Positions 1 through 64,000 of a DNA stretch of 64,000 bases are shown here, one piece after another (position 1 is the first letter of the stretch; every line of letters starts with the position of its first letter). The translations under genes were made by a program, and so were the position numbers. Origin of the DNA: Blastococcus sp. CT_GayMR16 (GTDB taxonomy: Bacteria > Actinomycetota > Actinomycetes > Mycobacteriales > Geodermatophilaceae); the NCBI RefSeq assembly GCF_004570875.1, contig NZ_SPQK01000014.1:1-64000 (forward strand), given 5' to 3'. The notes under the pieces are model-generated. The model made no database searches, had not been told where the DNA came from, and worked only from the letters and a program-made list of their open reading frames with translations.

Positions 1-1648
1 AGGCCGTCGCAGCCCGGCCCAGGAAAGCCAGGACGACGGCGCCGCCCAGCCACCGCCAGCCGCCCACCTCCACCGACCGGAGCACCTCCGAGGCCCCCGC
101 CAGCAGCGGGACGCCCACCAGGATCGTCGCGGCGCCCACGCCGACGAGGACGTGCGCGACCACGCCGGCGGGTGGGAACTCCGGCCGGGCCGGGTCGGGC
201 AGGGCGAGCCTGCGACGGACCTCGCGGCGCAGCGCGCTGAGCCGGCCGGGTGTGGCCCGCTCCTCCGACCGGGTCACGGCCGAGAGCGTCAGGGGCGCCA
301 GGCCGGGCAGTGCCGCGGCGAGCGCGTCGTCGCCCTGCACCGAGAGCGCGGAGTCCACGACCAGCGCGACGTCGCTGCGCATCGCCAGCGAGGCCATCAG
401 CTCGGCGTCGTCCTCGGCGAGGTCCGCGTCGTCGGCACCGGTGAGGGCGTTGCCGAAGTCGACGATCCACGGCCGCCCGTCGCCGTCGATCAGCACGCTC
501 GAGGCCACCAGGTCGTGGTGCGCGATGCGGGCGGCGTGCAGGAGCGCCACCTGCTGCCAGACGTCCGCGAGCAGGGCGGGGGTCCGCTCGTCCGGCTCCA
601 GGTCGCTGAGCGGCCGGCCGACGACGTACTCCTGGGCGACGACCGCACCCCGGTCCGTGCCGCGGGCGAGGATCACCGAGGGCACCCGCACCCCCCGGTC
701 GCGTGCGGTCATCGCCGCGACCGCCTCGTGCTCGGCCTGCTGGCCCAGCGGCGCGACGGCGTCGGCGTCCTTGATGTCCCGCGCGGCCAGGAGGCGGTAG
801 AGCCGGTAGAGCCAGTCGCGCTCGAAGCGGTCCGGGTCGAGGACCTTCACGTAGCAGCGGCGGCCGCGGTCGTCGACGGCCTCGAACGGATGGGAGCTGC
901 GGGCCTCGACGTCGGCCGGGCGCAGTTCCTGCACGGGCAGCCCGAAGCGGGCGAGGAGCGCGGCCACCCGCGGCACGGAGGGTTCCCAGCGTGGCACGCC
1001 CAGGACCCAGTGCACCAGTGAGCCCACCGCCCAGCCCGCGGCCACCCCGCCCAGGACGTCCAGCGGCAGGTGGGCGCCGACGTAGACGCGGGTGACCGCG
1101 ACCGTCCAGGCGAGGACCCACACCGTGCGGCGGCTCCGCCGGCCCAGGTAGGGCGCCGCTGCGGTGGCGAGCGCCGCGGCGACGGCGGCGTGACCGGAGA
1201 TGAACCCGGAGCCCCCGGTGGCCCCCTCGTGCAGGACCGCGCCGACCGGCAGACCGGCCGGCCGCTCCCGGCCGACGACGGCCTTGACGAGATCGGCCAG
1301 TCCGTAGGCGAGGAGGCCCGACACCAGCAGGTCGCGGGCCATGCGGAAGCGCCGGGTCAGCGCTGCGAGCGCGGCCACCGTGGGGACCGCGACGACGTTC
1401 CCCAGCTGCATGACCAGCCACGCGACGGGCAGGACGATGCCGGAGAGGTCGTTGACCAGCCGGAACAGGTCGCGCTCGAACACCGACAGCTGCCCCTGCT
1501 GGGCGATGAGCGAGCCCACTCCCACGACGGCCAGGCCGAGCGCCACGCGCACGAGGTCGATCGGGTGACGGATGGGTCCGTGGTGCCGGGACGGCGTGCC
1601 CTCCGGGGGGTGCACCGCGGAGGGCGTCGCCACCTCGCGGGTGGTCAT
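1..1648 (-). CDS. PAP2 phosphatase / kinase-like / membrane fusion protein (C-terminus outside window)
   Basis: Partial gene: it starts at the ATG at 1648 and runs off the left edge after about 549 codons. The first ~220 residues are a membrane PAP2-superfamily phosphatase: motif C1 KAVVGRERP (K-x6-RP), C2 ISGHA, and C3 TRVYVGAHLPLD (His and Asp conserved). A kinase-like domain follows, with a catalytic-loop-like HHDLVASSVLID and an Asp-Phe-Gly (VDFGNA). Transmembrane stretches resume near the left edge, as in actinobacterial proteins annotated as lysylphosphatidylglycerol-synthase-type flippase-like. The order phosphatase, kinase-like, multi-TM is visible; the last domain is inferred because it is cut off. 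A role in lipid or cell-envelope phosphate metabolism is likely, but the substrate is unknown. It is divergent from the GH13 gene across a 165-bp gap. Confidence 0.8.
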   Translation of the reverse strand, partial: MTTREVATPSAVHPPEGTPSRHHGPIRHPIDLVRVALGLAVVGVGSLIAQQGQLSVFERDLFRLVNDLSGIVLPVAWLVMQLGNVVAVPTVAALAALTRRFRMARDLLVSGLLAYGLADLVKAVVGRERPAGLPVGAVLHEGATGGSGFISGHAAVAAALATAAAPYLGRRSRRTVWVLAWTVAVTRVYVGAHLPLDVLGGVAAGWAVGSLVHWVLGVPRWEPSVPRVAALLARFGLPVQELRPADVEARSSHPFEAVDDRGRRCYVKVLDPDRFERDWLYRLYRLLAARDIKDADAVAPLGQQAEHEAVAAMTARDRGVRVPSVILARGTDRGAVVAQEYVVGRPLSDLEPDERTPALLADVWQQVALLHAARIAHHDLVASSVLIDGDGRPWIVDFGNALTGADDADLAEDDAELMASLAMRSDVALVVDSALSVQGDDALAAALPGLAPLTLSAVTRSEERATPGRLSALRREVRRRLALPDPARPEFPPAGVVAHVLVGVGAATILVGVPLLAGASEVLRSVEVGGWRWLGGAVVLAFLGRAATA

Positions 1649-1813
1649 GGCGGGCGTGGGCTCGGCGAGGATCCGAACCTGCGCTCCGACATCCGGGCCT
1701 CCCGCCGCGGCATCCCGACGCTCGGAGGCGGTGCGCTCCGTCCGCGGCTCGGACCAGTGTGGCCTGCGGTTCCCCCCGGCGGAACGTTCCGAGGCGTCGG
1801 GCAGGGTGAGGGC

Positions 1814-3133
1814 ATGGACGACTGGATCCGGCACGCCATCTGGTGGCAGGTCTACCCGCTGGGGGCCACGGGCGCGGAGCGCGCGGCGCTGCCGACCGGC
1901 GCCCCGGCGGTGCCGCGGCTGACGGAGCTGCAGGCGTGGCTGCCCCACCTGGTCGGGCTGGGCTGCAACGGGCTGGCGCTGGGCCCCGTCTTCGAGTCCT
2001 CGACCCACGGCTACGACACCGTCGACCACCTGAGCGTCGACCGGCGGCTGGGCACCGAGCAGGACCTGCAGGAGCTCATCGAGGCCTGTCATTCACGCGG
2101 CGTCCGGGTGCTGTTCGACGGCGTCTTCAACCACGTCGGCCGGGACTTCCCGCGCTTCCGCGAGGTGCTCGAGCAGGGGCCGCGCTCGCCGGCCGCGGCC
2201 TGGTTCGACATCGACGCCGGACGCCCCGGCCCGGACGGCTTCGGCTACCGCGACTTCGAGGGGCACTCCGCGCTCGTCGCCCTCGACCACGGCAACCCGG
2301 AGGTGGCCGAGCACGTCACCCGGGTCATGACGTACTGGTGCGACCGCGGAGTCGACGCCTGGCGGCTGGACGCCGCCTACGCCGTCCCTCCGGCGTTCTG
2401 GCGCGAGGTCCTGCCGCGCCTGCGCGACCGGCACCCCGCGGTGTGGATCGTGGGGGAGGTGCTGCACGGGGACTACGCCCGCTACGTGGCCGACTCCGGC
2501 GTCGACTCGGTGACCCAGTACGAGCTGTGGAAGGCGGTCTGGAGCTCGCTGAACGACCGGAACCTGTTCGAGCTGGCGCACGCGCTGTGCCGGCACGGGG
2601 AGATGGTGCGCGCCTTCCTGCCGCAGACGTTCGTGGGCAACCACGACGTCACCCGCGTGGCCAGCCGGCTCGACGACCCGCGGCACCTGCCCCTGGCCCT
2701 CGCCCTGCTGTTCGCGCTGCCCGGCGTCCCCACCGTGTACTACGGCGACGAGTTCGGTCTCCGCGGCGTGAAGGAGGACCGGGCCGGCGGGGACGACGCC
2801 GTCCGCCCGCGGCTGCCGGAGAGCACGGAACCGGCGGACCCAGGGGCGGCGGCCGTCGCCGACCTCCACCGCCGGCTGATCGGGGTGCGGCGCCGGCACC
2901 CGTGGCTGGCCGACGCCCGCGTCGAGGAACCCGACCTGCTGACCAACGACGTCCTCGCCGTCCGCCTCACGTCGGACGGGAACGCGCTCGGCGTCGTCCT
3001 CAACGTCGGCGACACCCCGGCCGAGGTGCGCCTGCCGCTGTCGGGAGCCTCGGTGCTCGCGGGGGAGGCGGTGGTCGACGGGACGGCGTTCCGGGTGCCC
3101 CCGCACGCGTTCGCCCTCATCGGCAGCGAGTGA
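1814..3133 (+). CDS. Alpha-amylase family GH13 glycoside hydrolase
   Basis: A 439-residue (beta/alpha)8-barrel enzyme expected to cleave or transfer alpha-glucosidic bonds of malto-oligosaccharides or related glucans. All four GH13 regions are present: region I DGVFNH (102-107), region II DAWRLDAA with nucleophile Asp186 and Arg184, region III GEVLHG with acid/base Glu215, and region IV FVGNHD with Asp278. A short beta C-terminal domain follows. No signal peptide is seen, so it is probably cytoplasmic and acts on storage or imported glucans. I chose the ATG at 1814, preceded by GGTGAGGG. The same frame stays open upstream, but that part lies antisense to the preceding gene. The exact subfamily (cyclomaltodextrinase-like or other) cannot be fixed by eye. 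Confidence 0.9.
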   Translation: MDDWIRHAIWWQVYPLGATGAERAALPTGAPAVPRLTELQAWLPHLVGLGCNGLALGPVFESSTHGYDTVDHLSVDRRLGTEQDLQELIEACHSRGVRVLFDGVFNHVGRDFPRFREVLEQGPRSPAAAWFDIDAGRPGPDGFGYRDFEGHSALVALDHGNPEVAEHVTRVMTYWCDRGVDAWRLDAAYAVPPAFWREVLPRLRDRHPAVWIVGEVLHGDYARYVADSGVDSVTQYELWKAVWSSLNDRNLFELAHALCRHGEMVRAFLPQTFVGNHDVTRVASRLDDPRHLPLALALLFALPGVPTVYYGDEFGLRGVKEDRAGGDDAVRPRLPESTEPADPGAAAVADLHRRLIGVRRRHPWLADARVEEPDLLTNDVLAVRLTSDGNALGVVLNVGDTPAEVRLPLSGASVLAGEAVVDGTAFRVPPHAFALIGSE

Positions 3134-3136
3134 GGG

Positions 3137-3406
3137 TCAGCCGACGACGACGTTCCAGGGGCGGATCGTCCACCCGGTCACGAGGCCGTTGCTGACGTAG
3201 GGGTCCTGCTCGACGAAGCGCTCGACGGCGTCCCGGTCGACCGTCCAGATCAGCAGGGCGCGGTCGTAGGGGTCCGGCAGCGCCCCCGCCAGCAGCAGCT
3301 CGCCGCGGTCGTGGGCGGCCACGGCCAGCGCGAGGTGCTCGTCCCGCAGGGCGGCCCGGCGCTCCAGGTAGTCGTCGACGAGGGCGTACTCGAGCAGCAG
3401 GTACAT
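3137..3406 (-). CDS. YciI family protein
   Basis: An 89-residue protein of the YciI/YCII ferredoxin-like-fold family. It has the usual features: MYLLLEYA opening strand, RDEHLAL with the conserved His of the putative active site, ELLLAGALPDP, and a C-terminal PYVSNGLVTGWTIRPW, which matches the DPYV...GLV...I.PW family pattern. Length is normal. The function of the family is poorly defined; some members act as small dehydrochlorinase-like or redox-associated enzymes. It is convergent with the GH13 gene (3-bp gap) and divergent from the flavodoxin-like gene (39 bp), so the two short divergent genes may share a promoter region. Confidence 0.85.
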   Translation of the reverse strand: MYLLLEYALVDDYLERRAALRDEHLALAVAAHDRGELLLAGALPDPYDRALLIWTVDRDAVERFVEQDPYVSNGLVTGWTIRPWNVVVG

Positions 3407-3445
3407 GCCGTCACTGTCACACGGTGCGCGAGGCAGGATGCCTGC

Positions 3446-3886
3446 ATGCCGCGCCTGCTGGTCGTCCACCACACACCGTCGCCCGCGATGCAGGCGGTGC
3501 TGGAGGCCGTGCGGGAGGGGGTCGCGCTGGTCGAGGAGGTCGAGCTCGTCGTCCGGCCGGCCCTGTCGGCGGGGGCGGCGGACCTGCTCGACGCCGACGG
3601 CGTCCTGCTGGGGACACCCGCGAACATCGGCTACATGTCCGGCGCGCTCAAGCACTTCTTCGACACCGTCTACTACCCCTGCCTGGACGCGACCGTCGGG
3701 CTGCCGTACGGCGTCTACGTCCACGGCAACGACGACACGGCGGGTGCGGTGAACGGCATCGCGAAGATCACCGGGGGGATGCGCTGGAAGCAGGTGGCCG
3801 CCCCGCTGAGCCTCGTCGGCGCACCCGGTCCGGCGGAGCTCGAGGCCTGTCGCGAGCTGGCCGCGACCGTCGCGGTGAACCTCTGA
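3446..3886 (+). CDS. Flavodoxin-like NAD(P)H-dependent oxidoreductase
   Basis: A 146-residue flavodoxin-fold protein. The N-terminal strand is LLVVHHTPSPAMQAV in the FMN phosphate-binding position, followed by GVLLGTPANIGYMSGALKHFFD, typical of FMN-binding WrbA/flavodoxin_2-like proteins that surround the isoalloxazine ring. It probably binds FMN and carries electrons or reduces a small quinone- or nitro-type substrate; the partner is unknown. The start ATG is at 3446. It ends 4 bp before the convergent diguanylate cyclase gene. Confidence 0.8.
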   Translation: MPRLLVVHHTPSPAMQAVLEAVREGVALVEEVELVVRPALSAGAADLLDADGVLLGTPANIGYMSGALKHFFDTVYYPCLDATVGLPYGVYVHGNDDTAGAVNGIAKITGGMRWKQVAAPLSLVGAPGPAELEACRELAATVAVNL

Positions 3887-3890
3887 GGCC

Positions 3891-5492
3891 TCAGGTCAGG
3901 TCGCTGACGACCCGGTCCCGTCCCTGGCGCTTCGCCCGGTAGAGGTGGGCGTCGGCGCGGCCGAACAGCTCGAGCGCGGTCGGCTCGGGCAGCCCGGCGG
4001 TGCTGGTCGCCCCGATGCTCACGGTGATCGCCAGGGCGCCGGTCAGCTCCGACCACGGGTGGTCGGCCACGTCCCCGCGCAGGGTCTCCAGCCGGCGGGC
4101 CGCCGCGCGCGGGTCACTGCCCACCAGGACGAGCAGGAACTCCTCGCCGCCCATCCGGGCGGCGAACGAGCCGGAACCGTCCTCGATGTCCAGCAGCAGC
4201 TCCGCGACGGTGCGCAGCACCTCGTCACCCACCTCGTGGGAACAGGTGTCGTTCACGAGCTTGAAGTAGTCGAGGTCGAGCAGGGCGACGGACACCTCGG
4301 GCGCGCCCGCGGTGCGGCGCAGCAGCCGGGGCAGCTGCTCGTCCAGGAAGCGTCGGTTGTAGAGACCGGTGAGCGGGTCGCGCAGCGAGAGCTCCCGGTA
4401 CCGGCGGCTCTGCCGGCGCGCCTCGGTCGTCTCGTACATCGCCTGCAGGGCGCGCGCCCGGGCGTCGCGCTGGGCGGACTGCAGGTCCATGAACTCATCG
4501 GAGTACAGCTTGTGCTCCTCGAACGCGGCCCGGAAGTCGCCCCCGGCGGCGTGCAGCTCGGCCTGCTCCCGGCGGGCCCGCACGCGGATCGAGGTCAGCC
4601 CGTGCTCCTCGCAGCGGCGGACGCTCTCGTCGAGGCTCTCCTGGGCGCCCGCCACGTTGCCGCGCCGGCGCCGGACCTCGGCGAGGGTCAGCAGGAAATC
4701 CGCGCCGGCGTCGCCGTCCAAGGACGCGGCCAGGGCCTCGGGCCGGAGTCCGGGCAGCAGCGCGGCCTCCGCCTCCTCGAGCCGGCCGAGTCCCATCAGG
4801 GCGCGGGCGACGGTGTCCAGCCGTCCGATGTGCAGGGGGACGTCGGACGTGGTGGCGACCGCCTGCAGCTGGGTGCTGAACCCGAGGGCCGCGTCGAAGT
4901 CGCCGAACAGCGTCTCGGAGTAGGCCCGGTTGTTGAGCACCATCAGCTGGCGGTCGACGTCGCCGAGCTCCTCGGCGACCTGCTGGACCTGTGCGTAGCG
5001 ATCCCGCGCCGCCTCGTCCCCGTTGAGCGCCAGGCAGTCGCCCAGCCGGGTCAGGTGGTCGACCCGCATGGCCGGGTCGGCGTCCTCGCCGAGCACGTCG
5101 ACGGCCCGGACGGCGTGCTCGAGTCCGAGCGAGACGTCGCCGAGCTCCTGGAACACCGCCGACAGGACGAAGTGGCTGCGGGCCAGGGTGCGGCGCGAGT
5201 CGTCGTCGGTGGCCCAGCGCTGCACGGCCTGGGCGATCCGGCCGGCCTCGGCGACGTTGCCGCGGCGCCGGAGAAGGTCGGCCTTGATCAGCTGCGCCCG
5301 CTGTTCGATCTCGGCAAGGCCCAGCTCGCGGGCGTCGGCGACGGTCTGCTCGGCGCGCTGTTCGGCGCTCCCACGGTCGAAGCGGGCCAGCATCTCCAGC
5401 TCGTCCACGGTCGCCAGCAGTTCGGCGGCTCGCGGGTCGTCGGGAGCCGGCGCGGGCGGGCGCGCATCGGCCACGGCTGGCGGGCTGATCAC
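3891..5492 (-). CDS. TPR-containing diguanylate cyclase (GGDEF)
   Basis: Roughly 533 residues. The first ~340 form tetratricopeptide-like helical repeats, visible as repeated ALxxLGRLEEAEAAL-type units. A short coiled linker leads to a C-terminal GGDEF domain with DPLTGLYNRRFLDE and the catalytic loop GGEEF (about residue 446), so it should make cyclic di-GMP from two GTP. No RxxD inhibitory site precedes GGEEF (the residues there read GSFAAR), so product feedback at the usual I-site is unlikely. No membrane segment or signal peptide is seen, so it is a cytoplasmic sensor-type cyclase. The start is uncertain: the frame stays open to 5687, overlapping the divergent ABC gene, and I prefer the GTG at 5492. 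Confidence 0.85.
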   Translation of the reverse strand: MISPPAVADARPPAPAPDDPRAAELLATVDELEMLARFDRGSAEQRAEQTVADARELGLAEIEQRAQLIKADLLRRRGNVAEAGRIAQAVQRWATDDDSRRTLARSHFVLSAVFQELGDVSLGLEHAVRAVDVLGEDADPAMRVDHLTRLGDCLALNGDEAARDRYAQVQQVAEELGDVDRQLMVLNNRAYSETLFGDFDAALGFSTQLQAVATTSDVPLHIGRLDTVARALMGLGRLEEAEAALLPGLRPEALAASLDGDAGADFLLTLAEVRRRRGNVAGAQESLDESVRRCEEHGLTSIRVRARREQAELHAAGGDFRAAFEEHKLYSDEFMDLQSAQRDARARALQAMYETTEARRQSRRYRELSLRDPLTGLYNRRFLDEQLPRLLRRTAGAPEVSVALLDLDYFKLVNDTCSHEVGDEVLRTVAELLLDIEDGSGSFAARMGGEEFLLVLVGSDPRAAARRLETLRGDVADHPWSELTGALAITVSIGATSTAGLPEPTALELFGRADAHLYRAKRQGRDRVVSDLT

Positions 5493-5620
5493 AATCGATC
5501 CATCGGCACCGACGCCGCGCAGCTTGAGCGCCGTCGCATGCCGGGTTCCCCCGGGCCCGGTCGCCCACGACCCGGGGTGGCGGAAGAAAGTCACTGGAGA
5601 CCGATCACTTGGCGGCGGAC

Positions 5621-5638
5621 CCTGTGTCTCAACACAGG
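5621..5638. promoter_or_regulatory. Perfect palindrome upstream of the ABC exporter operon
   Basis: The arms CCTGTGT (5621-5627) and ACACAGG (5632-5638) are perfect inverted repeats around CTCA. The site lies 34 bp before the ATG of the ABC ATPase and inside the divergent region shared with the diguanylate cyclase. Size and place fit a dimeric repressor operator. No regulator gene lies next to it, so the binding protein is unknown. Confidence 0.5.
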
Positions 5639-5671
5639 ACAGGACTGCACGGCGCAGAGGTGAGGGATCCG

Positions 5672-6652
5672 ATGACGACGCAGGCACCGCTCGCGATCGA
5701 GGCCACGGGACTGGAGAAATCGTTCGGTGACACGCACGCCGTGGCCGGCGTGGACCTCGCGGTCCCGGAGGGGGCCATCTACGGGGTCCTGGGGCCCAAC
5801 GGGGCGGGGAAGACGACCGTCATCCGCATGCTGGCCACGCTCATTGCACCCGACGCCGGTTCCGCCCGGGTGCTGGGCCACGACATCCGCACCGACGGGG
5901 ACGCCGTCCGCAGCCAGGTCAGCCTGACCGGGCAGCTCGCGTCGGTGGACGAGGAGCTGACCGGCCGGGAGAACCTGATCCTGCTCGGCCGGCTGCTCGG
6001 GCTGTCTCGCGCGGCCTCCCGGACCCGGGCGGACGAGCTGCTGGAGGCCTTCGGCATCGCCGAGGCGTCGGCCCGCCTCGTCAAGCACTTCTCGGGCGGG
6101 ATGCGCCGCCGGCTGGACATCGCCGCGAGCATCGTCGTCACGCCGCGACTGATGTTCCTCGACGAGCCGACCACCGGCCTCGACCCGCGCTCGCGCAACC
6201 AGGTGTGGGAGATCGCCCGGGCGCTGCAGGCCGGCGGGACGACGATCCTGCTCTGCACCCAGTACCTGGAGGAGGCCGACCAGCTGGCCGACGGGATCGC
6301 CGTCATCGACCGCGGCCGGGTGATCGCGGAGGGCACACCGGGGCAGCTCAAGGCGTCGGTGGGGACCGGCGGGCTGCACGTCCGGCTCCTGGAGTCCGAG
6401 CACCGTCCCGAGGCCGCCGAGATCCTCGAGCGCGCCGTCGGCACCGTCGTCCTCGAAGCGGACCCGGCCGCGCTGTCGGTGTCGTGCGCCGATCCGGCGC
6501 GGGCGGCGGACGGGGTGTCCGCGGTGGCCCGGGCCGGTCTCGGCATCGCGGAGTTCTCCCTCGGCCAGCCCAGCCTGGACGAGGTCTTCCTGGCACTGAC
6601 CGGCCATCTGGCCGAGGAGCCCGACCCGACCCTCGAGGAGCAGCCGTCATGA
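5672..6652 (+). CDS. ABC transporter ATP-binding protein, DrrA-type
   Basis: A 326-residue ATPase of the drug/antibiotic exporter (DrrA) family. Walker [10 protein letters not shown] is at about 41-49, the Q-loop region follows, then signature [12 protein letters not shown], Walker B LMFLDEP and D-loop TTGLDPRSR. The ~100-residue C-terminal extension ending in [13 protein letters not shown] is typical of DrrA/CcmA-like subunits. It should power export through the permease encoded next, whose ATG overlaps its stop (ATGA at 6649-6652). The start at 5672 is supported by the GAGGTGAGG just upstream; the open frame further upstream lacks a better ribosome site. Confidence 0.95.
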
Positions 6653-7485
6653 GCGCCGCCACGCAGGCGACCGACGGCGCCGACACCGCCGCCGTTCGTC
6701 AGGCCATCACCACCACCGCCCGGCCGCCGCGTCCCGGAGGCCTGTCACAGGCGCTGACCTTCGGCTGGCGGGGCATGCTGAAGGTCAAGCACGTGCCCGA
6801 GCAGCTGCTCGACGTGACCGTCACCCCGGTCATGTTCCTGCTGCTGTTCACCTACCTGTTCGGCGGCGCGATCGCGGGGTCCACCAGCGCCTACCTGGAC
6901 TACACGCTGCCAGGGCTGCTGGTCATGTCGGTGCTGTTCACGACCGTCTACTCCGGGGTGGCGCTGAACACCGACCTCACCAAGGGCGTCGTCGACCGGT
7001 TCCGGTCGTTGCCGCTCTGGCGGCCGGCACCGCTGCTGGGCTCGCTGCTGGGCGACAGCGTCCGCTACGTCATTGCCGGCACAGTGATCATCGTGGTGGG
7101 CGTCGCGCTCGGGTACCGCCCCGATGCCGGGGTGGTCGGCGCGGTCGCGGCGCTCGCACTCGTGGTGGTGTTCTCCTTCGGGCTGTCCTGGGTGTTCTGC
7201 GTCCTCGGCCTGCTGCTGCGTTCGCCGAACGCCGTGATGAACGCCGGCTTCATGGGGATCTTCCCGCTGACGTTCCTGTCCAACGTGTTCGTCGACCCCG
7301 CCACGCTGCCGGGACCGCTGGAGGCGTTCGTCGAGGTCAACCCGATCTCGATCCTGGCGACGGCGTGCCGGTCACTGATGGACGGCGAGCCGGACGGCCC
7401 GGCGATCCTCGTCTCCCTCGCCGTGGCCGCGGTACTGGCGGCGGTCTTCCTGCCGATCACCACGCGGCTCTACCGCAGCCGGTGA
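6649..7485 (+). CDS. ABC-2 type transporter permease, DrrB-type
   Basis: A 278-residue membrane subunit with about six hydrophobic segments, starting with [17 protein letters not shown] after a ~45-residue Ala/Thr/Pro-rich cytoplasmic leader. The ABC-2 permease features are clear, including the conserved P[10 protein letters not shown] segment before the last helices. It pairs with the upstream ATPase through a 4-nt overlap. Together they form a two-component exporter of the daunorubicin-resistance type; the substrate is unknown, and lipids, glycans and antibiotics are all possible for the family. Its stop overlaps the GTG of the next gene (GTGA at 7482-7485), so the operon continues. Confidence 0.93.
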
Positions 7486-7883
7486 GCGGGGTGGACGACG
7501 AGGCGGAGATCCGCGGACTCCTGGAACGCTGGGCGCGGGCGGTGCACGAGGGCGACCTGGACGCCGTCCTCGACCGGCACTCCGCCGACATCGTCATGTT
7601 CGACGTCCCGCCGCCGCACCGGGGCGCGCGGGGTATCGCGGCCTACCGCGAGACCTGGCCCGGGTTCTTCGAGTGGCAGCGGCAGGGGGCCGTCTTCGAG
7701 ATCGAGTCGCTCGACGTCACTGCCGGCGCGGACGTCGCCTTCGCCCATGCCCTGCTCCGGTGCGGCACCGCAGCCGAGTTCGCGGAGGACGCGGAGCGGC
7801 GGCTGCGGCTGACCGTCGGGCTGCGCCGGGACGACGGCCGATGGGTCGTCGTACACGAGCACCACTCGTTCGCCACGTCCTGA
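7482..7883 (+). CDS. SnoaL/NTF2-like domain protein
   Basis: A 133-residue protein of the cone-shaped alpha+beta NTF2/SnoaL fold: helix EAEIRGLLERWARAVHEGDLDAVLDRHSAD, then FDVPPP, GARGIAAYRETWPGF, and closing strands WVVVHEHHSF. The DUF4440/SnoaL pattern of an acidic helix and a His-rich last strand is clear. It starts at a GTG overlapping the permease stop, so it is translated with the exporter. Its role could be small-molecule binding or isomerisation; nothing in the sequence fixes a substrate. Confidence 0.8.
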   Translation: MSGVDDEAEIRGLLERWARAVHEGDLDAVLDRHSADIVMFDVPPPHRGARGIAAYRETWPGFFEWQRQGAVFEIESLDVTAGADVAFAHALLRCGTAAEFAEDAERRLRLTVGLRRDDGRWVVVHEHHSFATS

Positions 7884-7895
7884 CGGGAGTTCTCG

Positions 7896-8339
7896 ATGCC
7901 TGACGACGCGTCCGCCCTCGAGCCGCTGATCGGCACCTGGGACATCGAGGCCTCGGCACCCGGGGGCGAGTGGTCCGGCACCGGGCGGACGACGTTCGAG
8001 TGGCTGCTCGGTCATGCCTTCGTCCTGGAACGCTCGGCGGTCGACCACCCCGACGCGCCGGACTCGCATGCGGTCGTCGCCCCGGCCGCCGAGGGGCACG
8101 GCTGGACGCAGCACTACTTCGACTCCCGGGGGGTGGTACGGCTCTACGAGATGGGATTCGACGGCCGGGAGTGGACGCTACTGCGGCGCACCCCGGACTT
8201 CAGTCCGCTGAGCTTCCACCAGCGCTACGTCGGCACGTTCAGCGAGGACGGGGGCGTGATCGACGGGCAGTGGGAGATGTCCGACGACGGCGCCGAGTGG
8301 CGGTCGGACTTCCGGCTCACCTACCGGCGCGTCCGCTGA
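7896..8339 (+). CDS. DUF1579-like beta-barrel protein
   Basis: A 147-residue beta-rich protein. The opening LEPLIGTWDIEAS and the later GWTQHYFDSRGVVRLYEMGFDGREW strands resemble DUF1579/lipocalin-like domains that begin with an L.GTW motif and form a small barrel. No signal peptide is present. It follows the SnoaL-like gene by 12 bp with GGAG upstream, so it is probably the last gene of the exporter operon. Function is unknown; binding of a small hydrophobic ligand is the usual guess for this fold. Confidence 0.7.
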   Translation: MPDDASALEPLIGTWDIEASAPGGEWSGTGRTTFEWLLGHAFVLERSAVDHPDAPDSHAVVAPAAEGHGWTQHYFDSRGVVRLYEMGFDGREWTLLRRTPDFSPLSFHQRYVGTFSEDGGVIDGQWEMSDDGAEWRSDFRLTYRRVR

Positions 8340-8360
8340 CTCCCGGAGCGCCGGGCCGGG

Positions 8361-8735
8361 TCAGCGGGGCAGCGGCGTCGGTGCGAAGGCCAGCAGGCGC
8401 CAGTCGCCCGCCGCCCTCGTCCAGACCGACAGCGCCAGGTTGTCGATCGTCTTCGGGACTCCGTCGACGAGGAGGTCGGCGGTCATCCGGCCGACCACCA
8501 TCGCGCCGTCGCCCACGACCTCGACCCGCTCGACCGGGTGGTCGACCCGTCGGTAGACGTAGTACCCGCTGCGGATCTTCTCCAGGTACTCCGCCTTGGT
8601 GTCCCTGACGCCGCTGGAGTGGCAGTAGCTCAGCTCCTCGGCGAAGAACCGGTCGAGGGCGGCCAGGTCGGGGCCGAGCAGGGCCTGGTAGCGGAGGTCC
8701 TCCGCGGCCAGGACCGTTGCGACGTCGTCGGACAT
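8361..8735 (-). CDS. NTF2/SnoaL-like protein (DUF4440 type)
   Basis: A 124-residue NTF2-like protein: N-terminal helices DDVATVLAAEDLRYQALLGPDLAALDRFFAEELSYCH, then SSGVRDTKAEYLEKIRSG, ending with WRLLAFAPTPLP. This is the standard DUF4440 layout. It has a strong ribosome site (GAGGAGG before the ATG) and begins 11 bp after the stop of lutC on the same strand, so it is likely the last gene of the lactate-utilisation operon. It resembles the SnoaL protein at 7482-7883 in fold only. Function is unassigned. Confidence 0.8.
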   Translation of the reverse strand: MSDDVATVLAAEDLRYQALLGPDLAALDRFFAEELSYCHSSGVRDTKAEYLEKIRSGYYVYRRVDHPVERVEVVGDGAMVVGRMTADLLVDGVPKTIDNLALSVWTRAAGDWRLLAFAPTPLPR

Positions 8736-8746
8736 GCCGGACCTCC

Positions 8747-9352
8747 TCAGGCCACCAGGACGACGATCAGTGCGCGGGGGCCGTGGACACCTTCCACCCG
8801 CTGCAGCTCGATGTCACTCGTGGCCGACGGGCCGCTGATCATCGTCAGCGGCGCGAGCGGGTCGAGGACGGCGAGGCCCTCCGGCACGCTGCCGACGACC
8901 TGGGCGGCCTCGACCACGCAGACCAGGCAGTCGGGCAGCAGCGACAGCGCCCGGCGGCCGCACAGCGGGGAGCCGTCGAGGACGAGGGTGCCGGTCTCGG
9001 CGACGGCGGCCGAGACGCCGGTGAGCGTCGCGCCATACCCGGCCAGGTCGACGGCGGGGCGGCCGTCGTCCTCGACCGAGCCCTCGGGCCGCCAGGCCGA
9101 CGGCACCCCGGGGGCGACGACGACGTCACCCTGGACCGCGGCCAGGGCGGTCGCGACGGTGGCCGCGACCTCGTCCGGCCCGCAGCGGACGACGGTGGCC
9201 TTGTAGTCCTCGAGCCGGTCGACCAGGACGTCGAGCAGGACCTCGGCCGGCCGGACATCGACGGTGCGGTAGCCGCGGGTCACCGGCGACACGGGGCCTC
9301 GCTCGCCCAGCGCCGTCCGGATCCGGCCGAGGATCTCCTCGCGCGAGCTCAC
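8747..9352 (-). CDS. lutC: Lactate utilization protein C (LutC/YkgG family)
   Basis: A 201-residue LutC/LUD-domain protein. The typical opening REEILGRIRTALGERG is followed by the LUD core: VVVAPGVPSAW, the conserved GVSAAVAETGTLVL segment and LSLLPDCLVCVV. With LutA and LutB it forms the non-flavin L-lactate oxidase complex that feeds lactate into pyruvate. The GTG start at 9352 overlaps the lutB stop (GTGA at 9349-9352), showing translational coupling. Length is near normal for the family. Confidence 0.93.
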   Translation of the reverse strand: MSSREEILGRIRTALGERGPVSPVTRGYRTVDVRPAEVLLDVLVDRLEDYKATVVRCGPDEVAATVATALAAVQGDVVVAPGVPSAWRPEGSVEDDGRPAVDLAGYGATLTGVSAAVAETGTLVLDGSPLCGRRALSLLPDCLVCVVEAAQVVGSVPEGLAVLDPLAPLTMISGPSATSDIELQRVEGVHGPRALIVVLVA

Positions 9353-10809
9353 GACCGGTGCTCCTCGGCCCACTGCTGGGTGAACGTCTTCGCCGGCGGG
9401 GTGGGCAGGTCGCGGGTGCGGGTCCACGTCGAGACCGGCGGCGGCAGAGCGTTCGGGAGGGTCGTCTTCCCGCGGGCGAGGAACCGGCCGAGGCCCGCGG
9501 CCCGCTGGGCCAGCCGCCACAGGCGCGGGCTCGACATCGCCTTCGACAGCGCCCGGAAGGCCACTGCCTCGGGCGTGGTGCGCGTCTGGGCCTCGACGTG
9601 CTCGGCGCGCAGGTGCACGAGGATCGAGGGGATGTCGATCGCCACCGGGCAGACGTCGTAACAGGCTCCGCACAGGCTCGACGCGTACGGCAGCGAGGCG
9701 TTGTCCTCCACCCCGGTCAGCTGCGGGGAGAGGATCGCCCCGATCGGGCCCGGGTAGACCGAGCCGTAGGCGTGTCCGCCGGTGCGCTCGTAGACCGGGC
9801 AGACGTTGAGGCAGGCCGAGCAGCGGATGCAGTGCAGCGCCTCGCGGCCCACCTCGTCGGCGAGCACCGCCGTCCGGCCGTTGTCGAGCAGCACCAGGTG
9901 GAACTCCTGCGGACCGTCGCCGGGCGTGACCCCGGCCCACAGCGACGTGTACGGGTTCATCCGCTCGCCGGTGGAGCTGCGGGGGAGCAGCTGCAGGTAG
10001 ACCTCGAGATCGCGCCATGAGGGCACCACCTTCTCGATGCCCATGACGGTGATGAGCGTGTCGGGGAGGGTCAGGCACATCCGGCCGTTGCCCTCGCTCT
10101 CGACGACCGCGAGCGTGCCGGTCTCGGCGACGGCGAAGTTGGCGCCGCTGATCGCCACGCGGGCCCGCAGGAAGCGCTCGCGCAGGTGGGTGCGGGCGGC
10201 CATGGCCAGCTGCCGGGGGTCGTCGGTGAGGTCGGGATCTGCCCCCGGCATGGTGCGCAGGAAGATCTCGCGGATCTCGGCCCGGTTCTTGTGGATGGCC
10301 GGGACGAGGATGTGGCTCGGCTTGTCGTCTCCGAGCTGCACGATGAGCTCGGCGAGGTCGGTCTCGTGCGCGGTGATCCCCGCGGCCTCCAGCGCCTCGT
10401 TGAGGCCGATCTCCTGGGTGGCCATCGACTTGACCTTGACCACCTCGTCGGCGCCGGTGGCCTGCACGAGACGGGTGACGATCGCGTTCGCCTCGATCGC
10501 GTCCCGGGCCCAGTGCACGGTGCCGCCGCGGGCGGTGACCTGCTCCTCCAGGGCGATGAGGTGCTCGTCGAGGCGCGCCATGGTGGCGGCCTTGATCGCC
10601 CGCCCGGCCTCGCGCAGCTCCGCCCAGTCGGGCAGCTCGCCGACCACGGCGGCCCGCTTCGCGCGGATGGTCGACGTGGCGTGGCCCAGGTTGGCCCGGA
10701 GCTGGCCGTCGCGCAGCGCCTCGCGGGCGGCGTCCGGGAAGGACCGGTCGCCCCGCAGGTGGCCGACGCCCGGGGGAGCGGTGGGGATCCCGAGGAACAC
10801 CGCGGTCAT
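9349..10809 (-). CDS. lutB: Lactate utilization iron-sulfur protein B (LutB)
   Basis: A 486-residue subunit with an N-terminal LUD domain and a C-terminal ferredoxin-like region. Two cluster-binding sets are seen: CIRCSACLNVCP (Cys327, 330, 333, 337) and CGACYDVCP (Cys380, 383, 387), which with neighbouring cysteines should bind 4Fe-4S clusters. The conserved AETGTLAVVESEGNGRM block is the LUD signature. It acts with LutA and LutC in lactate oxidation. The ATG at 10809 overlaps the lutA stop (ATGA). Length matches LutB (about 470-490). Confidence 0.95.
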   Translation of the reverse strand: MTAVFLGIPTAPPGVGHLRGDRSFPDAAREALRDGQLRANLGHATSTIRAKRAAVVGELPDWAELREAGRAIKAATMARLDEHLIALEEQVTARGGTVHWARDAIEANAIVTRLVQATGADEVVKVKSMATQEIGLNEALEAAGITAHETDLAELIVQLGDDKPSHILVPAIHKNRAEIREIFLRTMPGADPDLTDDPRQLAMAARTHLRERFLRARVAISGANFAVAETGTLAVVESEGNGRMCLTLPDTLITVMGIEKVVPSWRDLEVYLQLLPRSSTGERMNPYTSLWAGVTPGDGPQEFHLVLLDNGRTAVLADEVGREALHCIRCSACLNVCPVYERTGGHAYGSVYPGPIGAILSPQLTGVEDNASLPYASSLCGACYDVCPVAIDIPSILVHLRAEHVEAQTRTTPEAVAFRALSKAMSSPRLWRLAQRAAGLGRFLARGKTTLPNALPPPVSTWTRTRDLPTPPAKTFTQQWAEEHRS

Positions 10810-11594
10810 GCCGTCACCGCCGGCGTCGTCGACTGCTGCGGCGTCACGGCCTCCTCGGTCGAGGCGAGGATCTCGGCCAGGTGCACGGTGCGGGTGCCCG
10901 AGCGCAGGCGGGACAGGCCGCCGCCGATGTGCAGCAGGCAGGACGCGTCGCCGGCGGTGCACACCTCGGCGTGCGTCGACAGCACGTCGGTCATCTTGTC
11001 GGTGAGCATGGCGGTCGAGGTGTCGGCGTTCTTGACCGCGAAGGTGCCGCCGAAGCCGCAGCACTGGTCGGCGCCGGGCAGCTCGACGAGGTCCAGTCCG
11101 CGGACGGCACGCAGCAGCTGCAGCGGGCGGTCGCCGACCCGCAGCAACCGCAGCGAGTGGCAGGTCGGGTGGTAGGTGACGCGGTGCGGGTAGTACGCGC
11201 CGACGTCGGTCACGCCCAGGACGTCGACCAGGAACTGGGACAGCTCGAAAGTGCGCTCGGCCAGTGCGGCGGCGTCGTCAGCCAGCTGGTGCTCGCCGGC
11301 CCGTCGGGCGACGGCGGCCTGCTGGTGATGGATCGAGGCGACGCACGACCCGGACGGCGCGACGATCGCTTCCACTCCCGACGACAGGGCACCGGCGAAG
11401 GCGCGGACGTGGTTGGCCACGATCGGCACCGCCTCCCGCCGGTAGCCGGTGTTGACGTGCATCTGGCCGCAGCACGACTGCCCGGGCGGGACGACGACCT
11501 CGTGCCCCAGTCGCTGCAGGAGCGTGGCGGTGGCGCGGGCGACCTGGGGCGTCAGGGTGTCGACCAGGCAGGTGGCGAACAGGGCGACCTTCAC
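10806..11594 (-). CDS. lutA: Lactate utilization protein A (LutA, CCG-domain)
   Basis: A 262-residue cysteine-rich Fe-S oxidoreductase with two CCG domains: PGQSCCGQMHVNTGY in the first half and ADQCCGFGGTFAVKN in the second. They ligate unusual iron-sulfur clusters in GlpC/HdrB-type subunits. It is the electron-handling subunit of the LutABC lactate oxidase. The GTG start at 11594 overlaps the stop of the upstream Ddn-like gene (11591-11593). No LutR regulator or lactate permease lies in the window beside the operon. Confidence 0.94.
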   Translation of the reverse strand: MKVALFATCLVDTLTPQVARATATLLQRLGHEVVVPPGQSCCGQMHVNTGYRREAVPIVANHVRAFAGALSSGVEAIVAPSGSCVASIHHQQAAVARRAGEHQLADDAAALAERTFELSQFLVDVLGVTDVGAYYPHRVTYHPTCHSLRLLRVGDRPLQLLRAVRGLDLVELPGADQCCGFGGTFAVKNADTSTAMLTDKMTDVLSTHAEVCTAGDASCLLHIGGGLSRLRSGTRTVHLAEILASTEEAVTPQQSTTPAVTA

Positions 11595-12052
11595 GACGTG
11601 GGGTGGCCGGGGGCCGGCGCCGGCTGAGCCGGCGCGGGTTCGAGGAGCAGCAGCGGGATCTGCCGTCGGGTCCGGCTCTGGTACCCGACGTAGGAGGGGA
11701 ACACCGTGCACGCCCTCGACCACCACGCGCTGCGCTCCGCCCCCGCGGCCGCCCGGGCGACCAGCGACAGGACCTCGTCCCCGTCCCGCAGGGTGACCCT
11801 CGGCTCGGCGAGCACGTTGGCGTACCAGTGCGGATGCCGGTCGGAGCCGGCCATCGAGGCGACGATCGCGTAGACCCCGGCATGGGTGACCCGCATGAGC
11901 GGCGTCTTGCGCAGCAGGCCGGTGCGGGCGCCGGCCGTGGTGAGCAGCACGACCGCCCGGCCCCGCAGGCCGGCGCCGGTGCGTTCGAGGTGCTCGACCT
12001 CCTCCCGAACCCACGGCACGGGGCTGGGGGCGTACTCGCCGTCCGGTGCCAT
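11591..12052 (-). CDS. Ddn-family F420-dependent nitroreductase-like protein
   Basis: A 153-residue split-barrel protein of the deazaflavin (F420)-dependent nitroreductase family. The family pattern is clear: VVLLTTAGARTGLLRKTPLMRV, then YAIVASMAGSDRHPHWYANV and the late FPSYVGYQSRTRRQIPLLLLEP. Such proteins use reduced F420 to reduce quinones or nitroaromatics. It is the first gene of the lutABC transcription unit and overlaps lutA by 4 nt. I placed the start at the ATG at 12052; a GTG five codons upstream is possible. A functional tie to lactate oxidation is inferred only from the overlap. Confidence 0.85.
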   Translation of the reverse strand: MAPDGEYAPSPVPWVREEVEHLERTGAGLRGRAVVLLTTAGARTGLLRKTPLMRVTHAGVYAIVASMAGSDRHPHWYANVLAEPRVTLRDGDEVLSLVARAAAGAERSAWWSRACTVFPSYVGYQSRTRRQIPLLLLEPAPAQPAPAPGHPTS

Positions 12053-12081
12053 GAGCAGAGTGTCCACCGCGGCGCAGTGTT

Positions 12082-12093
12082 GCCTCCGGAGGC
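12082..12093. promoter_or_regulatory. 12-bp palindrome between divergent promoters
   Basis: GCCTCCGGAGGC is a perfect 12-bp palindrome in the middle of the 65-bp gap between the Ddn-lutABC operon and the divergent aldo/keto reductase. Its position would let one regulator act on both directions. It may equally be chance in very GC-rich DNA, so support is weak. Confidence 0.3.
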
Positions 12094-12117
12094 CGCCCGG
12101 AGGAATACGGTCGGGCG

Positions 12118-12975
12118 ATGATCGAGCGGGCGCCGTTCGGCGCGACCGGCCACGACTCCAGCCGCGTGATCTTCGGCGCGGCGGCCCTGGGCAGCGTCTC
12201 GAAGGGAGACGCCGACCGGGCCCTGGACGTGCTCCTGGCACACGGGATCAACCACCTCGACGTCGCCGCGAGCTACGGCGACGCGGAACTGCGGATCGCT
12301 CCGTGGTTGCGGCGGAACCCCGGGACGTTCTTCGTCGCGACCAAGACCGACGGGCGGAGCTACCGCGCAGCGCGAGAGGAGATCCGTCGATCGCTCGACC
12401 GGCTCGGCGTCGATCACGTCGACCTGATCCAGTTGCACAACCTGGTCGACGTGATCGAGTGGGACACCGCGCTGAGCTCAGGTGGTGCCCTCGAAGCCGC
12501 GATCGAGGCGCGCGAGGAGGGTCTCGTGCGCTTCATCGGCGTCACCGGCCACGGCCTCTCGGTGCCGGAGATGCACCGCCTCAGCCTGGAGCGTTTTCCC
12601 TTCGACTCGGTTCTCGCTCCCTACAACTTCGTCCAGATGCAGGACACCCGCTACGCCGAGACGTTCGAGGCGCTGGCCGCCGTGTGCGCCGAGCGCGGCG
12701 TGGCCCTCCAGACGATCAAGAGCCTGGCCCGACGTCGCTGGGACGGCCGACCGGCCACGGCCGCGACCTGGTACGAGCCGCTGCGCGAGCAGGCCGACGT
12801 CGACCTGGCGGCCCATTGGGTACTGGGCCGGCCGGAGGCCTTCCTCCTGACGACCGGGGACGTCGAGATCCTGCCCCGGCTGCTCGACGCCGCCGAGCGC
12901 TTCGAGCGTCGGCCGTCGGACGGGGAGATGGCCGGCCTGGCCGCCCGGCAGGACGCCACGCCGCTGTTCGTCTAG
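12118..12975 (+). CDS. Aldo/keto reductase
   Basis: A 285-residue TIM-barrel oxidoreductase. The AKR tetrad is recognisable: Asp48 and Tyr53 in [10 protein letters not shown], Lys76 in VATKTDGR, and His107 in LIQLHNL. NADPH-dependent reduction of an aldehyde or ketone, or oxidation of an alcohol, is expected; the substrate is unknown. The middle and C-terminal parts ([24 protein letters not shown]) resemble short oxidoreductases of the predicted AKR group. The ATG at 12118 lies close behind the divergent intergenic region. Confidence 0.9.
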
Positions 12976-13093
12976 CTCCCGCAGGCCGGGGGTCCGTCAG
13001 ACCGACCGACCGGGGTCGTGTGACGGCAGCGTGACGCCCCGTCGGCGACGATCCCACGACGGGACCGGACGCCGGCAGGCGGGAGCACGCGCG

Positions 13094-13423
13094 ATGGAGC
13101 TGGAGCTCCGCTTCGACGGTCTCTCCGAGGACGTCGTGGACGCGCAGGTCGACGTCCAGGTGCTGGACCTCGGCATGGCCGACGCCCCGGCCGACTCCGC
13201 CGTGGCGCACGTGCCGTCCTTCTCGGTGTCCCCGGCCCGGCCGTCGGTGCGGGTGACCGTCGACCTGCCCGCGGCCGAGGGGGCCTACGAGCCGGGCCTG
13301 CTGGTGCGCGTGCGGGGGCGGACGGCGCGCGACGAGCGGGTCGAGTTCTTCAACACCAGTACGACGCCGCTGACCACGCGACCGGACCGTCCGGTGCAGG
13401 TCGTGCTGTCGCGGATCACGTGA
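13094..13423 (+). CDS. YbaY/YscW-like small beta protein
   Basis: A 109-residue all-beta protein. The pattern of an N-terminal strand, VQVLDLGMADAPADSAVAHV, then FSVSPARPSVRVTVDLP and EPGLLVRVRGR resembles the YbaY/YscW (lipoprotein chaperone-like) domain, which has a strand, a D..aDA segment and a final R.R strand. Unlike YbaY it has no lipoprotein signal. I chose the ATG at 13094; a more upstream frame is open but weak. It ends 21 bp before the astacin protease, so the two are probably co-transcribed. It may assist folding or inhibition of that enzyme, which is inference. Confidence 0.65.
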   Translation: MELELRFDGLSEDVVDAQVDVQVLDLGMADAPADSAVAHVPSFSVSPARPSVRVTVDLPAAEGAYEPGLLVRVRGRTARDERVEFFNTSTTPLTTRPDRPVQVVLSRIT

Positions 13424-13444
13424 GGCCGGAACCGACGAGCGGAG

Positions 13445-15433
13445 ATGACCAGGATGAATCCCCAGGACGACGTGCAGCTCGGCGTCATCGACCACATGGC
13501 CGGCAGCGACGTCACCGCCATCGGCTACCTGACCGGGCCCGGGCTGTTCGAGTTCCCGGTCACCTACGCCGTCGTCGACGGGCGGGCGATCCACGAGGGC
13601 TGCATCGACATGGGTCCGGCCGAGGAGGTGGCCGCCCAGGCCGAGGAGATCGGACAGCGGCGGGCGGTGCGGCTGACCACCGCCTACGCCGGCAGCTCGG
13701 ACGGCGACGGGAGCCTCCCCGACGTGCACGAGGCCGGGGTCGGTCTCCCCGGGGACTCCACGTTCCTCTGGACGAACGGCCGCGTCGCGTACGAGATCGA
13801 CGGCGGGGTGCCCAACCCGGCGCGGGTGACCGACTCCATCGCCCACCTCGAGGCCAACACCGGGATCCGGTTCACGCTGCGCACCGCGGCCAACGCCGGC
13901 ACCTGGCCGGACTACATCCGCGTCGTCAGCAACGGCGCCGCGACCTTCAGTTCCTCGGCCATCGGCCGGCGCGGCGGCATGCAGGACCTGCGCGCCGCGG
14001 ACGCCCACCCGTGGCCGGTCATCGCCCACGAGTTCCTGCACGCCCTGGGCGTCTACCACGAGCAGTCACGGTCGGACCGGGACGCGTTCGTCGAGATCAA
14101 GTGGGACAACATCCAGGACGGCCCGCCACCGGCCGGCGAGACGAACGCACTCGGCAACTTCCAGACGAAGCCGGACGCGGTCGACTACTTCGACTACGAC
14201 TACGGCTCGCTCATGCACTACCACGCGAAGTCCTTCGCCAAGGACACGTCGAAGCCGACGATCGTGCCCCGGCAGGCGGGTGCGGTCATCGGCCAGCGGA
14301 ACGGGCTGAGCTACGGCGACCGGCAGACCGTCGCCAAGATCTACGAGCGCTTCTTCGCCAAGGGCTACTCGGGCGTGTGGCGGGCGGGAAGCGGCCGCTA
14401 CGCCCTCTGGGCGAACGCCGAGTGGAACGACTTCGCCGGCAAGTGGCAGGCGTGGAGCGCCGACGGCCTGCGGCTGGTGGACATCCACGTGCAGCCCACC
14501 CGCCAGGGCCTGCGCTACTCCGGGGTGTTCCTGCCCGGCACTGGCGGGCACGCCCTCTGGGTCGATGCCCCGTGGGCGAGTTTCGTCGCGAAGTGGCAGG
14601 AGTGGTCTGGTCAGGGGCTGCGCCTGCACGACATCCATGTGGTCACCGTCAACGGCCAGGACCGCTGGACCGGGGCGTTCCTGCCCGGTACCGGCGGGCA
14701 CGCGCTGTGGGCGGGCGCGACGTGGGACAGCTTCGTGGCCAAGTGGCAGGAGTGGTCGGGCCAGGGGCTGCGCCTGCACGACGTCCACGTGCACAACGCG
14801 AACGGCCAGGACCGGTACACGGGCGTCTTCCTTCCGGGCAGCGGTGGCCACGCGCTGTGGGCCAACGCGAGCTGGGCGAGCTTCGTGGCCAAGTGGCAGG
14901 AGTGGTCGGGCCAGGGGTTGCGGCTGGCCGACCTGAACTCCCACCGCGTCGGGAACGAGACGCGCTACACGGCGGCCTTCCTGCCGGGCAACGACGGTCA
15001 CGCGCTGTGGGCCAACGTCACCTGGCAGAGCTTCGCGGCGAAGTGGCAGGAGCTCGCCGGCATGGGGTTGCGGCTGGTCGACTTCGAGATCGTCAACCCG
15101 GCCGCCGGGGCGATCTTCGACGGCGTCGACGTCGGCGAGTCCGACCTGCCCATGGCCGAGGAGCCTTTCGGCGGGATCCTCGCCGCCGTGGAGCCGGCGG
15201 CCGCGCGGGCCATGGAACAGGGCGCGGAGCAGGACGTCGGCTACGGCGGCGCGCAGTTCGAGGGCGAGCCGGCCGCGACCGGGGCGCCCGTGGCAGGTGA
15301 CCAGGGCGGCGCCGAGCTGCCGAACATCGTCGCGCCGAGGGACACCGCCGAGGGTGTCGGTGGCCGGGTCGGGAACGGGGGCCGGACCCGCAAGGTGGCG
15401 AAGTCCGGGCAGGGTGGCGCCGTGCGCGGCTGA
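13445..15433 (+). CDS. Astacin-like (M12) metalloprotease with five tandem beta repeats
   Basis: A 662-residue protein. Residues 1-90 are an unassigned N-terminal domain and about 100-300 a peptidase M12 domain with zinc motif HEFLHALGVYHEQSRSDRD (HExxHxxGxxHE) and Met-turn region GSLMHYH. From residue 308 there are five consecutive 50-residue repeats (GHALWA...W.SFVAKWQEWSGQGLRL.D) like the bacterial tandem repeat domain BTRD1. A low-complexity Gly/Ala/Glu tail follows. It should be a zinc endopeptidase. Oddly, there is no signal peptide or lipobox at the N-terminus, so the export route is unclear. Confidence 0.88.
   Translation: MTRMNPQDDVQLGVIDHMAGSDVTAIGYLTGPGLFEFPVTYAVVDGRAIHEGCIDMGPAEEVAAQAEEIGQRRAVRLTTAYAGSSDGDGSLPDVHEAGVGLPGDSTFLWTNGRVAYEIDGGVPNPARVTDSIAHLEANTGIRFTLRTAANAGTWPDYIRVVSNGAATFSSSAIGRRGGMQDLRAADAHPWPVIAHEFLHALGVYHEQSRSDRDAFVEIKWDNIQDGPPPAGETNALGNFQTKPDAVDYFDYDYGSLMHYHAKSFAKDTSKPTIVPRQAGAVIGQRNGLSYGDRQTVAKIYERFFAKGYSGVWRAGSGRYALWANAEWNDFAGKWQAWSADGLRLVDIHVQPTRQGLRYSGVFLPGTGGHALWVDAPWASFVAKWQEWSGQGLRLHDIHVVTVNGQDRWTGAFLPGTGGHALWAGATWDSFVAKWQEWSGQGLRLHDVHVHNANGQDRYTGVFLPGSGGHALWANASWASFVAKWQEWSGQGLRLADLNSHRVGNETRYTAAFLPGNDGHALWANVTWQSFAAKWQELAGMGLRLVDFEIVNPAAGAIFDGVDVGESDLPMAEEPFGGILAAVEPAAARAMEQGAEQDVGYGGAQFEGEPAATGAPVAGDQGGAELPNIVAPRDTAEGVGGRVGNGGRTRKVAKSGQGGAVRG
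14366..15115 (+). repeat. Five in-frame 150-bp repeats inside the astacin gene
   Basis: Five coding units start at 14366, 14516, 14666, 14816 and 14966, exactly 150 bp each. Units 2, 3 and 4 are very alike at both DNA and protein level (shared core FVAKWQEWSGQGLRL); units 1 and 5 are diverged. This suggests recent internal duplication or homogenisation of the middle units with older ends. Confidence 0.85.
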
Positions 15434-15480
15434 GCACGGGCTCTTCCGCTGGGGGACGCGAGCATGGACAGTTCGGGGCC

Positions 15481-15936
15481 ATGCGCCCGACGTTGTACGA
15501 GTTCGCGGGGGGCGACGACGCGTTCCTGGCCCTGGCCAGGGCACATCACGCGCGCTGCCTCGCCGATCCCGAGCTGAACCACCCGTTCTCCCACGCGGAC
15601 CTGAACCCGGAGCACGTGCAGCGCCTAGCCGCCTACTGGGCCGAGGTACTCGGCGGACCGCCCCGGTACTCGGCGCTGCCCGCCGACCACTCGTCCCTGC
15701 TCCGCATGCACGCCGGCAACGGCGACATGGGCGACCTCGGCCGGCGGTTCCTCGAGTGCTTCGTGGCCGCCGCGGACGACGCCGGGCTCCCGGCCGACCC
15801 CGAGTTCCGGGCCGCGCTGCGGGCGTACATGTCGTGGGCGGTCGACGACGTGCTCGCGTTCCCGGACGGCGCGGCGGTCGTCCCGGGAGGCCTGCCGATG
15901 CCGCGCTGGTCCTGGGACGGCCTGCAGTCGAGGTGA
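15481..15936 (+). CDS. Truncated hemoglobin-like protein
   Basis: A 151-residue protein of the 2-over-2 globin family. The N-terminal YEFAGGDDAFLALARAHHARCLADPEL is the usual helix A/B segment, and the proximal heme His is His77 in LLRMHAGN. The later region carries FLECFVAAADDAGLP and a Trp-containing C-terminal helix. Such globins bind heme and handle oxygen or nitric oxide. Its stop overlaps the start of the DNA glycosylase gene (GTGA, 15933-15936), which makes them one unit. Confidence 0.85.
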   Translation: MRPTLYEFAGGDDAFLALARAHHARCLADPELNHPFSHADLNPEHVQRLAAYWAEVLGGPPRYSALPADHSSLLRMHAGNGDMGDLGRRFLECFVAAADDAGLPADPEFRAALRAYMSWAVDDVLAFPDGAAVVPGGLPMPRWSWDGLQSR

Positions 15937-16490
15937 CGTCGCCGGACAAGCCGCTGCCCGACGTCATCGCCCCGGGGCTCGACGTGCTGTTCTGCGGGAT
16001 CAACCCGTCCCTGATGTCCGCGGCCCGAGGGCACCACTTCGCCCGGCCGGGGAACCGCTTCTGGCCGGCGCTGCACCTCGCCGGCCTGACTCCCTCCCGA
16101 CTGACCCCGGAGCAGGACCGGCAGCTGCCGGAGTACGGGCTCGGGGTGACCAACCTGGTCGACCGGCCGACGCGGGCGGCCGCGGAGCTGACCGCGGACG
16201 AGCTGCGTGCGGGCGTCGGCGCCCTGGCCGATCTGGTGACCCGGTACCGGCCCCGGGTGGTGGCGATGCTGGGCATCACCGCCTGGCGGGTCGCCTTCGA
16301 CCGGCCGCGCGCCACGCTCGGCGTGCAGCCGGAGCGGGTCGGGGGAGCGACGACCTGGGTGGCGCCGAACCCGAGCGGCCTCAACGCCCATGTCCAGCTC
16401 CCGGAGCTCGCTGCCTTCTACCGGCGGCTCCGGCCCGAGGATCAGGACGGCAGCTCCGGCGCGCGGACCAGGGGCCCGCCCGGCCGGTAG
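15933..16490 (+). CDS. mug: Mug-type mismatch-specific uracil/thymine DNA glycosylase
   Basis: A 185-residue enzyme of the uracil-DNA glycosylase superfamily, family 2. It has the catalytic block CGINPSLMSAARGHHFARPGN (Asn24 in the GINP motif; the family normally reads GINPG) and the intercalation block NPSGLNAH near residue 150. It excises uracil or thymine from mismatches during base-excision repair. The GTG start overlaps the hemoglobin gene stop, suggesting joint expression, perhaps to counter nitrosative base deamination (inferred). Length fits the family. Confidence 0.9.
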   Translation: MTSPDKPLPDVIAPGLDVLFCGINPSLMSAARGHHFARPGNRFWPALHLAGLTPSRLTPEQDRQLPEYGLGVTNLVDRPTRAAAELTADELRAGVGALADLVTRYRPRVVAMLGITAWRVAFDRPRATLGVQPERVGGATTWVAPNPSGLNAHVQLPELAAFYRRLRPEDQDGSSGARTRGPPGR

Positions 16491-16532
16491 GCCAGGTGCC
16501 GGAAGGACGGCGCGTCCAGGACGGAGAGGTCC

Positions 16533-16572
16533 GCCCGCGCGCCGGGGAAGGGCGAGCGTCTGCCGCGCGGGC
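16533..16572. terminator. Possible GC hairpin between convergent genes
   Basis: A 9-bp perfect stem, GCCCGCGCG (16533-16541) with CGCGCGGGC (16564-16572), lies in the 88-bp gap between the convergent mug and kup ends. There is no T tract, and the 22-nt loop is long, so this is only a candidate. Confidence 0.35.
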
Positions 16573-16578
16573 AGGGCG

Positions 16579-18582
16579 TCAGATTTCGACCGGGCTGCCC
16601 ATTGTGACGGTCCGGTCGACCGGCAGACCGAAGTAGGCGGCCGGATCGGCGGCGTTGTGGGCCAGCCGCAGGAACAGCACCTTGCGCCACGGCGCCATTC
16701 CCTTCGCCCGCGTCCGCCGGATGGATCCGCGGGACAGGAAGAACGACGCCCCCTCGATCTCGATGGTGCCGGGGTAGAGAGCACCGGTCGCACAGGCCTG
16801 TGCGAGCGCCTCCGGCAGGTTCGGCTCGTCGGAGAACCCGAAGCGGACGGCGAGGTGCTGGATGCGGTCGTTGTCGTAGCCCAGGTGGTCGACTTCGAAC
16901 CGGTCGGCCACGGGCACGTGGGGCACGTTGGCGGAGCTCGCGGACACGATGAGCACGTTCTCGTGGAGGATCTTGTTGTGCTCGACGTTGGCCCGCAGGG
17001 CCAGCGGGGTGGTCTCCTTGCCCGGGTGCGGGAACACCGCGGTGCCGGAGACCCGCGGCAGCCCGCGCGCGTTCACGTCGTCGATGAAATCCGACAGCGT
17101 TCCCTCCTGCTTCCGGCGGTTCCCGGCCACGATCTCCCGCCCCCGGCGCCAGGTGGTCATGACCGTGAACACCACGAGGGCGATGAGCAACGGCAGCCAC
17201 CCACCGTGGGCCACCTTCGACAGATTCGCCGCGAGGAACGTGAGCTCCACGCCGCCGAAGGCCACCGCCGCGAGCGCCAGCTTCCACGGCCCCCAGTGCC
17301 ACAGCATCCGGGCGACGAGCAGCATCAGCAGCGTGTCGATGACCAGGGCGCCGGTCACGGACACCCCGTACGCCGTCGCCAGCCGTTCCGCGGAGCCGAA
17401 CGTCAGCATCACGACCATCACGCCGACGTAGAGCAGGGCGTTGACCCCCGGGAGGTAGATCTGTCCGCCCTCGTGCTCGGAGGTCTGGCGCACGGTCACC
17501 GGTGGCAGCAGGCCGAGCTGCACCGCCTGCCGGCTCAGGGAGAAGGCGCCGGTGATGACCGCCTGGCTGGCGATCACGGTCGCCGCGGTGGCCAGCACGA
17601 CCATCGGCAGCTGCGCCCAGTCCGGATAGAGCAGGTAGAACGGGCTCTCGACGGCGTCCGGGTGCCGGATGATCAGCGAGGCCTGGCCGAGGTAGTTGAG
17701 GATCAGCGCGGGGAACACGACGAAGAACCAGCCCCGCAGGATCGGTGACCGGCCGAAGTGCCCCATGTCGGCGTACAGGGCCTCGGCGCCGGTGATCACC
17801 AGCACGATGGCGCCCATGGCGATGAACGCGATGCCCGGGTGCCCGACGACGAACCCGATCGCATAGGTCGGTGAAAGCCCCTTCAGGACGCCGGGGTACG
17901 CCACGATCCCGCCGATCCCCGCCGCCGCGAGCGCGGCGAACCACACCAGCGTGACCGGCCCGAACAGGGCACCGACCCGGCCGGTGCCGAAGCGCTGCAC
18001 GGCGAACAGGAGGGTGAGGATCACCGCGGCGGCGGGCACGACGAGGTGATCGAGTGCCGGGGCGGCGACCCGGACGCCCTCGACGGCCGACAACACGCTG
18101 ATCGCCGGGGTGATCAGCGAGTCGCCGTAGAAGAGGGACACCCCGAGGATCCCGATGACGACGATCGGCGCCGTGCCGGCGGGCCGGCCCGCGTACAGGC
18201 GGCGGGCCAGAGCGGTGAGCGCCATGACGCCGCCCTCGCCGTCGTTGTCGGCCCGCATGAGGATCCCGATGTACTTGATCGACACGATCAGGGTCACCGA
18301 CCAGAACATCAGCGAGACGACCCCGTAGACGTCGCCGACGGTCGGGCGCACCGCCCCGTCGTTGATGGAGAACACGGTCTGCAACGCGTAGAGCGGGCTC
18401 GTGCCGATGTCGCCGAAGACGATGCCGAGGGCGGCCAGCACGAGGCCGCCGGCAGCACCGTGGGGCGGGTTCTTGGCCGGTGCCTGCGCGGCTGGGACGG
18501 GGGAATCGGCGTGCGCGACGTCCGACGCCGTCGCGCCGCTCCCGCGAACCTCGTCTTCGGTCACGAGAGGAGCCTGCACCAC
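16579..18582 (-). CDS. kup: Kup-family potassium uptake protein
   Basis: A 667-residue K+ uptake transporter (KUP/HAK/KT). After a ~45-residue leader comes the diagnostic LAALGIVFGDIGTSPLYAL in the first membrane helix, about twelve transmembrane segments in the first ~430 residues, and a long hydrophilic C-terminal domain. It is a proton-coupled K+ symporter used under low K+ or osmotic stress. The start GTG at 18582 is preceded by GGGGA. It lies 57 bp downstream of, and on the same strand as, the PPOX gene. Length is near normal (620-670). Confidence 0.95.
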   Translation of the reverse strand: MVQAPLVTEDEVRGSGATASDVAHADSPVPAAQAPAKNPPHGAAGGLVLAALGIVFGDIGTSPLYALQTVFSINDGAVRPTVGDVYGVVSLMFWSVTLIVSIKYIGILMRADNDGEGGVMALTALARRLYAGRPAGTAPIVVIGILGVSLFYGDSLITPAISVLSAVEGVRVAAPALDHLVVPAAAVILTLLFAVQRFGTGRVGALFGPVTLVWFAALAAAGIGGIVAYPGVLKGLSPTYAIGFVVGHPGIAFIAMGAIVLVITGAEALYADMGHFGRSPILRGWFFVVFPALILNYLGQASLIIRHPDAVESPFYLLYPDWAQLPMVVLATAATVIASQAVITGAFSLSRQAVQLGLLPPVTVRQTSEHEGGQIYLPGVNALLYVGVMVVMLTFGSAERLATAYGVSVTGALVIDTLLMLLVARMLWHWGPWKLALAAVAFGGVELTFLAANLSKVAHGGWLPLLIALVVFTVMTTWRRGREIVAGNRRKQEGTLSDFIDDVNARGLPRVSGTAVFPHPGKETTPLALRANVEHNKILHENVLIVSASSANVPHVPVADRFEVDHLGYDNDRIQHLAVRFGFSDEPNLPEALAQACATGALYPGTIEIEGASFFLSRGSIRRTRAKGMAPWRKVLFLRLAHNAADPAAYFGLPVDRTVTMGSPVEI

Positions 18583-18639
18583 AGTGTCCCCGGCCGCAGT
18601 GTCCGACCAACGCCCGGTCGGCGATTCCTCGGGCCGGGG

Positions 18640-19032
18640 TCAGCCCATCGAGTGGATCTTGTCCGCAGCGATCCTGAGGAGGACCCGGACCTGGTCGCGT
18701 CCCCCGAACCACGGGTACGGACCACCGAGGTACCGCTGGGCGAGGGCCTCGATGTGCTCGGCTGCCCCGTCGGTGGTCGCGTCGACGACCCGGCCCCGGA
18801 CGGCGAAGTACCGGGTGGGGTTCTCAGGATCGGAGACGCCCAGCGCCACGCGTGGGTCCCGTTCGACGTTCCTGACCTTCTGGAAGCCCTGCACGGTGTT
18901 GATGAGGACGTGCGAGCCGTCGGTGTCCACCCAGGTCTGCGTCATCTGAGGGGACCCGTCAGGCATCGTCGTCGCCACATAACAGGTGCTGGGCCTGCGC
19001 AGGAGGGCGAGCAACTCGTCGGGCAGGTCCAT
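18640..19032 (-). CDS. PPOX-class F420-dependent oxidoreductase
   Basis: A 130-residue split-barrel protein. It has the PPOX pattern: MDLPDELLALLRRPSTCYVATTMPDG (first helix and strand), then TWVDTDGSHVLINTVQG, a KVRNVERDPRVALGV motif and YFAVRGRVVDAT. Proteins of this type bind F420 or FMN and reduce small molecules. The ATG at 19032 has AGGGAG upstream. It precedes kup on the same strand by 57 bp; a functional link is doubtful. Confidence 0.88.
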   Translation of the reverse strand: MDLPDELLALLRRPSTCYVATTMPDGSPQMTQTWVDTDGSHVLINTVQGFQKVRNVERDPRVALGVSDPENPTRYFAVRGRVVDATTDGAAEHIEALAQRYLGGPYPWFGGRDQVRVLLRIAADKIHSMG

Positions 19033-19164
19033 CCGGGTCTCCCTGGGAATCGGCCGCCCGCGACCGGGTCGTGCGCGGTGGAGGTCGTCTGCCGTCGAGT
19101 AGACGGGTCGCAGCCGGAATCCGCGCGGCCACCGGATGGACAGTCGCGTGCTGTGCACGCCCTG

Positions 19165-19446
19165 AGCCTGGCGGACGATCCGCGAGTCGGCGACGCAGCA
19201 CTACCAGCTGCGGCAGCTGGAGGCGTGGGCGGCGAGGCGGACCCTGGAGGGGCACCGGGCGCTGATCGCGGACACGGCGGCCTTCGTCGCTGTGCGACCG
19301 TGGCACTGGCCCCGGTCGGCGTCCTGGTGGCTCATGCGTCGTGGCGGGCGGCGCCGGTGTTCGAGCGCATGGGCTACTCGCGGGCCGAGGTCGAAACCGT
19401 GCACCTCGAGGGCGTCCCGATCACGCGCGTGCTGATGCGGGCCCCG
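19165..19446 (+). pseudogene. Possible decayed acetyltransferase fragment
   Basis: This is the only coding-like signal in the 420-bp stretch 19033-19452. Late in it, VFERMGYSRAEVETVHLEG followed by VLMR reads like the C-terminal end of a GNAT N-acetyltransferase, and another frame just before it has a helix-like AWAARRTLEGHRALIAD. No single frame joins them, there is no start codon and no clear stop before the AsnC gene. It is best read as a remnant. A chance similarity cannot be excluded. Confidence 0.25.
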
Positions 19447-19452
19447 TTCCCG

Positions 19453-19974
19453 TCAGTCCTCGGCCGCCCGCCGCCTCATAGCCGAACGCCCGGCATCGGG
19501 CGTCGCCCCGGACTCCAGGAGCGGGAGGGTGCGCCAGGGAACCAGGGTGGACAGGGCGACGACGCTGGTGGAGCGGACCACCGCCGACGAGCGGTTGAGG
19601 TCGACCAGCACCTGCTGCAGCGCTTCGTGCGAGCGGGCGGCGACCCGGCACAGCACGTCGCCGCTGCCCGTGGTCGCGTGCGCCTCGAGCAGACCCGGGA
19701 TCGCCTCCAGGTCACGCTGCACGTCCTCGATGGCGCCCTGCGCGATCTCCAGGGTCACGAAGGCCTGGACGCCGAACCCGGCGGCCTCGACGTCGACGTC
19801 GGGGCCGTACCCGGTGACGACGCCGCCCTCCTCCAGGCGCTGGAGACGCGCGGACACGGTGGCCCGGGCCACCCCGGTGATCCGGGACAGCTCCAGGGCC
19901 CCCGCGCGGGGGTGCTCGCGGAGTGCGGCCAGCAGGGCGACGTCCAGGGCGTCCAGGGGGCGCTTCTCGATCAC
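19453..19974 (-). CDS. Lrp/AsnC-family transcriptional regulator
   Basis: A 173-residue regulator. The N-terminal winged helix-turn-helix reads LDALDVALLAALREHPRAG then LSRITGVARATVSARLQRLEEGGVV, and a RAM ligand-binding domain follows (GFGVQAFVTLEI, EAHATTGSGDVLCRV). Such proteins sense amino acids or aromatic intermediates as oligomers. It is divergent from the homogentisate operon with a 117-bp gap that contains an inverted repeat, so control of hpd-hmgA-fahA (and itself) in response to tyrosine or a catabolite is likely. Confidence 0.9.
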   Translation of the reverse strand: MIEKRPLDALDVALLAALREHPRAGALELSRITGVARATVSARLQRLEEGGVVTGYGPDVDVEAAGFGVQAFVTLEIAQGAIEDVQRDLEAIPGLLEAHATTGSGDVLCRVAARSHEALQQVLVDLNRSSAVVRSTSVVALSTLVPWRTLPLLESGATPDAGRSAMRRRAAED

Positions 19975-20018
19975 CCGGCAACTATGCGCCCTGTACAGCA
20001 GAACGGGGCGACAGGTAG

Positions 20019-21297
<1,279 letters not shown>

Positions 21298-21307
21298 GGA
21301 GGACGAC

Positions 21308-22540
21308 GTGGCTCATTACCGGCAGGTGGGTGAGGTCCCGCCGAAGCGGCACACGCAGTTCCGTCGTTCGGACGGCGGGCTCTACTCCGAGGAGCTGATG
21401 GGGGAGGAGGGCTTCTCGTCGGACTCCTCGTTGCTCTACCACCGCGCCATCCCCTCGGCCCTGGTGGACGCACGCCCCTGGGAGCTGCCCGACCAGTCGC
21501 TGACGGCGAACAGCCCGCTGCTTCCCCGGCACCTGAAGCTGCACGACCTCTTCCCCGGTGAGGAGGCCATGCCGTCGAAAGGCGTGGGCGTCGACCCGGT
21601 GACCGGCCGGAGGCTGGTGCTGGGCAACGCCGACGTCCGGATCTCCTATGCGGTGTCCTCGCTGACCTCGCCGTACTACCGCAACGCCACCGGCGACGAG
21701 TGTGTCTTCGTCGAGCGCGGCACGGCCACGGTCGAGACCGTCTTCGGCGCGCTGGACGTCGGCCCCGGCGACTACGTGATCGTCCCCCGGGCGACGACGC
21801 ACCGCTGGGTGCCGACCGGCAGCCCGGACAGCATGGAGCCGCTGCGCACTTACGCGATCGAGGCCAACAGCCACATCGCCCCGCCGAAGCGGTACCTGTC
21901 CAAGTACGGCCAGCTGCTCGAGCACGCCCCGTACTGCGAGCGCGACCTGCGCGGCCCGAGCGAGCCGATGGTGGCCGAGGGGAGCGACGTCGAGGTCTAC
22001 GTCAAGCACCGCGGCGAGGGTCCCGGCGGGCTCGGCGGCTCGATCCACGTCGTCCCGGAGCACCCGTTCGACGTCGTCGGGTGGGACGGCTGCCTCTACC
22101 CCTACGTCTTCAACGTCGCCGACTTCGAGCCCATCACCGGCCGGGTGCACCAACCGCCGCCGGTGCACCAGGTCTTCGAGGGCAACAACTTCGTGATCTG
22201 CAACTTCGTGCCCCGCAAGGTCGACTACCACCCGCTCGCCGTCCCGGTGCCCTACTACCACTCCAACGTCGACTCCGACGAGGTCATGTTCTACGTCGAC
22301 GGCGACTACGAGGCGCGCAAGGGCTCGGGCATCGGCAAGGGCTCGATCTCGCTGCACCCCGGCGGGCACAGCCACGGCCCGCAGCCGGGCGCGGTGGAAC
22401 GGTCGCTCGGTGCGGAGTTCTTCGACGAGCTCGCCGTCATGGTCGACACCTTCCGGCCGCTCGGCCTGGGCGAGGGCGGCACGGCCGTGGACGACGGGAC
22501 GTACGCCTGGTCGTGGTCCGGCCGCGGACCGCAGGCGTGA
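21308..22540 (+). CDS. hmgA: Homogentisate 1,2-dioxygenase
   Basis: A 410-residue cupin-type iron dioxygenase opening homogentisate to maleylacetoacetate. The metal-site region reads PYYHSNVDSDEVMFY (His318 and an acidic ligand near 324-325), and a second His cluster is in LHPGGHSHGPQP (350-356). The DECVFVERGTATVET and GDYVIVPRATTHRW cupin strands are present. It follows hpd by 10 bp with GAGGA upstream, and its stop overlaps the next start (GTGA at 22537-22540). The sequence is of the actinobacterial rather than the proteobacterial type. Confidence 0.95.
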   Translation: MAHYRQVGEVPPKRHTQFRRSDGGLYSEELMGEEGFSSDSSLLYHRAIPSALVDARPWELPDQSLTANSPLLPRHLKLHDLFPGEEAMPSKGVGVDPVTGRRLVLGNADVRISYAVSSLTSPYYRNATGDECVFVERGTATVETVFGALDVGPGDYVIVPRATTHRWVPTGSPDSMEPLRTYAIEANSHIAPPKRYLSKYGQLLEHAPYCERDLRGPSEPMVAEGSDVEVYVKHRGEGPGGLGGSIHVVPEHPFDVVGWDGCLYPYVFNVADFEPITGRVHQPPPVHQVFEGNNFVICNFVPRKVDYHPLAVPVPYYHSNVDSDEVMFYVDGDYEARKGSGIGKGSISLHPGGHSHGPQPGAVERSLGAEFFDELAVMVDTFRPLGLGEGGTAVDDGTYAWSWSGRGPQA

Positions 22541-23742
22541 GCTGGCTCGACCTTCCCGCCGACACCGGGTTCGGGCTCGACAACCTGCCGCTCGGCGTCT
22601 TCTCCACGCCGGGCACCGAGCCTCGCTCCGGCGTCCGCATCGGCGACCTGGTGCTCGACCTGTGGGCGTGGAGCCACGACGAGGACCACCGCACCGGTTC
22701 CCTGAACGCTTTCCTGGCCCGCGGCCCGGAGCGGTGGGCGCAGCTGCGGAGCGAGCTCCGCGGCTCCCTCACCGACGAGGCCCACCGCGGCGGCACCGAG
22801 CCCTTCCTCGTGCCGGTCGACCAGGTGGAGATGCACCTGCCGGTCGAGGTGGCCGACTACGTCGACTTCTACAGCTCGCGGCAGCACGCCGAGAACATCG
22901 GCAGGATCTTCCGCCCGGACGCCGAGCCGCTTACCCCGAACTGGACGCATCTGCCGATCGGCTATCACGGTCGCGCCGGCACCGTGCGGGTCTCCGGCAC
23001 GCCGGTCGTCCGGCCGTCCGGGCAGCGCCGGTCGCCGGCCGACGACGCCCCGACGTTCGGCCCCTCGGAGCGGCTGGACATCGAGGCGGAGGTCGGCTTC
23101 GTCGTCGGGACGCCGTCGGCACTGGGGGAGGCGGTGCCGCTCCGCGCCTTTCCCGACCACGTGTTCGGGGTCTGCCTGGTGAACGACTGGTCGGCACGTG
23201 ACCTGCAGGCCTGGGAGTACGTGCCTCTGGGACCCTTCCTCGGCAAGTCGTTCCTCACCTCGGTCTCCCCGTGGGTGGTCCCGCTGGCCGCGCTGGAGGC
23301 GGCCCGGGTGGCGCCGCCGCCCCGCGACCACACCGTGCTGCACTACCTGGAGGACGACGAACATCCCTGGGGGCTGGACATCACCCTCGAGGTGGCGCTG
23401 AACGGCGAACGGATCAGCCGGCCCCCGTTCCGCGAGATGTACTGGACGGCGGCCCAGCAGCTCGCACACCTGACCGGGAACGGGGCCGCGCTCCGCACCG
23501 GTGACCTGTTCGCCTCCGGCACCGTGAGCGGCCCGGAGCTCCGTCAGCGCGGCTCCCTCATCGAGCTGTCCTGGAACGGCCGGGAGCCGCTGACCCTCGC
23601 CGACGGCTCGACCCGCACGTTCCTCGAGGACGGCGACGTCGTCACGATCTCCGCGTCGGCGCCCGGCCCGGGGGGCAGCCGGATCGGCTTCGGCGAGGTC
23701 ACCGGGCGGGTGGTTCCCCCGCGACACACCCTGTCCGGTTAG
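22537..23742 (+). CDS. fahA: Fumarylacetoacetase
   Basis: A 401-residue hydrolase splitting fumarylacetoacetate to fumarate and acetoacetate, the last step of homogentisate catabolism. The FAH N-terminal domain (FGLDNLPLGVF) is followed by the catalytic fold: YVDFYSSRQHAENIG (metal Asp and general-base His), LDIEAEVGFVVG with the E-x-E ligands, and VNDWSARDLQAWEY. The active GTG overlaps the hmgA stop by 4 nt. A maleylacetoacetate isomerase is not seen here, so it must lie elsewhere or the step is non-enzymatic. Confidence 0.95.
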   Translation: MSWLDLPADTGFGLDNLPLGVFSTPGTEPRSGVRIGDLVLDLWAWSHDEDHRTGSLNAFLARGPERWAQLRSELRGSLTDEAHRGGTEPFLVPVDQVEMHLPVEVADYVDFYSSRQHAENIGRIFRPDAEPLTPNWTHLPIGYHGRAGTVRVSGTPVVRPSGQRRSPADDAPTFGPSERLDIEAEVGFVVGTPSALGEAVPLRAFPDHVFGVCLVNDWSARDLQAWEYVPLGPFLGKSFLTSVSPWVVPLAALEAARVAPPPRDHTVLHYLEDDEHPWGLDITLEVALNGERISRPPFREMYWTAAQQLAHLTGNGAALRTGDLFASGTVSGPELRQRGSLIELSWNGREPLTLADGSTRTFLEDGDVVTISASAPGPGGSRIGFGEVTGRVVPPRHTLSG

Positions 23743-23752
23743 CTTGCCGGAG

Positions 23753-24529
23753 ATGGAGATCCGGGCGGGCCGGGTGGTGGTCCACTTCGTGGAGCACGGG
23801 GCCGGCCTACCCGTGCTGGTGCTCCACGGCGCGGGCGTCGACCACCGCGAGGCGGAGGCGTGCTTCGAGCCGCTGCTCGACGGCGTGGCCGGGCTGCGGC
23901 GGATCTATCCCGACCTCCCCGGAATGGGCGCGACCCGCGCGCCCGAGACGCTGCGCAGCGCCGACGACGTCCTCGACACGCTGCTCGACTTCGCCGACGA
24001 GGTGAGTAACGGCACTGCCTACCTCCTCATCGGTCACTCCGCCGGCGCGTACTTCGCGCGGGCGATGGCCGCGCGGCGCCCGGCGCAGGTCACCGGTCTC
24101 GCTCTGGTCTGCCCGCTGCTGCCGGGACTGCGCGACGTCCCGGAGCACCGTGTCGTCGTCGGATCGGGTGCCCTCGGGGACGACGTCTTCCGGAGCTACT
24201 TCGTGATCCAGACCCCGGAGACGCTCGAACGGTACGAGCGTTCCGTCGCCCCGGCCGCCGCTCTCGTCGACCAGGCGGCGCTCGAGCGGATCGGCGAACG
24301 ATGGGCGCTCGCCCCGGATCAGGGGCCGGCCTACGCGGGGCCGACGGTCGTCGTGGCGGGGCGGCTGGACTCGACGGTCGGCTACGCCGCCGCTGCCGAC
24401 CTCGTCGACCACTACCCGCACGCCTCGCTCGCCGTGGTCGATGACGCGGGTCACGCCCTGCCCCACGAGCAACCGGAACTCCTGCGCGCCCTCCTCGCCG
24501 AGTGGCTCTCCCGCGTCGAGCGCGCGTAG
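23753..24529 (+). CDS. Alpha/beta hydrolase
   Basis: A 258-residue hydrolase with the canonical triad: nucleophile Ser96 in GHSAGAYF, Asp in VVAGRLDST, and His in DDAGHALPHEQP. The oxyanion segment VLVLHGAG is also clear. It begins about 10 bp after fahA and is likely the fourth gene of the operon; a role on an aromatic ester or lactone is possible but unproven. I selected the ATG at 23753; a TTG three codons upstream is an alternative. Confidence 0.85.
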   Translation: MEIRAGRVVVHFVEHGAGLPVLVLHGAGVDHREAEACFEPLLDGVAGLRRIYPDLPGMGATRAPETLRSADDVLDTLLDFADEVSNGTAYLLIGHSAGAYFARAMAARRPAQVTGLALVCPLLPGLRDVPEHRVVVGSGALGDDVFRSYFVIQTPETLERYERSVAPAAALVDQAALERIGERWALAPDQGPAYAGPTVVVAGRLDSTVGYAAAADLVDHYPHASLAVVDDAGHALPHEQPELLRALLAEWLSRVERA

Positions 24530-24563
24530 CGTCGCTGGGAACCGTCGTTTCCAGGGGACGCCG

Positions 24564-24931
24564 ATGGCTCTGCTCCGCCGGATCGCGGGCGCCTGGCCGG
24601 CCGCCGCCCCCGCCGTCCTGCCCGCGGGACTGCTCGCTGAGCCCACTCGTGCGGCCGGCCGGGTCGCCCGTCCTGCCGTGGACGCCACGGCGGCGGTGGC
24701 CGGGTGGTGCCCGGCGCCGAGCTGGCACGGGCCTCGGGCACCGAGCGGGCCGAGCTGGTGCGGACGGCGGCGGTGTTCGCGCGCCTCTCCCCGGAGCAGA
24801 AGGTCTCGCTGGTCGGGGCGCTGGACCCGGTGTCCTGGCTGGTCGTGCTGGGCTGGGCAGCCGTCGGGACGGCGACAGCCGAGCTCGCGCCCGGCCTGAT
24901 CGAGCGGCTCCGGGGCGATCGAGCTACCTGA
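24564..24931 (+). pseudogene. Remnant of a cation-transporting P-type ATPase
   Basis: The start is intact (ATG at 24564 with GGGG upstream), giving a ~45-residue Ala/Arg-rich N-terminus. Around 24700 the sense passes into another frame that reads VVPGAELARASG..., VFARLSPEQKVSLVGAL and WLVVLGWAAVGTATAELAP. The VFAR-SPEQK element is the hinge motif of the P-type ATPase phosphorylation domain, and the last part resembles a C-terminal helix. The phosphorylated DKTG aspartate, ATP-binding domain and most helices are missing. Hence a large internal deletion left a 368-bp scar; its end overlaps the next gene by 8 bp. Confidence 0.6.
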
Positions 24932-26059
24932 CCGGACCGCGGAGCTCCCGCGCGATGGCCCGTGCGGCCGCCCGGGCATCGAGATTGATCTGCAGGAGCA
25001 GGCCCTTGAGCGGGTTCGACAGCCCGACGAAGCGCAAGCCCGGGACGCTCGTCCGGGCGCCGTTCGCCGGCGGACGGCCGCGGTCGTCGAGCACGCCGAG
25101 GTGCCCGACCATCGGCGCGAGCGCGGTCGTGTACCCGGTCGCGGCGATCACGGCGCCGGGTGCGAGACGGGTGCCGTCGGCCAGCACCGCCTCGCCGCCG
25201 TCGAAGCGCTCCAGCGCGGCCACGGGGGTGACCCGCCCGGCCTTCAGCTCCCGGATCAGACCGACGTCGATCGTCGGGGTGACCCCGGTTGCCCGCATCT
25301 GGGTGACGACGCCGCTGCGCGGGGCGGGCAGGCCGTACCGGGTGAGGTCGCCGACGAACCGCCGCTGGAGGAACCGGTTGATCGGGTCGGCCAGCCAGGC
25401 GGGGGAGAAGTCCATCGAGATCGCGAGCAGCGTCGTCGGGATCGGTCCGAGGGAGCGGGGCACCACGTTCGGTGGTGTGCGCACCGCGAGCCGGACGCGG
25501 GCGGCCCCGCCCTCGGCGAGGTCGGCGGCGATCTCCGCACCGGTGTTCCCGGCGCCGACGACCAGGACGTCCGTGCCGCGGTAGCCCTCCGGGCCGGTGT
25601 AGGACGACGCGTGCAGCAGCTCGCCGCCGAAGGAGTCCTGTCCCGGCCAGGCCGCCCGGACCGGCTCCCGGTTGTAGCCGGTGGCGATCACCACCTGCCG
25701 GACCTGCAGTGGCGCTCCGTCGGTGTGCGCCTTCCAGGAGTCGCCGTCCTGCTCGAGCCGCTGCACCTCCGTCCCGAAGCGGGGGGTCAGGCCGTGGTGC
25801 CCGGCGTACTCGGTCAGGTAGCGGGCGACGTCGTCCTTGGCCACCCAGCGGCCGAACCGGCGCGGCATCCGCAGCCCGGGCAGGGCGGACTGCACGCGCG
25901 GGGTGTGCAGGTGCAGCCGGTCGTAGCGCTTACGCCACGAGAGTCGCCGACCGCCCCACCGCGGTCCACCACGAGCACGTCCACACCCCGGCGGCGCAAG
26001 CAGGCGGCGACCGCCAGCCCCGCCGGTCCCGCTCCGACCACCAGCACATCCTCGTCCAT
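24924..26059 (-). pseudogene. Flavin-dependent monooxygenase (FMO-like), frameshifted
   Basis: Two pieces of one NAD(P)/FAD enzyme lie in different frames. The first (ATG at 26059, GGGAGG upstream) carries the FAD motif VVGAGPAGLAVAACLRRRG. The second carries VQSALPGLRMPRRFGRW, the second Rossmann site VLVVGAGNTGAEIA and the ATGY segments to the normal C-terminus. They join at 25939-25943, where GA is repeated: removing 2 bp restores GDS-WRKRYDRLHLHTP, the expected family sequence, and a 377-residue protein. So a 2-bp duplication has broken it. A sequencing error or reversible tract is possible; everything else looks intact. Confidence 0.8.
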
Positions 26060-26108
26060 TCCGACCTCCCGGCGGGAGGCTAGCGGCAGCGGCTAGCGAC
26101 AGTGGCTC

Positions 26109-26777
26109 TCAGGCGGCGGAGAGAGCCCGGTCGAGGCCGTCGAGGATCAGGTTGAGCCCGTACTCGAACTCGTCGCCGTAGTCGTAGCCCGGCTGCAGGA
26201 TGTGCTGCACGGTCAGCTCCGTGAGGTGCGGATACATGCCGTCGGGCATGCGCGCGAACATCTGCCGGCCGACCTCCTGCGCCTCCTCCAGGGTGTCGAA
26301 CGGGAGGCTCCGCTGCTGCATCGCGAACCCGTAGATGTAGCCGTCCAGCGCGGAGAAGGCGTGCGCGGTCAGCTCGATCGAGAAGCCGGCCCGCCGAAGC
26401 GTCCCGATCACCGTGTCGTGGTGCCGCAGCGTGGCCGGCCCCGGCGCCGTCCGCGACTGCATCAGCGGCGTCGCCCAGGGGTGGCGGATCAGCGCCGCAC
26501 GGGCCGAGACGGCCCGCTCGCGCATCGCCGTCCGCCAGTCGGGATCGCCGGGAGGGAGGTCGATCTCGGCGAACACCAGGTCGACCATGCCGTCGAGCAG
26601 GGCGTCCTTGTTGGCCACGTGCTTGTACAACGACATGGCCTCGACGCCGAGGTCCTCGCCGAGCCGGCGCATGGTGAGCGACTCGAGGCCACCGGTGTCG
26701 GCGAGGGCGATCGCGGCACGCAGCACCCGTTCCGGGCTCAGGCGTGCGCGGCCGTGCCCGGGATCTCTCGGTGGCAT
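26109..26777 (-). CDS. TetR-family transcriptional regulator
   Basis: A 222-residue TetR/AcrR protein. The N-terminal helix-turn-helix is [20 protein letters not shown], then [28 protein letters not shown], and a TetR_C-type ligand domain follows ([25 protein letters not shown]). It has a strong AAGGAGG site. It is divergent from the MDR dehydrogenase with a perfect inverted repeat between them, so it most likely represses that gene and itself, with release by a small ligand. Confidence 0.93.
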
Positions 26778-26799
26778 CGAGGGGCCCTCCTTTCGACTC

Positions 26800-26828
26800 T
26801 TGACTAGCTTACGTTGTAAGCGTAAGCC
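26800..26828 (+). promoter_or_regulatory. Candidate -35/-10 promoter of the MDR dehydrogenase
   Basis: TTGACT (26800-26805) is followed, after 17 bp, by TAAGCC (26823-26828), a poor -10. The element is overlapped by the TetR-type inverted repeat, as expected for steric repression. It is assigned by position only. Confidence 0.4.
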
Positions 26829-26841
26829 TTACAACGTAAGC
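26807..26841. promoter_or_regulatory. TetR operator: perfect 14-bp inverted repeat
   Basis: GCTTACGTTGTAAG (26807-26820) and CTTACAACGTAAGC (26828-26841) are perfect reverse complements around a 7-bp spacer. It lies in the gap between the divergent tetR-like and dehydrogenase genes and covers the likely promoters. The spacer CGTAAGC itself repeats part of the arm. This is the clearest operator in the window. Confidence 0.88.
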
Positions 26842-26875
26842 CAGGCAGTGCACGTCAGGGACCCCCGGAGGAAGC

Positions 26876-27901
26876 ATGAAGACCGAGCAGCGACAGACGA
26901 ACCCGGCAGCCGGGACGGCGACGATGCGAGCAGTGGTCCAGGACGTCTACGGGGACACCTCCGACGTAATGCGGCTCGAGCAGATCGCCCGCCCCGAGCC
27001 AGGCCCCGGCCAGGTGCTGGTGCGCGTGGCGGCGGCGGGCGTCGACCGGGGCGTGTGGCACCTCATGGCCGGCAAGCCCTACGCGGCCCGGCTGGCCTTC
27101 GGCCTGCGCACCCCTCGGCACCCGGTGCGCGGGCGGGAGTTCGCCGGCCGGGTCGAGGCCGTCGGCAGCGGCGTCACCACGGTGCGGCCCGGCGACGAGA
27201 TCTACGGCATGGGCGAGGGCACGTTCGCCGAGTACGTCCTGGCGTCGGAGTCGAAGGTGGCACCCCGCCCGGCGAACCTGTCGGCGGTCCAGGCCGCCGC
27301 GCTGTCGATCTCGGGGGTCACCGCCCTGCAGGCGGTGCGGGACCACGGCCGGGTGACGGCGGGCCAGCAGGTGCTGGTCATCGGTGCGTCCGGCGGGGTC
27401 GGCAGCTTCGCCGTCCAGATCGCGAAGGCATCCGGTGCCGAGGTCACCGGCGTGAGCAGCGCGGCCAAGGCGGATCTGGTTCGGGCGCTCGGCGCCGACT
27501 CCGTCGTCGACTACTCGGTGGGCGACGGCCTCGAGGTGGGCGAGCGGCGCTTCGACGTCGTCCTCGACATCGGCGGCGACCGGCCGCTCCGGCAGCTGCG
27601 GCGGGTCCTCACCCCGCACGGCAGGCTGGTGATCGTCGGCGGTGAGGGCGGCGGCCGCTTGCTGGGGATCGGTCGTCAGCTGCGGGCCGCGGCGCTGTCC
27701 CCGTTCGTCGGGCAGACGCTGGGCTTCTTCGTCGCGTCGGAGAAGGCGGCCGATCTCGTCCTCCTGACCGGGCTGGTCGAGTCCGGCCAGGTCACGCCGG
27801 CCGTCGACCGGACCTTCCCGCTGGCCGAGGCCGCTGCGGCCGTCACGTACATGACCGGCGGGCACGCCCGCGGGAAGGTCGTCGTCGAGGTCAGCCGGTG
27901 A
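26876..27901 (+). CDS. Medium-chain dehydrogenase/quinone oxidoreductase-like protein
   Basis: A 341-residue MDR-superfamily enzyme. The N-terminal GroES-like domain has PGQVLVRVAAAGVDRG and HPVRGREFAGRVEAVG, and the Rossmann motif is GASGGVGSFAVQIAK. The zinc-ligand cysteines of alcohol dehydrogenases are absent, so a zinc-free NADPH quinone reductase or enone reductase is likely. It is divergent from and presumably repressed by the neighbouring TetR protein. GGAGGAAGC precedes the ATG. Its stop overlaps the convergent mqo stop by 11 bp. Confidence 0.92.
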   Translation: MKTEQRQTNPAAGTATMRAVVQDVYGDTSDVMRLEQIARPEPGPGQVLVRVAAAGVDRGVWHLMAGKPYAARLAFGLRTPRHPVRGREFAGRVEAVGSGVTTVRPGDEIYGMGEGTFAEYVLASESKVAPRPANLSAVQAAALSISGVTALQAVRDHGRVTAGQQVLVIGASGGVGSFAVQIAKASGAEVTGVSSAAKADLVRALGADSVVDYSVGDGLEVGERRFDVVLDIGGDRPLRQLRRVLTPHGRLVIVGGEGGGRLLGIGRQLRAAALSPFVGQTLGFFVASEKAADLVLLTGLVESGQVTPAVDRTFPLAEAAAAVTYMTGGHARGKVVVEVSR

Positions 27902-29393
27902 GCTCCAGGGTCTGCATCGTCGAGGCGCGGACCTCGGCGAGCAGTGCCGGGTCCTGCGACAGCGAGCGGCCGTAGGAGGGGATGGCCTCCTGCAGCGCAG
28001 GGCGCCACGCGGGGATGCGGTCGGGGAAGCACCGTTCGAGCAGGGTGAGCATCGCCGACACCGCCGTGGACGCACCGGGGGAGGCGCCCAGCAGGCCGGC
28101 GACGGTGCCGTCGCCGCCGACGACGAGCTCGGTGCCGAACTGGAGGACGCCGCGGCCGGTCGCCGGGTCGCGCTTGATCACCTGGACGCGCTGACCGGCG
28201 GTGACCATGTCCCAGTCGTGCGCCTCGGCGGTCGGGACGAAGGAGCTCAGCGTCTGGTGCCGGTCGGCACCGGACTGCAGGAGCTCCGTGACGAGGTACC
28301 GGGTGAGGGCCAGCTCCGTACGTGCGACGCCGAGCATCGACCCCAGGTTGTCCGGCCGGATGCTGGTGGGGAGGTCCCAGAGCTTCCCAGCCTTGAGGAA
28401 CTTCGGGGAGAAGCCGGCGTAGGGGCCGAACATCAGCGAGTGGTCGCCGTCGATCAGGCGGAGGTCCAGATGCGGGACCGACATGGGCGGGGCGCCGACC
28501 GCCGCCTGGCCGTAGACCTTCGCCTGGTGGCTGCTGACCAGCTCGGGGGACGTCGTCCGCAGGAACTTCCCGCTGACGGGGAACCCGCCGAACCCGCTGA
28601 TCTCCGGGATCCCGGCCCGCTGCAGCAGCGGCAGCGCGCCGCCGCCGGCACCGACGAAGACGAACCGGGTGCGGACCGTCCGGCGCTCACCGGTGACGGC
28701 GTCCCGGACGGTGACGATCCAGCGGCCGTCGGTGGCGCGCTCGAGGCCCGAGGCCCGCTGGCCGCAGTGCACGGCGACGCCGCGATCGGCGGCGTCGTCG
28801 AGCAGCATCCGGGTGAGGGCGCCGAAGTTGACGTCGGTCCCGGCGGCAGACCGCGTGGCGGCGACGACCTGGCGAGGGTCCCGGCCGGCCATCATCAGCG
28901 GGATCCACTCCGCGAGCTCCGCGGGGTCCTCGCTGTACTGGAGACCGTCGAACAGCGGCTCCGCGGCGAGCGCCGCGTGGCGGGCCTGCATGTAGGCGCG
29001 GCCGGACTCGCCGGTGACGAAGCTGATGTGCGGGACCGGGGTGATGAACTCCTTCGGGGCGCCGGTCAGGCCCTCGCGGACCAGGTGCGACCAGAACTGG
29101 CGGGACACCTGGAACTGCTCGTTGATCGTGACGGCCTTCGACGGGTCCACCCGGCCGTCGGATCCCGCCGGCGTGTAGTTCAGCTCGCACAGCGCCGCGT
29201 GCCCGGTGCCGGCGTTGTTCCACGCCTGGGAGCTCTCGCTGGCGACGTCCGGTGCCGACTCGAAGACGGTGACGCTCCACTGCGGCGCGACCACACCGAT
29301 CAGGGCGGCGAGGGTGGCGCTCATGATGCCGCCGCCCACGAGAACGACGTCAGGATTGGCGCTGTCAGGAACCGCGCTGGGAAGGGAACGCAC
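27891..29393 (-). CDS. mqo: Malate:quinone oxidoreductase
   Basis: A 500-residue membrane-associated FAD enzyme oxidising malate to oxaloacetate with quinone as acceptor. Features are the FAD dinucleotide site VVLVGGGIMSATLAAL, ESSQAWNNAGTGHAALCELNYTP (an Mqo signature), the PVPHISFVTG segment and the C-terminal GASPGASTAVSAMLTLLERCFP. I prefer the GTG at 29393, which has AGAGAGG at proper spacing; a GTG at 29414 is also possible. The family length is about 500. Confidence 0.94.
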   Translation of the reverse strand: MRSLPSAVPDSANPDVVLVGGGIMSATLAALIGVVAPQWSVTVFESAPDVASESSQAWNNAGTGHAALCELNYTPAGSDGRVDPSKAVTINEQFQVSRQFWSHLVREGLTGAPKEFITPVPHISFVTGESGRAYMQARHAALAAEPLFDGLQYSEDPAELAEWIPLMMAGRDPRQVVAATRSAAGTDVNFGALTRMLLDDAADRGVAVHCGQRASGLERATDGRWIVTVRDAVTGERRTVRTRFVFVGAGGGALPLLQRAGIPEISGFGGFPVSGKFLRTTSPELVSSHQAKVYGQAAVGAPPMSVPHLDLRLIDGDHSLMFGPYAGFSPKFLKAGKLWDLPTSIRPDNLGSMLGVARTELALTRYLVTELLQSGADRHQTLSSFVPTAEAHDWDMVTAGQRVQVIKRDPATGRGVLQFGTELVVGGDGTVAGLLGASPGASTAVSAMLTLLERCFPDRIPAWRPALQEAIPSYGRSLSQDPALLAEVRASTMQTLELTG

Positions 29394-29582
29394 GTCTGCC
29401 TCTCTGCTGTCCACGATGCGCCGGAGGCGCTGCTCCCCTTGATCGTCGGCCGAACAGGACGCTGACCTGTACTCCGGCGGGTGTGAGGTATCTCGACCTC
29501 GTGATCTTCGCCATGAAATACGGCTCGGGATCGGCCGTTGCGGCGGGAACAGGCCGCTCGCCGGGAGACGCCGGCGTCCTCC

Positions 29583-29969
29583 TCAGGGGCGGGAGACGCC
29601 GTCGAGGTAGTGCCACCGGTCCGCGTCGCGGACGAACCTGCTGTTCTCGTGCTGCGCGCCGGCCGCGCCGCAGCGCACGTAGGAGGCACGGAACTCCACT
29701 CTGCCCTCGGCCGCGAGCAGGGTGCCGCCGGTCGTGGCGAGCACGTCCAGCCCGGTCCACCGCACGTCGGGATCGAGGTCGAGCGACGGCGGTCGGGTCG
29801 TCGGGTGCCACGTCCGGAGCAGGTAGCCGACGTCACCGAGCACGAACGCGCTGTACCGCGACCGCATCAGCTGCTCGGCCGTGGCCGCTGTGCCGGCATC
29901 CTCGTGGAGCCGGCCGCAGCACTCGTCGAGCGGCAGGCCCGTGCCGCAGGGGCAGCGTCGCGGAGGCAC
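29583..29969 (-). CDS. YchJ-family zinc-binding protein
   Basis: A 128-residue protein of the YchJ/UPF0225 family. The SEC-C-type zinc motif is CPCGTG...CCGRLH near the N-terminus (Cys6, Cys8, Cys17, Cys18). The family core follows: AEQLMRSRYSAFVLGDVGYLLRTWHP, VEFRASYVRC and HYLDG near the end. Function is unknown; a link to nucleic acid or protein quality control has been proposed for SEC-C proteins. It lies upstream of mqo in the same direction, with a 190-bp gap. Confidence 0.9.
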   Translation of the reverse strand: MPPRRCPCGTGLPLDECCGRLHEDAGTAATAEQLMRSRYSAFVLGDVGYLLRTWHPTTRPPSLDLDPDVRWTGLDVLATTGGTLLAAEGRVEFRASYVRCGAAGAQHENSRFVRDADRWHYLDGVSRP

Positions 29970-30031
29970 CGGGCCAGTCTCCCCGAGGAGCTCGCGGTGC
30001 CGGCGCGGGCCGGCCTTGGGAGAGTGGCCCG

Positions 30032-30616
30032 ATGAGCGATACCCCGATCAGTCGCTTCCCGGTGACGCCCCGGGAGGAGGTACCGGCCGATCTCGCCGAG
30101 CGGTTCGCCGACGTCGAGCAGCGGTCGGGCTTCCTGCCCAACATCTTCGCCGCGCTCGCCTGGCGACCCGAGGAGGCCCGCGCCTTCTTCGCCCTGCACG
30201 ACACGCTGATGGACAAGGAGACTCCGGGCCTGTCGAAGGCCGACCGGGAGCTGATCGTGGTGGCGACCAGCGCAGTCAACGACTGCCTGTACTGCGTCGT
30301 CGCGCACGGCGCCGTCGCGCGGATCCGCAGCCGGGACCCCTACCTGGCCGACCAGGTCGCCGTCGACTGGCGCAAGGCCCCGCTGTCGCCGCGGATGCAC
30401 GCCGTCCTGGAGGTGGCGACCCGGCTGGCCGCCGAGCCCGCGGCGGTCACCGGGGCGGACCTCGCGCTGCTGACCGGCCAGGGCCTCACGCAGGACGACG
30501 TCTGGGACGTCGGGATGATCACCTCGCTGTTCGCCTTGTCCAACCGGGTGGCGCACTTCGCGGCGCTGATGCCGAATCCGGAGTTCTACCTGATGGGGCG
30601 CATCCCCAGGGCGTAG
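30032..30616 (+). CDS. AhpD-like carboxymuconolactone decarboxylase-family protein
   Basis: A 194-residue helical protein of the peroxidase-related AhpD/CMD family. The redox motif NDCLYCVVAHG (Cys85, Cys88, His92, i.e. CxxC...H) is as in AhpD-type alkylhydroperoxidases. The FLPNIFAALAWRPEEARAFF stretch and the C-terminal LFALSNRVAHFAALMPN are normal for the uncharacterised peroxidase-related subgroup. It probably reduces peroxides. The ATG at 30032 has no strong ribosome site. It is convergent with the polyprenyl synthase gene. Confidence 0.88.
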   Translation: MSDTPISRFPVTPREEVPADLAERFADVEQRSGFLPNIFAALAWRPEEARAFFALHDTLMDKETPGLSKADRELIVVATSAVNDCLYCVVAHGAVARIRSRDPYLADQVAVDWRKAPLSPRMHAVLEVATRLAAEPAAVTGADLALLTGQGLTQDDVWDVGMITSLFALSNRVAHFAALMPNPEFYLMGRIPRA

Positions 30617-30628
30617 CCGGCGCCGGTC

Positions 30629-31669
30629 TCAGCGGTCGCGGTCGACCATGAAGGGCACGAGGTCGCGCACGAATCGGCGGGCGGGCGAGTCGGGCACGCC
30701 GGCGAAGGCCTCCTCGAAGGTCAGGGCGGCCGACCGGGCGATGCCGCGGGCGAACTCGTCGGCGAAGGCGACGCTCCCGTGGTCGTGCATCATCGCCAGG
30801 ATGCGGGCGGCGATGTCGCCGGTCCGCTGGGCCGGCTCCAGGGCCAGGTAGCCGGCGACGGACGCGCGGTCGCGGGCGCTCGCCGCGGCCAGCAGATGGA
30901 TGACCATCAGCGTCCGCTTCCCCTCGCGGAGGTCGCCGAGCGCTTCCTTCCCGTACAGGGCGGTGGACCCGGTGAGGTTCAGGATGTCGTCGCGGATCTG
31001 GAAGGCCGCCCCCAGGAAGAAGCCGAAGCGGAGCATCGCGTCGAGGTCCGGTGACCGGCCTCCACCCGTGCCCGTGCCGATCAGCGCCCCCACCCGCAGC
31101 GGCAGCAGCGTGGTGTACCAGCAGGTCTTCCGCATGATCAGGTCGAGGTAGTCGTCCGGCGTGAGGTCGATGCGGCCGTCCCGTTGCCAGCCCAGCTCGC
31201 GGGCCTGCCCGTCGACGGTCAGCCGGGCCATGAAGTCGAACTCCGACCAGATCCGGGCGGCGAGACGGCGGCCGAGCGGGCCCTCGTTGTCCCGGAGCGC
31301 CCCCAGCGCGAGCACCGCGAGGCCGTCGCCGGCGTTGACGGCCAGCCCGCGGCCGTACTGCTGGTGCAGGGTGGCCTCGCCGCGGCGCAGCTCGCTGTCG
31401 TCCTCGACGTCGTCGTGGACGAGGAAGGCCGTGTGCAGGAGCTCGAGTGCCGCCGCCGACGGCAGGGCGTCGTCGGCCTCGCCGCCGAAGGCCTCGCAGG
31501 TGGCCAGGCACAACGCGGGCCGCAGGCCCTTGCCGCTCCGGCCGAGGTACTCGGCGGCGGGAGCCCGGAGGTACTCCGACATCCCTTCGGCCGGGAGGTA
31601 CGAGTGCACCGCCCGGCGGGACATGACGCCGTACCGCTCGAGCTCGTCGGCGAACCCGGGGACGGTCAT
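30629..31669 (-). CDS. Polyprenyl (geranylgeranyl-type) diphosphate synthase
   Basis: A 346-residue all-alpha trans-prenyltransferase condensing isopentenyl with allylic diphosphates. The first Asp-rich motif is VHDDVED (Asp86, 87, 90), the second AFQIRDDILNL, with KGLRPA and GKEALGDLREGKRTL (substrate Lys/Arg region). The chain length made is not readable with confidence. It is the last gene of the five-gene operon; its ATG overlaps the stop of unknown protein B (ATGA at 31666-31669), which argues that its product feeds that pathway. Confidence 0.92.
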   Translation of the reverse strand: MTVPGFADELERYGVMSRRAVHSYLPAEGMSEYLRAPAAEYLGRSGKGLRPALCLATCEAFGGEADDALPSAAALELLHTAFLVHDDVEDDSELRRGEATLHQQYGRGLAVNAGDGLAVLALGALRDNEGPLGRRLAARIWSEFDFMARLTVDGQARELGWQRDGRIDLTPDDYLDLIMRKTCWYTTLLPLRVGALIGTGTGGGRSPDLDAMLRFGFFLGAAFQIRDDILNLTGSTALYGKEALGDLREGKRTLMVIHLLAAASARDRASVAGYLALEPAQRTGDIAARILAMMHDHGSVAFADEFARGIARSAALTFEEAFAGVPDSPARRFVRDLVPFMVDRDR

Positions 31670-32280
31670 GGGCCGGACTCCCGCGGAGCGCGCACCGCCA
31701 AGCGTAGCACCATCGGCTCGGCGGGCGCCGCGGAGGTCATCACCAGGCCGAAGTAGCAGCCGGCGGGTTGCGCGGCAGGCACCACGACGCGGACCCGTAC
31801 CTCCTGGGAGGTGCCGGCCGCCAGGAGGCCGACCCGATCCGGCACGACCGACAGCGCGTCGGCGCCGATGCGGTGCCCGTCCGACGCCACCAGGCCCGAC
31901 ACGGTGAGGCCGATCCCCGGTGCCGCGGACGACGTCGTGTTGTGGATCCAGAACGACGCCCCGGTGCCGGAACCGGGCTCCGTGGCGGGCAGGACGAGCG
32001 TCGGGGTGGCCTCGTCGTGGGCGCCCTCGCTGCGGAGCAGGGTCGAGGTCGCATCGACCAGCCGGGACCAGGCCCCGGCCATCGCGACGGCGGTGTCCAC
32101 CATGCGGCCGGACCCGGCGTCGTCGAGCGGGGCCGACGCGGCCGGCCCGTGGCGCGAGATGGCCCGATCGACGATCTCGGCATACCGGTCCACCACCGCG
32201 GCGGCCGAGAACAGGCCGAACCGCTGCACCTCGCCCACGAGGTCCCACGCCCCGGCAGCGAGGCCCGGCCCCGCGGTCAT
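31666..32280 (-). CDS. Unknown protein B of the isoprenoid operon
   Basis: A 204-residue protein I do not recognise. Residues 1-85 are predicted helical (AWDLVGEVQRFGLFSAAAVVDRYAEIVDRAI). The rest looks all-beta and ends in a strand pair, PAGCYFGLVMTSAAPAEPMVLRLAVRA, reminiscent of Ig-like domains with a P-G-Y-G turn. No signal peptide or membrane span is present. It is fixed between the FAD enzyme and the prenyl synthase by 4-nt overlaps at both ends, so it is probably a dedicated component. Its C-terminal half resembles the end of unknown protein A in pattern, not in clear identity. Confidence 0.75.
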   Translation of the reverse strand: MTAGPGLAAGAWDLVGEVQRFGLFSAAAVVDRYAEIVDRAISRHGPAASAPLDDAGSGRMVDTAVAMAGAWSRLVDATSTLLRSEGAHDEATPTLVLPATEPGSGTGASFWIHNTTSSAAPGIGLTVSGLVASDGHRIGADALSVVPDRVGLLAAGTSQEVRVRVVVPAAQPAGCYFGLVMTSAAPAEPMVLRLAVRAPRESGP

Positions 32281-34325
32281 GCCGCGGTCCCGCGTGAGGC
32301 GGGCCGTCCCACGGCGCCGGACAGGACCGCCCGGGCCGCCAGGACGCCGGAGCGCGCGGCGGCCTCGATGCACCCGGCGTCGAGGCCGCAGGCGGTCCAG
32401 TCGCCGGCGACGGCGAGGTTGACGAAGCCTGTCCGCCCCGGAGCCAGCCGGTGCCGCCCGGATCCCGGAAGGGACTGCACGTAGCGGTCGGACGGGTCGA
32501 CGTTCGCCCGGACGTACTGCGCGTGCAGTCGCTCCGGCCCGGCCCGGCCCGCGGCGTCCCACAGCAGTTCCCACCGGAAGCCCGGCCAGAGCGCGGCCAC
32601 CTCGCCGTCGAGGAACTGGGTCAGCGTCGTCCGGACGGTCTCGTCGCCGGTTTCCGTATCCCCGTCGGGCAGCGCGCCGCACAGGTAGGCGATGCTGCGC
32701 GGCGCACCGGGGGAGGGCCACTCCTCGCGCGGCAGGAGGTGGGACATCGACGCCCACGTGTCGAACGTGTCGCCGAAGCCGGAGAGGGTGACGCCGGGCG
32801 GGCCGTGCCACCCCAGCTCGCGCTCCGATGCGTCGAGCCACAGCTGGGCCGAGCGCGTGCCCACGGTGGCGACCCGGTCCACCATGGTCTGCCAGGCCGG
32901 GTCGGCGGCCACCAGTTCGGCGGCGACGTGCGGAACCATGCCGACGGACACCGCCAGCACGGCCACGTCGAAGTCCTCGCCGGCGCGCAGCGTCTCGGTG
33001 CCGGCTCCCTCCATCGGTCCTGGGTGGGATTCCAGCCGGTCGCCGGGATCTTCGGCGAGCTGGTCGACGAGCGGCCGGTCCGGCCAGCACGGAAGTCCGC
33101 CGACCCGGATCAGCGGGTCGTACCGGCTCCTCCCGGGCGCCAGGTCGGACTGCCGCGTGAGCTCGATCGAGGCCACGGAGCGCGCGGGACCGAGCCGCAG
33201 CCGGTCGAGCCGGCGGAAGAACCGGAACTCCACGCCCCGCCGGACGAGCGCCTGGTAGAGGGGGGCGAACACGATCTCGCCCATCCCGGCCTGCATCCGC
33301 CAGAAGAGCGAGCCCTTGAAGTCGAAGAGCATGCGCCCGGCGAGCGAGAGGCCGAGACCCGCGGCGAACCGCGGCCGGGCCCGGTCGCCCCCGACGTAGG
33401 CGAAGGTGAGGTCGTACATGCCGCGCACGACGGGGGAGTCCAGGGTCTCGGCGGCGGCGCCGTGACCGGCCAGCCACTCCCGGAAGTCGAGGTGGTCGAT
33501 GCGGTCGTAGCCGTTCCCGGCGAGCAGGCCGTCGGCCGCCATGCCCTGCAGGCACGAGACGACCAGGTCGACCAGTTGCCACGTCCGTCGCAGCGCCGGG
33601 TCCGCCGTGAGGGCGGCCCGGACGTCGTCGCGGGAGGTGCGGAGCGCGGCGGCGAGGGACTGCGCGAGCGGGATCTCCCGGAGGCCGCCGGCGGCCAGGC
33701 GCGACGTCCGCTCGAGCCCCTCCAGCAGGGCGGCCAGCGCCGCGAGGGAGGCGCCGCGCAGCAGCGGGGCCAACTCGGAGCGTCCTGGGCCCGGGACGGG
33801 GGACGTGCTCAGGAAGATGCGGCCCCGCTCCCGCGGGAGGGCGGCGCTGCGGAGGAAATCGGCGAGGAGGCCGAGCCCGCGCGTCGCCACGTCCACCGGC
33901 GTCAGCGTCCGGTCCTCGGCCCCGGGTTCGCCGGGAACGGCGTCGTTGCCGGAGAACCGGGTCACGAAGGAGGTCCACGAGTCGCCGTCCCGGTCGGCGA
34001 GGCCCACGTCCCCCGTCGGCGTCACCGCCTGCTGCCACGTCCGGACGGGGCACCCCGGGTCGGTGCGGTCCCGGTCCAGCTCGCCGTAGACCTCCCGGAG
34101 GAGACGGAACGTGGCGTCGTAGTAGCCCAGCAGGACGTGCAGCCCGTGTTCCTCGATCCGTCCGTGCGGGCCACGGCTGCTGGCGCCCTTGCCCCCGAGA
34201 CGCCAACCGCGCTGGTAGACGCAGATGGAGTCCAGCCGTTCGCGCCAGTCGCCGGAGCTCAGCTCCCAGGCGGTGGTGAGTCCCGCCATCCCTCCGCCGA
34301 GGACGACGACGCGCGGGAGCGGCAC
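32277..34325 (-). CDS. FAD-dependent desaturase/amine-oxidase-like protein
   Basis: A 682-residue flavoprotein of the phytoene-desaturase/zeta-carotene-desaturase-like superfamily. The FAD ADP-binding motif is VVVLGGGMAGLTTAWEL with GWRLGGKGASSRG shortly after, and the C-terminal FAD site is VAGDWTACGLDAGCIEAAARSG. A large insertion in the middle distinguishes it from CrtI. Start GTG at 34325 lies 1 bp after the preceding gene's stop. With a prenyl diphosphate synthase two genes away, oxidation of a terpenoid is likely, but substrate and position are unknown. Confidence 0.85.
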   Translation of the reverse strand: MPLPRVVVLGGGMAGLTTAWELSSGDWRERLDSICVYQRGWRLGGKGASSRGPHGRIEEHGLHVLLGYYDATFRLLREVYGELDRDRTDPGCPVRTWQQAVTPTGDVGLADRDGDSWTSFVTRFSGNDAVPGEPGAEDRTLTPVDVATRGLGLLADFLRSAALPRERGRIFLSTSPVPGPGRSELAPLLRGASLAALAALLEGLERTSRLAAGGLREIPLAQSLAAALRTSRDDVRAALTADPALRRTWQLVDLVVSCLQGMAADGLLAGNGYDRIDHLDFREWLAGHGAAAETLDSPVVRGMYDLTFAYVGGDRARPRFAAGLGLSLAGRMLFDFKGSLFWRMQAGMGEIVFAPLYQALVRRGVEFRFFRRLDRLRLGPARSVASIELTRQSDLAPGRSRYDPLIRVGGLPCWPDRPLVDQLAEDPGDRLESHPGPMEGAGTETLRAGEDFDVAVLAVSVGMVPHVAAELVAADPAWQTMVDRVATVGTRSAQLWLDASERELGWHGPPGVTLSGFGDTFDTWASMSHLLPREEWPSPGAPRSIAYLCGALPDGDTETGDETVRTTLTQFLDGEVAALWPGFRWELLWDAAGRAGPERLHAQYVRANVDPSDRYVQSLPGSGRHRLAPGRTGFVNLAVAGDWTACGLDAGCIEAAARSGVLAARAVLSGAVGRPASRGTAA

Positions 34326-34326
34326 G

Positions 34327-37300
34327 TCAGGAGCCGAGGAGGTCGTCGGCCGCGGCCGTGTCGTCGGTGACCGGCGCCGGGGGCAGGTCGGCCCTCGCCT
34401 CGGCGAGCACGGTGCGCCAGTCGTCGGGCCGGGCGGCCGCAGGCACGCGCGCCAGCTGGACGGCGGCGCGCAGTCGGGCCACCCGCGCCCCCTGCTCGGT
34501 CGCGATGCGGACTGCCTCGGTCAGGTCGGCCACCGCCCGGTCGGCGTTCCCGCCGCGGGACAACGTGTAGAGGGCGCGCTGCCGCAGGAGCTCGGGCAGG
34601 TGCAGGTTCTCGCCGGCCTTGTGCACCAGGAGGAGCGCCTCGTCGATGAGCTCCGCGGCCCGTTCGACGTCGTCCGCCTGCGCATGGAGGTGCGCGAGGT
34701 AGGCCAGCGCCGAGGCGACGAAGGCCTCGTGGCCCATCAACCGCAACGTCGCGATGGCCTGCTCGAGGAACGCCCGGTCGGCGGCGAGGTCCGGCGTGTC
34801 CGCGGCGAGGTAGGCCGACCCCAGGGAGATCCAGTAGGCGTAGCCGTGCAGCTCACCGAGGGCGACGACCTCGGCCCCGAGCCGGCGGGCGGCGTCGTGG
34901 TCCCCGAGGAAGCGCCGGATGAACGCGGCGTAGGTCTTGACGAACGCGAGGCTGAACGGGCCGCGCGGGAACCCGACCTCCTCGGCGCGGCGGATCGCCT
35001 CCCGCTCCCAGTGCTCGGCTGCTGCCCGTTCCCCCCGGACGGCGCTGACGCAGGCCAGCGCGATCGTCGAGGCGGCGACGGGGTCGTTGGGCAGGGGCCA
35101 GAACGGGGAGACGGTCTGCTCGGGGGGCCGGTCGGCGAAGCCCTCGACGGCGCGCTCCAGCTGGGCTTGGGCAGCGCCGAGGTGGCCCTCGTAGAACTCG
35201 AGGTAGCCCGCGCAGGACTGCACCTCCGGCTCGAACCAGCTGAAGGCGGCCTGGCCGACCATGCTGAGGAGCCGGTCGATCACCCCCTGGGCCGTGGTCA
35301 GGTCGCCGCTGGTGAGCCAGACACCCCAGATGGCGATGAGCGAGGGCAGCACCTCCGCCCGCCCGAGGCGGGTGGCCAGCACCTCGGCCCGCCGGTGGTC
35401 GGCCTGGACCTCCGGCGCGGCGTAACCCCGCATCGAGCTGACGCTCAGCGCGCGGAGCATCCGGGCGGTGAGCTCGGTCAGGTCCCGCTCGTCCGACCCC
35501 GGCAGTTCCTGCACCAGCTCCACGGCACGCGACAGCAGCCGGGCCGCCTCGAGGTTCGCCCCGCGTCCCTGCTCCGCCTGGGCGGACACGATGTAGAGGC
35601 CGGCCGCCCGCTGGGCCTCGCCCGCCAGGTCCAGGTGCTGGGCGATCAGCGCGGGCTCGCCGTCGTGGGCGGCGATCGTGTCCGCCACGGCCGCATGGGT
35701 GGCCCGCCGCACATCGAGTACCTGGGTCTCGTAGGCGGCATCGCGCATCAGGGCGTGGCGGAACCGGAAGGTCCCTGCCGACGGGCCGACCGGTTCGACG
35801 ATGCCCTCGTCGGCCAGCAGCCGGAGCTGCTCGGTCACTGCGTCCTCGTCGCCGATGACCGAGGAGACGGTGGCGGCGTCGAAGGTCGGCCCCACGGTGG
35901 CGGCCACCTGGACGACGCGCAGGTTGACGCCGGGTGCCTTCAGCCGGGACGTGAACAGCTCCTGGAGCCGCAGCGGGATCGATTTGTCGCGGGTGGCGTC
36001 GAGATAGGAGCGGGTGAGCTCCTCGATGAACAGCGGGATCCCCTCGGCCTGGTCGATGACCGAGGCCCGCCGGTCACCCGCCAGCTCCTCGCCGGCGGCC
36101 AGGTTGTCGATCAGGGCCGTGGCGGCGCTCGGGTCGAGCCGACCGAGGTGGAGGACGCAGACCGTTCCGGTCCACGGGATCGGTGCCGCGTCGCGGGTCG
36201 TGGCCACGGTGAGGAGCCCGGGGGGCAGTCGTTCGACCAGCCTGCCGAGCATGGCGAGCGTGGACGGGTCCGCCCAGTGCAGGTCCTCGACGACCAGCAG
36301 TCGCGGCGCGACCCCCGCCAGTGCCGACACCCACTCCACGAGCCGGTTGAGGGTCTCGTCGAGGAAGGCGGTCGGGTCGAGCTCCGGAGCGGGGAACCCG
36401 GGGGCGGCCACCCCGATGAGGGCGCCGAGGAACGGGACCGACCGCGCCGGGTCCAGGCCGAGCGCGGTGAGGTGGGTGACGAGCGGCTCGAGGCGGTCGG
36501 GATCGCCCGTCTCGCCGAGCACCCGCTCGAGCAGCCGGGCCAGGGGCCACAGCGAGACGTTGGCGTAGTAGGGGAGGCAGCCCACCCCGAGCACCCGGCC
36601 GCCGCTGGCCTCCACCCGGTCGAGAATCTCTGCGACCAGCCGGGACTTGCCGATGCCCGCCTCGCCGACCAGCAGGAACGCCGCGCCCGCCGACGGGCCG
36701 GTGCCCTCGCGGACGCCGTCCCACGCGTCCAGCATCCGTTGCCGGGGCTCCTCCCGGCCGACCAGGCCCGCCTTCCGGTACCGCTCCACCTCGAAGCGAG
36801 CCGCCGCGTAGCGAGGGCGTTCCACCGCGAAGACCTCGACCGGGCGGCTGATGCCCTTCATCTGCCGCTCGCCGAGGGAGTGCATGTAGAAGTCGGCGTC
36901 GACCAGCTGCCGGGTGACGTCGCTGATCACCACCATGCCGGGCTCGGCCGCCTGCTGGATCCGGGCGGCCAGATTGGTCACCAGACCGACGATCGAGTCA
37001 CGCTCGGCGACGGAGGGGTCGGTGCTCAGGTCGGTGACCACCACCCGGCCGGTGTGGATGCCGACGCGGACCTCGGGGGCGACGCCGAAGCGCCGGGCCA
37101 ACTCGGTGTGGGCGTCCCGCAGGGCCACACCGAGATCCAGACCGGCGAGGACGGCCCGCCGGGCGTCGTCCTCGTGCGGTTCCGGGTACCCGAAGGCGGC
37201 GAGGATGCCGTCGCCCAGGTACTGCATGACGTAGCCGCTGTAGCGGCTCACGGCCTCCCGGGCCGCCGTCCGGTAGAAGGCGTAGATGTCCCGGAGCTGC

Positions 37301-37578
37301 TCGGGTTCGACCCGCTCGGACAGCATGGTGGAGCCCACCAGGTCGGAGAACAGGATGGTCATCAGTGCCCGTTCCCCGGACGGGCCCAGCTGGCGGGCGG
37401 CGACGAGTCGGAGGATGCGGGCAGCGCGCGGGTTGTCGGGATCGACGGCGCGCACCTCCTCGGCGGTCACCCGGGCCGGTTCGAGGTCACTGGCCGCCAG
37501 CGACGTCTCCGCGGCGGTCAGCAGACGTTCGAGCAGCCGGTCGAGCCTCGTCTCCGCCGAGGACGTGAGAGAGGCCAC
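34327..37578 (-). CDS. Class III adenylate/guanylate cyclase-AAA ATPase-TPR regulator
   Basis: A 1083-residue multidomain regulator. After a short helical start comes a class III cyclase domain: TILFSDLVGSTMLS (metal Asp79) and QYLGDGILAAFGYPEPHED (second metal Asp). Then an AAA/STAND ATPase with Walker A LLVGEAGIGKSR and Walker B LLVVEDLHW, and an alpha-helical TPR-rich C-terminal half. It probably senses protein or metabolite partners and makes cAMP or acts as an ATP switch. GTG at 37578 starts 5 bp after unknown protein A. No DNA-binding domain is seen. It belongs to the same operon as the isoprenoid enzymes. Confidence 0.9.
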   Translation of the reverse strand: MASLTSSAETRLDRLLERLLTAAETSLAASDLEPARVTAEEVRAVDPDNPRAARILRLVAARQLGPSGERALMTILFSDLVGSTMLSERVEPEQLRDIYAFYRTAAREAVSRYSGYVMQYLGDGILAAFGYPEPHEDDARRAVLAGLDLGVALRDAHTELARRFGVAPEVRVGIHTGRVVVTDLSTDPSVAERDSIVGLVTNLAARIQQAAEPGMVVISDVTRQLVDADFYMHSLGERQMKGISRPVEVFAVERPRYAAARFEVERYRKAGLVGREEPRQRMLDAWDGVREGTGPSAGAAFLLVGEAGIGKSRLVAEILDRVEASGGRVLGVGCLPYYANVSLWPLARLLERVLGETGDPDRLEPLVTHLTALGLDPARSVPFLGALIGVAAPGFPAPELDPTAFLDETLNRLVEWVSALAGVAPRLLVVEDLHWADPSTLAMLGRLVERLPPGLLTVATTRDAAPIPWTGTVCVLHLGRLDPSAATALIDNLAAGEELAGDRRASVIDQAEGIPLFIEELTRSYLDATRDKSIPLRLQELFTSRLKAPGVNLRVVQVAATVGPTFDAATVSSVIGDEDAVTEQLRLLADEGIVEPVGPSAGTFRFRHALMRDAAYETQVLDVRRATHAAVADTIAAHDGEPALIAQHLDLAGEAQRAAGLYIVSAQAEQGRGANLEAARLLSRAVELVQELPGSDERDLTELTARMLRALSVSSMRGYAAPEVQADHRRAEVLATRLGRAEVLPSLIAIWGVWLTSGDLTTAQGVIDRLLSMVGQAAFSWFEPEVQSCAGYLEFYEGHLGAAQAQLERAVEGFADRPPEQTVSPFWPLPNDPVAASTIALACVSAVRGERAAAEHWEREAIRRAEEVGFPRGPFSLAFVKTYAAFIRRFLGDHDAARRLGAEVVALGELHGYAYWISLGSAYLAADTPDLAADRAFLEQAIATLRLMGHEAFVASALAYLAHLHAQADDVERAAELIDEALLLVHKAGENLHLPELLRQRALYTLSRGGNADRAVADLTEAVRIATEQGARVARLRAAVQLARVPAAARPDDWRTVLAEARADLPPAPVTDDTAAADDLLGS

Positions 37579-37583
37579 GGTGC

Positions 37584-39164
37584 TCAGGCCCCCGTGGCCT
37601 GCGAGACGTAGAAGTGCACGGGGGCGAGCAACCGGCCGTCCGGGGTGTTGAGGTCGCCGACGTACAGCCCGTGCGGGACCGTTGCATCGCGTACCTGCAC
37701 CCGCGCCCCGACCGTCCCGTCCGGGAGCGCCTGCACGGTGACGGCGACGTCCCGGGCGGGGATGGTGGCGGTGCTCGCGTCGATGGACAACAGATCGGTG
37801 CACACCAGCCGGTCGGACCCGGTGAGCCCGGGCACCATGACGACGCTCCCCCCGACGTCGGCGGGAGCGGCGCCCGCCGCGGTCGTGCCTCCGCGGCGAC
37901 CGGCCTCACGTGGCATCCCCGGCGGCGTCAACCCGGCGTCGAGCCCTTCCCGGGCGATCTCGTCGACGGTGTCCGTCCACACGTTCCACGCCGTGGCCCA
38001 GTCCTTGGCGAGCCGGGACCAGACCACCGCGCTGTCGGCCAGGACATCGTCGGCCGAGTACGCCCTCGACCGGATCCGGGACGTCGCGTCGCTGCCCAGC
38101 TCGATGTAGGGACGGGCGGAATCGGCCAGGAACGTCGCCCAGGCATCCATGGTGGTGACGCACGAGGACGGGTCGAGAGGGGGAGTGTGCGTCGGTTCGG
38201 TCGGCACGCTCTTGGTGCCGCCCTCCACGGCAGCGCGGATCCAGTCCGTCCAGAACGGGCACACCAGCCGGGCGACGCGGTCCCACCAGTCGTCGGTGAA
38301 GCTGACGATCTTGAGCACCTGCACCCGCCGTGCCGTGCCCAGCTCGGTGACGAGGAGGAAGCCCCGGTCGACGTCGATCTCCCGGTCGAGGCTGACGTCG
38401 AGGTCGTAGGTCATGCCGGCCGCGCCCTGGCCCCGCCAGTAGCTGCAGCGGAGCAGCGTGTTCACCAGCTTGACGAGGCGCACCTCCTCATGGAAGACGC
38501 CGTGCCAGTGCTGGTCGGCGGCCGGGGGCGGGCTGATGTCGATGGGAGCGGGCGGGGACAGGAGCAGCTCCATCCGCCGGAAGAACGCCGGCCCCCATCT
38601 CGACCAGTTGCGGGGATCGACCCAGTCGGCCACGTGCTCGAAGGGTGCATCGGTTTCGAACTCGGAGAAGACCCACGTCGCGCGGACGCCGCCGATCTTC
38701 ACCTCCCGGATCGTGCAGACGTTCTCGCCGACGAACGCCGTCTCGTGGTGGGCGAAGGCCGACGCGCTGCGCGTCGTGTCGAACGGGACGCCGTCGGCCG
38801 CCGATCGGACGAGATCGTCCAGGAGGTCCTCCGGCGCGAGATCCGGGGCGTCGCGCTCGGGCCGATCGCGTCGGAGCGCCAGGGCGGAGTCCACCACGCC
38901 GCGGTACTCGTCCTGGAGGGACTCGTGGTCGGGCAATCCGGCCCGCGCCACGTCGTACAGGACGGCGAGGCGCTCCGATACCGGGATCTCCTCCGCGGAG
39001 GCCGCGGCGACGCGCCGCAGGCAGCCGCCGACCGTGAGGTCGCGGAACTCCGGCAGCACGCCGAGGTCGATGTCGCTGAAGTCAGGCGACTGGGCGTGGA
39101 GGAAGTAGAGGGCGCGGTAGCGGGCTTCGACGTCCGGGTCGCCGGTGTCCGGGGGGAGTGTCAT
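37584..39164 (-). CDS. Unknown protein A of the isoprenoid operon
   Basis: A 526-residue protein I do not recognise. Residues 1-140 are helical. The middle (about 150-300) has aromatic-rich strands, FEHVADWVDPRNWSRWGP and MTYDLDVSLDREIDVDRGF, with an SRPBCC-like feel (deep hydrophobic pocket domain). The C-terminal ~90 residues are beta, ending GLYVGDLNTPDGRLLAPVHF, like the P-G-Y-G pattern of protein B. No secretion signal or membrane span is present. It is the first gene of the operon. A lipid- or terpenoid-binding role is a guess from the fold impression and the neighbours. Confidence 0.75.
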   Translation of the reverse strand: MTLPPDTGDPDVEARYRALYFLHAQSPDFSDIDLGVLPEFRDLTVGGCLRRVAAASAEEIPVSERLAVLYDVARAGLPDHESLQDEYRGVVDSALALRRDRPERDAPDLAPEDLLDDLVRSAADGVPFDTTRSASAFAHHETAFVGENVCTIREVKIGGVRATWVFSEFETDAPFEHVADWVDPRNWSRWGPAFFRRMELLLSPPAPIDISPPPAADQHWHGVFHEEVRLVKLVNTLLRCSYWRGQGAAGMTYDLDVSLDREIDVDRGFLLVTELGTARRVQVLKIVSFTDDWWDRVARLVCPFWTDWIRAAVEGGTKSVPTEPTHTPPLDPSSCVTTMDAWATFLADSARPYIELGSDATSRIRSRAYSADDVLADSAVVWSRLAKDWATAWNVWTDTVDEIAREGLDAGLTPPGMPREAGRRGGTTAAGAAPADVGGSVVMVPGLTGSDRLVCTDLLSIDASTATIPARDVAVTVQALPDGTVGARVQVRDATVPHGLYVGDLNTPDGRLLAPVHFYVSQATGA

Positions 39165-39485
39165 GTCGGTCCGCTTCGACGTCGCGTGACCGGCAACGGA
39201 ACCCGAGTCTGTGCCTGCAGCCGCAGCGCGTGGTCAGGGCGCCCCGTGCCGTTCCGGTCGATGTCCCCCGGATCGTCGGGCCGCCGTGCGGGTGAGTGAA
39301 CGGTCTAAGGCGCGCCTCGGCCGCATCGGGCGGTCGGCCCGCCCTCTGGTGAGCGCGCCGGAACCGCCTGGAGCCGACCGGGAACTCTGCGTTCCCGCCG
39401 GATGACGCCCTGGCCGGCCGGACGGGTCGCCCGGGCCCGGCCGACCGGGCCCCGGCGGGCTCTCGTCGGCCGGGCGCAGGCCACC
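39165..39485. other. 321-bp intergenic region
   Basis: This lies between the end of the DivIVA-like gene and the start of unknown protein A, both leftward. It should hold the promoter of the five-gene operon near 39165-39260. I see a GC hairpin at 39433-39452 but no convincing -35/-10 pair and no coding sequence. Confidence 0.5.
39433..39452 (-). terminator. Candidate terminator after the DivIVA-like gene
   Basis: GGGCCCGG (39433-39440) and CCGGGCCC (39445-39452) form a perfect 8-bp stem with a CCGA loop, 33 bp downstream of the leftward stop at 39486. There is no T run, so termination is plausible but unproven. Confidence 0.35.
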
Positions 39486-40223
39486 TCAGGAGGAGCGGTC
39501 GGCCCCCGCCGTGGCCGGTAGGCCGTTCTCCGCGTCCTCGGCGGGCATCTCGCCCGCGGTGTTGCCGACGAACGTCGTCGTCGAGGTGCCGTCGCGCTGC
39601 GCCGGGGGCCGCATCCGCCCCGGCGGCAGGGCGGCCGGGTCGGCGCGCCCCCACTCGTTCTCGACGCCGGCGAGCAACGCCTCCAGGTAGGAGCGGAGCT
39701 GGGTGCGGGTGGCCTGGCCGAAGGCCTTCAGGTAGGCCACCTGCTCCTGGAGCTCCTCGACGTTGCGGTCGCCGGCCTCGGGGGTGCCCGGGGTCATCCG
39801 GGCCGCGGCCTCCTGGGCCGCCTGGATGATCGCCCCCGCGTTCTCCCGGGCCTGGCGGATCTCCTCCTCGTACGTGGTCCGCGCCTCGCTGGTCATCTGG
39901 CGGCTGAACTCCTCCGCCTCGGCGACGTAGTTGTCCGCGGTCTGCTGGGCGGCGGACAGGATGCGCACCGCCTGGTCGCTGGGCGCATCCGGGATCACCA
40001 CGCCGTCGACCTGGGCCTGCAGGGAGCGCACGTGGTCACGCAGCGCCGCCTTCTCGGCGTAGAGGCGGCCGAGTTCCTCGGCGACCCGGCTCAGTACCCG
40101 GTCCACCTCGGAGTCGACGTAGCCGGGCCTCATCATCGAGGCGCGGGTGAACCGCACGTTGTGCAGGTCTGCCGGTGTGAGACCTCGGTCGCCGTTGGCG
40201 GACATCTCGTGGTCGGTGGTCAT
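39486..40223 (-). CDS. DivIVA-domain coiled-coil protein
   Basis: A 245-residue protein. The N-terminal LTPADLHNVRFTRASMMRPGYVDSEVDRVLSRV is the DivIVA/Wag31-type membrane-curvature domain, followed by a long coiled coil (LGRLYAEKAALRDHVRSLQAQ ... EEFSRQMTSEARTTYEEEIRQAR). The last ~50 residues are disordered. Such proteins recruit growth or septation factors at poles. This is probably not the main Wag31, which has a different length and neighbourhood. Its ATG overlaps the stop of the globin-reductase gene (ATGA), an unexpected coupling. Confidence 0.88.
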   Translation of the reverse strand: MTTDHEMSANGDRGLTPADLHNVRFTRASMMRPGYVDSEVDRVLSRVAEELGRLYAEKAALRDHVRSLQAQVDGVVIPDAPSDQAVRILSAAQQTADNYVAEAEEFSRQMTSEARTTYEEEIRQARENAGAIIQAAQEAAARMTPGTPEAGDRNVEELQEQVAYLKAFGQATRTQLRSYLEALLAGVENEWGRADPAALPPGRMRPPAQRDGTSTTTFVGNTAGEMPAEDAENGLPATAGADRSS

Positions 40224-41359
40224 TCGGTCACCTCTCCGTCAACACTGGGCCCCGGTCGGCTGGGGGCGAAGATCTCCATGGAAATTCGTTCGCTGGGTAC
40301 GCCGTGCTGGACGAGCCGGCTCACGGTGTCCTCCACCATGACGGCCGGGCCCGCCACGCAGATCTCCCGGCTGGACCACGGTCCGTGGCGCAGGACCACG
40401 TCCCCGACGTCGCCGTGCTCCAGGGAGGAGATCTTGTCCTCGGAGACCGCGTACGTGACGGTCAGCCAGGGGTTGTCGTGCTGGAGCCGCTGCAGGTCGG
40501 CCCGGTCGTAGATCTGGTCCTCGGTGCGGTTGCCGACGAACAGGTCGACGCGTCGGGCCGGGCCCTTGCGGGCGACCTGGTCGATCAGGGCCTTCAGCGG
40601 GGCCAGGCCCATGCCGCCGGCGACGAGGAGGAGGTCGCGGTCGGACTCGCCGTCCAGGGCCAGGTGCCCCACCGGCGGGCCCAGCCGGAGCACGTCACCG
40701 ACGCCGGTCCGGCGCACCAGCGCGGAGCTGACGGGGCCGCCGTCCCGCGCCTTGACGTGGATCTCCAGGAGACCGTCCGGGCGCGGTGCGTTGGCCGGTG
40801 AGTAGTAGCGCCACAGCCGCGGCCGGAGATCGGTCTCGAGCGAGACCGACTGCCCGGCCAGGTAGTCGTAGCGCGCGCGGGGCCGCACCTGCAGGACGGC
40901 GACGTCGATCGTGCGGCGCTCGTGGGCGACGACATCGGCCTCCCACCACGCGGGCTGCTCGGCGGCCTCGTCGGCCGCCGCGACCATCACCTCGGCCACC
41001 AGGGTGTAGGCCTCGGTCCAGTCCTTGGCGAGCTCCGGCGTCCACTCGTCGTCGAAGTGCTCCAGCGTCGCGAGCAGGCTGGCGCCGACGGCGGGATAGT
41101 GCGCCGCCACGGTCCCGAACTTCCGGTGGTCGCGCCCGAGCTGCTGCAGGATCGGCACCAGCGCGTCCAGGTCGTCGACCCGCGCGACGACGTCGCCGAG
41201 GGCCGAGAAGAGCCGGTCGCGCTGGTGGGCCATCGACACCGGGAACAGCTGCCGGGTCTCCGGATGGCTGAGGAACAGGTGCGAATAGAAGTAGAGCGGG
41301 GCCTCGTCCCCGGTCGCGGCGGACTTGGCGAAGTTGGCCCGCATCGCGGGAATGTCCAC
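40220..41359 (-). CDS. Flavohemoglobin-like globin/FAD reductase (first of a pair)
   Basis: A 379-residue two-module protein: an N-terminal globin domain (about 1-135, with YFYSHLFLSHPETRQLF and RDHRKFGTVAAHY containing the proximal His), then a ferredoxin-reductase-like part. The FAD motif is RYYSPA and the NAD site LLLVAGGMGLAPLKALI. It should oxidise nitric oxide to nitrate using NAD(P)H, though substrate preference is not shown. The globin is a group distinct from the Hmp upstream. It overlaps the DivIVA-like gene by 4 nt and follows hmp after 78 bp, so the three are probably co-transcribed. Confidence 0.9.
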   Translation of the reverse strand: MDIPAMRANFAKSAATGDEAPLYFYSHLFLSHPETRQLFPVSMAHQRDRLFSALGDVVARVDDLDALVPILQQLGRDHRKFGTVAAHYPAVGASLLATLEHFDDEWTPELAKDWTEAYTLVAEVMVAAADEAAEQPAWWEADVVAHERRTIDVAVLQVRPRARYDYLAGQSVSLETDLRPRLWRYYSPANAPRPDGLLEIHVKARDGGPVSSALVRRTGVGDVLRLGPPVGHLALDGESDRDLLLVAGGMGLAPLKALIDQVARKGPARRVDLFVGNRTEDQIYDRADLQRLQHDNPWLTVTYAVSEDKISSLEHGDVGDVVLRHGPWSSREICVAGPAVMVEDTVSRLVQHGVPSERISMEIFAPSRPGPSVDGEVTE

Positions 41360-41437
41360 GGAGCTTTCTCCTCGGAATGGGCGTCCGGCCGCCGGGACGG
41401 TGCCGGCGGAGTCGGACGGGTCGATGGGAGGGCGGCG

Positions 41438-42703
41438 TCAGCCGGCCGCGGGGGCGCTCCGCTCGGTCGCGCCGGGGGTCTCCTCGGTCGCGAGATCGGC
41501 CTGCCAGAGATCCGGCCCGAACACCTCGTACTGGATGTCGCGGGCGGCCACCCCGAGGTCGATGAGGGCGCTGCGGACCGCCTGCATGAAGGGCAGCGGG
41601 CCGCAGAGGTAGTACCCGGCGTCGTCCGGCAGCTTGACGTCGTCGAGGTCCATCTTCCCGGCGTGCACCTCGATCGGCAGCGGGCTCTCCGCGCTCTGCC
41701 CGTCGTCACGGCGCTCGTACCAGACGTGCGCGGCGGCGCCGGGCAGGAAACGGACGTCCTCGAGCACCTGCTTCCGGAGGGCGAAGGACTCCTCGTCGAC
41801 GTCGGCGTGCAGCAGGGTGATCGGCAGGTGCGACCCGGCCGCCGCCAGGTGGGAGAGCATGCCGGCCATCGGGGTGATGCCGATGCCGGCGCTCGCGAAC
41901 ACGACGGGGCGGGAGTCGTCGAGGACGACGTCGCCGAAGGGGAGCGACGTCGTCAGCCGGTCACCGACCTGCACCGACTCGCAGAGCAGGTTGGACACCT
42001 CGCCCTCGGGCTTGCCGTTCCCCCGCACGCGCTTCACCGAGAACTGGCGGTGCTCGCCGTCGTCGGCCTTCGTGAGGCTGTACTGCCGCGGCTGTCGCAC
42101 GCCGTCGGGCGTCGGCACCTGCACGGTCACGTACTGGCCGGGCAGCGAGGTCTTCACGATGCGGTCGTCGGTCTTCCGGAGCCGGAACGTCACGACGTCC
42201 GCGGTCTCCTGGATCTTCTCGGCGACCTCCCACTCGCGCCAGACCGTCTCCGGCCGCACGCCGCGGGCGCTGTAGAGGCCGCGCTCCTGGTTGATCAGCG
42301 CGTAGGCCATCAGCCAGTAGACCTCGTCCCACGCGGCGGCCACCTCGGGTGTGACGGCGTCGCCGAGGACGTCGACGATCGCCCAGAACAGGTGCTCGTG
42401 GACGACGTCGTACTGCGCCGGCGTGATCCCGAGGGAGGCGTGCTTGTGCGCGATCCTCGAGAGCAGGTGCTCGGGCAGCTGCTCCGGCACCTGCACCAGG
42501 GAGCTGGCGAAGACCGCGACGGATCCGGCGAGGGCCATCTGCTGCGTCTTCTCGGCCTGGTTGCCGCGGTTGAAGACGCCGTCCAGGAGTTCGGGGTGTT
42601 CCCCGAAGAGGTGGAGATAGAAGCGGGTCGCGATCTCTTCGATGTTCTCCGCGACGACGGGGAGCGTCGCCTCGATCACGGGTCGGGATCGGTCGGAAAG
42701 CAC
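41438..42703 (-). CDS. hmp: Flavohemoprotein nitric oxide dioxygenase (Hmp)
   Basis: A 421-residue classical flavohemoglobin. The globin part has IATRFYLHLFGEHPELLDGVFN and IAHKHASLGI with the proximal His. The FAD motif is RQYSLTK, the NADPH site FASAGIGITPMAGML, and the C-terminal YLCGPLPFMQAVRSAL is standard. It detoxifies nitric oxide to nitrate with O2 and NADPH. The GTG at 42703 has an excellent AAGGAG site, so I prefer it over upstream in-frame codons. It is divergent from the DMT-like gene. Confidence 0.95.
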   Translation of the reverse strand: MLSDRSRPVIEATLPVVAENIEEIATRFYLHLFGEHPELLDGVFNRGNQAEKTQQMALAGSVAVFASSLVQVPEQLPEHLLSRIAHKHASLGITPAQYDVVHEHLFWAIVDVLGDAVTPEVAAAWDEVYWLMAYALINQERGLYSARGVRPETVWREWEVAEKIQETADVVTFRLRKTDDRIVKTSLPGQYVTVQVPTPDGVRQPRQYSLTKADDGEHRQFSVKRVRGNGKPEGEVSNLLCESVQVGDRLTTSLPFGDVVLDDSRPVVFASAGIGITPMAGMLSHLAAAGSHLPITLLHADVDEESFALRKQVLEDVRFLPGAAAHVWYERRDDGQSAESPLPIEVHAGKMDLDDVKLPDDAGYYLCGPLPFMQAVRSALIDLGVAARDIQYEVFGPDLWQADLATEETPGATERSAPAAG

Positions 42704-42879
42704 GTGGTCTCCTTGCCAGTCGACGAGCCCCCCGCTGGCAGCGGTCACGTTCCGCTTGTCTTGCGTTACCCGTTCTACCCGATGGCAGGCGATCGAGTTC
42801 CGCCCGGGCGTGTCGCCGGCGTCCGGATCCGGTCCTCCGGCTCTGTCTGCGAAGGGTCTTCCTAGGGCATACCTGACGC

Positions 42880-43827
42880 ATGCATCCCGTCGAGGCTCCG
42901 TCGAGCAACGCAGGTGTCGGGCTGTTGCTCGCGACGCTGGCGGCGGTGCTGTTCGCCGTGGGAGCCGTCCTTCAGCACGAGGCGGCGGACCTGAGCCGGA
43001 CGCCGACGGGGCTGAGCCTCCGTCTCCTGGTGAAACGGCGGCGGTGGATGCTGGGCCAGGCCGCCACCATGCTCGGCACCACGTCGCAGGTGGCCGCGCT
43101 TGCCGTCGCGCCGGTCGCGGTGGTGCAACCGATGCTCGCGGCGGCACTGGTCGTCGCCCTCGCGATCCGGGCGGTCCGCAACAAGCAGGCGCCGCTGCGG
43201 CTGGAGCTGCTGGGCGCCGCGCTGACGACCGGCGGGCTGGCGGTCTTCCTGCTGGCTGCCCAGCCGGCCGCGGGCCACCTGGCGGCCCCGCCGTCCACAC
43301 TCGAGATCGCCGTCGCGGTCGTCGTCTCGATCGCCCTCGTGGCCGGGGCCACCCTGTTCGGGCACGGGGCCCACGGGGCGCTCGCCTGCGGGGCCGCGGC
43401 CGGGATCGCCGCAGGGATCGGCGCCGTGCTCATCTCCGTCGGGATCCGGAGCCTCCGGGAGGGGGGCTGGGTGCATGCCTTTGCCGGCGTGGCGGTCTGG
43501 GGAGCGATCGTGGTAGCCGTCGTCGCCGTTCTGGGCGGGCAGCAGGCCTACGCGCGGGGCTCGCTGGCCTGGTCCCTGCCGGCCCTCATCCTGCTCGACC
43601 CGCTCGCCGCCGTCCCCGCCGCGCGGCTGCTCCTCGGGGAGCGCCTGGAGCCCGGCCACGCCGCCATCTGGATCCCGGCAGCCGTCGTCGCCGCCATCGG
43701 CGTCGTCGTGCTCGCACGTACCGGCGAACGGCGTACCCGGGCGCACTCGTTGTCGCCGGCCGCCCGAGGGGCCGAGGGGTCCCCGCCGGAGGCCCCGCCG
43801 GTCAGCGACCGACGGTCATCGACGTGA
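42880..43827 (+). CDS. DMT-like multi-spanning membrane protein
   Basis: A 315-residue protein with about nine to ten hydrophobic helices, starting GVGLLLATLAAVLFAVGAVLQHEA, and two half-repeats as in drug/metabolite transporter (EamA/NIPA-like) proteins. The conserved VAVVQPMLAAALVVAL and SLAWSLPALILLDPLAAVPAARLLLGERL segments mark the family. The substrate is unknown; magnesium-transporter-like (NIPA) relatives exist. The cytoplasmic tail of ~40 residues is disordered. It overlaps the convergent cyclophilin gene by 26 bp. Confidence 0.85.
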   Translation: MHPVEAPSSNAGVGLLLATLAAVLFAVGAVLQHEAADLSRTPTGLSLRLLVKRRRWMLGQAATMLGTTSQVAALAVAPVAVVQPMLAAALVVALAIRAVRNKQAPLRLELLGAALTTGGLAVFLLAAQPAAGHLAAPPSTLEIAVAVVVSIALVAGATLFGHGAHGALACGAAAGIAAGIGAVLISVGIRSLREGGWVHAFAGVAVWGAIVVAVVAVLGGQQAYARGSLAWSLPALILLDPLAAVPAARLLLGERLEPGHAAIWIPAAVVAAIGVVVLARTGERRTRAHSLSPAARGAEGSPPEAPPVSDRRSST

Positions 43828-44875
43828 TCACCACGGGGACGTTCGGCGCGCCGCCGCCTGCCGTCGCCTCGAACGAGCCGTCGTTGCCGGCGGCCGCGAT
43901 CTGGTCGAGCACCGCCAGCCCCGCCTCGTCGACAACACCGACGGCGGTGTAGTCGGGAGCGAGCTCGGTGTCGGTGAAGCAGAGGAAGAACTGGCTGCCT
44001 GTCGAGCCGGGCATGCCGGAGTTGGCCATCGCGACGGTGCCCCGCGGGTAGCCGGTGGCGGGGGTGACCTCCTCCGCGAACCGGTAGGTCGGGCCGCCCG
44101 ACCCGGAGCCGGACGGGTCACCGCACTGGAGCACGCCGAAGGTCTCCTCGTTGACCTCGCGGTGGCAGGAGGTGCCGTCGAAGAACTCCTGCTCGGCCAG
44201 GTGGACGAAGCTCGCCGACGCACAGGGTGCGCCGGCCCGGTCGAGCGTGAGCCGGAGAGCGCCGGCGTTCGTGGTCATGGTCAGGGACGCGGTGCCGCTG
44301 GTCGGGACCTGTGCGGGCGGGGTGCCGACGTCGACGAGGTTCGGGTTCCCCGACGAGTCCGGCACGAAGGAACAGGTCCCGGCAGCGTTCCCCGACGCGG
44401 TCGCGCCTGCCCACGGATCGAGGGCGTCGGTGGACGGTGCCGGCAGCTCGGCCTCGTCCTCGACGCCGGCCAGGTCGTCGATCGCCAGGTCGTCGATCGC
44501 CACGTAGTCGTCGACGTGACCGGTCATCGTCAGGACGGCCACTGTGACCGCCGCGTACAGCACCGCGGCCCCGATTAGCCCAGCGCCGAAGGCGATCCAG
44601 TAGCGGCCGTCGGGGTGCCCGGCCCGCCGAGCACGGCCGGACGCGAGTGCCGCCGGGATCAGGCCGAACAGCCCGAACAGGACGGTGATGACGATGGTGG
44701 GCGCGAGGCCGGGCGCCGGCTCCCGGGGCGGGGAAGGGATGCCCCATGCCGGGGTGCCGTACCCCGGTGGTCCTGCTGCCAGGCAGGCTGTGGTGGCGGC
44801 GGCCAGCCGCCCGGGGTCGTCACCGGGCCGGTCGGTTGCGCTCGACCGGGGCCGGGGAGCCCGCTGCTGTCTCAC
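43802..44875 (-). CDS. Membrane-anchored cyclophilin-type peptidyl-prolyl isomerase
   Basis: A 357-residue protein. A Pro/Gly-rich N-terminus (GPPGYGTPAWGIPSPP) precedes two transmembrane helices (about 60-120) and an acidic linker (DDYVAIDDLAIDDLAGVEDEAE). Then comes a cyclophilin domain with FVHLAEQEFFDGTSCHR, GTVAMANSGMPGSTGSQFF and DYTAVGVVDEAG. It is expected on the outer face of the membrane, helping fold secreted proteins. The GTG at 44875 is the only good start in frame; alternative starts further in would remove the Pro-rich part. Confidence 0.85.
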   Translation of the reverse strand: MRQQRAPRPRSSATDRPGDDPGRLAAATTACLAAGPPGYGTPAWGIPSPPREPAPGLAPTIVITVLFGLFGLIPAALASGRARRAGHPDGRYWIAFGAGLIGAAVLYAAVTVAVLTMTGHVDDYVAIDDLAIDDLAGVEDEAELPAPSTDALDPWAGATASGNAAGTCSFVPDSSGNPNLVDVGTPPAQVPTSGTASLTMTTNAGALRLTLDRAGAPCASASFVHLAEQEFFDGTSCHREVNEETFGVLQCGDPSGSGSGGPTYRFAEEVTPATGYPRGTVAMANSGMPGSTGSQFFLCFTDTELAPDYTAVGVVDEAGLAVLDQIAAAGNDGSFEATAGGGAPNVPVVITSMTVGR

Positions 44876-44990
44876 TCGCGTTCATGCATCTCCCTCAGCG
44901 CTGCGTCCCGCTGGATGCGGAGCCTGCAGATGGTGCCTGGAATCGGCCGCGCCTGCCAGCAGCCCTGTGGACGGCGGTCGGCCGCCCGGT

Positions 44991-45302
44991 TCAGCGACGG
45001 AATCCGGTGAGGGAGATGCGCACCGGGCCGGCACCGATGACCACGCCGGGTCCCTCACCGAGGGTCTTCATGCGCAGTCCCCACCACAGGCGCGGGGTCA
45101 CGGCCAGCTCCAGGGTCGGTGCCTCGGCGGGGGCAGGCAGGGGGCTCTCAGCGGTCCCGGGCACCGCCGCGATCGGCACCGGCACGCCGCGAGCCGGCCG
45201 GGCCACCGGCATCGGCGCGGCCTGGCGCAGGTCGTCGAGGAGGTCGTCGCGGAGCGTCCGGGTGCGGCTCGGCCGTGCGGCGACCTGGTCTGTGGCGCTC
45301 AT
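44991..45302 (-). CDS. Small partner protein of ParA-like ATPase
   Basis: A 103-residue protein without a recognised domain. It is Arg/Pro-rich at the start (ARPSRTRTLRDDLLDDLRQA) and has a short beta-like end (WWGLRMKTLGEGPGVVIGAGP). Its ATG overlaps the ParA stop (ATGA at 45299-45302), so it is translated with that ATPase. It could be the ParB-like or cargo adaptor partner, but it has no ParB helix-turn-helix. Confidence 0.65.
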   Translation of the reverse strand: MSATDQVAARPSRTRTLRDDLLDDLRQAAPMPVARPARGVPVPIAAVPGTAESPLPAPAEAPTLELAVTPRLWWGLRMKTLGEGPGVVIGAGPVRISLTGFRR

Positions 45303-46066
45303 GGGGCAACCCTTTCGGCAGCGTCGAGAACCTCGTCGGCGAGAGCCAGGTAGGCCGCCGCCACGGGGCTGGTGGGGGAGGAGAGCACGACCGGGCGCTT
45401 GGCGAGCGTGCTCGTGGGAACCCGGCGGGACATCGGTACGCGCGTCGTCAGCAGGGGGAGCCCGGTGTCGGCCAGCGCGCCGGCGACCTCCCGGGCGGCC
45501 CGCCCGTGCTGGTCCCACGCCGTGCATGCGACCCCGATGAGCACCGCGGAGGTGTTCTCGTAGGCCCGGTGCTGGTCGAGGAACGCCGCGACGCGCGCCG
45601 CGCCGACGGCCGAGCCGGGGTCGCTGGTGAACACGGTCAGCACGGTGTCCGCGGCACACACCGCAGCCAGGGTGAGGGCGCCCAGGTCACCCCTCGTGTC
45701 GAGGACGACGTGGTCGTAGTCGCTCAGCAGGGAGCGGAGCACCCGGCGGACGCTGGTGGTCAGGCCCCCAGTGCTCGTCAGGTACGCGGCGGTCGTCTCC
45801 AGTTCGGGATGCGCGGGGAGGAGGTCGACCCCCGGGGCGACGGCGTGCCGGACGACGGCCCTCGGGTCGGCCAGCGGATCCTCCAGCAGCGCCGCCAGGC
45901 TGTCGTCCCGGCTCTTGGCGACGACGCCGAACGCCCGGCCCAGGCTGTCCTGCGGATCGACGTCCACGGCGAGCACCCTGCCGCGGCGGCCGAAGGCCGC
46001 GGCGAGATTGGCGGCCGCGGTGGTTTTACCGACTCCACCTTTGGACGAGCACACAGCAAGGCGCAT
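45299..46066 (-). CDS. ParA/MinD-family ATPase
   Basis: A 255-residue Walker-type ATPase. The deviant Walker A motif SKGGVGKTT is at residues 8-16, with DVDPQDSLGRAFGVV (switch region) and VLDTRGDLGALTL. Such proteins partition plasmids, chromosomes or protein clusters by ATP-driven surface gradients. No parB or parS site is visible near it, so it is an orphan probably positioning other cargo. ATG at 46066 is used, since the upstream open frame has no supporting domain. Confidence 0.9.
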   Translation of the reverse strand: MRLAVCSSKGGVGKTTAAANLAAAFGRRGRVLAVDVDPQDSLGRAFGVVAKSRDDSLAALLEDPLADPRAVVRHAVAPGVDLLPAHPELETTAAYLTSTGGLTTSVRRVLRSLLSDYDHVVLDTRGDLGALTLAAVCAADTVLTVFTSDPGSAVGAARVAAFLDQHRAYENTSAVLIGVACTAWDQHGRAAREVAGALADTGLPLLTTRVPMSRRVPTSTLAKRPVVLSSPTSPVAAAYLALADEVLDAAERVAP

Positions 46067-46271
46067 GCGGGGGAGTGTGGGGACCGGCAGCGTCCCGATC
46101 CGGGAGGCGGGCCGCCGACGTCGCAGAGGTCCGTCCCATCCGGCGCACCGTGCCCAACGTTCCCGCCGGCGCCGTCCGCGGGGCCGGATCCGGATGTGAC
46201 GGGCGTAACCAAAGCCCCGCGTCGCCGTTGTACCGGCCAGTAGGTTTCCTCGACCGCGATGGAGAACCCCC

Positions 46272-47123
46272 GTGCAGCGTCTCGCCGCGTGTGTCCTTGC
46301 CACCCTCGTCTTCGTGCTCCTGGGCGCCCCCGCGTCCTCGGCGACCAACGAGTCGCTGCGGTACGTCGCGCTGGGCGACTCCTACAGCGCCGGCTCCGGG
46401 GTGCTCCCGCCCGACCCCGAGGCCCAGCCGCAGTGCCTGCGCTCGACCAGCAACTACCCCCACCTCGTCGCGGCCGAGACCGGTGCCGAGCTCACCGACG
46501 TCACCTGCGGTGGCGCCGACACGAGTGACTACTTCACCCCGCAGTACGACGGCGTCCCCGCGCAGCTCGAGGCGCTCGAGGCCGACACCGAGCTCGTGAC
46601 CATGACCATCGGTGGCAACGACAGCGGCGTCTTCATCAACTCGATCGTCCAGTGCGGCATCGCCGGGGCGGCGACCCTCGGCCAGGGCAGCCCGTGCAAG
46701 GACCAGTACGGCTCGTCCTTCGAGGACACCATCCGCACCACGACCTACCCGTCGCTGGTGAACGCGCTGGAAGCGGTCCGGGCCGCGGCGCCGGACGCGA
46801 AGGTCGCCATCCTGAGCTACCCGTGGATCCTGCCCACCTCCGGTGGCTGCTTCGACAAGATGCCGGTCGCCGAGGGCGACGTGCCCTACCTGCGCAGCCT
46901 GCAGACGACGCTGAACGACGCCGTCCGCCGCGCGGCCGACGCCACCGGCGCCACGTACGTGGACATGAACGCGGTGTCGGAGGGCCACGACGCCTGCCAG
47001 CCGATCGGCGTCCGCTGGATCGAGCCGGTGCTGCAGGGCACCAACCCGGTCGTCGTCCACCCGAACGCGCTCGGCGAGCAGCAGATGGCAGCCCAGACCC
47101 TGGCGGTCCTCGGCCTCGGCTGA
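46272..47123 (+). CDS. Secreted SGNH/GDSL esterase
   Basis: A 283-residue lipase/esterase similar to Streptomyces SGNH lipases. Residues 1-24 form a signal peptide (LAACVLATLVFVLLGAP, cleavage after ASSA). Block I is ALGDSYSAGSG with catalytic Ser37, block III MTIGGNDSG, and the His block VVHPNALGEQQMA near the end. Paired cysteines suggest disulfides. It hydrolyses acyl esters outside the cell. GTG at 46272 is preceded by GGAG. Confidence 0.93.
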   Translation: MQRLAACVLATLVFVLLGAPASSATNESLRYVALGDSYSAGSGVLPPDPEAQPQCLRSTSNYPHLVAAETGAELTDVTCGGADTSDYFTPQYDGVPAQLEALEADTELVTMTIGGNDSGVFINSIVQCGIAGAATLGQGSPCKDQYGSSFEDTIRTTTYPSLVNALEAVRAAAPDAKVAILSYPWILPTSGGCFDKMPVAEGDVPYLRSLQTTLNDAVRRAADATGATYVDMNAVSEGHDACQPIGVRWIEPVLQGTNPVVVHPNALGEQQMAAQTLAVLGLG

Positions 47124-47140
47124 CGCCGGGCAGTGCGGCG

Positions 47141-49765
47141 CTAGGTCGTCCCCTCCGTCAGGGCCTCGAAGGTCCGGTCCAGCGCCTGGGGGGACGGCCA
47201 CTGCCGTGCCTCGGCGACGGCCGCGTCGTAGGCCTCGTCCCCGAGCTGGCGGCGGGCCCGGTCGGCGACGTCGTCCAGCAGCGGCGGCAGGGCCGGCGCG
47301 CGGGGGAGGGCCAGGTGTTCCCGCATCGACGTCGCCGCGGCCAGCGCCTGGGCCGCCACGTCCGGCCGCCCGTCCCCCAGGGCGACGGCAGCCAGGCCCT
47401 CGAGGGCGTACGCGATCGCCGTCGGCTGGCCCCCGCGGCGATTGGCGGCCGCACCGTCCATGACCGACCGCCGGGCGCCGGCGAGATCGCCCCGCGCCAG
47501 CAGGACCAGGCCACGGGAGCTGAGGGCCTGGCCCGTCAGCGACTCGTCACCGAGGCGCCCGGCGAGTTCCAGGGCCGCCCCGTAGTGCTGTTCCGCGGCC
47601 TCGAGATCCCCCAGCATCAGCGCGAGCTCTCCGCCGAACACCTCCATGAAGGCCCGCCCCAGGTCCTGGCCGAGGGCGGCGAAGCGGCCGGCGGTCTCCT
47701 CGATGCCGTGGGCCCACTTCTCCACCGACCCCTCGGCCATCGCCGCGTAGATGCCGGCCATGGCCGCCAGCGCGCGGTCGTAGGCGTGGTCGTCGTCGTC
47801 CGGGAGGAGGTCCAGGCCCTCGTCCAGCAGCGGCCGGACGGCGGGCAGGTCGACGAACACCCCGGCGAGGAGTGCGCGGAGGACCAGGAGTCGCCCCCGC
47901 ACGGCTGAGGTGGACCTGGGCAGCGCCTGCTCCAGCCACGCGACGGCCTCCCGCTCACCGCTGCGCCGCACCAGGTAGCCGAGTGCGTTCCGGATGAGCA
48001 GGGCGGCCGTCTCCAACCGTCCGGTGTCGATGGCGCGCTGTACTGCCGCCCGGACGTTGGCCCGCTCCTGGTCGAAGCGCTCGAGTGCCCGCCGGAAGGC
48101 GGTGGCCTCGGCGTGGACCAGCGGATCCGTCATGGCGAGGACCCACTCGGCGTGCCGGTGCCCGGTCTCGGCCCCGTCCGGGGAGGCGGCCAGCTTCTCC
48201 GCCGCGTAGGCCCGCACCGTCTCGAGCATGTCCAGGCGTGGCTCCGGGGCGGTTCCGTCGACGTCGACCAGCAGGCTGTCGTCGAGGAGGACGGCGAGGG
48301 TGCCGAGGACCTCCGGCTCGCCCGCCCGGCCGCAGACCGTCTCCGCCGCCGTCAGCGTCCAGCCGCCGGCGAAGATCCCGAGCCGGGCGAACAGGGTCTG
48401 CTCGTGGGGCTGGAGCAGGCCGTGGCTCCAGTCCATCGTGGCCCGCAGTGTCCGTTGCCGCTCCGGCAGATCCACGGGCCCGTCGCCGAGCACGTCGAGC
48501 CGGTTCCGCAGGCGGGTGAGCAGTGCGTCGGGCGGGAGCAGCCGCACCCGTGCCGCAGCCAGCTCGATGGCGAGGGGTAGCCCGTCGAGGCGGCGGCAGA
48601 TCTCGGCGACGGCGGGAGCGGTCGTGGCGTCCAGGACGAAGTCGGGCCGGGTCGCGGTGGCCCGCTCGGCGAACAGCTGCATCGCCGGTGTCTCCGGCAG
48701 GGGACCGAGGTGGAACTGCTGCTCGGATCGGAGCCGGAGCACCTGCCTGCTCGTCACCACCGCGACGATGGCCGGCGTCCGGTCCAGCAGCGTCGCGACG
48801 TCGGAGGCCGCCGCCGTGACCTGCTCAAAGTTGTCGAGGACGAGGAGCGTCCGGTCGCCGTCGATCGTCGTGCGGACGGCCTCGACCAGGTCGGCCGCTG
48901 CCTCGCGCCGGGCGCCGACCGCGTCCGCCACGCTGCTCAGGACCAGGGCGGGGTCGGCGACCGGGCTCAGCGCCACGAACACCACCCCGCCCCGGAAGTC
49001 GCCGGCCACCTGGCGGGCGGCCTCGAGGGCGAGCCGGGTCTTCCCGACACCGCCGGGACCCGTGACGGTGACGAGCCGGGTCGATTCCTTGCGGAGGAGT
49101 GCGACCAACGCCGAGACCTCCGCCTCCCGTCCCACGAGCGGCTCGGCAGGTGCGGGCAGCCGCGGCTGTGCGGGAGGGCTGTCCAGCGGCGGGAACTCCC
49201 GGGGCAGGCCGGTGACGTCCAGCTGCGAGAGCGGTACCGGGCCGGGGAAGTCCTTGAGCCGGTGCGGGCCGAGCGAGCGCAGGGCCGTGCCCTGAGGCAG
49301 GTGCTCGCCGGCGAGCACCGCCGTGACGTCGGACAGCAGGATCTGCCCCCCGTGGGCGGCAGCAGCGATCCGGGCGGCCTGGTGGACGGGCAGTGCGACG
49401 TAACCGCCACCGGTGACGGCGGCGTCCCCGGTGTGGAGTCCCATGCGGACGCGGACGTCGCGCCCCTCCGGCCATGCGTGGCCGGCCAGCGACTGCTGTG
49501 CCTCGGCGGCGGCCGCCAGGGCCTGACCGGCGGACGGGAACGCCACGAAGAACGAGTCGCCCTGGGTGTCGACCTCCTGACCGCCATGGGCGGCGAAGGC
49601 ATCCCGCAGCAGGCGGCGGTGGACGGCGAGGGAGGCGGCGTAGCCCGGGGGGTCAGCGCGGAGCAGGCGGGTGGAGCCCTCGATGTCGGTGAACAGGAAG
49701 GTCACCGTGCCGGTGGGCAGGGTGCCGGCACGTGGCGGGTCGACCGCGGTGCGCTCGTCGGCCAT
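47141..49765 (-). CDS. Class III cyclase-NB-ARC/TPR signalling protein
   Basis: An 874-residue regulator. The N-terminal cyclase homology domain has FLFTDIEGSTRLL (metal Asp27) and DTQGDSFFVAF. A STAND/NB-ARC-type ATPase follows with Walker A GPGGVGKTRLALEAA, LLVLDNFEQ (Walker B) and IELAAARVRLLPPD. A TPR-like C-terminal half closes it. No helix-turn-helix is seen, so it is a signalling protein without DNA binding. ATG at 49765 has an AGGGGGC site. The decayed gene at 53.4-54.8 kb is a relative. Confidence 0.88.
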   Translation of the reverse strand: MADERTAVDPPRAGTLPTGTVTFLFTDIEGSTRLLRADPPGYAASLAVHRRLLRDAFAAHGGQEVDTQGDSFFVAFPSAGQALAAAAEAQQSLAGHAWPEGRDVRVRMGLHTGDAAVTGGGYVALPVHQAARIAAAAHGGQILLSDVTAVLAGEHLPQGTALRSLGPHRLKDFPGPVPLSQLDVTGLPREFPPLDSPPAQPRLPAPAEPLVGREAEVSALVALLRKESTRLVTVTGPGGVGKTRLALEAARQVAGDFRGGVVFVALSPVADPALVLSSVADAVGARREAAADLVEAVRTTIDGDRTLLVLDNFEQVTAAASDVATLLDRTPAIVAVVTSRQVLRLRSEQQFHLGPLPETPAMQLFAERATATRPDFVLDATTAPAVAEICRRLDGLPLAIELAAARVRLLPPDALLTRLRNRLDVLGDGPVDLPERQRTLRATMDWSHGLLQPHEQTLFARLGIFAGGWTLTAAETVCGRAGEPEVLGTLAVLLDDSLLVDVDGTAPEPRLDMLETVRAYAAEKLAASPDGAETGHRHAEWVLAMTDPLVHAEATAFRRALERFDQERANVRAAVQRAIDTGRLETAALLIRNALGYLVRRSGEREAVAWLEQALPRSTSAVRGRLLVLRALLAGVFVDLPAVRPLLDEGLDLLPDDDDHAYDRALAAMAGIYAAMAEGSVEKWAHGIEETAGRFAALGQDLGRAFMEVFGGELALMLGDLEAAEQHYGAALELAGRLGDESLTGQALSSRGLVLLARGDLAGARRSVMDGAAANRRGGQPTAIAYALEGLAAVALGDGRPDVAAQALAAATSMREHLALPRAPALPPLLDDVADRARRQLGDEAYDAAVAEARQWPSPQALDRTFEALTEGTT

Positions 49766-49857
49766 GTCGCCCCCTGGTGGTCGCGCATCTCCAGGCCAGC
49801 CCGTCGGCGGCAGGATAGGGACGCCGGCAGCAGGGAACCAGAGGCATCCCGCTGACG

Positions 49858-50340
49858 TCAGGTGCGTGCTGTCCGGCGTTCGGCCCGGCGCCGGACGTCG
49901 GCGAGCAGCCGCCGGACGGCGACCACGTGACCACCCGTCCCGATCACCAGCAGCCGGTAGGTGCGGCCCGCGACGCCGGGAAAGGCGGCGCGGCTCTCCG
50001 CCCGCAGCCGGGTCCGGTCGCCCTCGAGGGGGTCGATCCGGAACGTCAGGACGTAGGTCGAGAAGAAGTGGCGCCCCTCGAGCGCCAGTTCCGCGCGGGG
50101 AACCGCGGCGGTCACCCGGAAGCCGGGGATCGTCGAGCCCTCGACGAGCGGCCGCGGGCCGGACGCCCGGCTGTCGGCGCATCCGACGACCCGGCTCGCG
50201 GCGGCCGTCCAGCGCCGCGACAGCACCGCATCCAGGGTCTCGCCCAGGGCCGCCCACACGTCGTCGGGGTCCGCCGCGACGTCGGTGGCGTGCTCGTCGA
50301 TGCGCGGCAGATGGGCCTGCTGCCCGGGAACCGCCCTCAC
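49858..50340 (-). CDS. SRPBCC-like protein
   Basis: A 160-residue protein. It has the layout of a polyketide-cyclase/START-like domain: a helix near the N-terminus (ATDVAADPDDVWAALGETLDAVLSR), central strands (GFRVTAAVPRAELALEGRHFF, TYVLTFRI) and a long C-terminal helix (HVVAVRRLLADVRRRAE). A ligand is not identifiable. The GTG at 50340 overlaps the VOC gene stop (GTGA), so the two are coupled. Confidence 0.7.
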   Translation of the reverse strand: MRAVPGQQAHLPRIDEHATDVAADPDDVWAALGETLDAVLSRRWTAAASRVVGCADSRASGPRPLVEGSTIPGFRVTAAVPRAELALEGRHFFSTYVLTFRIDPLEGDRTRLRAESRAAFPGVAGRTYRLLVIGTGGHVVAVRRLLADVRRRAERRTART

Positions 50341-50711
50341 CCGCCGTAGGGCCGGGTGATGATCTCCAGGACGTGCCCGTTGGGATCCAGCCAGTAGACG
50401 CCCCGGCCGCCGTCGTGGGTGTTGATCCGACCGGGCTGCTGCTGGAACGGGTCGGCCCAGAAGTCGAGGCCACGAGCCTGGATCCGGCCGAAGATCGCGT
50501 CGAACTCCGGCTCGGTCACCAGGAACGCGTAGTGCCGGGGGTGGACCTCGGAATCGTCCATGAAGTCCAGCGACACGTGATTGTCCAGCTCGACGACGGA
50601 GAACGGTCCGTACGTCGTCGGCGCGGGCACGCCGAGCAGGTCCGCCAGGAAGCTCGCCGCCTCCTGCTTGTCCCGCGCGGCGACGATGGTGTGGTTCAGC
50701 TGGACCGGCAT
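50337..50711 (-). CDS. VOC-family (glyoxalase/bleomycin-resistance-like) protein
   Basis: A 124-residue single vicinal-oxygen-chelate domain: MPVQLNHTIVAARDK, VELDNHVSLDF, HYAFLVTEPEFDAIFGRI, and the conserved GRGVYWLDPNGHVLEIITRPYG end. Metal-binding His and Glu positions are present at both ends. It probably dimerises as a small metal enzyme or resistance protein; the substrate is unknown. Confidence 0.85.
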   Translation of the reverse strand: MPVQLNHTIVAARDKQEAASFLADLLGVPAPTTYGPFSVVELDNHVSLDFMDDSEVHPRHYAFLVTEPEFDAIFGRIQARGLDFWADPFQQQPGRINTHDGGRGVYWLDPNGHVLEIITRPYGG

Positions 50712-50777
50712 CTCCGACTCCCTCCGCGCACGAGGTAAGCACGGTCGCGGCCGGTTCGGAACGGCTCGGCGTGCGCC

Positions 50778-52310
50778 TCAGGAGCCGGCGAGCAGCCCGC
50801 GGACCGCGTCGATCGTGTCGGCCTCGGCGGGCGTCTTGTCCGGCCGGTAGCGCAGCACCCGGGCGAACCGGAGCGCGACGCCGCCTGGATACCGGGTGCT
50901 GCGCTGGGCGCCGTCGAGGGCGATCTCGACGACGAGCTCCGGACGCAGCAGCACGCCCCAGTCGGGGTGCTCGCGGGCGTGCTCCGGAAAGGTGCGCGTC
51001 TGCCAGTCCAGCAACTGGTCGGTCATGCCCTTGAACGTCTTGCCGACCATGACCGGCTCGCCCCCGTCGGGGTCGCGGGCGCCGAGGTGGATGTTCGACA
51101 GCATTCCAGAGCGCCGGCCGTACCCCCACTCCGCGCCGATCACGACGAGGTCGAGCGTGTGCACCGGCTTGACCTTCTGCCACGCCTTGCCGCGCCGGCC
51201 GGCCGCGTAGGGCGCGTCGAGGGCCTTGACGACGACGCCCTCGTGACCGGCGGTGAGCGCCTCGTCGAGCACCTCGGCAGCCTGTTCGGGCTCGGGGCTG
51301 CGGACGCCGGGCATCCGGAGGGCGGCGTGCTCGTCGGCCGCCAGCAGCTGTGCGAGCGCGTCGAGGCGGACGTGCAGCGGCTCGTCGAGCAGGTCGCGCC
51401 CGTCGAGGTGCAGCAGGTCGAAGAAGAACGGGCTCAGGAGCACGCCCGCCTCCGACGCGTCGCTGCCGAAGCGGCTCATCGTGTCCTGGAACGCCCGGGG
51501 GCGGCCGTCGTCGTCGAGGGCGAGGGTCTCCCCGTCCAGGACGGCGGTCTCGCAGGGCAGGGCACGCACCCGGTCGACCAGCTCGGGCACGCCGTCGGTC
51601 ACCTCGCGCAGCGTGCGCGTCCACACGCGCACCTCGTCGCCGTCCCGGTGCACCTGGATCCGCGCGCCGTCGAGCTTGAACTCGACCGTCACGTCGGCGC
51701 CGAGGTCGGTGAGCGCGTCGTCCAGCGACGAGCCGGGGCTGGCCAGCATCGGCCGCACCGGCCGGCCGACCTCCAGGCGCACCGCGTCCAGCGCCGCGAC
51801 CCCGCCGGACAGTGCCATCGCCGCGGTCTCCGGGAGCCGGCCGGAGAGCATGAAGGCCCGGCGGACGGCGGCAGCGGGGACGTCGGCGGCGGTGGCGACG
51901 GAATCGAGGACGACGCCCTCGAGCGCGCCCTGCCGGAGGTCGCCGGTGAGCAGGCGGACGAGGAACTGCTGCTCGTCGGCGGTCGCGGCGGACATCAGGT
52001 CGCCCAGCAGCGCATCGCGGCGGGCGGCGGAGCCGGCGCCGCCCGTGCCGGCCAGCCCGGTGAGCGTCGCGTCGACGACCGCCACGGTCAGCGACGACGC
52101 CTCGGCGGGTGCGCCGACTCTCCGGGACAGGGTCCGCCAGCCGACGCCCAGCCGCCCCTGCCGCGTCTCGCCGGCCAGCCAGGCCGTGACCGGTCCGACC
52201 TCCTCCGGGTCGGCGCGGCGTAGCAGCTCCGCGATCACGCCGGCCTTCGCGGTGCGGGACCGGGTGGCCGCCACGGCGGCGGAGGCGGTGACGACGTCGG
52301 CGAGCAGCAC
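50778..52310 (-). CDS. ligB: ATP-dependent DNA ligase (LigB type)
   Basis: A 510-residue ligase. The N-terminal DNA-binding domain opens LLADVVTASAAVAATRSR, typical of actinobacterial LigB. The AMP-accepting Lys is in EFKLDGARIQVHR (about Lys212), with DGETLAL, KALDAPYAAGRRGKAWQKVK and a C-terminal OB-fold (GKTFKGMTDQLLDWQ). It joins DNA ends in repair and is not the essential NAD ligase. I chose GTG at 52310 to give the normal N-terminus; the open frame goes 26 codons further up with no motif. Confidence 0.93.
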   Translation of the reverse strand: MLLADVVTASAAVAATRSRTAKAGVIAELLRRADPEEVGPVTAWLAGETRQGRLGVGWRTLSRRVGAPAEASSLTVAVVDATLTGLAGTGGAGSAARRDALLGDLMSAATADEQQFLVRLLTGDLRQGALEGVVLDSVATAADVPAAAVRRAFMLSGRLPETAAMALSGGVAALDAVRLEVGRPVRPMLASPGSSLDDALTDLGADVTVEFKLDGARIQVHRDGDEVRVWTRTLREVTDGVPELVDRVRALPCETAVLDGETLALDDDGRPRAFQDTMSRFGSDASEAGVLLSPFFFDLLHLDGRDLLDEPLHVRLDALAQLLAADEHAALRMPGVRSPEPEQAAEVLDEALTAGHEGVVVKALDAPYAAGRRGKAWQKVKPVHTLDLVVIGAEWGYGRRSGMLSNIHLGARDPDGGEPVMVGKTFKGMTDQLLDWQTRTFPEHAREHPDWGVLLRPELVVEIALDGAQRSTRYPGGVALRFARVLRYRPDKTPAEADTIDAVRGLLAGS

Positions 52311-52387
52311 GGCGACATGGTGGCAGCACGAGCCGGTGCCGATCCTGGTTGACTGGTGGTTGAGCTCTGAACAACAGGAGGACGGCA

Positions 52388-53416
52388 ATGCATCTCGGCG
52401 TCGACAGTTTTGTCTCGGCGGTCACCGATCCCTCGACCGAGCGCGTCATCGGGCCGGCAGAGCGGATGGAGCACCTGCTCGAGGAGATCGCGCTCGCCGA
52501 CGAGGTGGGCCTCTACTCGTTCGGCATCGGGGAGCACCACCGCAGCGAGTACTACGACTCGGCGCCGCCGGTGATCCTGGCGGCCGCGGCGGCGCGCACC
52601 TCGCGCATCCGGCTCGGCAGTGCCGTGGCGGTGCTCAGCGCCGCCGACCCGGTGCGGGTGTTCCAGCAGTTCGCCACGCTCGACCTGATCTCCAAGGGGC
52701 GCATCGACCTGGTGGTGGGGCGCGGCTCGTTCACCGAGGCGTTCCCGCTGTTCGGCCTCAGCCTCGCCGACTACGACTCGCTGTTCGAGGAGAAGCTCGA
52801 CCTGCTCCTGCGCATCCGGGAGTCCGAGCACGTCACCTGGTCGGGCCGGCACCGGCCGCCGCTGACCGGGCAGGGCGTCTACCCGCGGCCCGTGCAGGAC
52901 CCGTTGCCCATCTGGGTCGGCGTCGGTGGGACGCCGGAATCCTTCGTGCGCGCAGGTCTGCTGGGTCTGCCCCTGATGGTGGCGATCATCGGCGGCGAGC
53001 CCCGGCAGTTCGCCCCGCTGGTCGACCTGTACCGGCGGGCGGGGGCGCAGGCCGGGCACGCCCCCGAAAAGCTGCAGGTCGGGCTGCACGTGTTCGGTTT
53101 CGTCGGGGAGAGCACGCAGGCCGCCTCGGACACGATCTACCCGGGGTGGCACGAGATGTTCACGAAGGTCTCCCGCGAGCGGGGCTTCTCCCCACCGTCG
53201 CGGGCGCAGTTCGATGCCACCAGCGGACCGGACGGCGCCTTCTTCATGGGCGACCCGGACACCGTGGCCGACAAGCTGATCCGGGTCTCCGCGCAGCTCG
53301 GCGGCGTCGCCCGGATCTCGCTGCAGATGACCAACCCGCGGCTGGCGCACGCCGACCTGCTGCGGGGCATCGAGCTGCTGGGCACCGAGGTGGTCCCGCG
53401 GGTGGCCGGGGCCTGA
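52388..53416 (+). CDS. Luciferase-like (LLM class) flavin oxidoreductase
   Basis: A 342-residue TIM-barrel enzyme. Family marks are GIGEHHRSEYYDSAPPVILAAAAARTSRIRLGSAVAVLSAADPVRVFQQ in pieces, the GRIDLVVGRGSFTEAFPLFG block and the C-terminal VADKLIRVSAQ. It uses reduced FMN or F420; which one cannot be told by eye. AGGAGG precedes the ATG at 52388. It is divergent from ligB (77-bp gap) and convergent with the decayed regulator gene. Confidence 0.92.
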   Translation: MHLGVDSFVSAVTDPSTERVIGPAERMEHLLEEIALADEVGLYSFGIGEHHRSEYYDSAPPVILAAAAARTSRIRLGSAVAVLSAADPVRVFQQFATLDLISKGRIDLVVGRGSFTEAFPLFGLSLADYDSLFEEKLDLLLRIRESEHVTWSGRHRPPLTGQGVYPRPVQDPLPIWVGVGGTPESFVRAGLLGLPLMVAIIGGEPRQFAPLVDLYRRAGAQAGHAPEKLQVGLHVFGFVGESTQAASDTIYPGWHEMFTKVSRERGFSPPSRAQFDATSGPDGAFFMGDPDTVADKLIRVSAQLGGVARISLQMTNPRLAHADLLRGIELLGTEVVPRVAGA

Positions 53417-53419
53417 CCG

Positions 53420-54819
53420 CTACGGCGTCCCGAGCGCGTAGGCCACGGCCTCGTCGACGCTCATCGCCGCGCCCTCGGCGAGCAGCCGCTCGCCGTCGGC
53501 ACCCCGGCGGGCCACCGTCTCGGCCAGCCGAGGCACCTGGTTGACCGGATGGTCGACCTGGTCGGTGCCGGTCAGCCGCTGCAGGTGCCGCACGGCCCCG
53601 GCGAGCCGCAGCTCGCGGTCCTCGTCCCCGGCGAGCCCGCCCAGCATCGCGAAGTCCGAGAGGTGCAGCACGATCGCGGAGACGTCGCCCACCGGGGCGA
53701 ACAGCCGCAGGCTCTCCTCGAGCAGCTCCCGCGCCCGGGCCGTCCGGCCCTCGAGCAGCAGCGTGCGGCCCAGCATCCGGAGCGACCAGCCGAGGTGGAA
53801 GCCGTCCGGGCCGTCCCGCAGGCGCGCGACGGCGTCCTCGAGCAGCCGTTCCGCGGCCGCCAGGTCGCCCGCCACCATCGCCAGGACGCCGTGCAGCCAC
53901 AGCCCGCGGGCCACGCCCTCGGCGTCCCCGAGGTCGGCGTACAGCTCCTGGCTGCGGTCGGCGAGTCCGACGCCCTCGTCCATCCGCCCCAGCTGCCAGA
54001 CGGCGAACGCCAGGTTGAACACGGCCCCGCCAGGGCTGCGGTGTTCCCGGTCCGCTCCGCCAGCTGCACCGCCTCGGTGTACGCGGCCACGCTGGCGGGC
54101 AGGTCGCGCTGGCAGTACGTCACACCACCCACGGCGTCGAGGGCCGCGGCCCGCGCCGGCACGTCGTCGGCATCCAGCCGCTCCAGGAGGCTCTTGAGCA
54201 CCGCGCGTCCTTCGCGCAGATAGCCCCGCATCTGCCAGTAGCGCCACAGCGGTGCCGCCATGCCGGCGGCGAGGACCGGGTCGTGCTCGACGGACCAGGT
54301 CAGTGCCGCGCGCAGGTTGTCGTGCTCGGCCTGCGAGACGGGGGTCCGGCGCGCGTGGCCAGACCGGCCAGCCGCCCGGCTGCGCGCCGCCACATCACGG
54401 GACCGTCGCCGCCGGCCTCGAGGAGCTCGGTGGCGAGGTCGCGGCACACCTGCAGCATCGAGAACCGCTCCGACTCCCCGGGGGCGGCGACCTGGTCCAG
54501 GGCTCAAGGGTCGCTCCGCCCGGGAAGACGGCGAGCGCGGCGAAGATGCGACGGGCCGGTTCGTCGAGCAGGTCGTAGCTCCACAGCAGCGTGCTGCGCA
54601 GCGCCTGCTGGCGGCGCGGCAGGTCGCGGGGACCGCTGCGCAGGAGCCACAGCTGGGAGCCCAGGCGGTCGGCGATCTCCGCGGGGGTGAGGGTGCCCAC
54701 GTGCGAGGCGGCGAGCTCGACGGCGAGCAGCATCCGATCCACGCCGTCCACGATCCGGACGACGGCGTCGCGCTCCGCCGGGCCCAGCAGAAGGTGACGG
54801 TGCCCGCGGGCAGGCGCAC
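53420..54819 (-). pseudogene. Decayed cyclase/NB-ARC/TPR regulator
   Basis: The start reads MRLPAGTVTF, the usual opening of such cyclase regulators, but the next residues are lost. Immediately afterwards another frame gives ERDAVVRIVDGVDRMLLAVELAASHVGTLTP and LRSTLLWSYDLLDEPARRIFAALAVFPGG, the middle of an NB-ARC ATPase. Then the frame changes again near 54500 (EHDNLRAALTWSVEHDP), and near 54020 (AVFNLAFAVWQLGRMDEG) to the normal TPR end. So the cyclase and Walker A part are deleted and several frameshifts follow. It is a relative of the intact gene at 47141-49765. Confidence 0.85.
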
Positions 54820-54892
54820 GCGGGCACGCTACGCCGGCGGGCCGATCGTCAGGAAGCCGATCCGGCCCCGACCGCGGATTCTGCGGCCCCAC

Positions 54893-56683
54893 TCACCGAG
54901 CCTGGTCCTCCACCTTTTGCAGCCACATCTCGAGGAGAGCCAGCTGCCACAGCGCGTTGGATCCGAGCGTGGTGCGCGTGGCGTTCGGCTCGCGCAGCAT
55001 GCGCTCGACGGCATCGGGACGGAACAGCCCGCGTCGCTTGGCCGCCGGGTCGGTGAGCGCGTCGCGGACCCGCTCCAGGTACGGGCCGTCCAGCTGGCGG
55101 ATCGCGGGCACGGGGAAGTAGCCCTTGGTGCGGTCGATGACCTCGTCCGGGACCACGCCGCGGCTGGCGCGCTTGAGGACGCCCTTGCCGCCGTCGGCGA
55201 GCTTGAGCTCCGGGGGGATGCGTCCGGCGAGCTCGACGAACTCGTGATCGAGGAAGGGCACCCGCGCCTCCAGCCCCCACGCCATGGTCATGTTGTCCAC
55301 CCGCTTCACCGGGTCGTCCACCAGCATGATCGTGGTGTCGTTGCGCAGCGCGGCGTCCACCGACGTCTCGGCTCCGGGCCGCCCGAACTGCTCGGTGATG
55401 AAGGCGGTGGGTGCATCCTCGGCGAGCAGCCACTCCGGTTCGAGGAGCTCGGCCATCGCCGGCCAGCGGCGGTCGAAGAAGACGCGCGAGTAGGCCTCGA
55501 CGGCGTCCTCGCGTGGGACGCCGGCCAGCGGCGGGTACCAGTCGTAGCCGCCGAGCACCTCGTCGGCGCCCTGGCCCGACTGCACGACCTTGACGTGCTT
55601 CGAGACGTCCTCCCCGAGCAGGTAGAAGGCGACGCAGTCGTGGCTGACCATCGGCTCGCTCATCGCGGCGACGGCGGCATCGATGCCCGGCAGCAGCCGG
55701 GCGTTGTCGATGGCGATGCGGTGGTGGTCGGTGCCGAACCGTTCGGCGACCAGCGTGGAGTACTCGAACTCGTCGCCGTTCTCCCCGCCGGCGGAATCGA
55801 ACCCGATGCTGAACGTCGACAGCCCGGTCTGGCCCATCTCGGCGAGCAGCGCCACGACGAGGCTGGAGTCGATCCCGCCCGAGAGCAGCACGCCGACCGG
55901 CACGTCGGACACCATCCGTCGCTCGACGGCGACCCGCAGGCTCTCGAGGAGCGCCTCCTCCCAGTCGCGGGCGGTCCAGTCCCGGCGGCTCTCGTCACGG
56001 GTGAACTCGGGGCGCCAGTACTCGTGGTCACGCGTCGTCCCGTCGGCCTCGACGGTGCGCACCGTGGCAGGCGGCAGCTTGCGGACGCCGGCCAGGATCG
56101 TCCGCGGCGCCGGGACGACGGAGTGGAACGTCATGTAGTGCGCCAGCGCGGTCCGGTCGATCGACGTGTCGACGCCGCCGCCGGCCACCAGTGCCTGCAC
56201 CGTGGAGGCGAAGCGGATCCGGTCGGGGCGGGCGTCGACGTAGAGCGGCTTGATGCCCAGGCGGTCCCGCGCGAGCACCAACCGGCCGCTGCGGTGCTCG
56301 ACGACGGCGAAGGCGAACATGCCGAGCAGGTGGTCGACGCAGCCCGTACCCCACTCGGCGTACCCCTTGAGCACCACCTCGGTGTCGGACGTCGAGAAGA
56401 AGCGGTGCCCGGCCCGCTCCAGCTCCGCGCGGAGCTGCTTGTAGTTGTAGATGATCCCGTTGAAGACCACGGTGAGTCCCAGCTGCGGGTCGACCATCGG
56501 CTGGGCGCCGCGCTCCGACAGGTCGATGATCGACAGCCGGCGGTGGCCGAGCCCGACCGGCCCGCGTGCCCACAACCCGTCGCCGTCGGGCCCGCGGTGC
56601 TGCAGGCACGCGGTCATCCGGTCGAGCACCGCGACATCTGTCCGCTGCCCATCGAAGCGCAGCTCACCGGCCAGTCCGCACAT
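54893..56683 (-). CDS. N-acetylglutaminylglutamine amidotransferase-type asparagine synthetase
   Basis: A 596-residue class II glutamine amidotransferase with synthetase domain. Cys2 (MCGLAGELRF) is the nucleophile after Met removal, and HRGPDGDGLWARGPVGLGHRRLSIID pieces mark the glutaminase half. The ATP-pyrophosphatase loop is LLSGGIDSSLVVAL. Segments MSEPMVSHDCVAFYLL, VVQSGQGADEVLGGY and DDPVKRVDNMTMAWGLEAR match AsnO, which amidates N-acetylglutaminylglutamine to the osmolyte NAGGN. The start is set at the ATG giving Cys2; the frame is open six codons further up. It overlaps the next-upstream gene by 20 bp. Confidence 0.9.
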   Translation of the reverse strand: MCGLAGELRFDGQRTDVAVLDRMTACLQHRGPDGDGLWARGPVGLGHRRLSIIDLSERGAQPMVDPQLGLTVVFNGIIYNYKQLRAELERAGHRFFSTSDTEVVLKGYAEWGTGCVDHLLGMFAFAVVEHRSGRLVLARDRLGIKPLYVDARPDRIRFASTVQALVAGGGVDTSIDRTALAHYMTFHSVVPAPRTILAGVRKLPPATVRTVEADGTTRDHEYWRPEFTRDESRRDWTARDWEEALLESLRVAVERRMVSDVPVGVLLSGGIDSSLVVALLAEMGQTGLSTFSIGFDSAGGENGDEFEYSTLVAERFGTDHHRIAIDNARLLPGIDAAVAAMSEPMVSHDCVAFYLLGEDVSKHVKVVQSGQGADEVLGGYDWYPPLAGVPREDAVEAYSRVFFDRRWPAMAELLEPEWLLAEDAPTAFITEQFGRPGAETSVDAALRNDTTIMLVDDPVKRVDNMTMAWGLEARVPFLDHEFVELAGRIPPELKLADGGKGVLKRASRGVVPDEVIDRTKGYFPVPAIRQLDGPYLERVRDALTDPAAKRRGLFRPDAVERMLREPNATRTTLGSNALWQLALLEMWLQKVEDQAR

Positions 56684-59222
56684 CCGTCTGTCCCCTCTCA
56701 TCCGGGCCGAGCACGATCCAGGTGTCCTTGGCGCCGCCGCCGCGCGAGCTGTTGACGACGAGTCCGCCGGGGGCGGCCACCCGGGTCAGGCCGAGGTCGG
56801 CGAACCGGCAGTCGTCGGGACCGGTACCGGTCAGGTACACGAACGCACGCAGGTCGACGTGTCGGGGAGAGAGCCCGTCGGCAGTGAGGGCCGGCGCGGA
56901 GGACAGGGCGACGACCTCCTGGGCCACCCAGTCCGAGGGCCGCGCGGCCAGTTCTGCCCGGCGCGCCGCGACCTCCGCCGCGCTGGCCGACGGACCGATG
57001 AGCACGCCGGCGCCGCCGTAGCCGTCGACGGGCTTGGTGACGAGCTCGCCGACCCGTTCCAGCACGGCGCGTCGTTCTCCCTCGTCCGCGGGGCGGTAGG
57101 TGGGTACCGACTGGAGGAGGGGGTGCTCGCCGAGGTAGTAGCCGATCAGCTCCGGCACCCAGCAGTACATGGACTTGTCGTCGGCCACGCCGGTGCCGGG
57201 GGTGTTGGCGAGCACGACGGCGCCGGCTTCCGCGACGTCGAGGACCTCCTCACCGATCGCACGACCCGAGGACGTGGTCAGATCGGCCAGCTCCACGTCG
57301 AGGCGCAGGTAGAGGACACCGATCGGCGGCCCGCCGCCGCGGGCGACCACGTGCCTACCGGCCACGTCGAGGTCGTCCGCGCCGACCAGCAGCAGACCGG
57401 CACCCTGGGCGAGGCGCCGGTGCTCGAACCACGCGGAGCTGTCCGGCCCGCTGGACAGAAGCGCCGCAGCGGTTCCCGGCTCGGCACGGGCCAGGAGCGT
57501 CGAGCGCAGCAGCTCGTAGCCGGTGGCCGGGTTGGCCAGGCCGGCCGGGCGGGGCAGGTCGGGCATGACGACGTCCATGAGCCGGCGTGCGGCGATGGCG
57601 TAGGCGGCGCCGCTCGGCGCACGGACGTTGTCCTCGAGCACCCGCCAGTCGCCGTACTCGGTGCGCACGATGTCGAACCCCATCACCGGGGCGCGGACGG
57701 CGTCGGCGGGCAGCCGGGCGGCCTCGGGCCGCCATCCGGGGCAGTCGAGCACGACGTCGGGCGGCACGACGCCGTCGGCGAGGACCTTCTGCTCGCCGTA
57801 GACGTCGCGGAGGAAGAGCTCGAGGGCCCGCGCCCGCTGGATCAGCCCGGCGCCCAGCGCCTCCCACTCGTGACGGTTGATGACCCGGGGGACGAGGTCC
57901 ACGGGGAAGAGGCGCTCCTCGCCGTCCACCCGGAAGGTCATCCCGTGCTCGGTGAGCCAGGCGTCCCGGGCCTGCTCGCGCCCGACGATCTCCTCCGGAG
58001 GCAGTGCGCGCACGGCGTCGACGATGTCCTTGTACGCCGGTCGCGGGACCGAGCCGGCGCCGATCGCCTCGTCACCGGCCCGGGCGCGGTAGCGGCGCAG
58101 CACGGGTCCGGCCGCCACCGGTCCGCCGGCCGGTCCGTGGGACTCCTCGACGACGAGCCGCATGACGTCCTCGAGCCTCCCCCGCTCGGCGAAGACGGCA
58201 CGTTGGCGGTCGGCGGAGTTGCCGCGCGCCAGGGCGGTCTCGGTCAGCTCGGTCACCGCGTCCCAGTCGCCCAGTTCCTCCAGCTGCGGGCGGAGCCGCC
58301 GCACCAGTCCCCGCACCACCTCCGCAGCCGGCCGCGGGCGCGGATGCAGGGCTCCGTCGACGAGGTCGCGGGTCAGACCCGCCCTGGCCGCCTGCCAGAT
58401 GGCGGCCCGGTGCAGCGGGGGAGGGGCGGGGAGGTACGGCCGGCCGGCCTCGACGTCCAACTCGGCCGCGCGGACCATCGCCCGGAACAGTCCGGCGATG
58501 AGGACGGCGTCGTCGACCAGCGGGCAGGCGTCGCAGACGCGCAGTTCCAGCGTCGGAGCGTGGGAGGAGGGCCGGACGTCGAAGTAGGCCATCTTCGCGT
58601 CGGCGATCACGCCCGAGCCGATGAGGTCGGCGAGCAGTTCGTCGTACTCCTGCGCGGACGCCAAGGGACCGGTGGACCCGGCGGTCGGCCAGCGCTGCCA
58701 GATGGTCGTGCGGATGCTCGCGTAGCCGGTGTCCTGACCGTTCCAGAACGGCGAGCTGGCCGACAGCGCCAGCAGGACGGGCAGGTCGCGGGCGATCCGC
58801 TGGGAGATCGCGACGGCGAGGTCGCGGTCGGACACGCCGACGTGGATCTGGGTGCCGCAGATCAGCTGCTCGTCGACCAGCAGCCGGTACTGCTCCTGCA
58901 TGCGGCTGTAGCGGCCGGTCGTGGTGAGCTCGAAGTCGGCGAACGTCGACCGCGGCGCGGTGCCGACCGCGGCGACGCCGAGTCCATCCCGCCCGGCGAC
59001 CGCGACGAGTTCCTTGCGCAGCCGGAGCAGTTCCTCGCGGAGGTCGGAGAGCGAGGTGACGACGGCGGTGTTGGTCTCGACCGTCGTCCGCTGGATCTCG
59101 GCGGAGTAGGAGGACGACGGGAGCCGGCTGAGGAGCTGCGGGGCCCGGGCCGACAGCTCCCAGGTCTCCAGGTCGATGAGGTGGAGTTCCTCCTCGGCGC
59201 CGAGCGTCAGCTCTGCGCCCAT
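56664..59222 (-). CDS. Fusion of GCS2 carboxylate-amine ligase and circularly permuted ATP-grasp
   Basis: An 852-residue fusion. Residues 1-370 are a glutamate-cysteine-ligase family 2 (YbdK/EgtA-like) domain: LGAEEELHLID, VETNTAVV, CGTQIHVGVSD and ELRVCDACPLVDDAVLIAGL. Residues ~380-840 are a type 2 circularly permuted ATP-grasp: DIVRTEYGDWRVLEDNVRAPSG, VVLANTPGTGVADDKSMYCWV, TKPVDGYGGAGVLIG and SRGGGAKDTWIV. Both activate carboxylates with ATP for amide bonds, so the protein could make a short peptide. It precedes the AsnO-like gene with a 20-bp overlap, so the amidotransferase probably finishes its product. Confidence 0.9.
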   Translation of the reverse strand: MGAELTLGAEEELHLIDLETWELSARAPQLLSRLPSSSYSAEIQRTTVETNTAVVTSLSDLREELLRLRKELVAVAGRDGLGVAAVGTAPRSTFADFELTTTGRYSRMQEQYRLLVDEQLICGTQIHVGVSDRDLAVAISQRIARDLPVLLALSASSPFWNGQDTGYASIRTTIWQRWPTAGSTGPLASAQEYDELLADLIGSGVIADAKMAYFDVRPSSHAPTLELRVCDACPLVDDAVLIAGLFRAMVRAAELDVEAGRPYLPAPPPLHRAAIWQAARAGLTRDLVDGALHPRPRPAAEVVRGLVRRLRPQLEELGDWDAVTELTETALARGNSADRQRAVFAERGRLEDVMRLVVEESHGPAGGPVAAGPVLRRYRARAGDEAIGAGSVPRPAYKDIVDAVRALPPEEIVGREQARDAWLTEHGMTFRVDGEERLFPVDLVPRVINRHEWEALGAGLIQRARALELFLRDVYGEQKVLADGVVPPDVVLDCPGWRPEAARLPADAVRAPVMGFDIVRTEYGDWRVLEDNVRAPSGAAYAIAARRLMDVVMPDLPRPAGLANPATGYELLRSTLLARAEPGTAAALLSSGPDSSAWFEHRRLAQGAGLLLVGADDLDVAGRHVVARGGGPPIGVLYLRLDVELADLTTSSGRAIGEEVLDVAEAGAVVLANTPGTGVADDKSMYCWVPELIGYYLGEHPLLQSVPTYRPADEGERRAVLERVGELVTKPVDGYGGAGVLIGPSASAAEVAARRAELAARPSDWVAQEVVALSSAPALTADGLSPRHVDLRAFVYLTGTGPDDCRFADLGLTRVAAPGGLVVNSSRGGGAKDTWIVLGPDERGQTDVRTGR

Positions 59223-59321
59223 CTCCGGAAGGTAGTCGCCTCGGTGTCTCAGGCGAGGGTCGCGGATGTTCCCGTCTCGTTACGGTCGCGCCCGATGGTG
59301 CGGGACCGACGGCCGGAACGA

Positions 59322-60350
59322 TCAGGCGGCTGATCCGGGACGCCAGCCGAGCGCCGGGCCGAGGCGCGTCGCGATGTCGGTGAGCATCTGCGTGTAGTCC
59401 TCGTCCTCGAAGCTGAAGGGCAGGGCGAACGCGACCTCGGTGACCTCCTGGAACCCCGCGTGCGCGTACAGCGCTTCGGCGATCTGCTCCGAGGTGCCGA
59501 GGAGGTCCGGAGCGAACAGCAGCCGCCCCGGCCCCTGGGGACTCGTCGTCCTCGGGGTGCGCGCCTCGACGTAGGCGGCGTACTTCTCCCGCTGGGCCGC
59601 AGTGGCGGTGTCGGTGGGGATGACGACGAGGCCCTGGGAGACGCGGGCCGCGCTCCCGGCGGGGGAGGCGGCGCGGAAGGTGCGGATGTGGTAGCGCTGG
59701 ATGTCGGCGAAGCCCAGCGACTCCTCGGCCCGGACCACGCTGCTGGTCAGGAAGTTCATGCCGTGTTCCCCCGCCCACCGGGCCGAGCTCGAGCTGGCGC
59801 CGCCGTACCAGAGGCGGTCCCGCAGGCCGGGGGAGTGCGGCTGCACGCGGTCGGACCACTCCTCGACGACGCCCTCCTTCCCGGAGAACGTGCTGGCCGG
59901 CTCCCCGCCGACGAGACGGAGGAGGCGAGCCACGCGTTCGTGGCTGAAGTCCTCGGCGTCCGCGGTGTCGGGGTAGAGGGCGTCCTTGACGTCGTCCCAG
60001 TGCAGCGGCGGACCGACGCTGACACCGGGGTTGAGCCGCCCCCCGGAGAGGACGTCGACCGTGGCGAGGTCCTCGGCCAGCCGCAGGGGGTTCTCCCAGC
60101 CGAGCGGGATGACCGCCGTGCCGAGTTCGATGCGCGACGTGCGCTGGGATGCGGCGGCCAGGACGGCGATCGGGGAGGAGATGCCGTACTGCAGGTGCCG
60201 GTGGCGCACCCACGCGCTGTCGAAGCCGAGGCGCTCGCCCAGCTCGATGACCTCCAGCGTGGTCCGGTGCCCGGCTCCGGGGTCGGCGCCGTCGAACGAG
60301 CCGATGGTCAGGAAACCGAGCCTCTCCAGCGGCACGGAGGGCGTGGGCAT
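59322..60350 (-). CDS. LLM-class flavin-dependent oxidoreductase
   Basis: A 342-residue luciferase-like TIM-barrel protein: LGFLTIGSFDGADPGAGHRT, SAWVRHRHLQYGISSPIAVL, QRTSRIELGTAVIPLGWENPLRLAEDLATVDVLS in pieces, and a C-terminal EQIAEALYAHAGFQEV. It uses a reduced flavin or F420; the exact cofactor is unknown. The start ATG has GAGGAG before it. It is upstream of, and in the same direction as, the GCS2/ATP-grasp fusion with a 99-bp gap; a link to that pathway is uncertain. Confidence 0.9.
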   Translation of the reverse strand: MPTPSVPLERLGFLTIGSFDGADPGAGHRTTLEVIELGERLGFDSAWVRHRHLQYGISSPIAVLAAASQRTSRIELGTAVIPLGWENPLRLAEDLATVDVLSGGRLNPGVSVGPPLHWDDVKDALYPDTADAEDFSHERVARLLRLVGGEPASTFSGKEGVVEEWSDRVQPHSPGLRDRLWYGGASSSSARWAGEHGMNFLTSSVVRAEESLGFADIQRYHIRTFRAASPAGSAARVSQGLVVIPTDTATAAQREKYAAYVEARTPRTTSPQGPGRLLFAPDLLGTSEQIAEALYAHAGFQEVTEVAFALPFSFEDEDYTQMLTDIATRLGPALGWRPGSAA

Positions 60351-60451
60351 GCGTGGACTCCTCGGTCGGGGATCGGGGGCCGATCATTCCCGAGGGGGTG
60401 GGGGAGTGATGGCCGGGTACAGGCCGGGTCCGACGACGGTGGGGGAGCGGC

Positions 60452-61657
60452 GTGGCTGACGGGCCCGTTCTGCAGCAGCTGTGGCGCTCACTCCGGGGTG
60501 CGGTGCGCCCGCCGGACCTGCAGACCGGCGAGGAGCGGTCGGCGTCCCGTCTGGAGCTCTTCTTCGACCTCGCCTTCGTCCTCGTCGTCGCCGAGCTGGC
60601 CATCGCGCTGCGGGAGGACGTCACCTGGACCGGGGCGCTCACCTTCGCGGGCCTGTTCACCACCGTGTGGTGGGCGTGGGTCAGCTCCACCCTCTACGCC
60701 AACCGGTTCGACCACGACGACGTGGTGTTCCGGATCCTGAAGCTCGGCGGGATGGCGGCCGTCATCGGGCTCGCCGCGTCGGCGGCCGAAGCGACGGGGG
60801 AGAGCTTCGGCATCTTCGTCGCCTGCCAGCTCGTCCTCCGGGCGGTGCTGGTCCTGCAGTACCTGCGCGCCTACCGGCACGTCCCCGCCGCGCGTCCGGT
60901 CGCGCGGCTGTACGTCGCCGGAGCATGCGCGGGCGCCGTGCTGTGGGGGGTGTCGCTCCTGGTACCCCGCTCGGTCGGCTTCGCGTTGTGGGGCGCCGCC
61001 GTCCTGGTCGAGGCGCTCGTGCCGCTGCGGGCCTCGCGGCACTCCGCCGACGTCCCCCTGCACGTGGAGCACCTGCCCGAGCGCTTCGCGCTGTTCGTGA
61101 TCCTGGTGCTCGGGGAGTCCGTGGCCGGCGTCGCGCACGGGCTGACCGATGCCTCGTGGGCGTCCTCCGCGCTGCCCGTCGCCGTCCTGTCGTTCGTCCT
61201 GGCCGCCGCCCTGTGGTGGAACTACTTCGACCTGGCCGGTGCGCGCGCCAAGCGCCTGCTCAAGCAGGCGGAGGACGGCGCCGGCGACCACTCGGACGAC
61301 GTCTACGTCTTCGGGCAGCTGCCCCTCACCCTGGCGCTGGCCTTCGTCGGCGCCGGCGTCGAGCTCGCGGTCGTCGAGAGCGGGCAGGGCGAGGTGCCGG
61401 CAGGTACCCGGCTGCTGCTCGCCGGCGGCATCGCGCTGTACCTGATCTCGGTCACGGTGACCGCCACCGGCATGGCGAAACGGTTGCGCCGGGGCTGGTG
61501 GTGGCCGCTGGCCGCGGCCGTCGTCGCGGTCGCCGATGCGCTGCTCGAGCTCCCGGCCGTGGCCGTCGTGGGAGCACTCGCCGTCCTCGTCATCGCGGTG
61601 CTGGCCGTCGGCTCGGCGGAACGGGCGACCGGGCGTCTCGCGGTGGACCAGGTCTGA
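60452..61657 (+). CDS. Low temperature requirement protein A (LtrA) family membrane protein
   Basis: A 401-residue membrane protein with about eleven to twelve hydrophobic segments. The LtrA signature SASRLELFFDLAFVLVVAELA opens the first helix, and VEHLPERFALFVILVLGESV is the conserved middle motif. Its function is unknown; the family is named for a Listeria cold-growth gene. The GTG at 60452 has a strong GGGGGAGC site. Confidence 0.92.
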   Translation: MADGPVLQQLWRSLRGAVRPPDLQTGEERSASRLELFFDLAFVLVVAELAIALREDVTWTGALTFAGLFTTVWWAWVSSTLYANRFDHDDVVFRILKLGGMAAVIGLAASAAEATGESFGIFVACQLVLRAVLVLQYLRAYRHVPAARPVARLYVAGACAGAVLWGVSLLVPRSVGFALWGAAVLVEALVPLRASRHSADVPLHVEHLPERFALFVILVLGESVAGVAHGLTDASWASSALPVAVLSFVLAAALWWNYFDLAGARAKRLLKQAEDGAGDHSDDVYVFGQLPLTLALAFVGAGVELAVVESGQGEVPAGTRLLLAGGIALYLISVTVTATGMAKRLRRGWWWPLAAAVVAVADALLELPAVAVVGALAVLVIAVLAVGSAERATGRLAVDQV

Positions 61658-61667
61658 GCCGGAGCCC

Positions 61668-61695
61668 GGCGGGTCGGCGAACGCGGCGACCCGCC
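61668..61695. terminator. Bidirectional hairpin between convergent ltrA and pckG
   Basis: GGCGGGTCG (61668-61676) and CGACCCGCC (61687-61695) form a perfect 9-bp stem with a 10-nt loop. It sits in the 50-bp gap between the two convergent stops. It lacks a T run but is well placed as a shared terminator. Confidence 0.55.
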
Positions 61696-61707
61696 AGGCC
61701 CGGCCGG

Positions 61708-63552
61708 TCAGGACTCCCGGGCGTCGAGGGCGGCCGCCACGCGACGGTGGGCCTCCCAGATCTCCTCGGGCAGCCCGCTGAACTGGGCCAGGTGCTCCTC
61801 GCGGTGCGCCATCTCCTGACGCCAGCGCTCGGTGTCGATGGTGAGCAGCTTCTCCAGGTCGTCGGGCCGGACGTCGACGCCCTCGAGCTCGAGCTCCTCC
61901 TTGGTCGGGATGATCCCGACCGGCGTCTGCGTGCCCGTGACCTCGCCGTCCCGGAGCCGCATCAGCCAGAGCAGCGGCCGCAGGTTGTCGCGGTAGCCCG
62001 GCCACAGGAAGCGGCCGTCCTCGGGATCGCGCTGGAACCAGTTGACGTGGGCGAAGATCGGCTGGTTCGTCGCGGCGCCGATGATCTTCAGCCAGTGTGC
62101 GGCGTAGGCGCCCTCCGGATAGGCCATGAACGGGCGCATCGACATGGGGTCGTAGCGCAGGACCCCTTCCGTCCCCTCCGCGGCGAAGGTGGCCTCCGCG
62201 CCGAGGGTCAGGCCGTCGTAGACGCCCTCGGCGAGGTCGGTGATGGCCCGGATGAGCGGCTCGCGGTCGCGGGTGCGGCCGCCGAAGATGATCCCGTCGA
62301 TCGGGACGCCCTCGGGCCGCTCGAAGTCGGGGGCGATGTTGGGCACCCGGGCCAGCGTGGTGGTGAACCGGCTGTTCGGGTGCGCCCACGAGGCGCCCGT
62401 GACGTCGTCGAGTCGCTCGGAGATCAGCGCTCCGGTCCAGTCCCGCCACCCCGCGGTGTCGGCCGGCGGCTCGGGGGTCTTCCCCTCCCACCAGACCTCG
62501 CCGGTGCTGTCGTTGTAGGCGACGTTGGTGAAGATCGTGCCGGTGCCCTCGGCGATCGCGTCGACCGCCGTCGGGTTGGTCACCTCGTTGGTGTCCTTCG
62601 CGACGCCGAACACGCCGAACTCGGGGTTGATGCCGTAGATCCGCCCGTCCGCCGGGTCGACGCGCAGCCACGCGATGTCGTCGCCGTAGAAGTGCACCTT
62701 GTAGCGGTCGCCCAGGGCATCGGGCGGCAGCATCATCGCGAGGTTCGTCTTGCCCGAGGCACTCGGGAAGCCACCGCAGATGTGGTAGGTCCGGCCGGTC
62801 TCCTTGTCGGTGATCCCCAGGAGCATGAACTGCTCGGCGAGGAACTGCCCCGACGCCCATCCGTCGTAGGCGGCCTGCCGCAGGCCGTGGGCGATCTTGC
62901 CGAGCAGCGCGTTGCCGCCGTAGGAGGACCCGTAGTGGAGGATCGTCCGCTCGTCGGCGACGGTCACGAAGTAGCGCTCGTCCTCCGGGGTGCCCTGCCC
63001 GAGGCTGTCCAGGTCGCCGGTGACGTGCACGGCGCGGACGAAGCTGTCGGGGTCGGCAAGGTCGTTGATCTGGTTCACCCCGACCCGTGCCATGCGGATC
63101 ATGTGCAGGACGACGGTGCGGGTGTCGGTGAGCTGGACCCCCGCGGCGAACGCCTCGAGCGGTGAGCCGGGCGGTGCCATCAGGTACGGGACGACGTACA
63201 TCGTCTTGCCGGCCGACCTGCCCCGCATCTTCTCCTCGAGGAGGGGCCGCATCTCTGCCGCGGGGCGCCAGTTGTTGTAGATCCCCTCGTCGGCCGGATT
63301 GTTCGTGGCCACGACGGTGCGCTCCTCGGAGCGGGCGGTGTCCTTGACGTGGCTGCGCGAGTAGTACCGCCCCTCGCCTGCGGGGAGCAGTTCGCCGGCC
63401 TCCACCGCCTCGCGCAGCAACCGTGCGTCGTCGGAGGCGTTGATCACCTCGATCCGCTCGGCGCCGGTGAGCTGCGCCCAGTGCTGCACGTAGGACCGGA
63501 CGTGCTCGTTCTTCAGTCCCGCTTCGTCGAGTACGGCGTCGATGCCAGCCAC
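61708..63552 (-). CDS. pckG: GTP-dependent phosphoenolpyruvate carboxykinase, Cys-to-Ser P-loop variant
   Basis: A 614-residue enzyme converting oxaloacetate and GTP to PEP in gluconeogenesis. It has HYGSSYGGNALLGKI, the nucleotide P-loop FPSASGKTNLAMM (residues 262-274), YGDDIAWLRVDP and NPEFGVFG. In most GTP-PEPCKs the loop is FPSACGKTN with a hyper-reactive Cys; here residue 266 is Ser (codon TCG), as read directly. The GGxFPS start (ICGGFPS) also differs from the common AAAFPS. It is therefore a divergent clade member, likely still active. It is convergent with ltrA. Confidence 0.94.
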   Translation of the reverse strand: MAGIDAVLDEAGLKNEHVRSYVQHWAQLTGAERIEVINASDDARLLREAVEAGELLPAGEGRYYSRSHVKDTARSEERTVVATNNPADEGIYNNWRPAAEMRPLLEEKMRGRSAGKTMYVVPYLMAPPGSPLEAFAAGVQLTDTRTVVLHMIRMARVGVNQINDLADPDSFVRAVHVTGDLDSLGQGTPEDERYFVTVADERTILHYGSSYGGNALLGKIAHGLRQAAYDGWASGQFLAEQFMLLGITDKETGRTYHICGGFPSASGKTNLAMMLPPDALGDRYKVHFYGDDIAWLRVDPADGRIYGINPEFGVFGVAKDTNEVTNPTAVDAIAEGTGTIFTNVAYNDSTGEVWWEGKTPEPPADTAGWRDWTGALISERLDDVTGASWAHPNSRFTTTLARVPNIAPDFERPEGVPIDGIIFGGRTRDREPLIRAITDLAEGVYDGLTLGAEATFAAEGTEGVLRYDPMSMRPFMAYPEGAYAAHWLKIIGAATNQPIFAHVNWFQRDPEDGRFLWPGYRDNLRPLLWLMRLRDGEVTGTQTPVGIIPTKEELELEGVDVRPDDLEKLLTIDTERWRQEMAHREEHLAQFSGLPEEIWEAHRRVAAALDARES

Positions 63553-63704
63553 GAGCTTCCTCTCATCAGGGTCGACCCACCTTCTCCTGCCACCTGTCGC
63601 GTCGCCACAGCGGGTCGGGTCGCAGGTCTACCAGGACCTGGCCGCGCACGGATCCGGGGGCTGGTCCGCGGCGACCCGTCGTACGTCTCGGCGACACTGC
63701 CGCG

Positions 63705-64000
63705 GTGAACCGCGTCGTCCTCGTGCGCCGCGAGGCCGCCGTGGAGGCGCGGGACCTCACCGACGACGGGACGGCGGTCCGAGTGACCCGGCTCCCCGTG
63801 GAGGAGCTCGCCGGGTTCGTTCTCCAACGGGAACGGGAGCCCGTCCGCTGGGTGTGGGACGACACCACCCGGTGGTACCCGGCTCTCCTGCAGGCCGGCG
63901 TCCGCGTCGAGCGCTGCACCGATCTGCGGCTCACCCACGCCGTCCTCCGGCGGTCGCCCTTCGTCGACCAGTCCCTGCTCGTCGCCGCCGACACCGCCGG
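63705..64000 (+). CDS. Bifunctional 3'-5' exonuclease/DNA polymerase (N-terminus only)
   Basis: The gene starts at GTG 63705 and runs off the right edge after 98 codons. The visible part (VNRVVLVRREAAVEARDL ... EPVRWVWDDTTRWYPALLQAGVRVERCTDLRLTHAVLRRSPF) matches the opening of actinobacterial PolA-like proteins with 3'-5' exonuclease and polymerase domains. The catalytic regions lie outside the window. It is divergent from pckG with a 152-bp gap. Confidence 0.75.
   Translation, partial: MNRVVLVRREAAVEARDLTDDGTAVRVTRLPVEELAGFVLQREREPVRWVWDDTTRWYPALLQAGVRVERCTDLRLTHAVLRRSPFVDQSLLVAADTA

Follow-up and report, generated by a model that had tools for sequence, protein, structure and literature searches.

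We analysed a window of 64,000 nucleotides from Blastococcus sp. CT_GayMR16, i.e., the whole stretch of DNA under study, and focus here on a run of five genes on its minus strand (positions 30629–39164; Table 1). The open reading frame (ORF) coordinates agree with a preliminary description of five leftward genes with spacings of 5, 1, −4 and −4 nt. Gene A is separated from the cyclase-ATPase gene by 5 nt and the latter from the FAD oxidoreductase gene by 1 nt, while the FAD gene and gene B, and gene B and the trans-polyprenyl diphosphate synthase (PPS) gene, overlap by 4 nt. The GTG start codon of the cyclase-ATPase gene is the first ATG, GTG or TTG start past the stop codon of A.

Table 1. 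Genes and predicted domains of the five-gene module
Feature	Coordinates	Strand	Description	Basis
Gene A	37584..39164	−	526 aa, ATG; helical N-terminus, START/SRPBCC-like domain, two long helices, Ig-like C-terminus	ORF, AlphaFold2, Foldseek
A, START-like domain	38226..38717	−	Residues about 150–313	AlphaFold2 model, Foldseek
A, B-like half	37605..38171	−	Residues about 332–520; two helices and Ig-like domain	hhalign, model
Putative class III nucleotide cyclase–AAA_16 ATPase regulator	34327..37578	−	1083 aa, GTG	ORF, Pfam/NCBIfam, motifs
Guanylate_cyc domain	36829..37362	−	Cyclase-ATPase residues 73–250	PF00211, 3.2e-17; motifs
AAA_16 ATPase domain	36220..36765	−	Cyclase-ATPase residues 272–453	PF13191, 5.3e-20; Walker A/B-like motifs
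FAD oxidoreductase	32277..34325	−	682 aa, GTG; distantly HpnE/phytoene-desaturase-like	Pfam/NCBIfam, tree
Gene B	31666..32280	−	204 aa, ATG; two helices and PapD/MSP/NEW3-like Ig domain	Model, Foldseek, profile matches
B, Ig-like domain	31693..32001	−	Residues about 94–196	Model, pLDDT blocks 90–98
PPS	30629..31669	−	346 aa, ATG; module-specific clade	PF00348, 181.6 bits; motifs, identities

Profile searches bear out the prenyl diphosphate synthase of the preliminary description. The protein scores 181.6 bits for polyprenyl_synt against a cut-off of 27 and has both aspartate-rich motifs intact, as expected of a polyprenyl synthetase; its best solved relative is a GGPP synthase (1wmw). Module PPS proteins are 39–74% identical across phyla compared with 29 and 34% identity to the two paralogues in the same genome, and the module PPS is a dedicated clade with intact catalytic motifs. 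Four positions before the first motif, module proteins have Phe, Met or Leu and the three non-module proteins Thr or Ala; five positions before it, both groups have Ala or Ser. The best NCBIfam match, the family 2 encapsulin cargo polyprenyl transferase NF041169, scores 176.1 bits against a cut-off of 450, and we therefore rejected this identity. The preliminary description had also stated that the usual crtB phytoene synthase is missing, and indeed no PF00494 phytoene/squalene synthase was found by Pfam among the five genes. The genome carries a separate carotenoid-type locus outside the window: its single PF00494 match lies on contig C42, where a second PPS is encoded 1.7 kb away. Membership of the five genes in a carotenoid (crt) cluster was rejected on these grounds and on the sub-cut-off scores of the FAD enzyme given below. 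Among those recurrent neighbours in related loci that were annotated, we recognised neither a phytoene/squalene synthase nor a terpene cyclase nor a UbiA-type enzyme.

The description of the third gene product as an FAD desaturase-like enzyme also holds, with the qualification that the likeness is remote. Pfam names NAD_binding_8/Amino_oxidase in this protein, and the best family matches are HpnE and phytoene and zeta-carotene desaturases. HpnE, the best NCBIfam match, is matched at an E value of 1e-5 or better by nine of nine members of the FAD alignment; however, the window enzyme reaches 65 bits against a cut-off of 283, for which reason we rejected membership in the hopanoid/squalene HpnCDE pathway. 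A second equivalog comparison gave 25 against 569 bits. Residues 454–472 form one 19-residue stretch with a mean hydropathy of 1.93, the usual threshold for a membrane span being 1.6; we read this stretch as part of the Rossmann-type core. In the other four proteins, the hydropathy maximum is 1.39 or below.

The second gene had been described as encoding a cyclase-ATPase-TPR protein. The first two parts were recovered as Guanylate_cyc (63.1 bits, cut-off 21.9) and AAA_16, but Pfam names no TPR in the window protein; TPR_12 is named in one relative (L063). The metal-binding Asp pair and the Lys, Asn and Arg positions, whose functional roles we assume here, are present, so that the protein has the residues expected of a class III nucleotide cyclase, and the position that we take to be the one usually selecting the base is Leu. 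In an alignment of 43 sequences (the window protein and 42 proteins of more than 900 aa from B-bearing loci), the motifs are lost in four (L068, L070, L073 and L082), and single key positions are changed in others (Lys to Arg in L029, L048 and L089; Asn to Thr in L106). Therefore, cyclic-nucleotide output is not universal or some of these proteins are paralogues. CRP-type genes, counted as complete frames, occur in 10 of 88 loci from the nearest relatives and were not found within the stretch examined in the other 78; all five that were checked encode cNMP_binding and HTH_Crp_2 domains. Because the catalytic residues are present in the window cyclase and CRP-type cNMP-binding regulators adjoin the cyclase gene in several loci, it is plausible that the cyclase-ATPase is a built-in regulator of the module.

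Neither A nor B has a Pfam or NCBIfam match above cut-off. Among 25 A family members no Pfam match was found, and in the B family weak matches at an E value of 0.01 were obtained to PF22680 (6 of 39 members) and PF10633 (3 of 39). Phasin identity was considered and rejected, as none of the 39 B or 25 A members has a Pfam phasin match at E 0.01. The structure predictions proposed in the preliminary description give B as two helices followed by a PapD/MSP-like Ig domain by Foldseek (mean pLDDT 82.6) and A as a START domain with a B-like half behind it (mean pLDDT 80.4). A is predicted to have a START/SRPBCC helix-grip fold, with human StAR as the best Foldseek match (E 1.8e-4) and pLDDT blocks of 77–93 across residues 150–313 except for a low stretch at 201–220 (52 and 59). 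In hhalign, residues 334–526 of A align with the profile of non-actinobacterial B proteins at a probability of 93.8, and with the small set of window-type B proteins at 55.8. By profile comparison, A and B are thus related to each other, whereas the preliminary description had listed them as separate unknowns. The long helices have hydrophobic moments above those of most shuffles, modestly so in B (fractions 0.03 and 0.04; in A, 0.01 and 0 of 2000). Eighteen of 22 non-actinobacterial B proteins carry the N-terminal motif [RKH]-[LIVMFY]-[KRH]-[RK]-x-x-[PL]-x-R-x-x-P-x-R, which was not seen in the aligned actinobacterial B proteins. In non-actinobacteria, an acetoacetate-decarboxylase-like (ADC) protein often occupies the place of the missing A. 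Three A candidates from Myxococcota matched the window-type A set at probabilities of 94.6 (L070), 68.2 (L073) and 0.4 (L089) singly and 95.3 as a set of three, compared with 17.2 or less against the mycobacterial A set.

The five-gene arrangement is not due to chance because the same genes in the same order recur in four other actinobacterial loci (L029, L030, L031 and L064). In line with the co-occurrence search that the preliminary description had proposed, we scanned genomes for relatives of the FAD enzyme and kept the best 80 of at least 574 confirmed relatives, so that all frequencies refer to nearest relatives; L001, L023 and L024 did not enter the neighbourhood counts because they duplicate or nearly duplicate other entries (L024 and L031 are one contig stretch, and L023 resembles L020). 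Counting complete frames near these best 80 of at least 574 relatives, B was found in 58 loci, PPS in 53, both in 53, the cyclase-ATPase in 57 and all five genes in 26. With frames cut by contig ends included, the same sample gave B in 59, PPS in 58 and both in 58 loci; PPS without B did not occur, and B without PPS occurred once, in L094, whose contig ends inside B. In all five loci in which B had stood alone (L067, L068, L069, L086 and L090), PPS was recovered as a contig-end frame. Of the 55 loci with complete frames of both, 51 have B immediately upstream of PPS in the same orientation, and in L031 the two are one open frame, a single case in a MAG, where an indel could produce the fusion. 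The module is found in Actinobacteria, Acidobacteria, Gemmatimonadetes, Myxococcota, Proteobacteria and Cyanobacteria, with groups taken from record titles. Gene clusters seen only in mycobacteria (housekeeping and ESX-region neighbours, cutinases, a CGNR-type regulator and an EamA transporter) were read as chromosomal context.

All 61 rows with a complete B frame (60 loci and the window) fall within one 69-row set of the FAD tree, a rapidly built LG+G4 tree in which several branches are long and the midpoint root serves for drawing only. Neither B nor PPS was found in the stretches examined for the 20 rows outside this set. Raw parsimony counts nine changes for B, which we attribute to seven of the 69 rows that have neither B nor PPS even with cut frames included (L036, L037, L041, L043, L058, L066 and L088). 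In each of the seven, at least one contig end lies no more than about 1 kb from the FAD, cyclase or A gene, so that these rows do not prove absence. Strong full-length B matches occurred in 4 of 396 genomes of the phylum, exactly the four with an FAD relative of at least 49% identity, and 20 others had weak B matches only (E 3.3e-7 or worse), which we read as unrelated Ig-like or chance matches. The FAD protein was matched at an E value of 0.001 in 18 of the 396 genomes including the window's own; five others gave long matches (L002–L006), and the remaining 12 matched over short segments, mostly at the FAD-binding end, and were not considered further. The FAD gene was found in none of 60 relatives. 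Because the whole genome of 4.52 Mb encodes only three PPS and six cyclase domains above cut-off, chance neighbours within 10 kb are expected at about 1–3%. Altogether, the genes are kept together far beyond close relatives, and among the loci on the tree B and PPS were found in one FAD clade only. Neither result that the preliminary description had named as refuting its idea, loss of linkage in relatives or assignment of A and B to known unrelated families, was obtained.

These findings are best read as a module dedicated to isoprenoid processing, apparently soluble and placed under a cyclase/STAND-type ATPase. We lean, by a modest degree, towards the view that the five genes are inherited together as a unit whose products synthesise and modify an isoprenoid, probably in the cytoplasm. 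That the isoprenoid pathway is a dedicated one is supported because the PPS belongs to a module-specific clade with intact metal-binding motifs and a separate carotenoid-type locus lies elsewhere in the genome. Several of the observations above weigh against this reading: the remoteness of the FAD enzyme from characterised desaturases, the failure to recognise a phytoene/squalene synthase, terpene cyclase or UbiA-type enzyme among the neighbours annotated, the loss of cyclase motifs in some relatives, the lack of CRP-type genes in the stretch examined at most loci, and the result for the FAD gene in the 60 relatives. The preliminary proposal, a dedicated terpenoid or prenyl-lipid pathway with a built-in regulator, is partly supported: its pathway part has support and its regulator part is plausible, while its treatment of A and B as separate unknowns does not hold. 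We infer the product of the module and the scaffold role as follows. PPS would make a medium-length all-trans prenyl diphosphate, perhaps C20. B, with its helical hairpin and PapD/MSP-like domain, would bind PPS and hold or scaffold the oily product. The FAD enzyme, as a member of the HpnE/phytoene-desaturase superfamily, may oxidise, reduce or isomerise the prenyl chain, and A, with its predicted START pocket, may carry or convert an intermediate. In many non-actinobacterial loci the ADC-like protein may replace A, sometimes together with a dehydrogenase. The cyclase-AAA protein would sense a state through NTP-dependent switching and signal by a cyclic nucleotide, which the CRP-type regulator, where one is nearby, would read.

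Two alternatives concern the chemistry. The locus might be a known carotenoid, squalene or hopanoid pathway in disguise, with an ordinary desaturase or HpnE as the FAD enzyme and other steps encoded elsewhere in the genome. The family matches of this enzyme and the PF00494 gene on another contig are compatible with such a pathway; however, both equivalog scores are far below their cut-offs, the PF00494 gene has its own PPS close by, and the recurrent neighbours that were annotated, a subset of all neighbours, included no recognisable PF00494-type gene. To our knowledge, B, A/ADC and the cyclase are not parts of known carotenoid loci, which also argues against this explanation, and we consider it unlikely. 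A module for degradation or modification of hydrophobic compounds, in which an FAD and ADC-like core acts on an imported lipid or terpenoid and PPS supplies a prenyl anchor or primer, would fit with the frequent fusion of the FAD gene to an ADC-like domain outside the B and PPS clade (9 fusions, counted as complete frames, among 88 loci from the nearest relatives; in L027 the domain is PF06314 at E 0.0015). It would also fit with an outer membrane transport protein gene adjoining the FAD gene in Azospirillum, and with an EamA-type transporter gene beside the module in 11 mycobacterial loci, yet the latter lies inside a conserved ribosomal/RNA polymerase/ESX neighbourhood. No uptake gene common to the phyla was recognised among the annotated clusters, which cover a subset of neighbours, and the link of PPS and B with the FAD clade of the window suggests that the chain is made, not imported. 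We consider such a module just as unlikely as the first alternative.

Two further alternatives place the emphasis elsewhere and are both less probable still. If the locus served signalling or defence, with the cyclase-ATPase as the core and a lipid effector as the product of the enzymes, the STAND-like AAA domain of the cyclase-ATPase and its match to PADLOC Pycsar cyclase models (best 3e-14) would be accounted for. This match covers only the general class III cyclase domain, however, and none of the other four proteins has a PADLOC match, so that we rejected Pycsar membership; none of the five proteins was recognised as an effector of the Pycsar type, and within the stretch examined, the cyclase is encoded in 44 of 53 B- and PPS-bearing loci but not in nine (best 80 of at least 574 relatives). 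This explanation is thus very unlikely. Equally unlikely is the idea of a cargo system of an encapsulated or scaffolded compartment, as in family 2 encapsulins with a polyprenyl transferase cargo. It draws on the best NCBIfam match of PPS and on the resemblance of the N-terminal motif of non-actinobacterial B proteins to a short targeting peptide, but the PPS score is well under the cut-off, and the motif was not seen in the actinobacterial rows. Moreover, no Linocin_M18 (PF04454) shell was found in the genome by a search that detected three positive controls; the SrpI-like shell PF19307 also gave no match, although that second search detected none of its controls either.

In the part of the open-access literature that our search covered, we found no description of such a module. 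A gene set that spans phyla and includes two families unnamed by Pfam and NCBIfam very likely does something specific, and the co-occurrence of the five genes in distant bacteria suggests an apparently undescribed pathway that handles oily prenyl molecules. If an isoprenoid is made, the route would be new, with proteins that look soluble although their chemistry would take place on oily chains; hence, the two families to which B and A belong could serve as scaffolds that hold lipids. A bolder version, which we regard as rather doubtful, is a membrane-free isoprenoid factory in which B- and A-type helical and PapD-like proteins are a new class of scaffold or lipid coat, keeping a dedicated PPS, a flavoenzyme and a START/ADC-like lipid handler together under a nucleotide-cyclase STAND-type switch and making an undescribed class of lipid or terpenoid. 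The module also provides a defined pathway in which to ask what cyclase-ATPase (STAND-like) regulators sense.

The module has elements in common with several known systems and differs from each. Like short- and medium-chain trans-prenyl diphosphate synthases (PF00348, GGPP synthase types), its PPS is a full-length homologue with both aspartate-rich motifs, but it forms a separate clade tied to B. The FAD enzyme belongs to the same FAD-binding flavoprotein superfamily as HpnE and phytoene and zeta-carotene desaturases (TIGR03467, TIGR02731 and TIGR02732); in contrast to these, it has 682 residues, scores far below the cut-offs, has other gene partners and is encoded in an operon without a squalene/phytoene synthase. 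The cyclase-ATPase aligns over residues 97–1043 with TOMM kinase/cyclase fusions (TIGR03903), an identity that we rejected because it reaches 368.4 bits against a cut-off of 705.75, and Pfam names no kinase domain in it. A shares the predicted helix-grip fold with START/SRPBCC lipid-binding proteins such as StAR, Bet v 1 and polyketide cyclases, but lacks a sequence-level match to them and is joined to a B-like helical and Ig half. Finally, the C-terminal domain of B has the same predicted fold as NEW3/NPCBM-associated, GH123-type and PapD/MSP-like Ig domains, with weak sequence similarity; however, B carries its Ig domain on a helical hairpin, within 204 residues and without a glycosidase domain.

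The gene for the prenyl synthase (PPS) ends a run of five leftward genes, which also encode protein A, a cyclase-ATPase, an FAD enzyme and protein B. The near-zero spacing claimed for these genes in the preliminary description is borne out by translations and start choices, which place 5, 1, −4 and −4 nt between successive genes. Beyond PPS, a convergent CMD/peroxidase-related gene (Pfam, NCBIfam) ends at 30616, and the DivIVA-like gene preceding A ends 321 nt upstream of it; thus, the run appears to form a single transcription unit. The DivIVA-like gene overlaps by 4 nt the first of two adjoining genes for flavohaemoprotein-like proteins, the longer of which has ~200 additional N-terminal residues.

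Genes of the module and neighboring features in the window (module genes from translation and start choice)
Feature	Position	Strand	Product
Gene A	37584-39164	-	526 aa
Cyclase-ATPase	34327-37578	-	1083 aa
FAD enzyme	32277-34325	-	682 aa
Gene B	31666-32280	-	204 aa
PPS (prenyl synthase)	30629-31669	-	346 aa
DivIVA-like	39486-40223		
Globin plus flavoreductase	40220-41359	-	379 aa
Globin plus flavoreductase	41438-43300	-	620 aa
Second nucleotide cyclase plus NB-ARC/AAA plus TPR	47141-50473	-	1110 aa

Counting complete frames among the best 80 of at least 574 loci with confirmed FAD-enzyme relatives (L numbers), 58 have B, 53 have PPS (all of them together with B), 57 have the cyclase-ATPase, 28 have A and 26 have all five. 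With frames open at contig ends added, these best 80 have B in 59, PPS in 58 and both in 58; PPS never occurs without B, and B occurs without PPS once, where the contig ends inside B (L094). Of 55 loci having both, 51 have B immediately before PPS; the FAD gene lies immediately before B in 35 of 60 loci. The order A-cyclase-FAD-B-PPS recurs in Ornithinimicrobium pekingense (L029), an Acidimicrobiia MAG (L030), an actinobacterial MAG (L031) and a Tetrasphaera MAG (L064); in L031, B and PPS form one 548-aa frame, which in this single MAG could reflect a sequencing indel. The arrangement differs in most loci of Mycobacteriaceae, where PPS and B are divergent from A and the FAD-cyclase pair, and thus the unit has been kept through a rearrangement. 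Several mycobacteria (L032, L033 and others) carry the module at a conserved chromosomal site, next to rplQ-rpoA-truA and to genes for cutinase, an EamA transporter and ESX components (EccB, subtilase).

The 4.52-Mb genome has three PF00348 genes and six PF00211 domains scoring above cut-off, from which the chance of such a neighbor within 10 kb of a random gene is ~1–3% (arithmetic on this one genome). Because a second cyclase-NB-ARC-TPR gene lies ~8 kb upstream of A, regulators of this type are not uncommon, which makes the cyclase link weaker evidence than the B-PPS link. Of 396 phylum genomes (G numbers), four (G000, G132, G449 and G247) have strong B matches, at E 2e-38 or better, and these are the same four that have the FAD protein at ≥49% identity; B is missing from G422 and G315, which have a more distant FAD protein, and the other 20 B-positive genomes give weak matches only (E 3.3e-7 or worse).

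In a quick, unrooted maximum-likelihood tree of 89 FAD proteins, all 61 B-bearing rows lie within 69, in two sets of 34 and 35 that group with a single additional row (L076) at SH-aLRT 99. In the sequence stretches around the FAD gene, neither B nor PPS was present in any of the 20 rows outside the 69. Eight rows inside lack a listed B; L094 has the cut gene, and the other seven lie near contig ends. Since the cyclase-ATPase occurs both inside and outside this B+PPS clade, the FAD-cyclase link may, with the tree unrooted, be the older one. The FAD gene is missing in 60 relatives of this genome, among them 15 congeners (some of these assemblies are incomplete), but is found in distant actinobacteria and many phyla. 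L064 and L029 are closest to the window's proteins among eight loci compared, with identities of 69/66% for FAD, 65/60% for cyclase, 73/74% for PPS, 46/36% for B and 42/46% for A. This closeness, together with the lack of the FAD gene in genus-mates, suggests that the genes of the module travel together. Module PPS enzymes across phyla are 39–74% identical to the window's; the genome's other two are 29 and 34% identical to it.

PPS matches PF00348 (Pfam), the cyclase-ATPase matches PF00211 and PF13191, with TIGR03903 at 368 bits against a cut-off of 706 (Pfam, NCBIfam), and the FAD enzyme belongs to a flavoprotein superfamily (HpnE at 65 bits; cut-off 283). A and B have no Pfam or NCBIfam matches over cut-off; the A family (25 members) matches no Pfam family at E 0.01, and some of the 39 B-family members show weak Ig-type Pfam matches. 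We modelled both with AlphaFold2 from alignments of relatives. B is predicted to have helices at 8–43 and 58–86 (moderate confidence) followed by a confident Ig-like domain, and its PDB neighbors are GH123 accessory, CEP192/HYDIN ASH, MSP and PapD-like domains. The A model runs from a helical N-terminus through a helix-grip START domain and two long helices to an Ig-like domain, and its best structural neighbor is human StAR (E 1.8e-4). In profile comparisons, residues 334–526 of A match the non-actinobacterial B family at probability 93.8 and the small window-type B set at 55.8. By its model, A is a predicted START protein, and this profile link between its C-terminal half and B makes that half B-like. 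A, the cyclase-ATPase, B and PPS lack any hydrophobic stretch that approaches the threshold usually applied to membrane spans. The FAD enzyme has such a stretch (454–472, mean 1.93), which we interpret as belonging to its Rossmann-type core. Of 22 non-actinobacterial B proteins, 18 (L056, L061, L063, L065, L077, L081 and others) share the N-terminal motif [RKH]-[LIVMFY]-[KRH]-[RK]-x-x-[PL]-x-R-x-x-P-x-R, possibly a docking or targeting peptide.

An acetoacetate-decarboxylase-like (ADC) protein recurs in non-actinobacterial loci; PF06314 was matched by three of ten scanned proteins, two over the cut-off and one just under. Using a profile built from nine ADC-similar proteins, we found A without ADC in 30 of 88 loci, ADC without A in 32, neither in 26 and both in none, with ADC in 19 of the 32 loci having B without A. 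A was detected in actinobacteria and Acidimicrobiia only, and so a small number of events may account for this exclusivity. In nine of the ADC loci, none of which has B, the ADC-like domain is fused to the FAD enzyme. The FAD-ADC fusions lie outside the B+PPS clade (e.g., L027, 7903–11166, and other loci), and the L019 FAD enzyme (encoded at 11956–14862) has a C-terminal extension that aligns with that of L027 and falls below detection by the profile. Two Archangium loci have a remote A-like START protein, and a saccharopine-dehydrogenase-like gene and an epimerase-type NAD(P)-binding gene occur in 22 and 12 of the 88 loci, respectively. On Azospirillum plasmids (L020, L023), two divergent FAD paralogues lie near genes for ethanolamine ammonia-lyase, an outer membrane transport protein and an acetoacetate-decarboxylase-family protein.

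The window's cyclase keeps the two metal Asp, Lys, Asn and Arg positions and a Walker A/B pair. Base choice is usually set by an Asp, and the window's protein has Leu at that position. Cyclase motifs are lost and ATPase motifs kept in four of 43 aligned rows (L068, L070, L073 and L082), and single key cyclase positions differ in a few more. CRP-type genes occur in 10 of the 88 loci, and all five checked have cNMP_binding and HTH_Crp_2. Given the variable motifs and the CRP-type genes, cyclic-nucleotide output is probable in certain lineages and questionable elsewhere.

We commit to a model, built on gene content, in which the module would be an isoprenoid-processing unit. PPS would make a prenyl chain, B would hold or scaffold it, the flavoenzyme would modify it, A or, instead, the ADC-like protein would bind or convert an intermediate, and the cyclase-ATPase would sense and signal. 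No phytoene/squalene synthase, terpene cyclase or UbiA was recognised among recurrent neighbors in gene clusters and selected Pfam scans, and this lack of a recognised enzyme taking the prenyl diphosphate onward is the main puzzle. Searches of one open-access library gave no account of such a module, which may still have been described in bioRxiv preprints, none of which that library covers, or in subscription papers, the majority of which lie outside it. A bulky residue four before the first aspartate-rich motif, not the Ala five before it, separates module PPS from the three non-module PPS compared. The window's PPS has Ala five and Phe four residues before this motif, and in avian FPP synthase mutants an Ala/Phe pair at those positions is reportedly associated with a C20 product; by this analogy, our guess is that the module's PPS makes C20.
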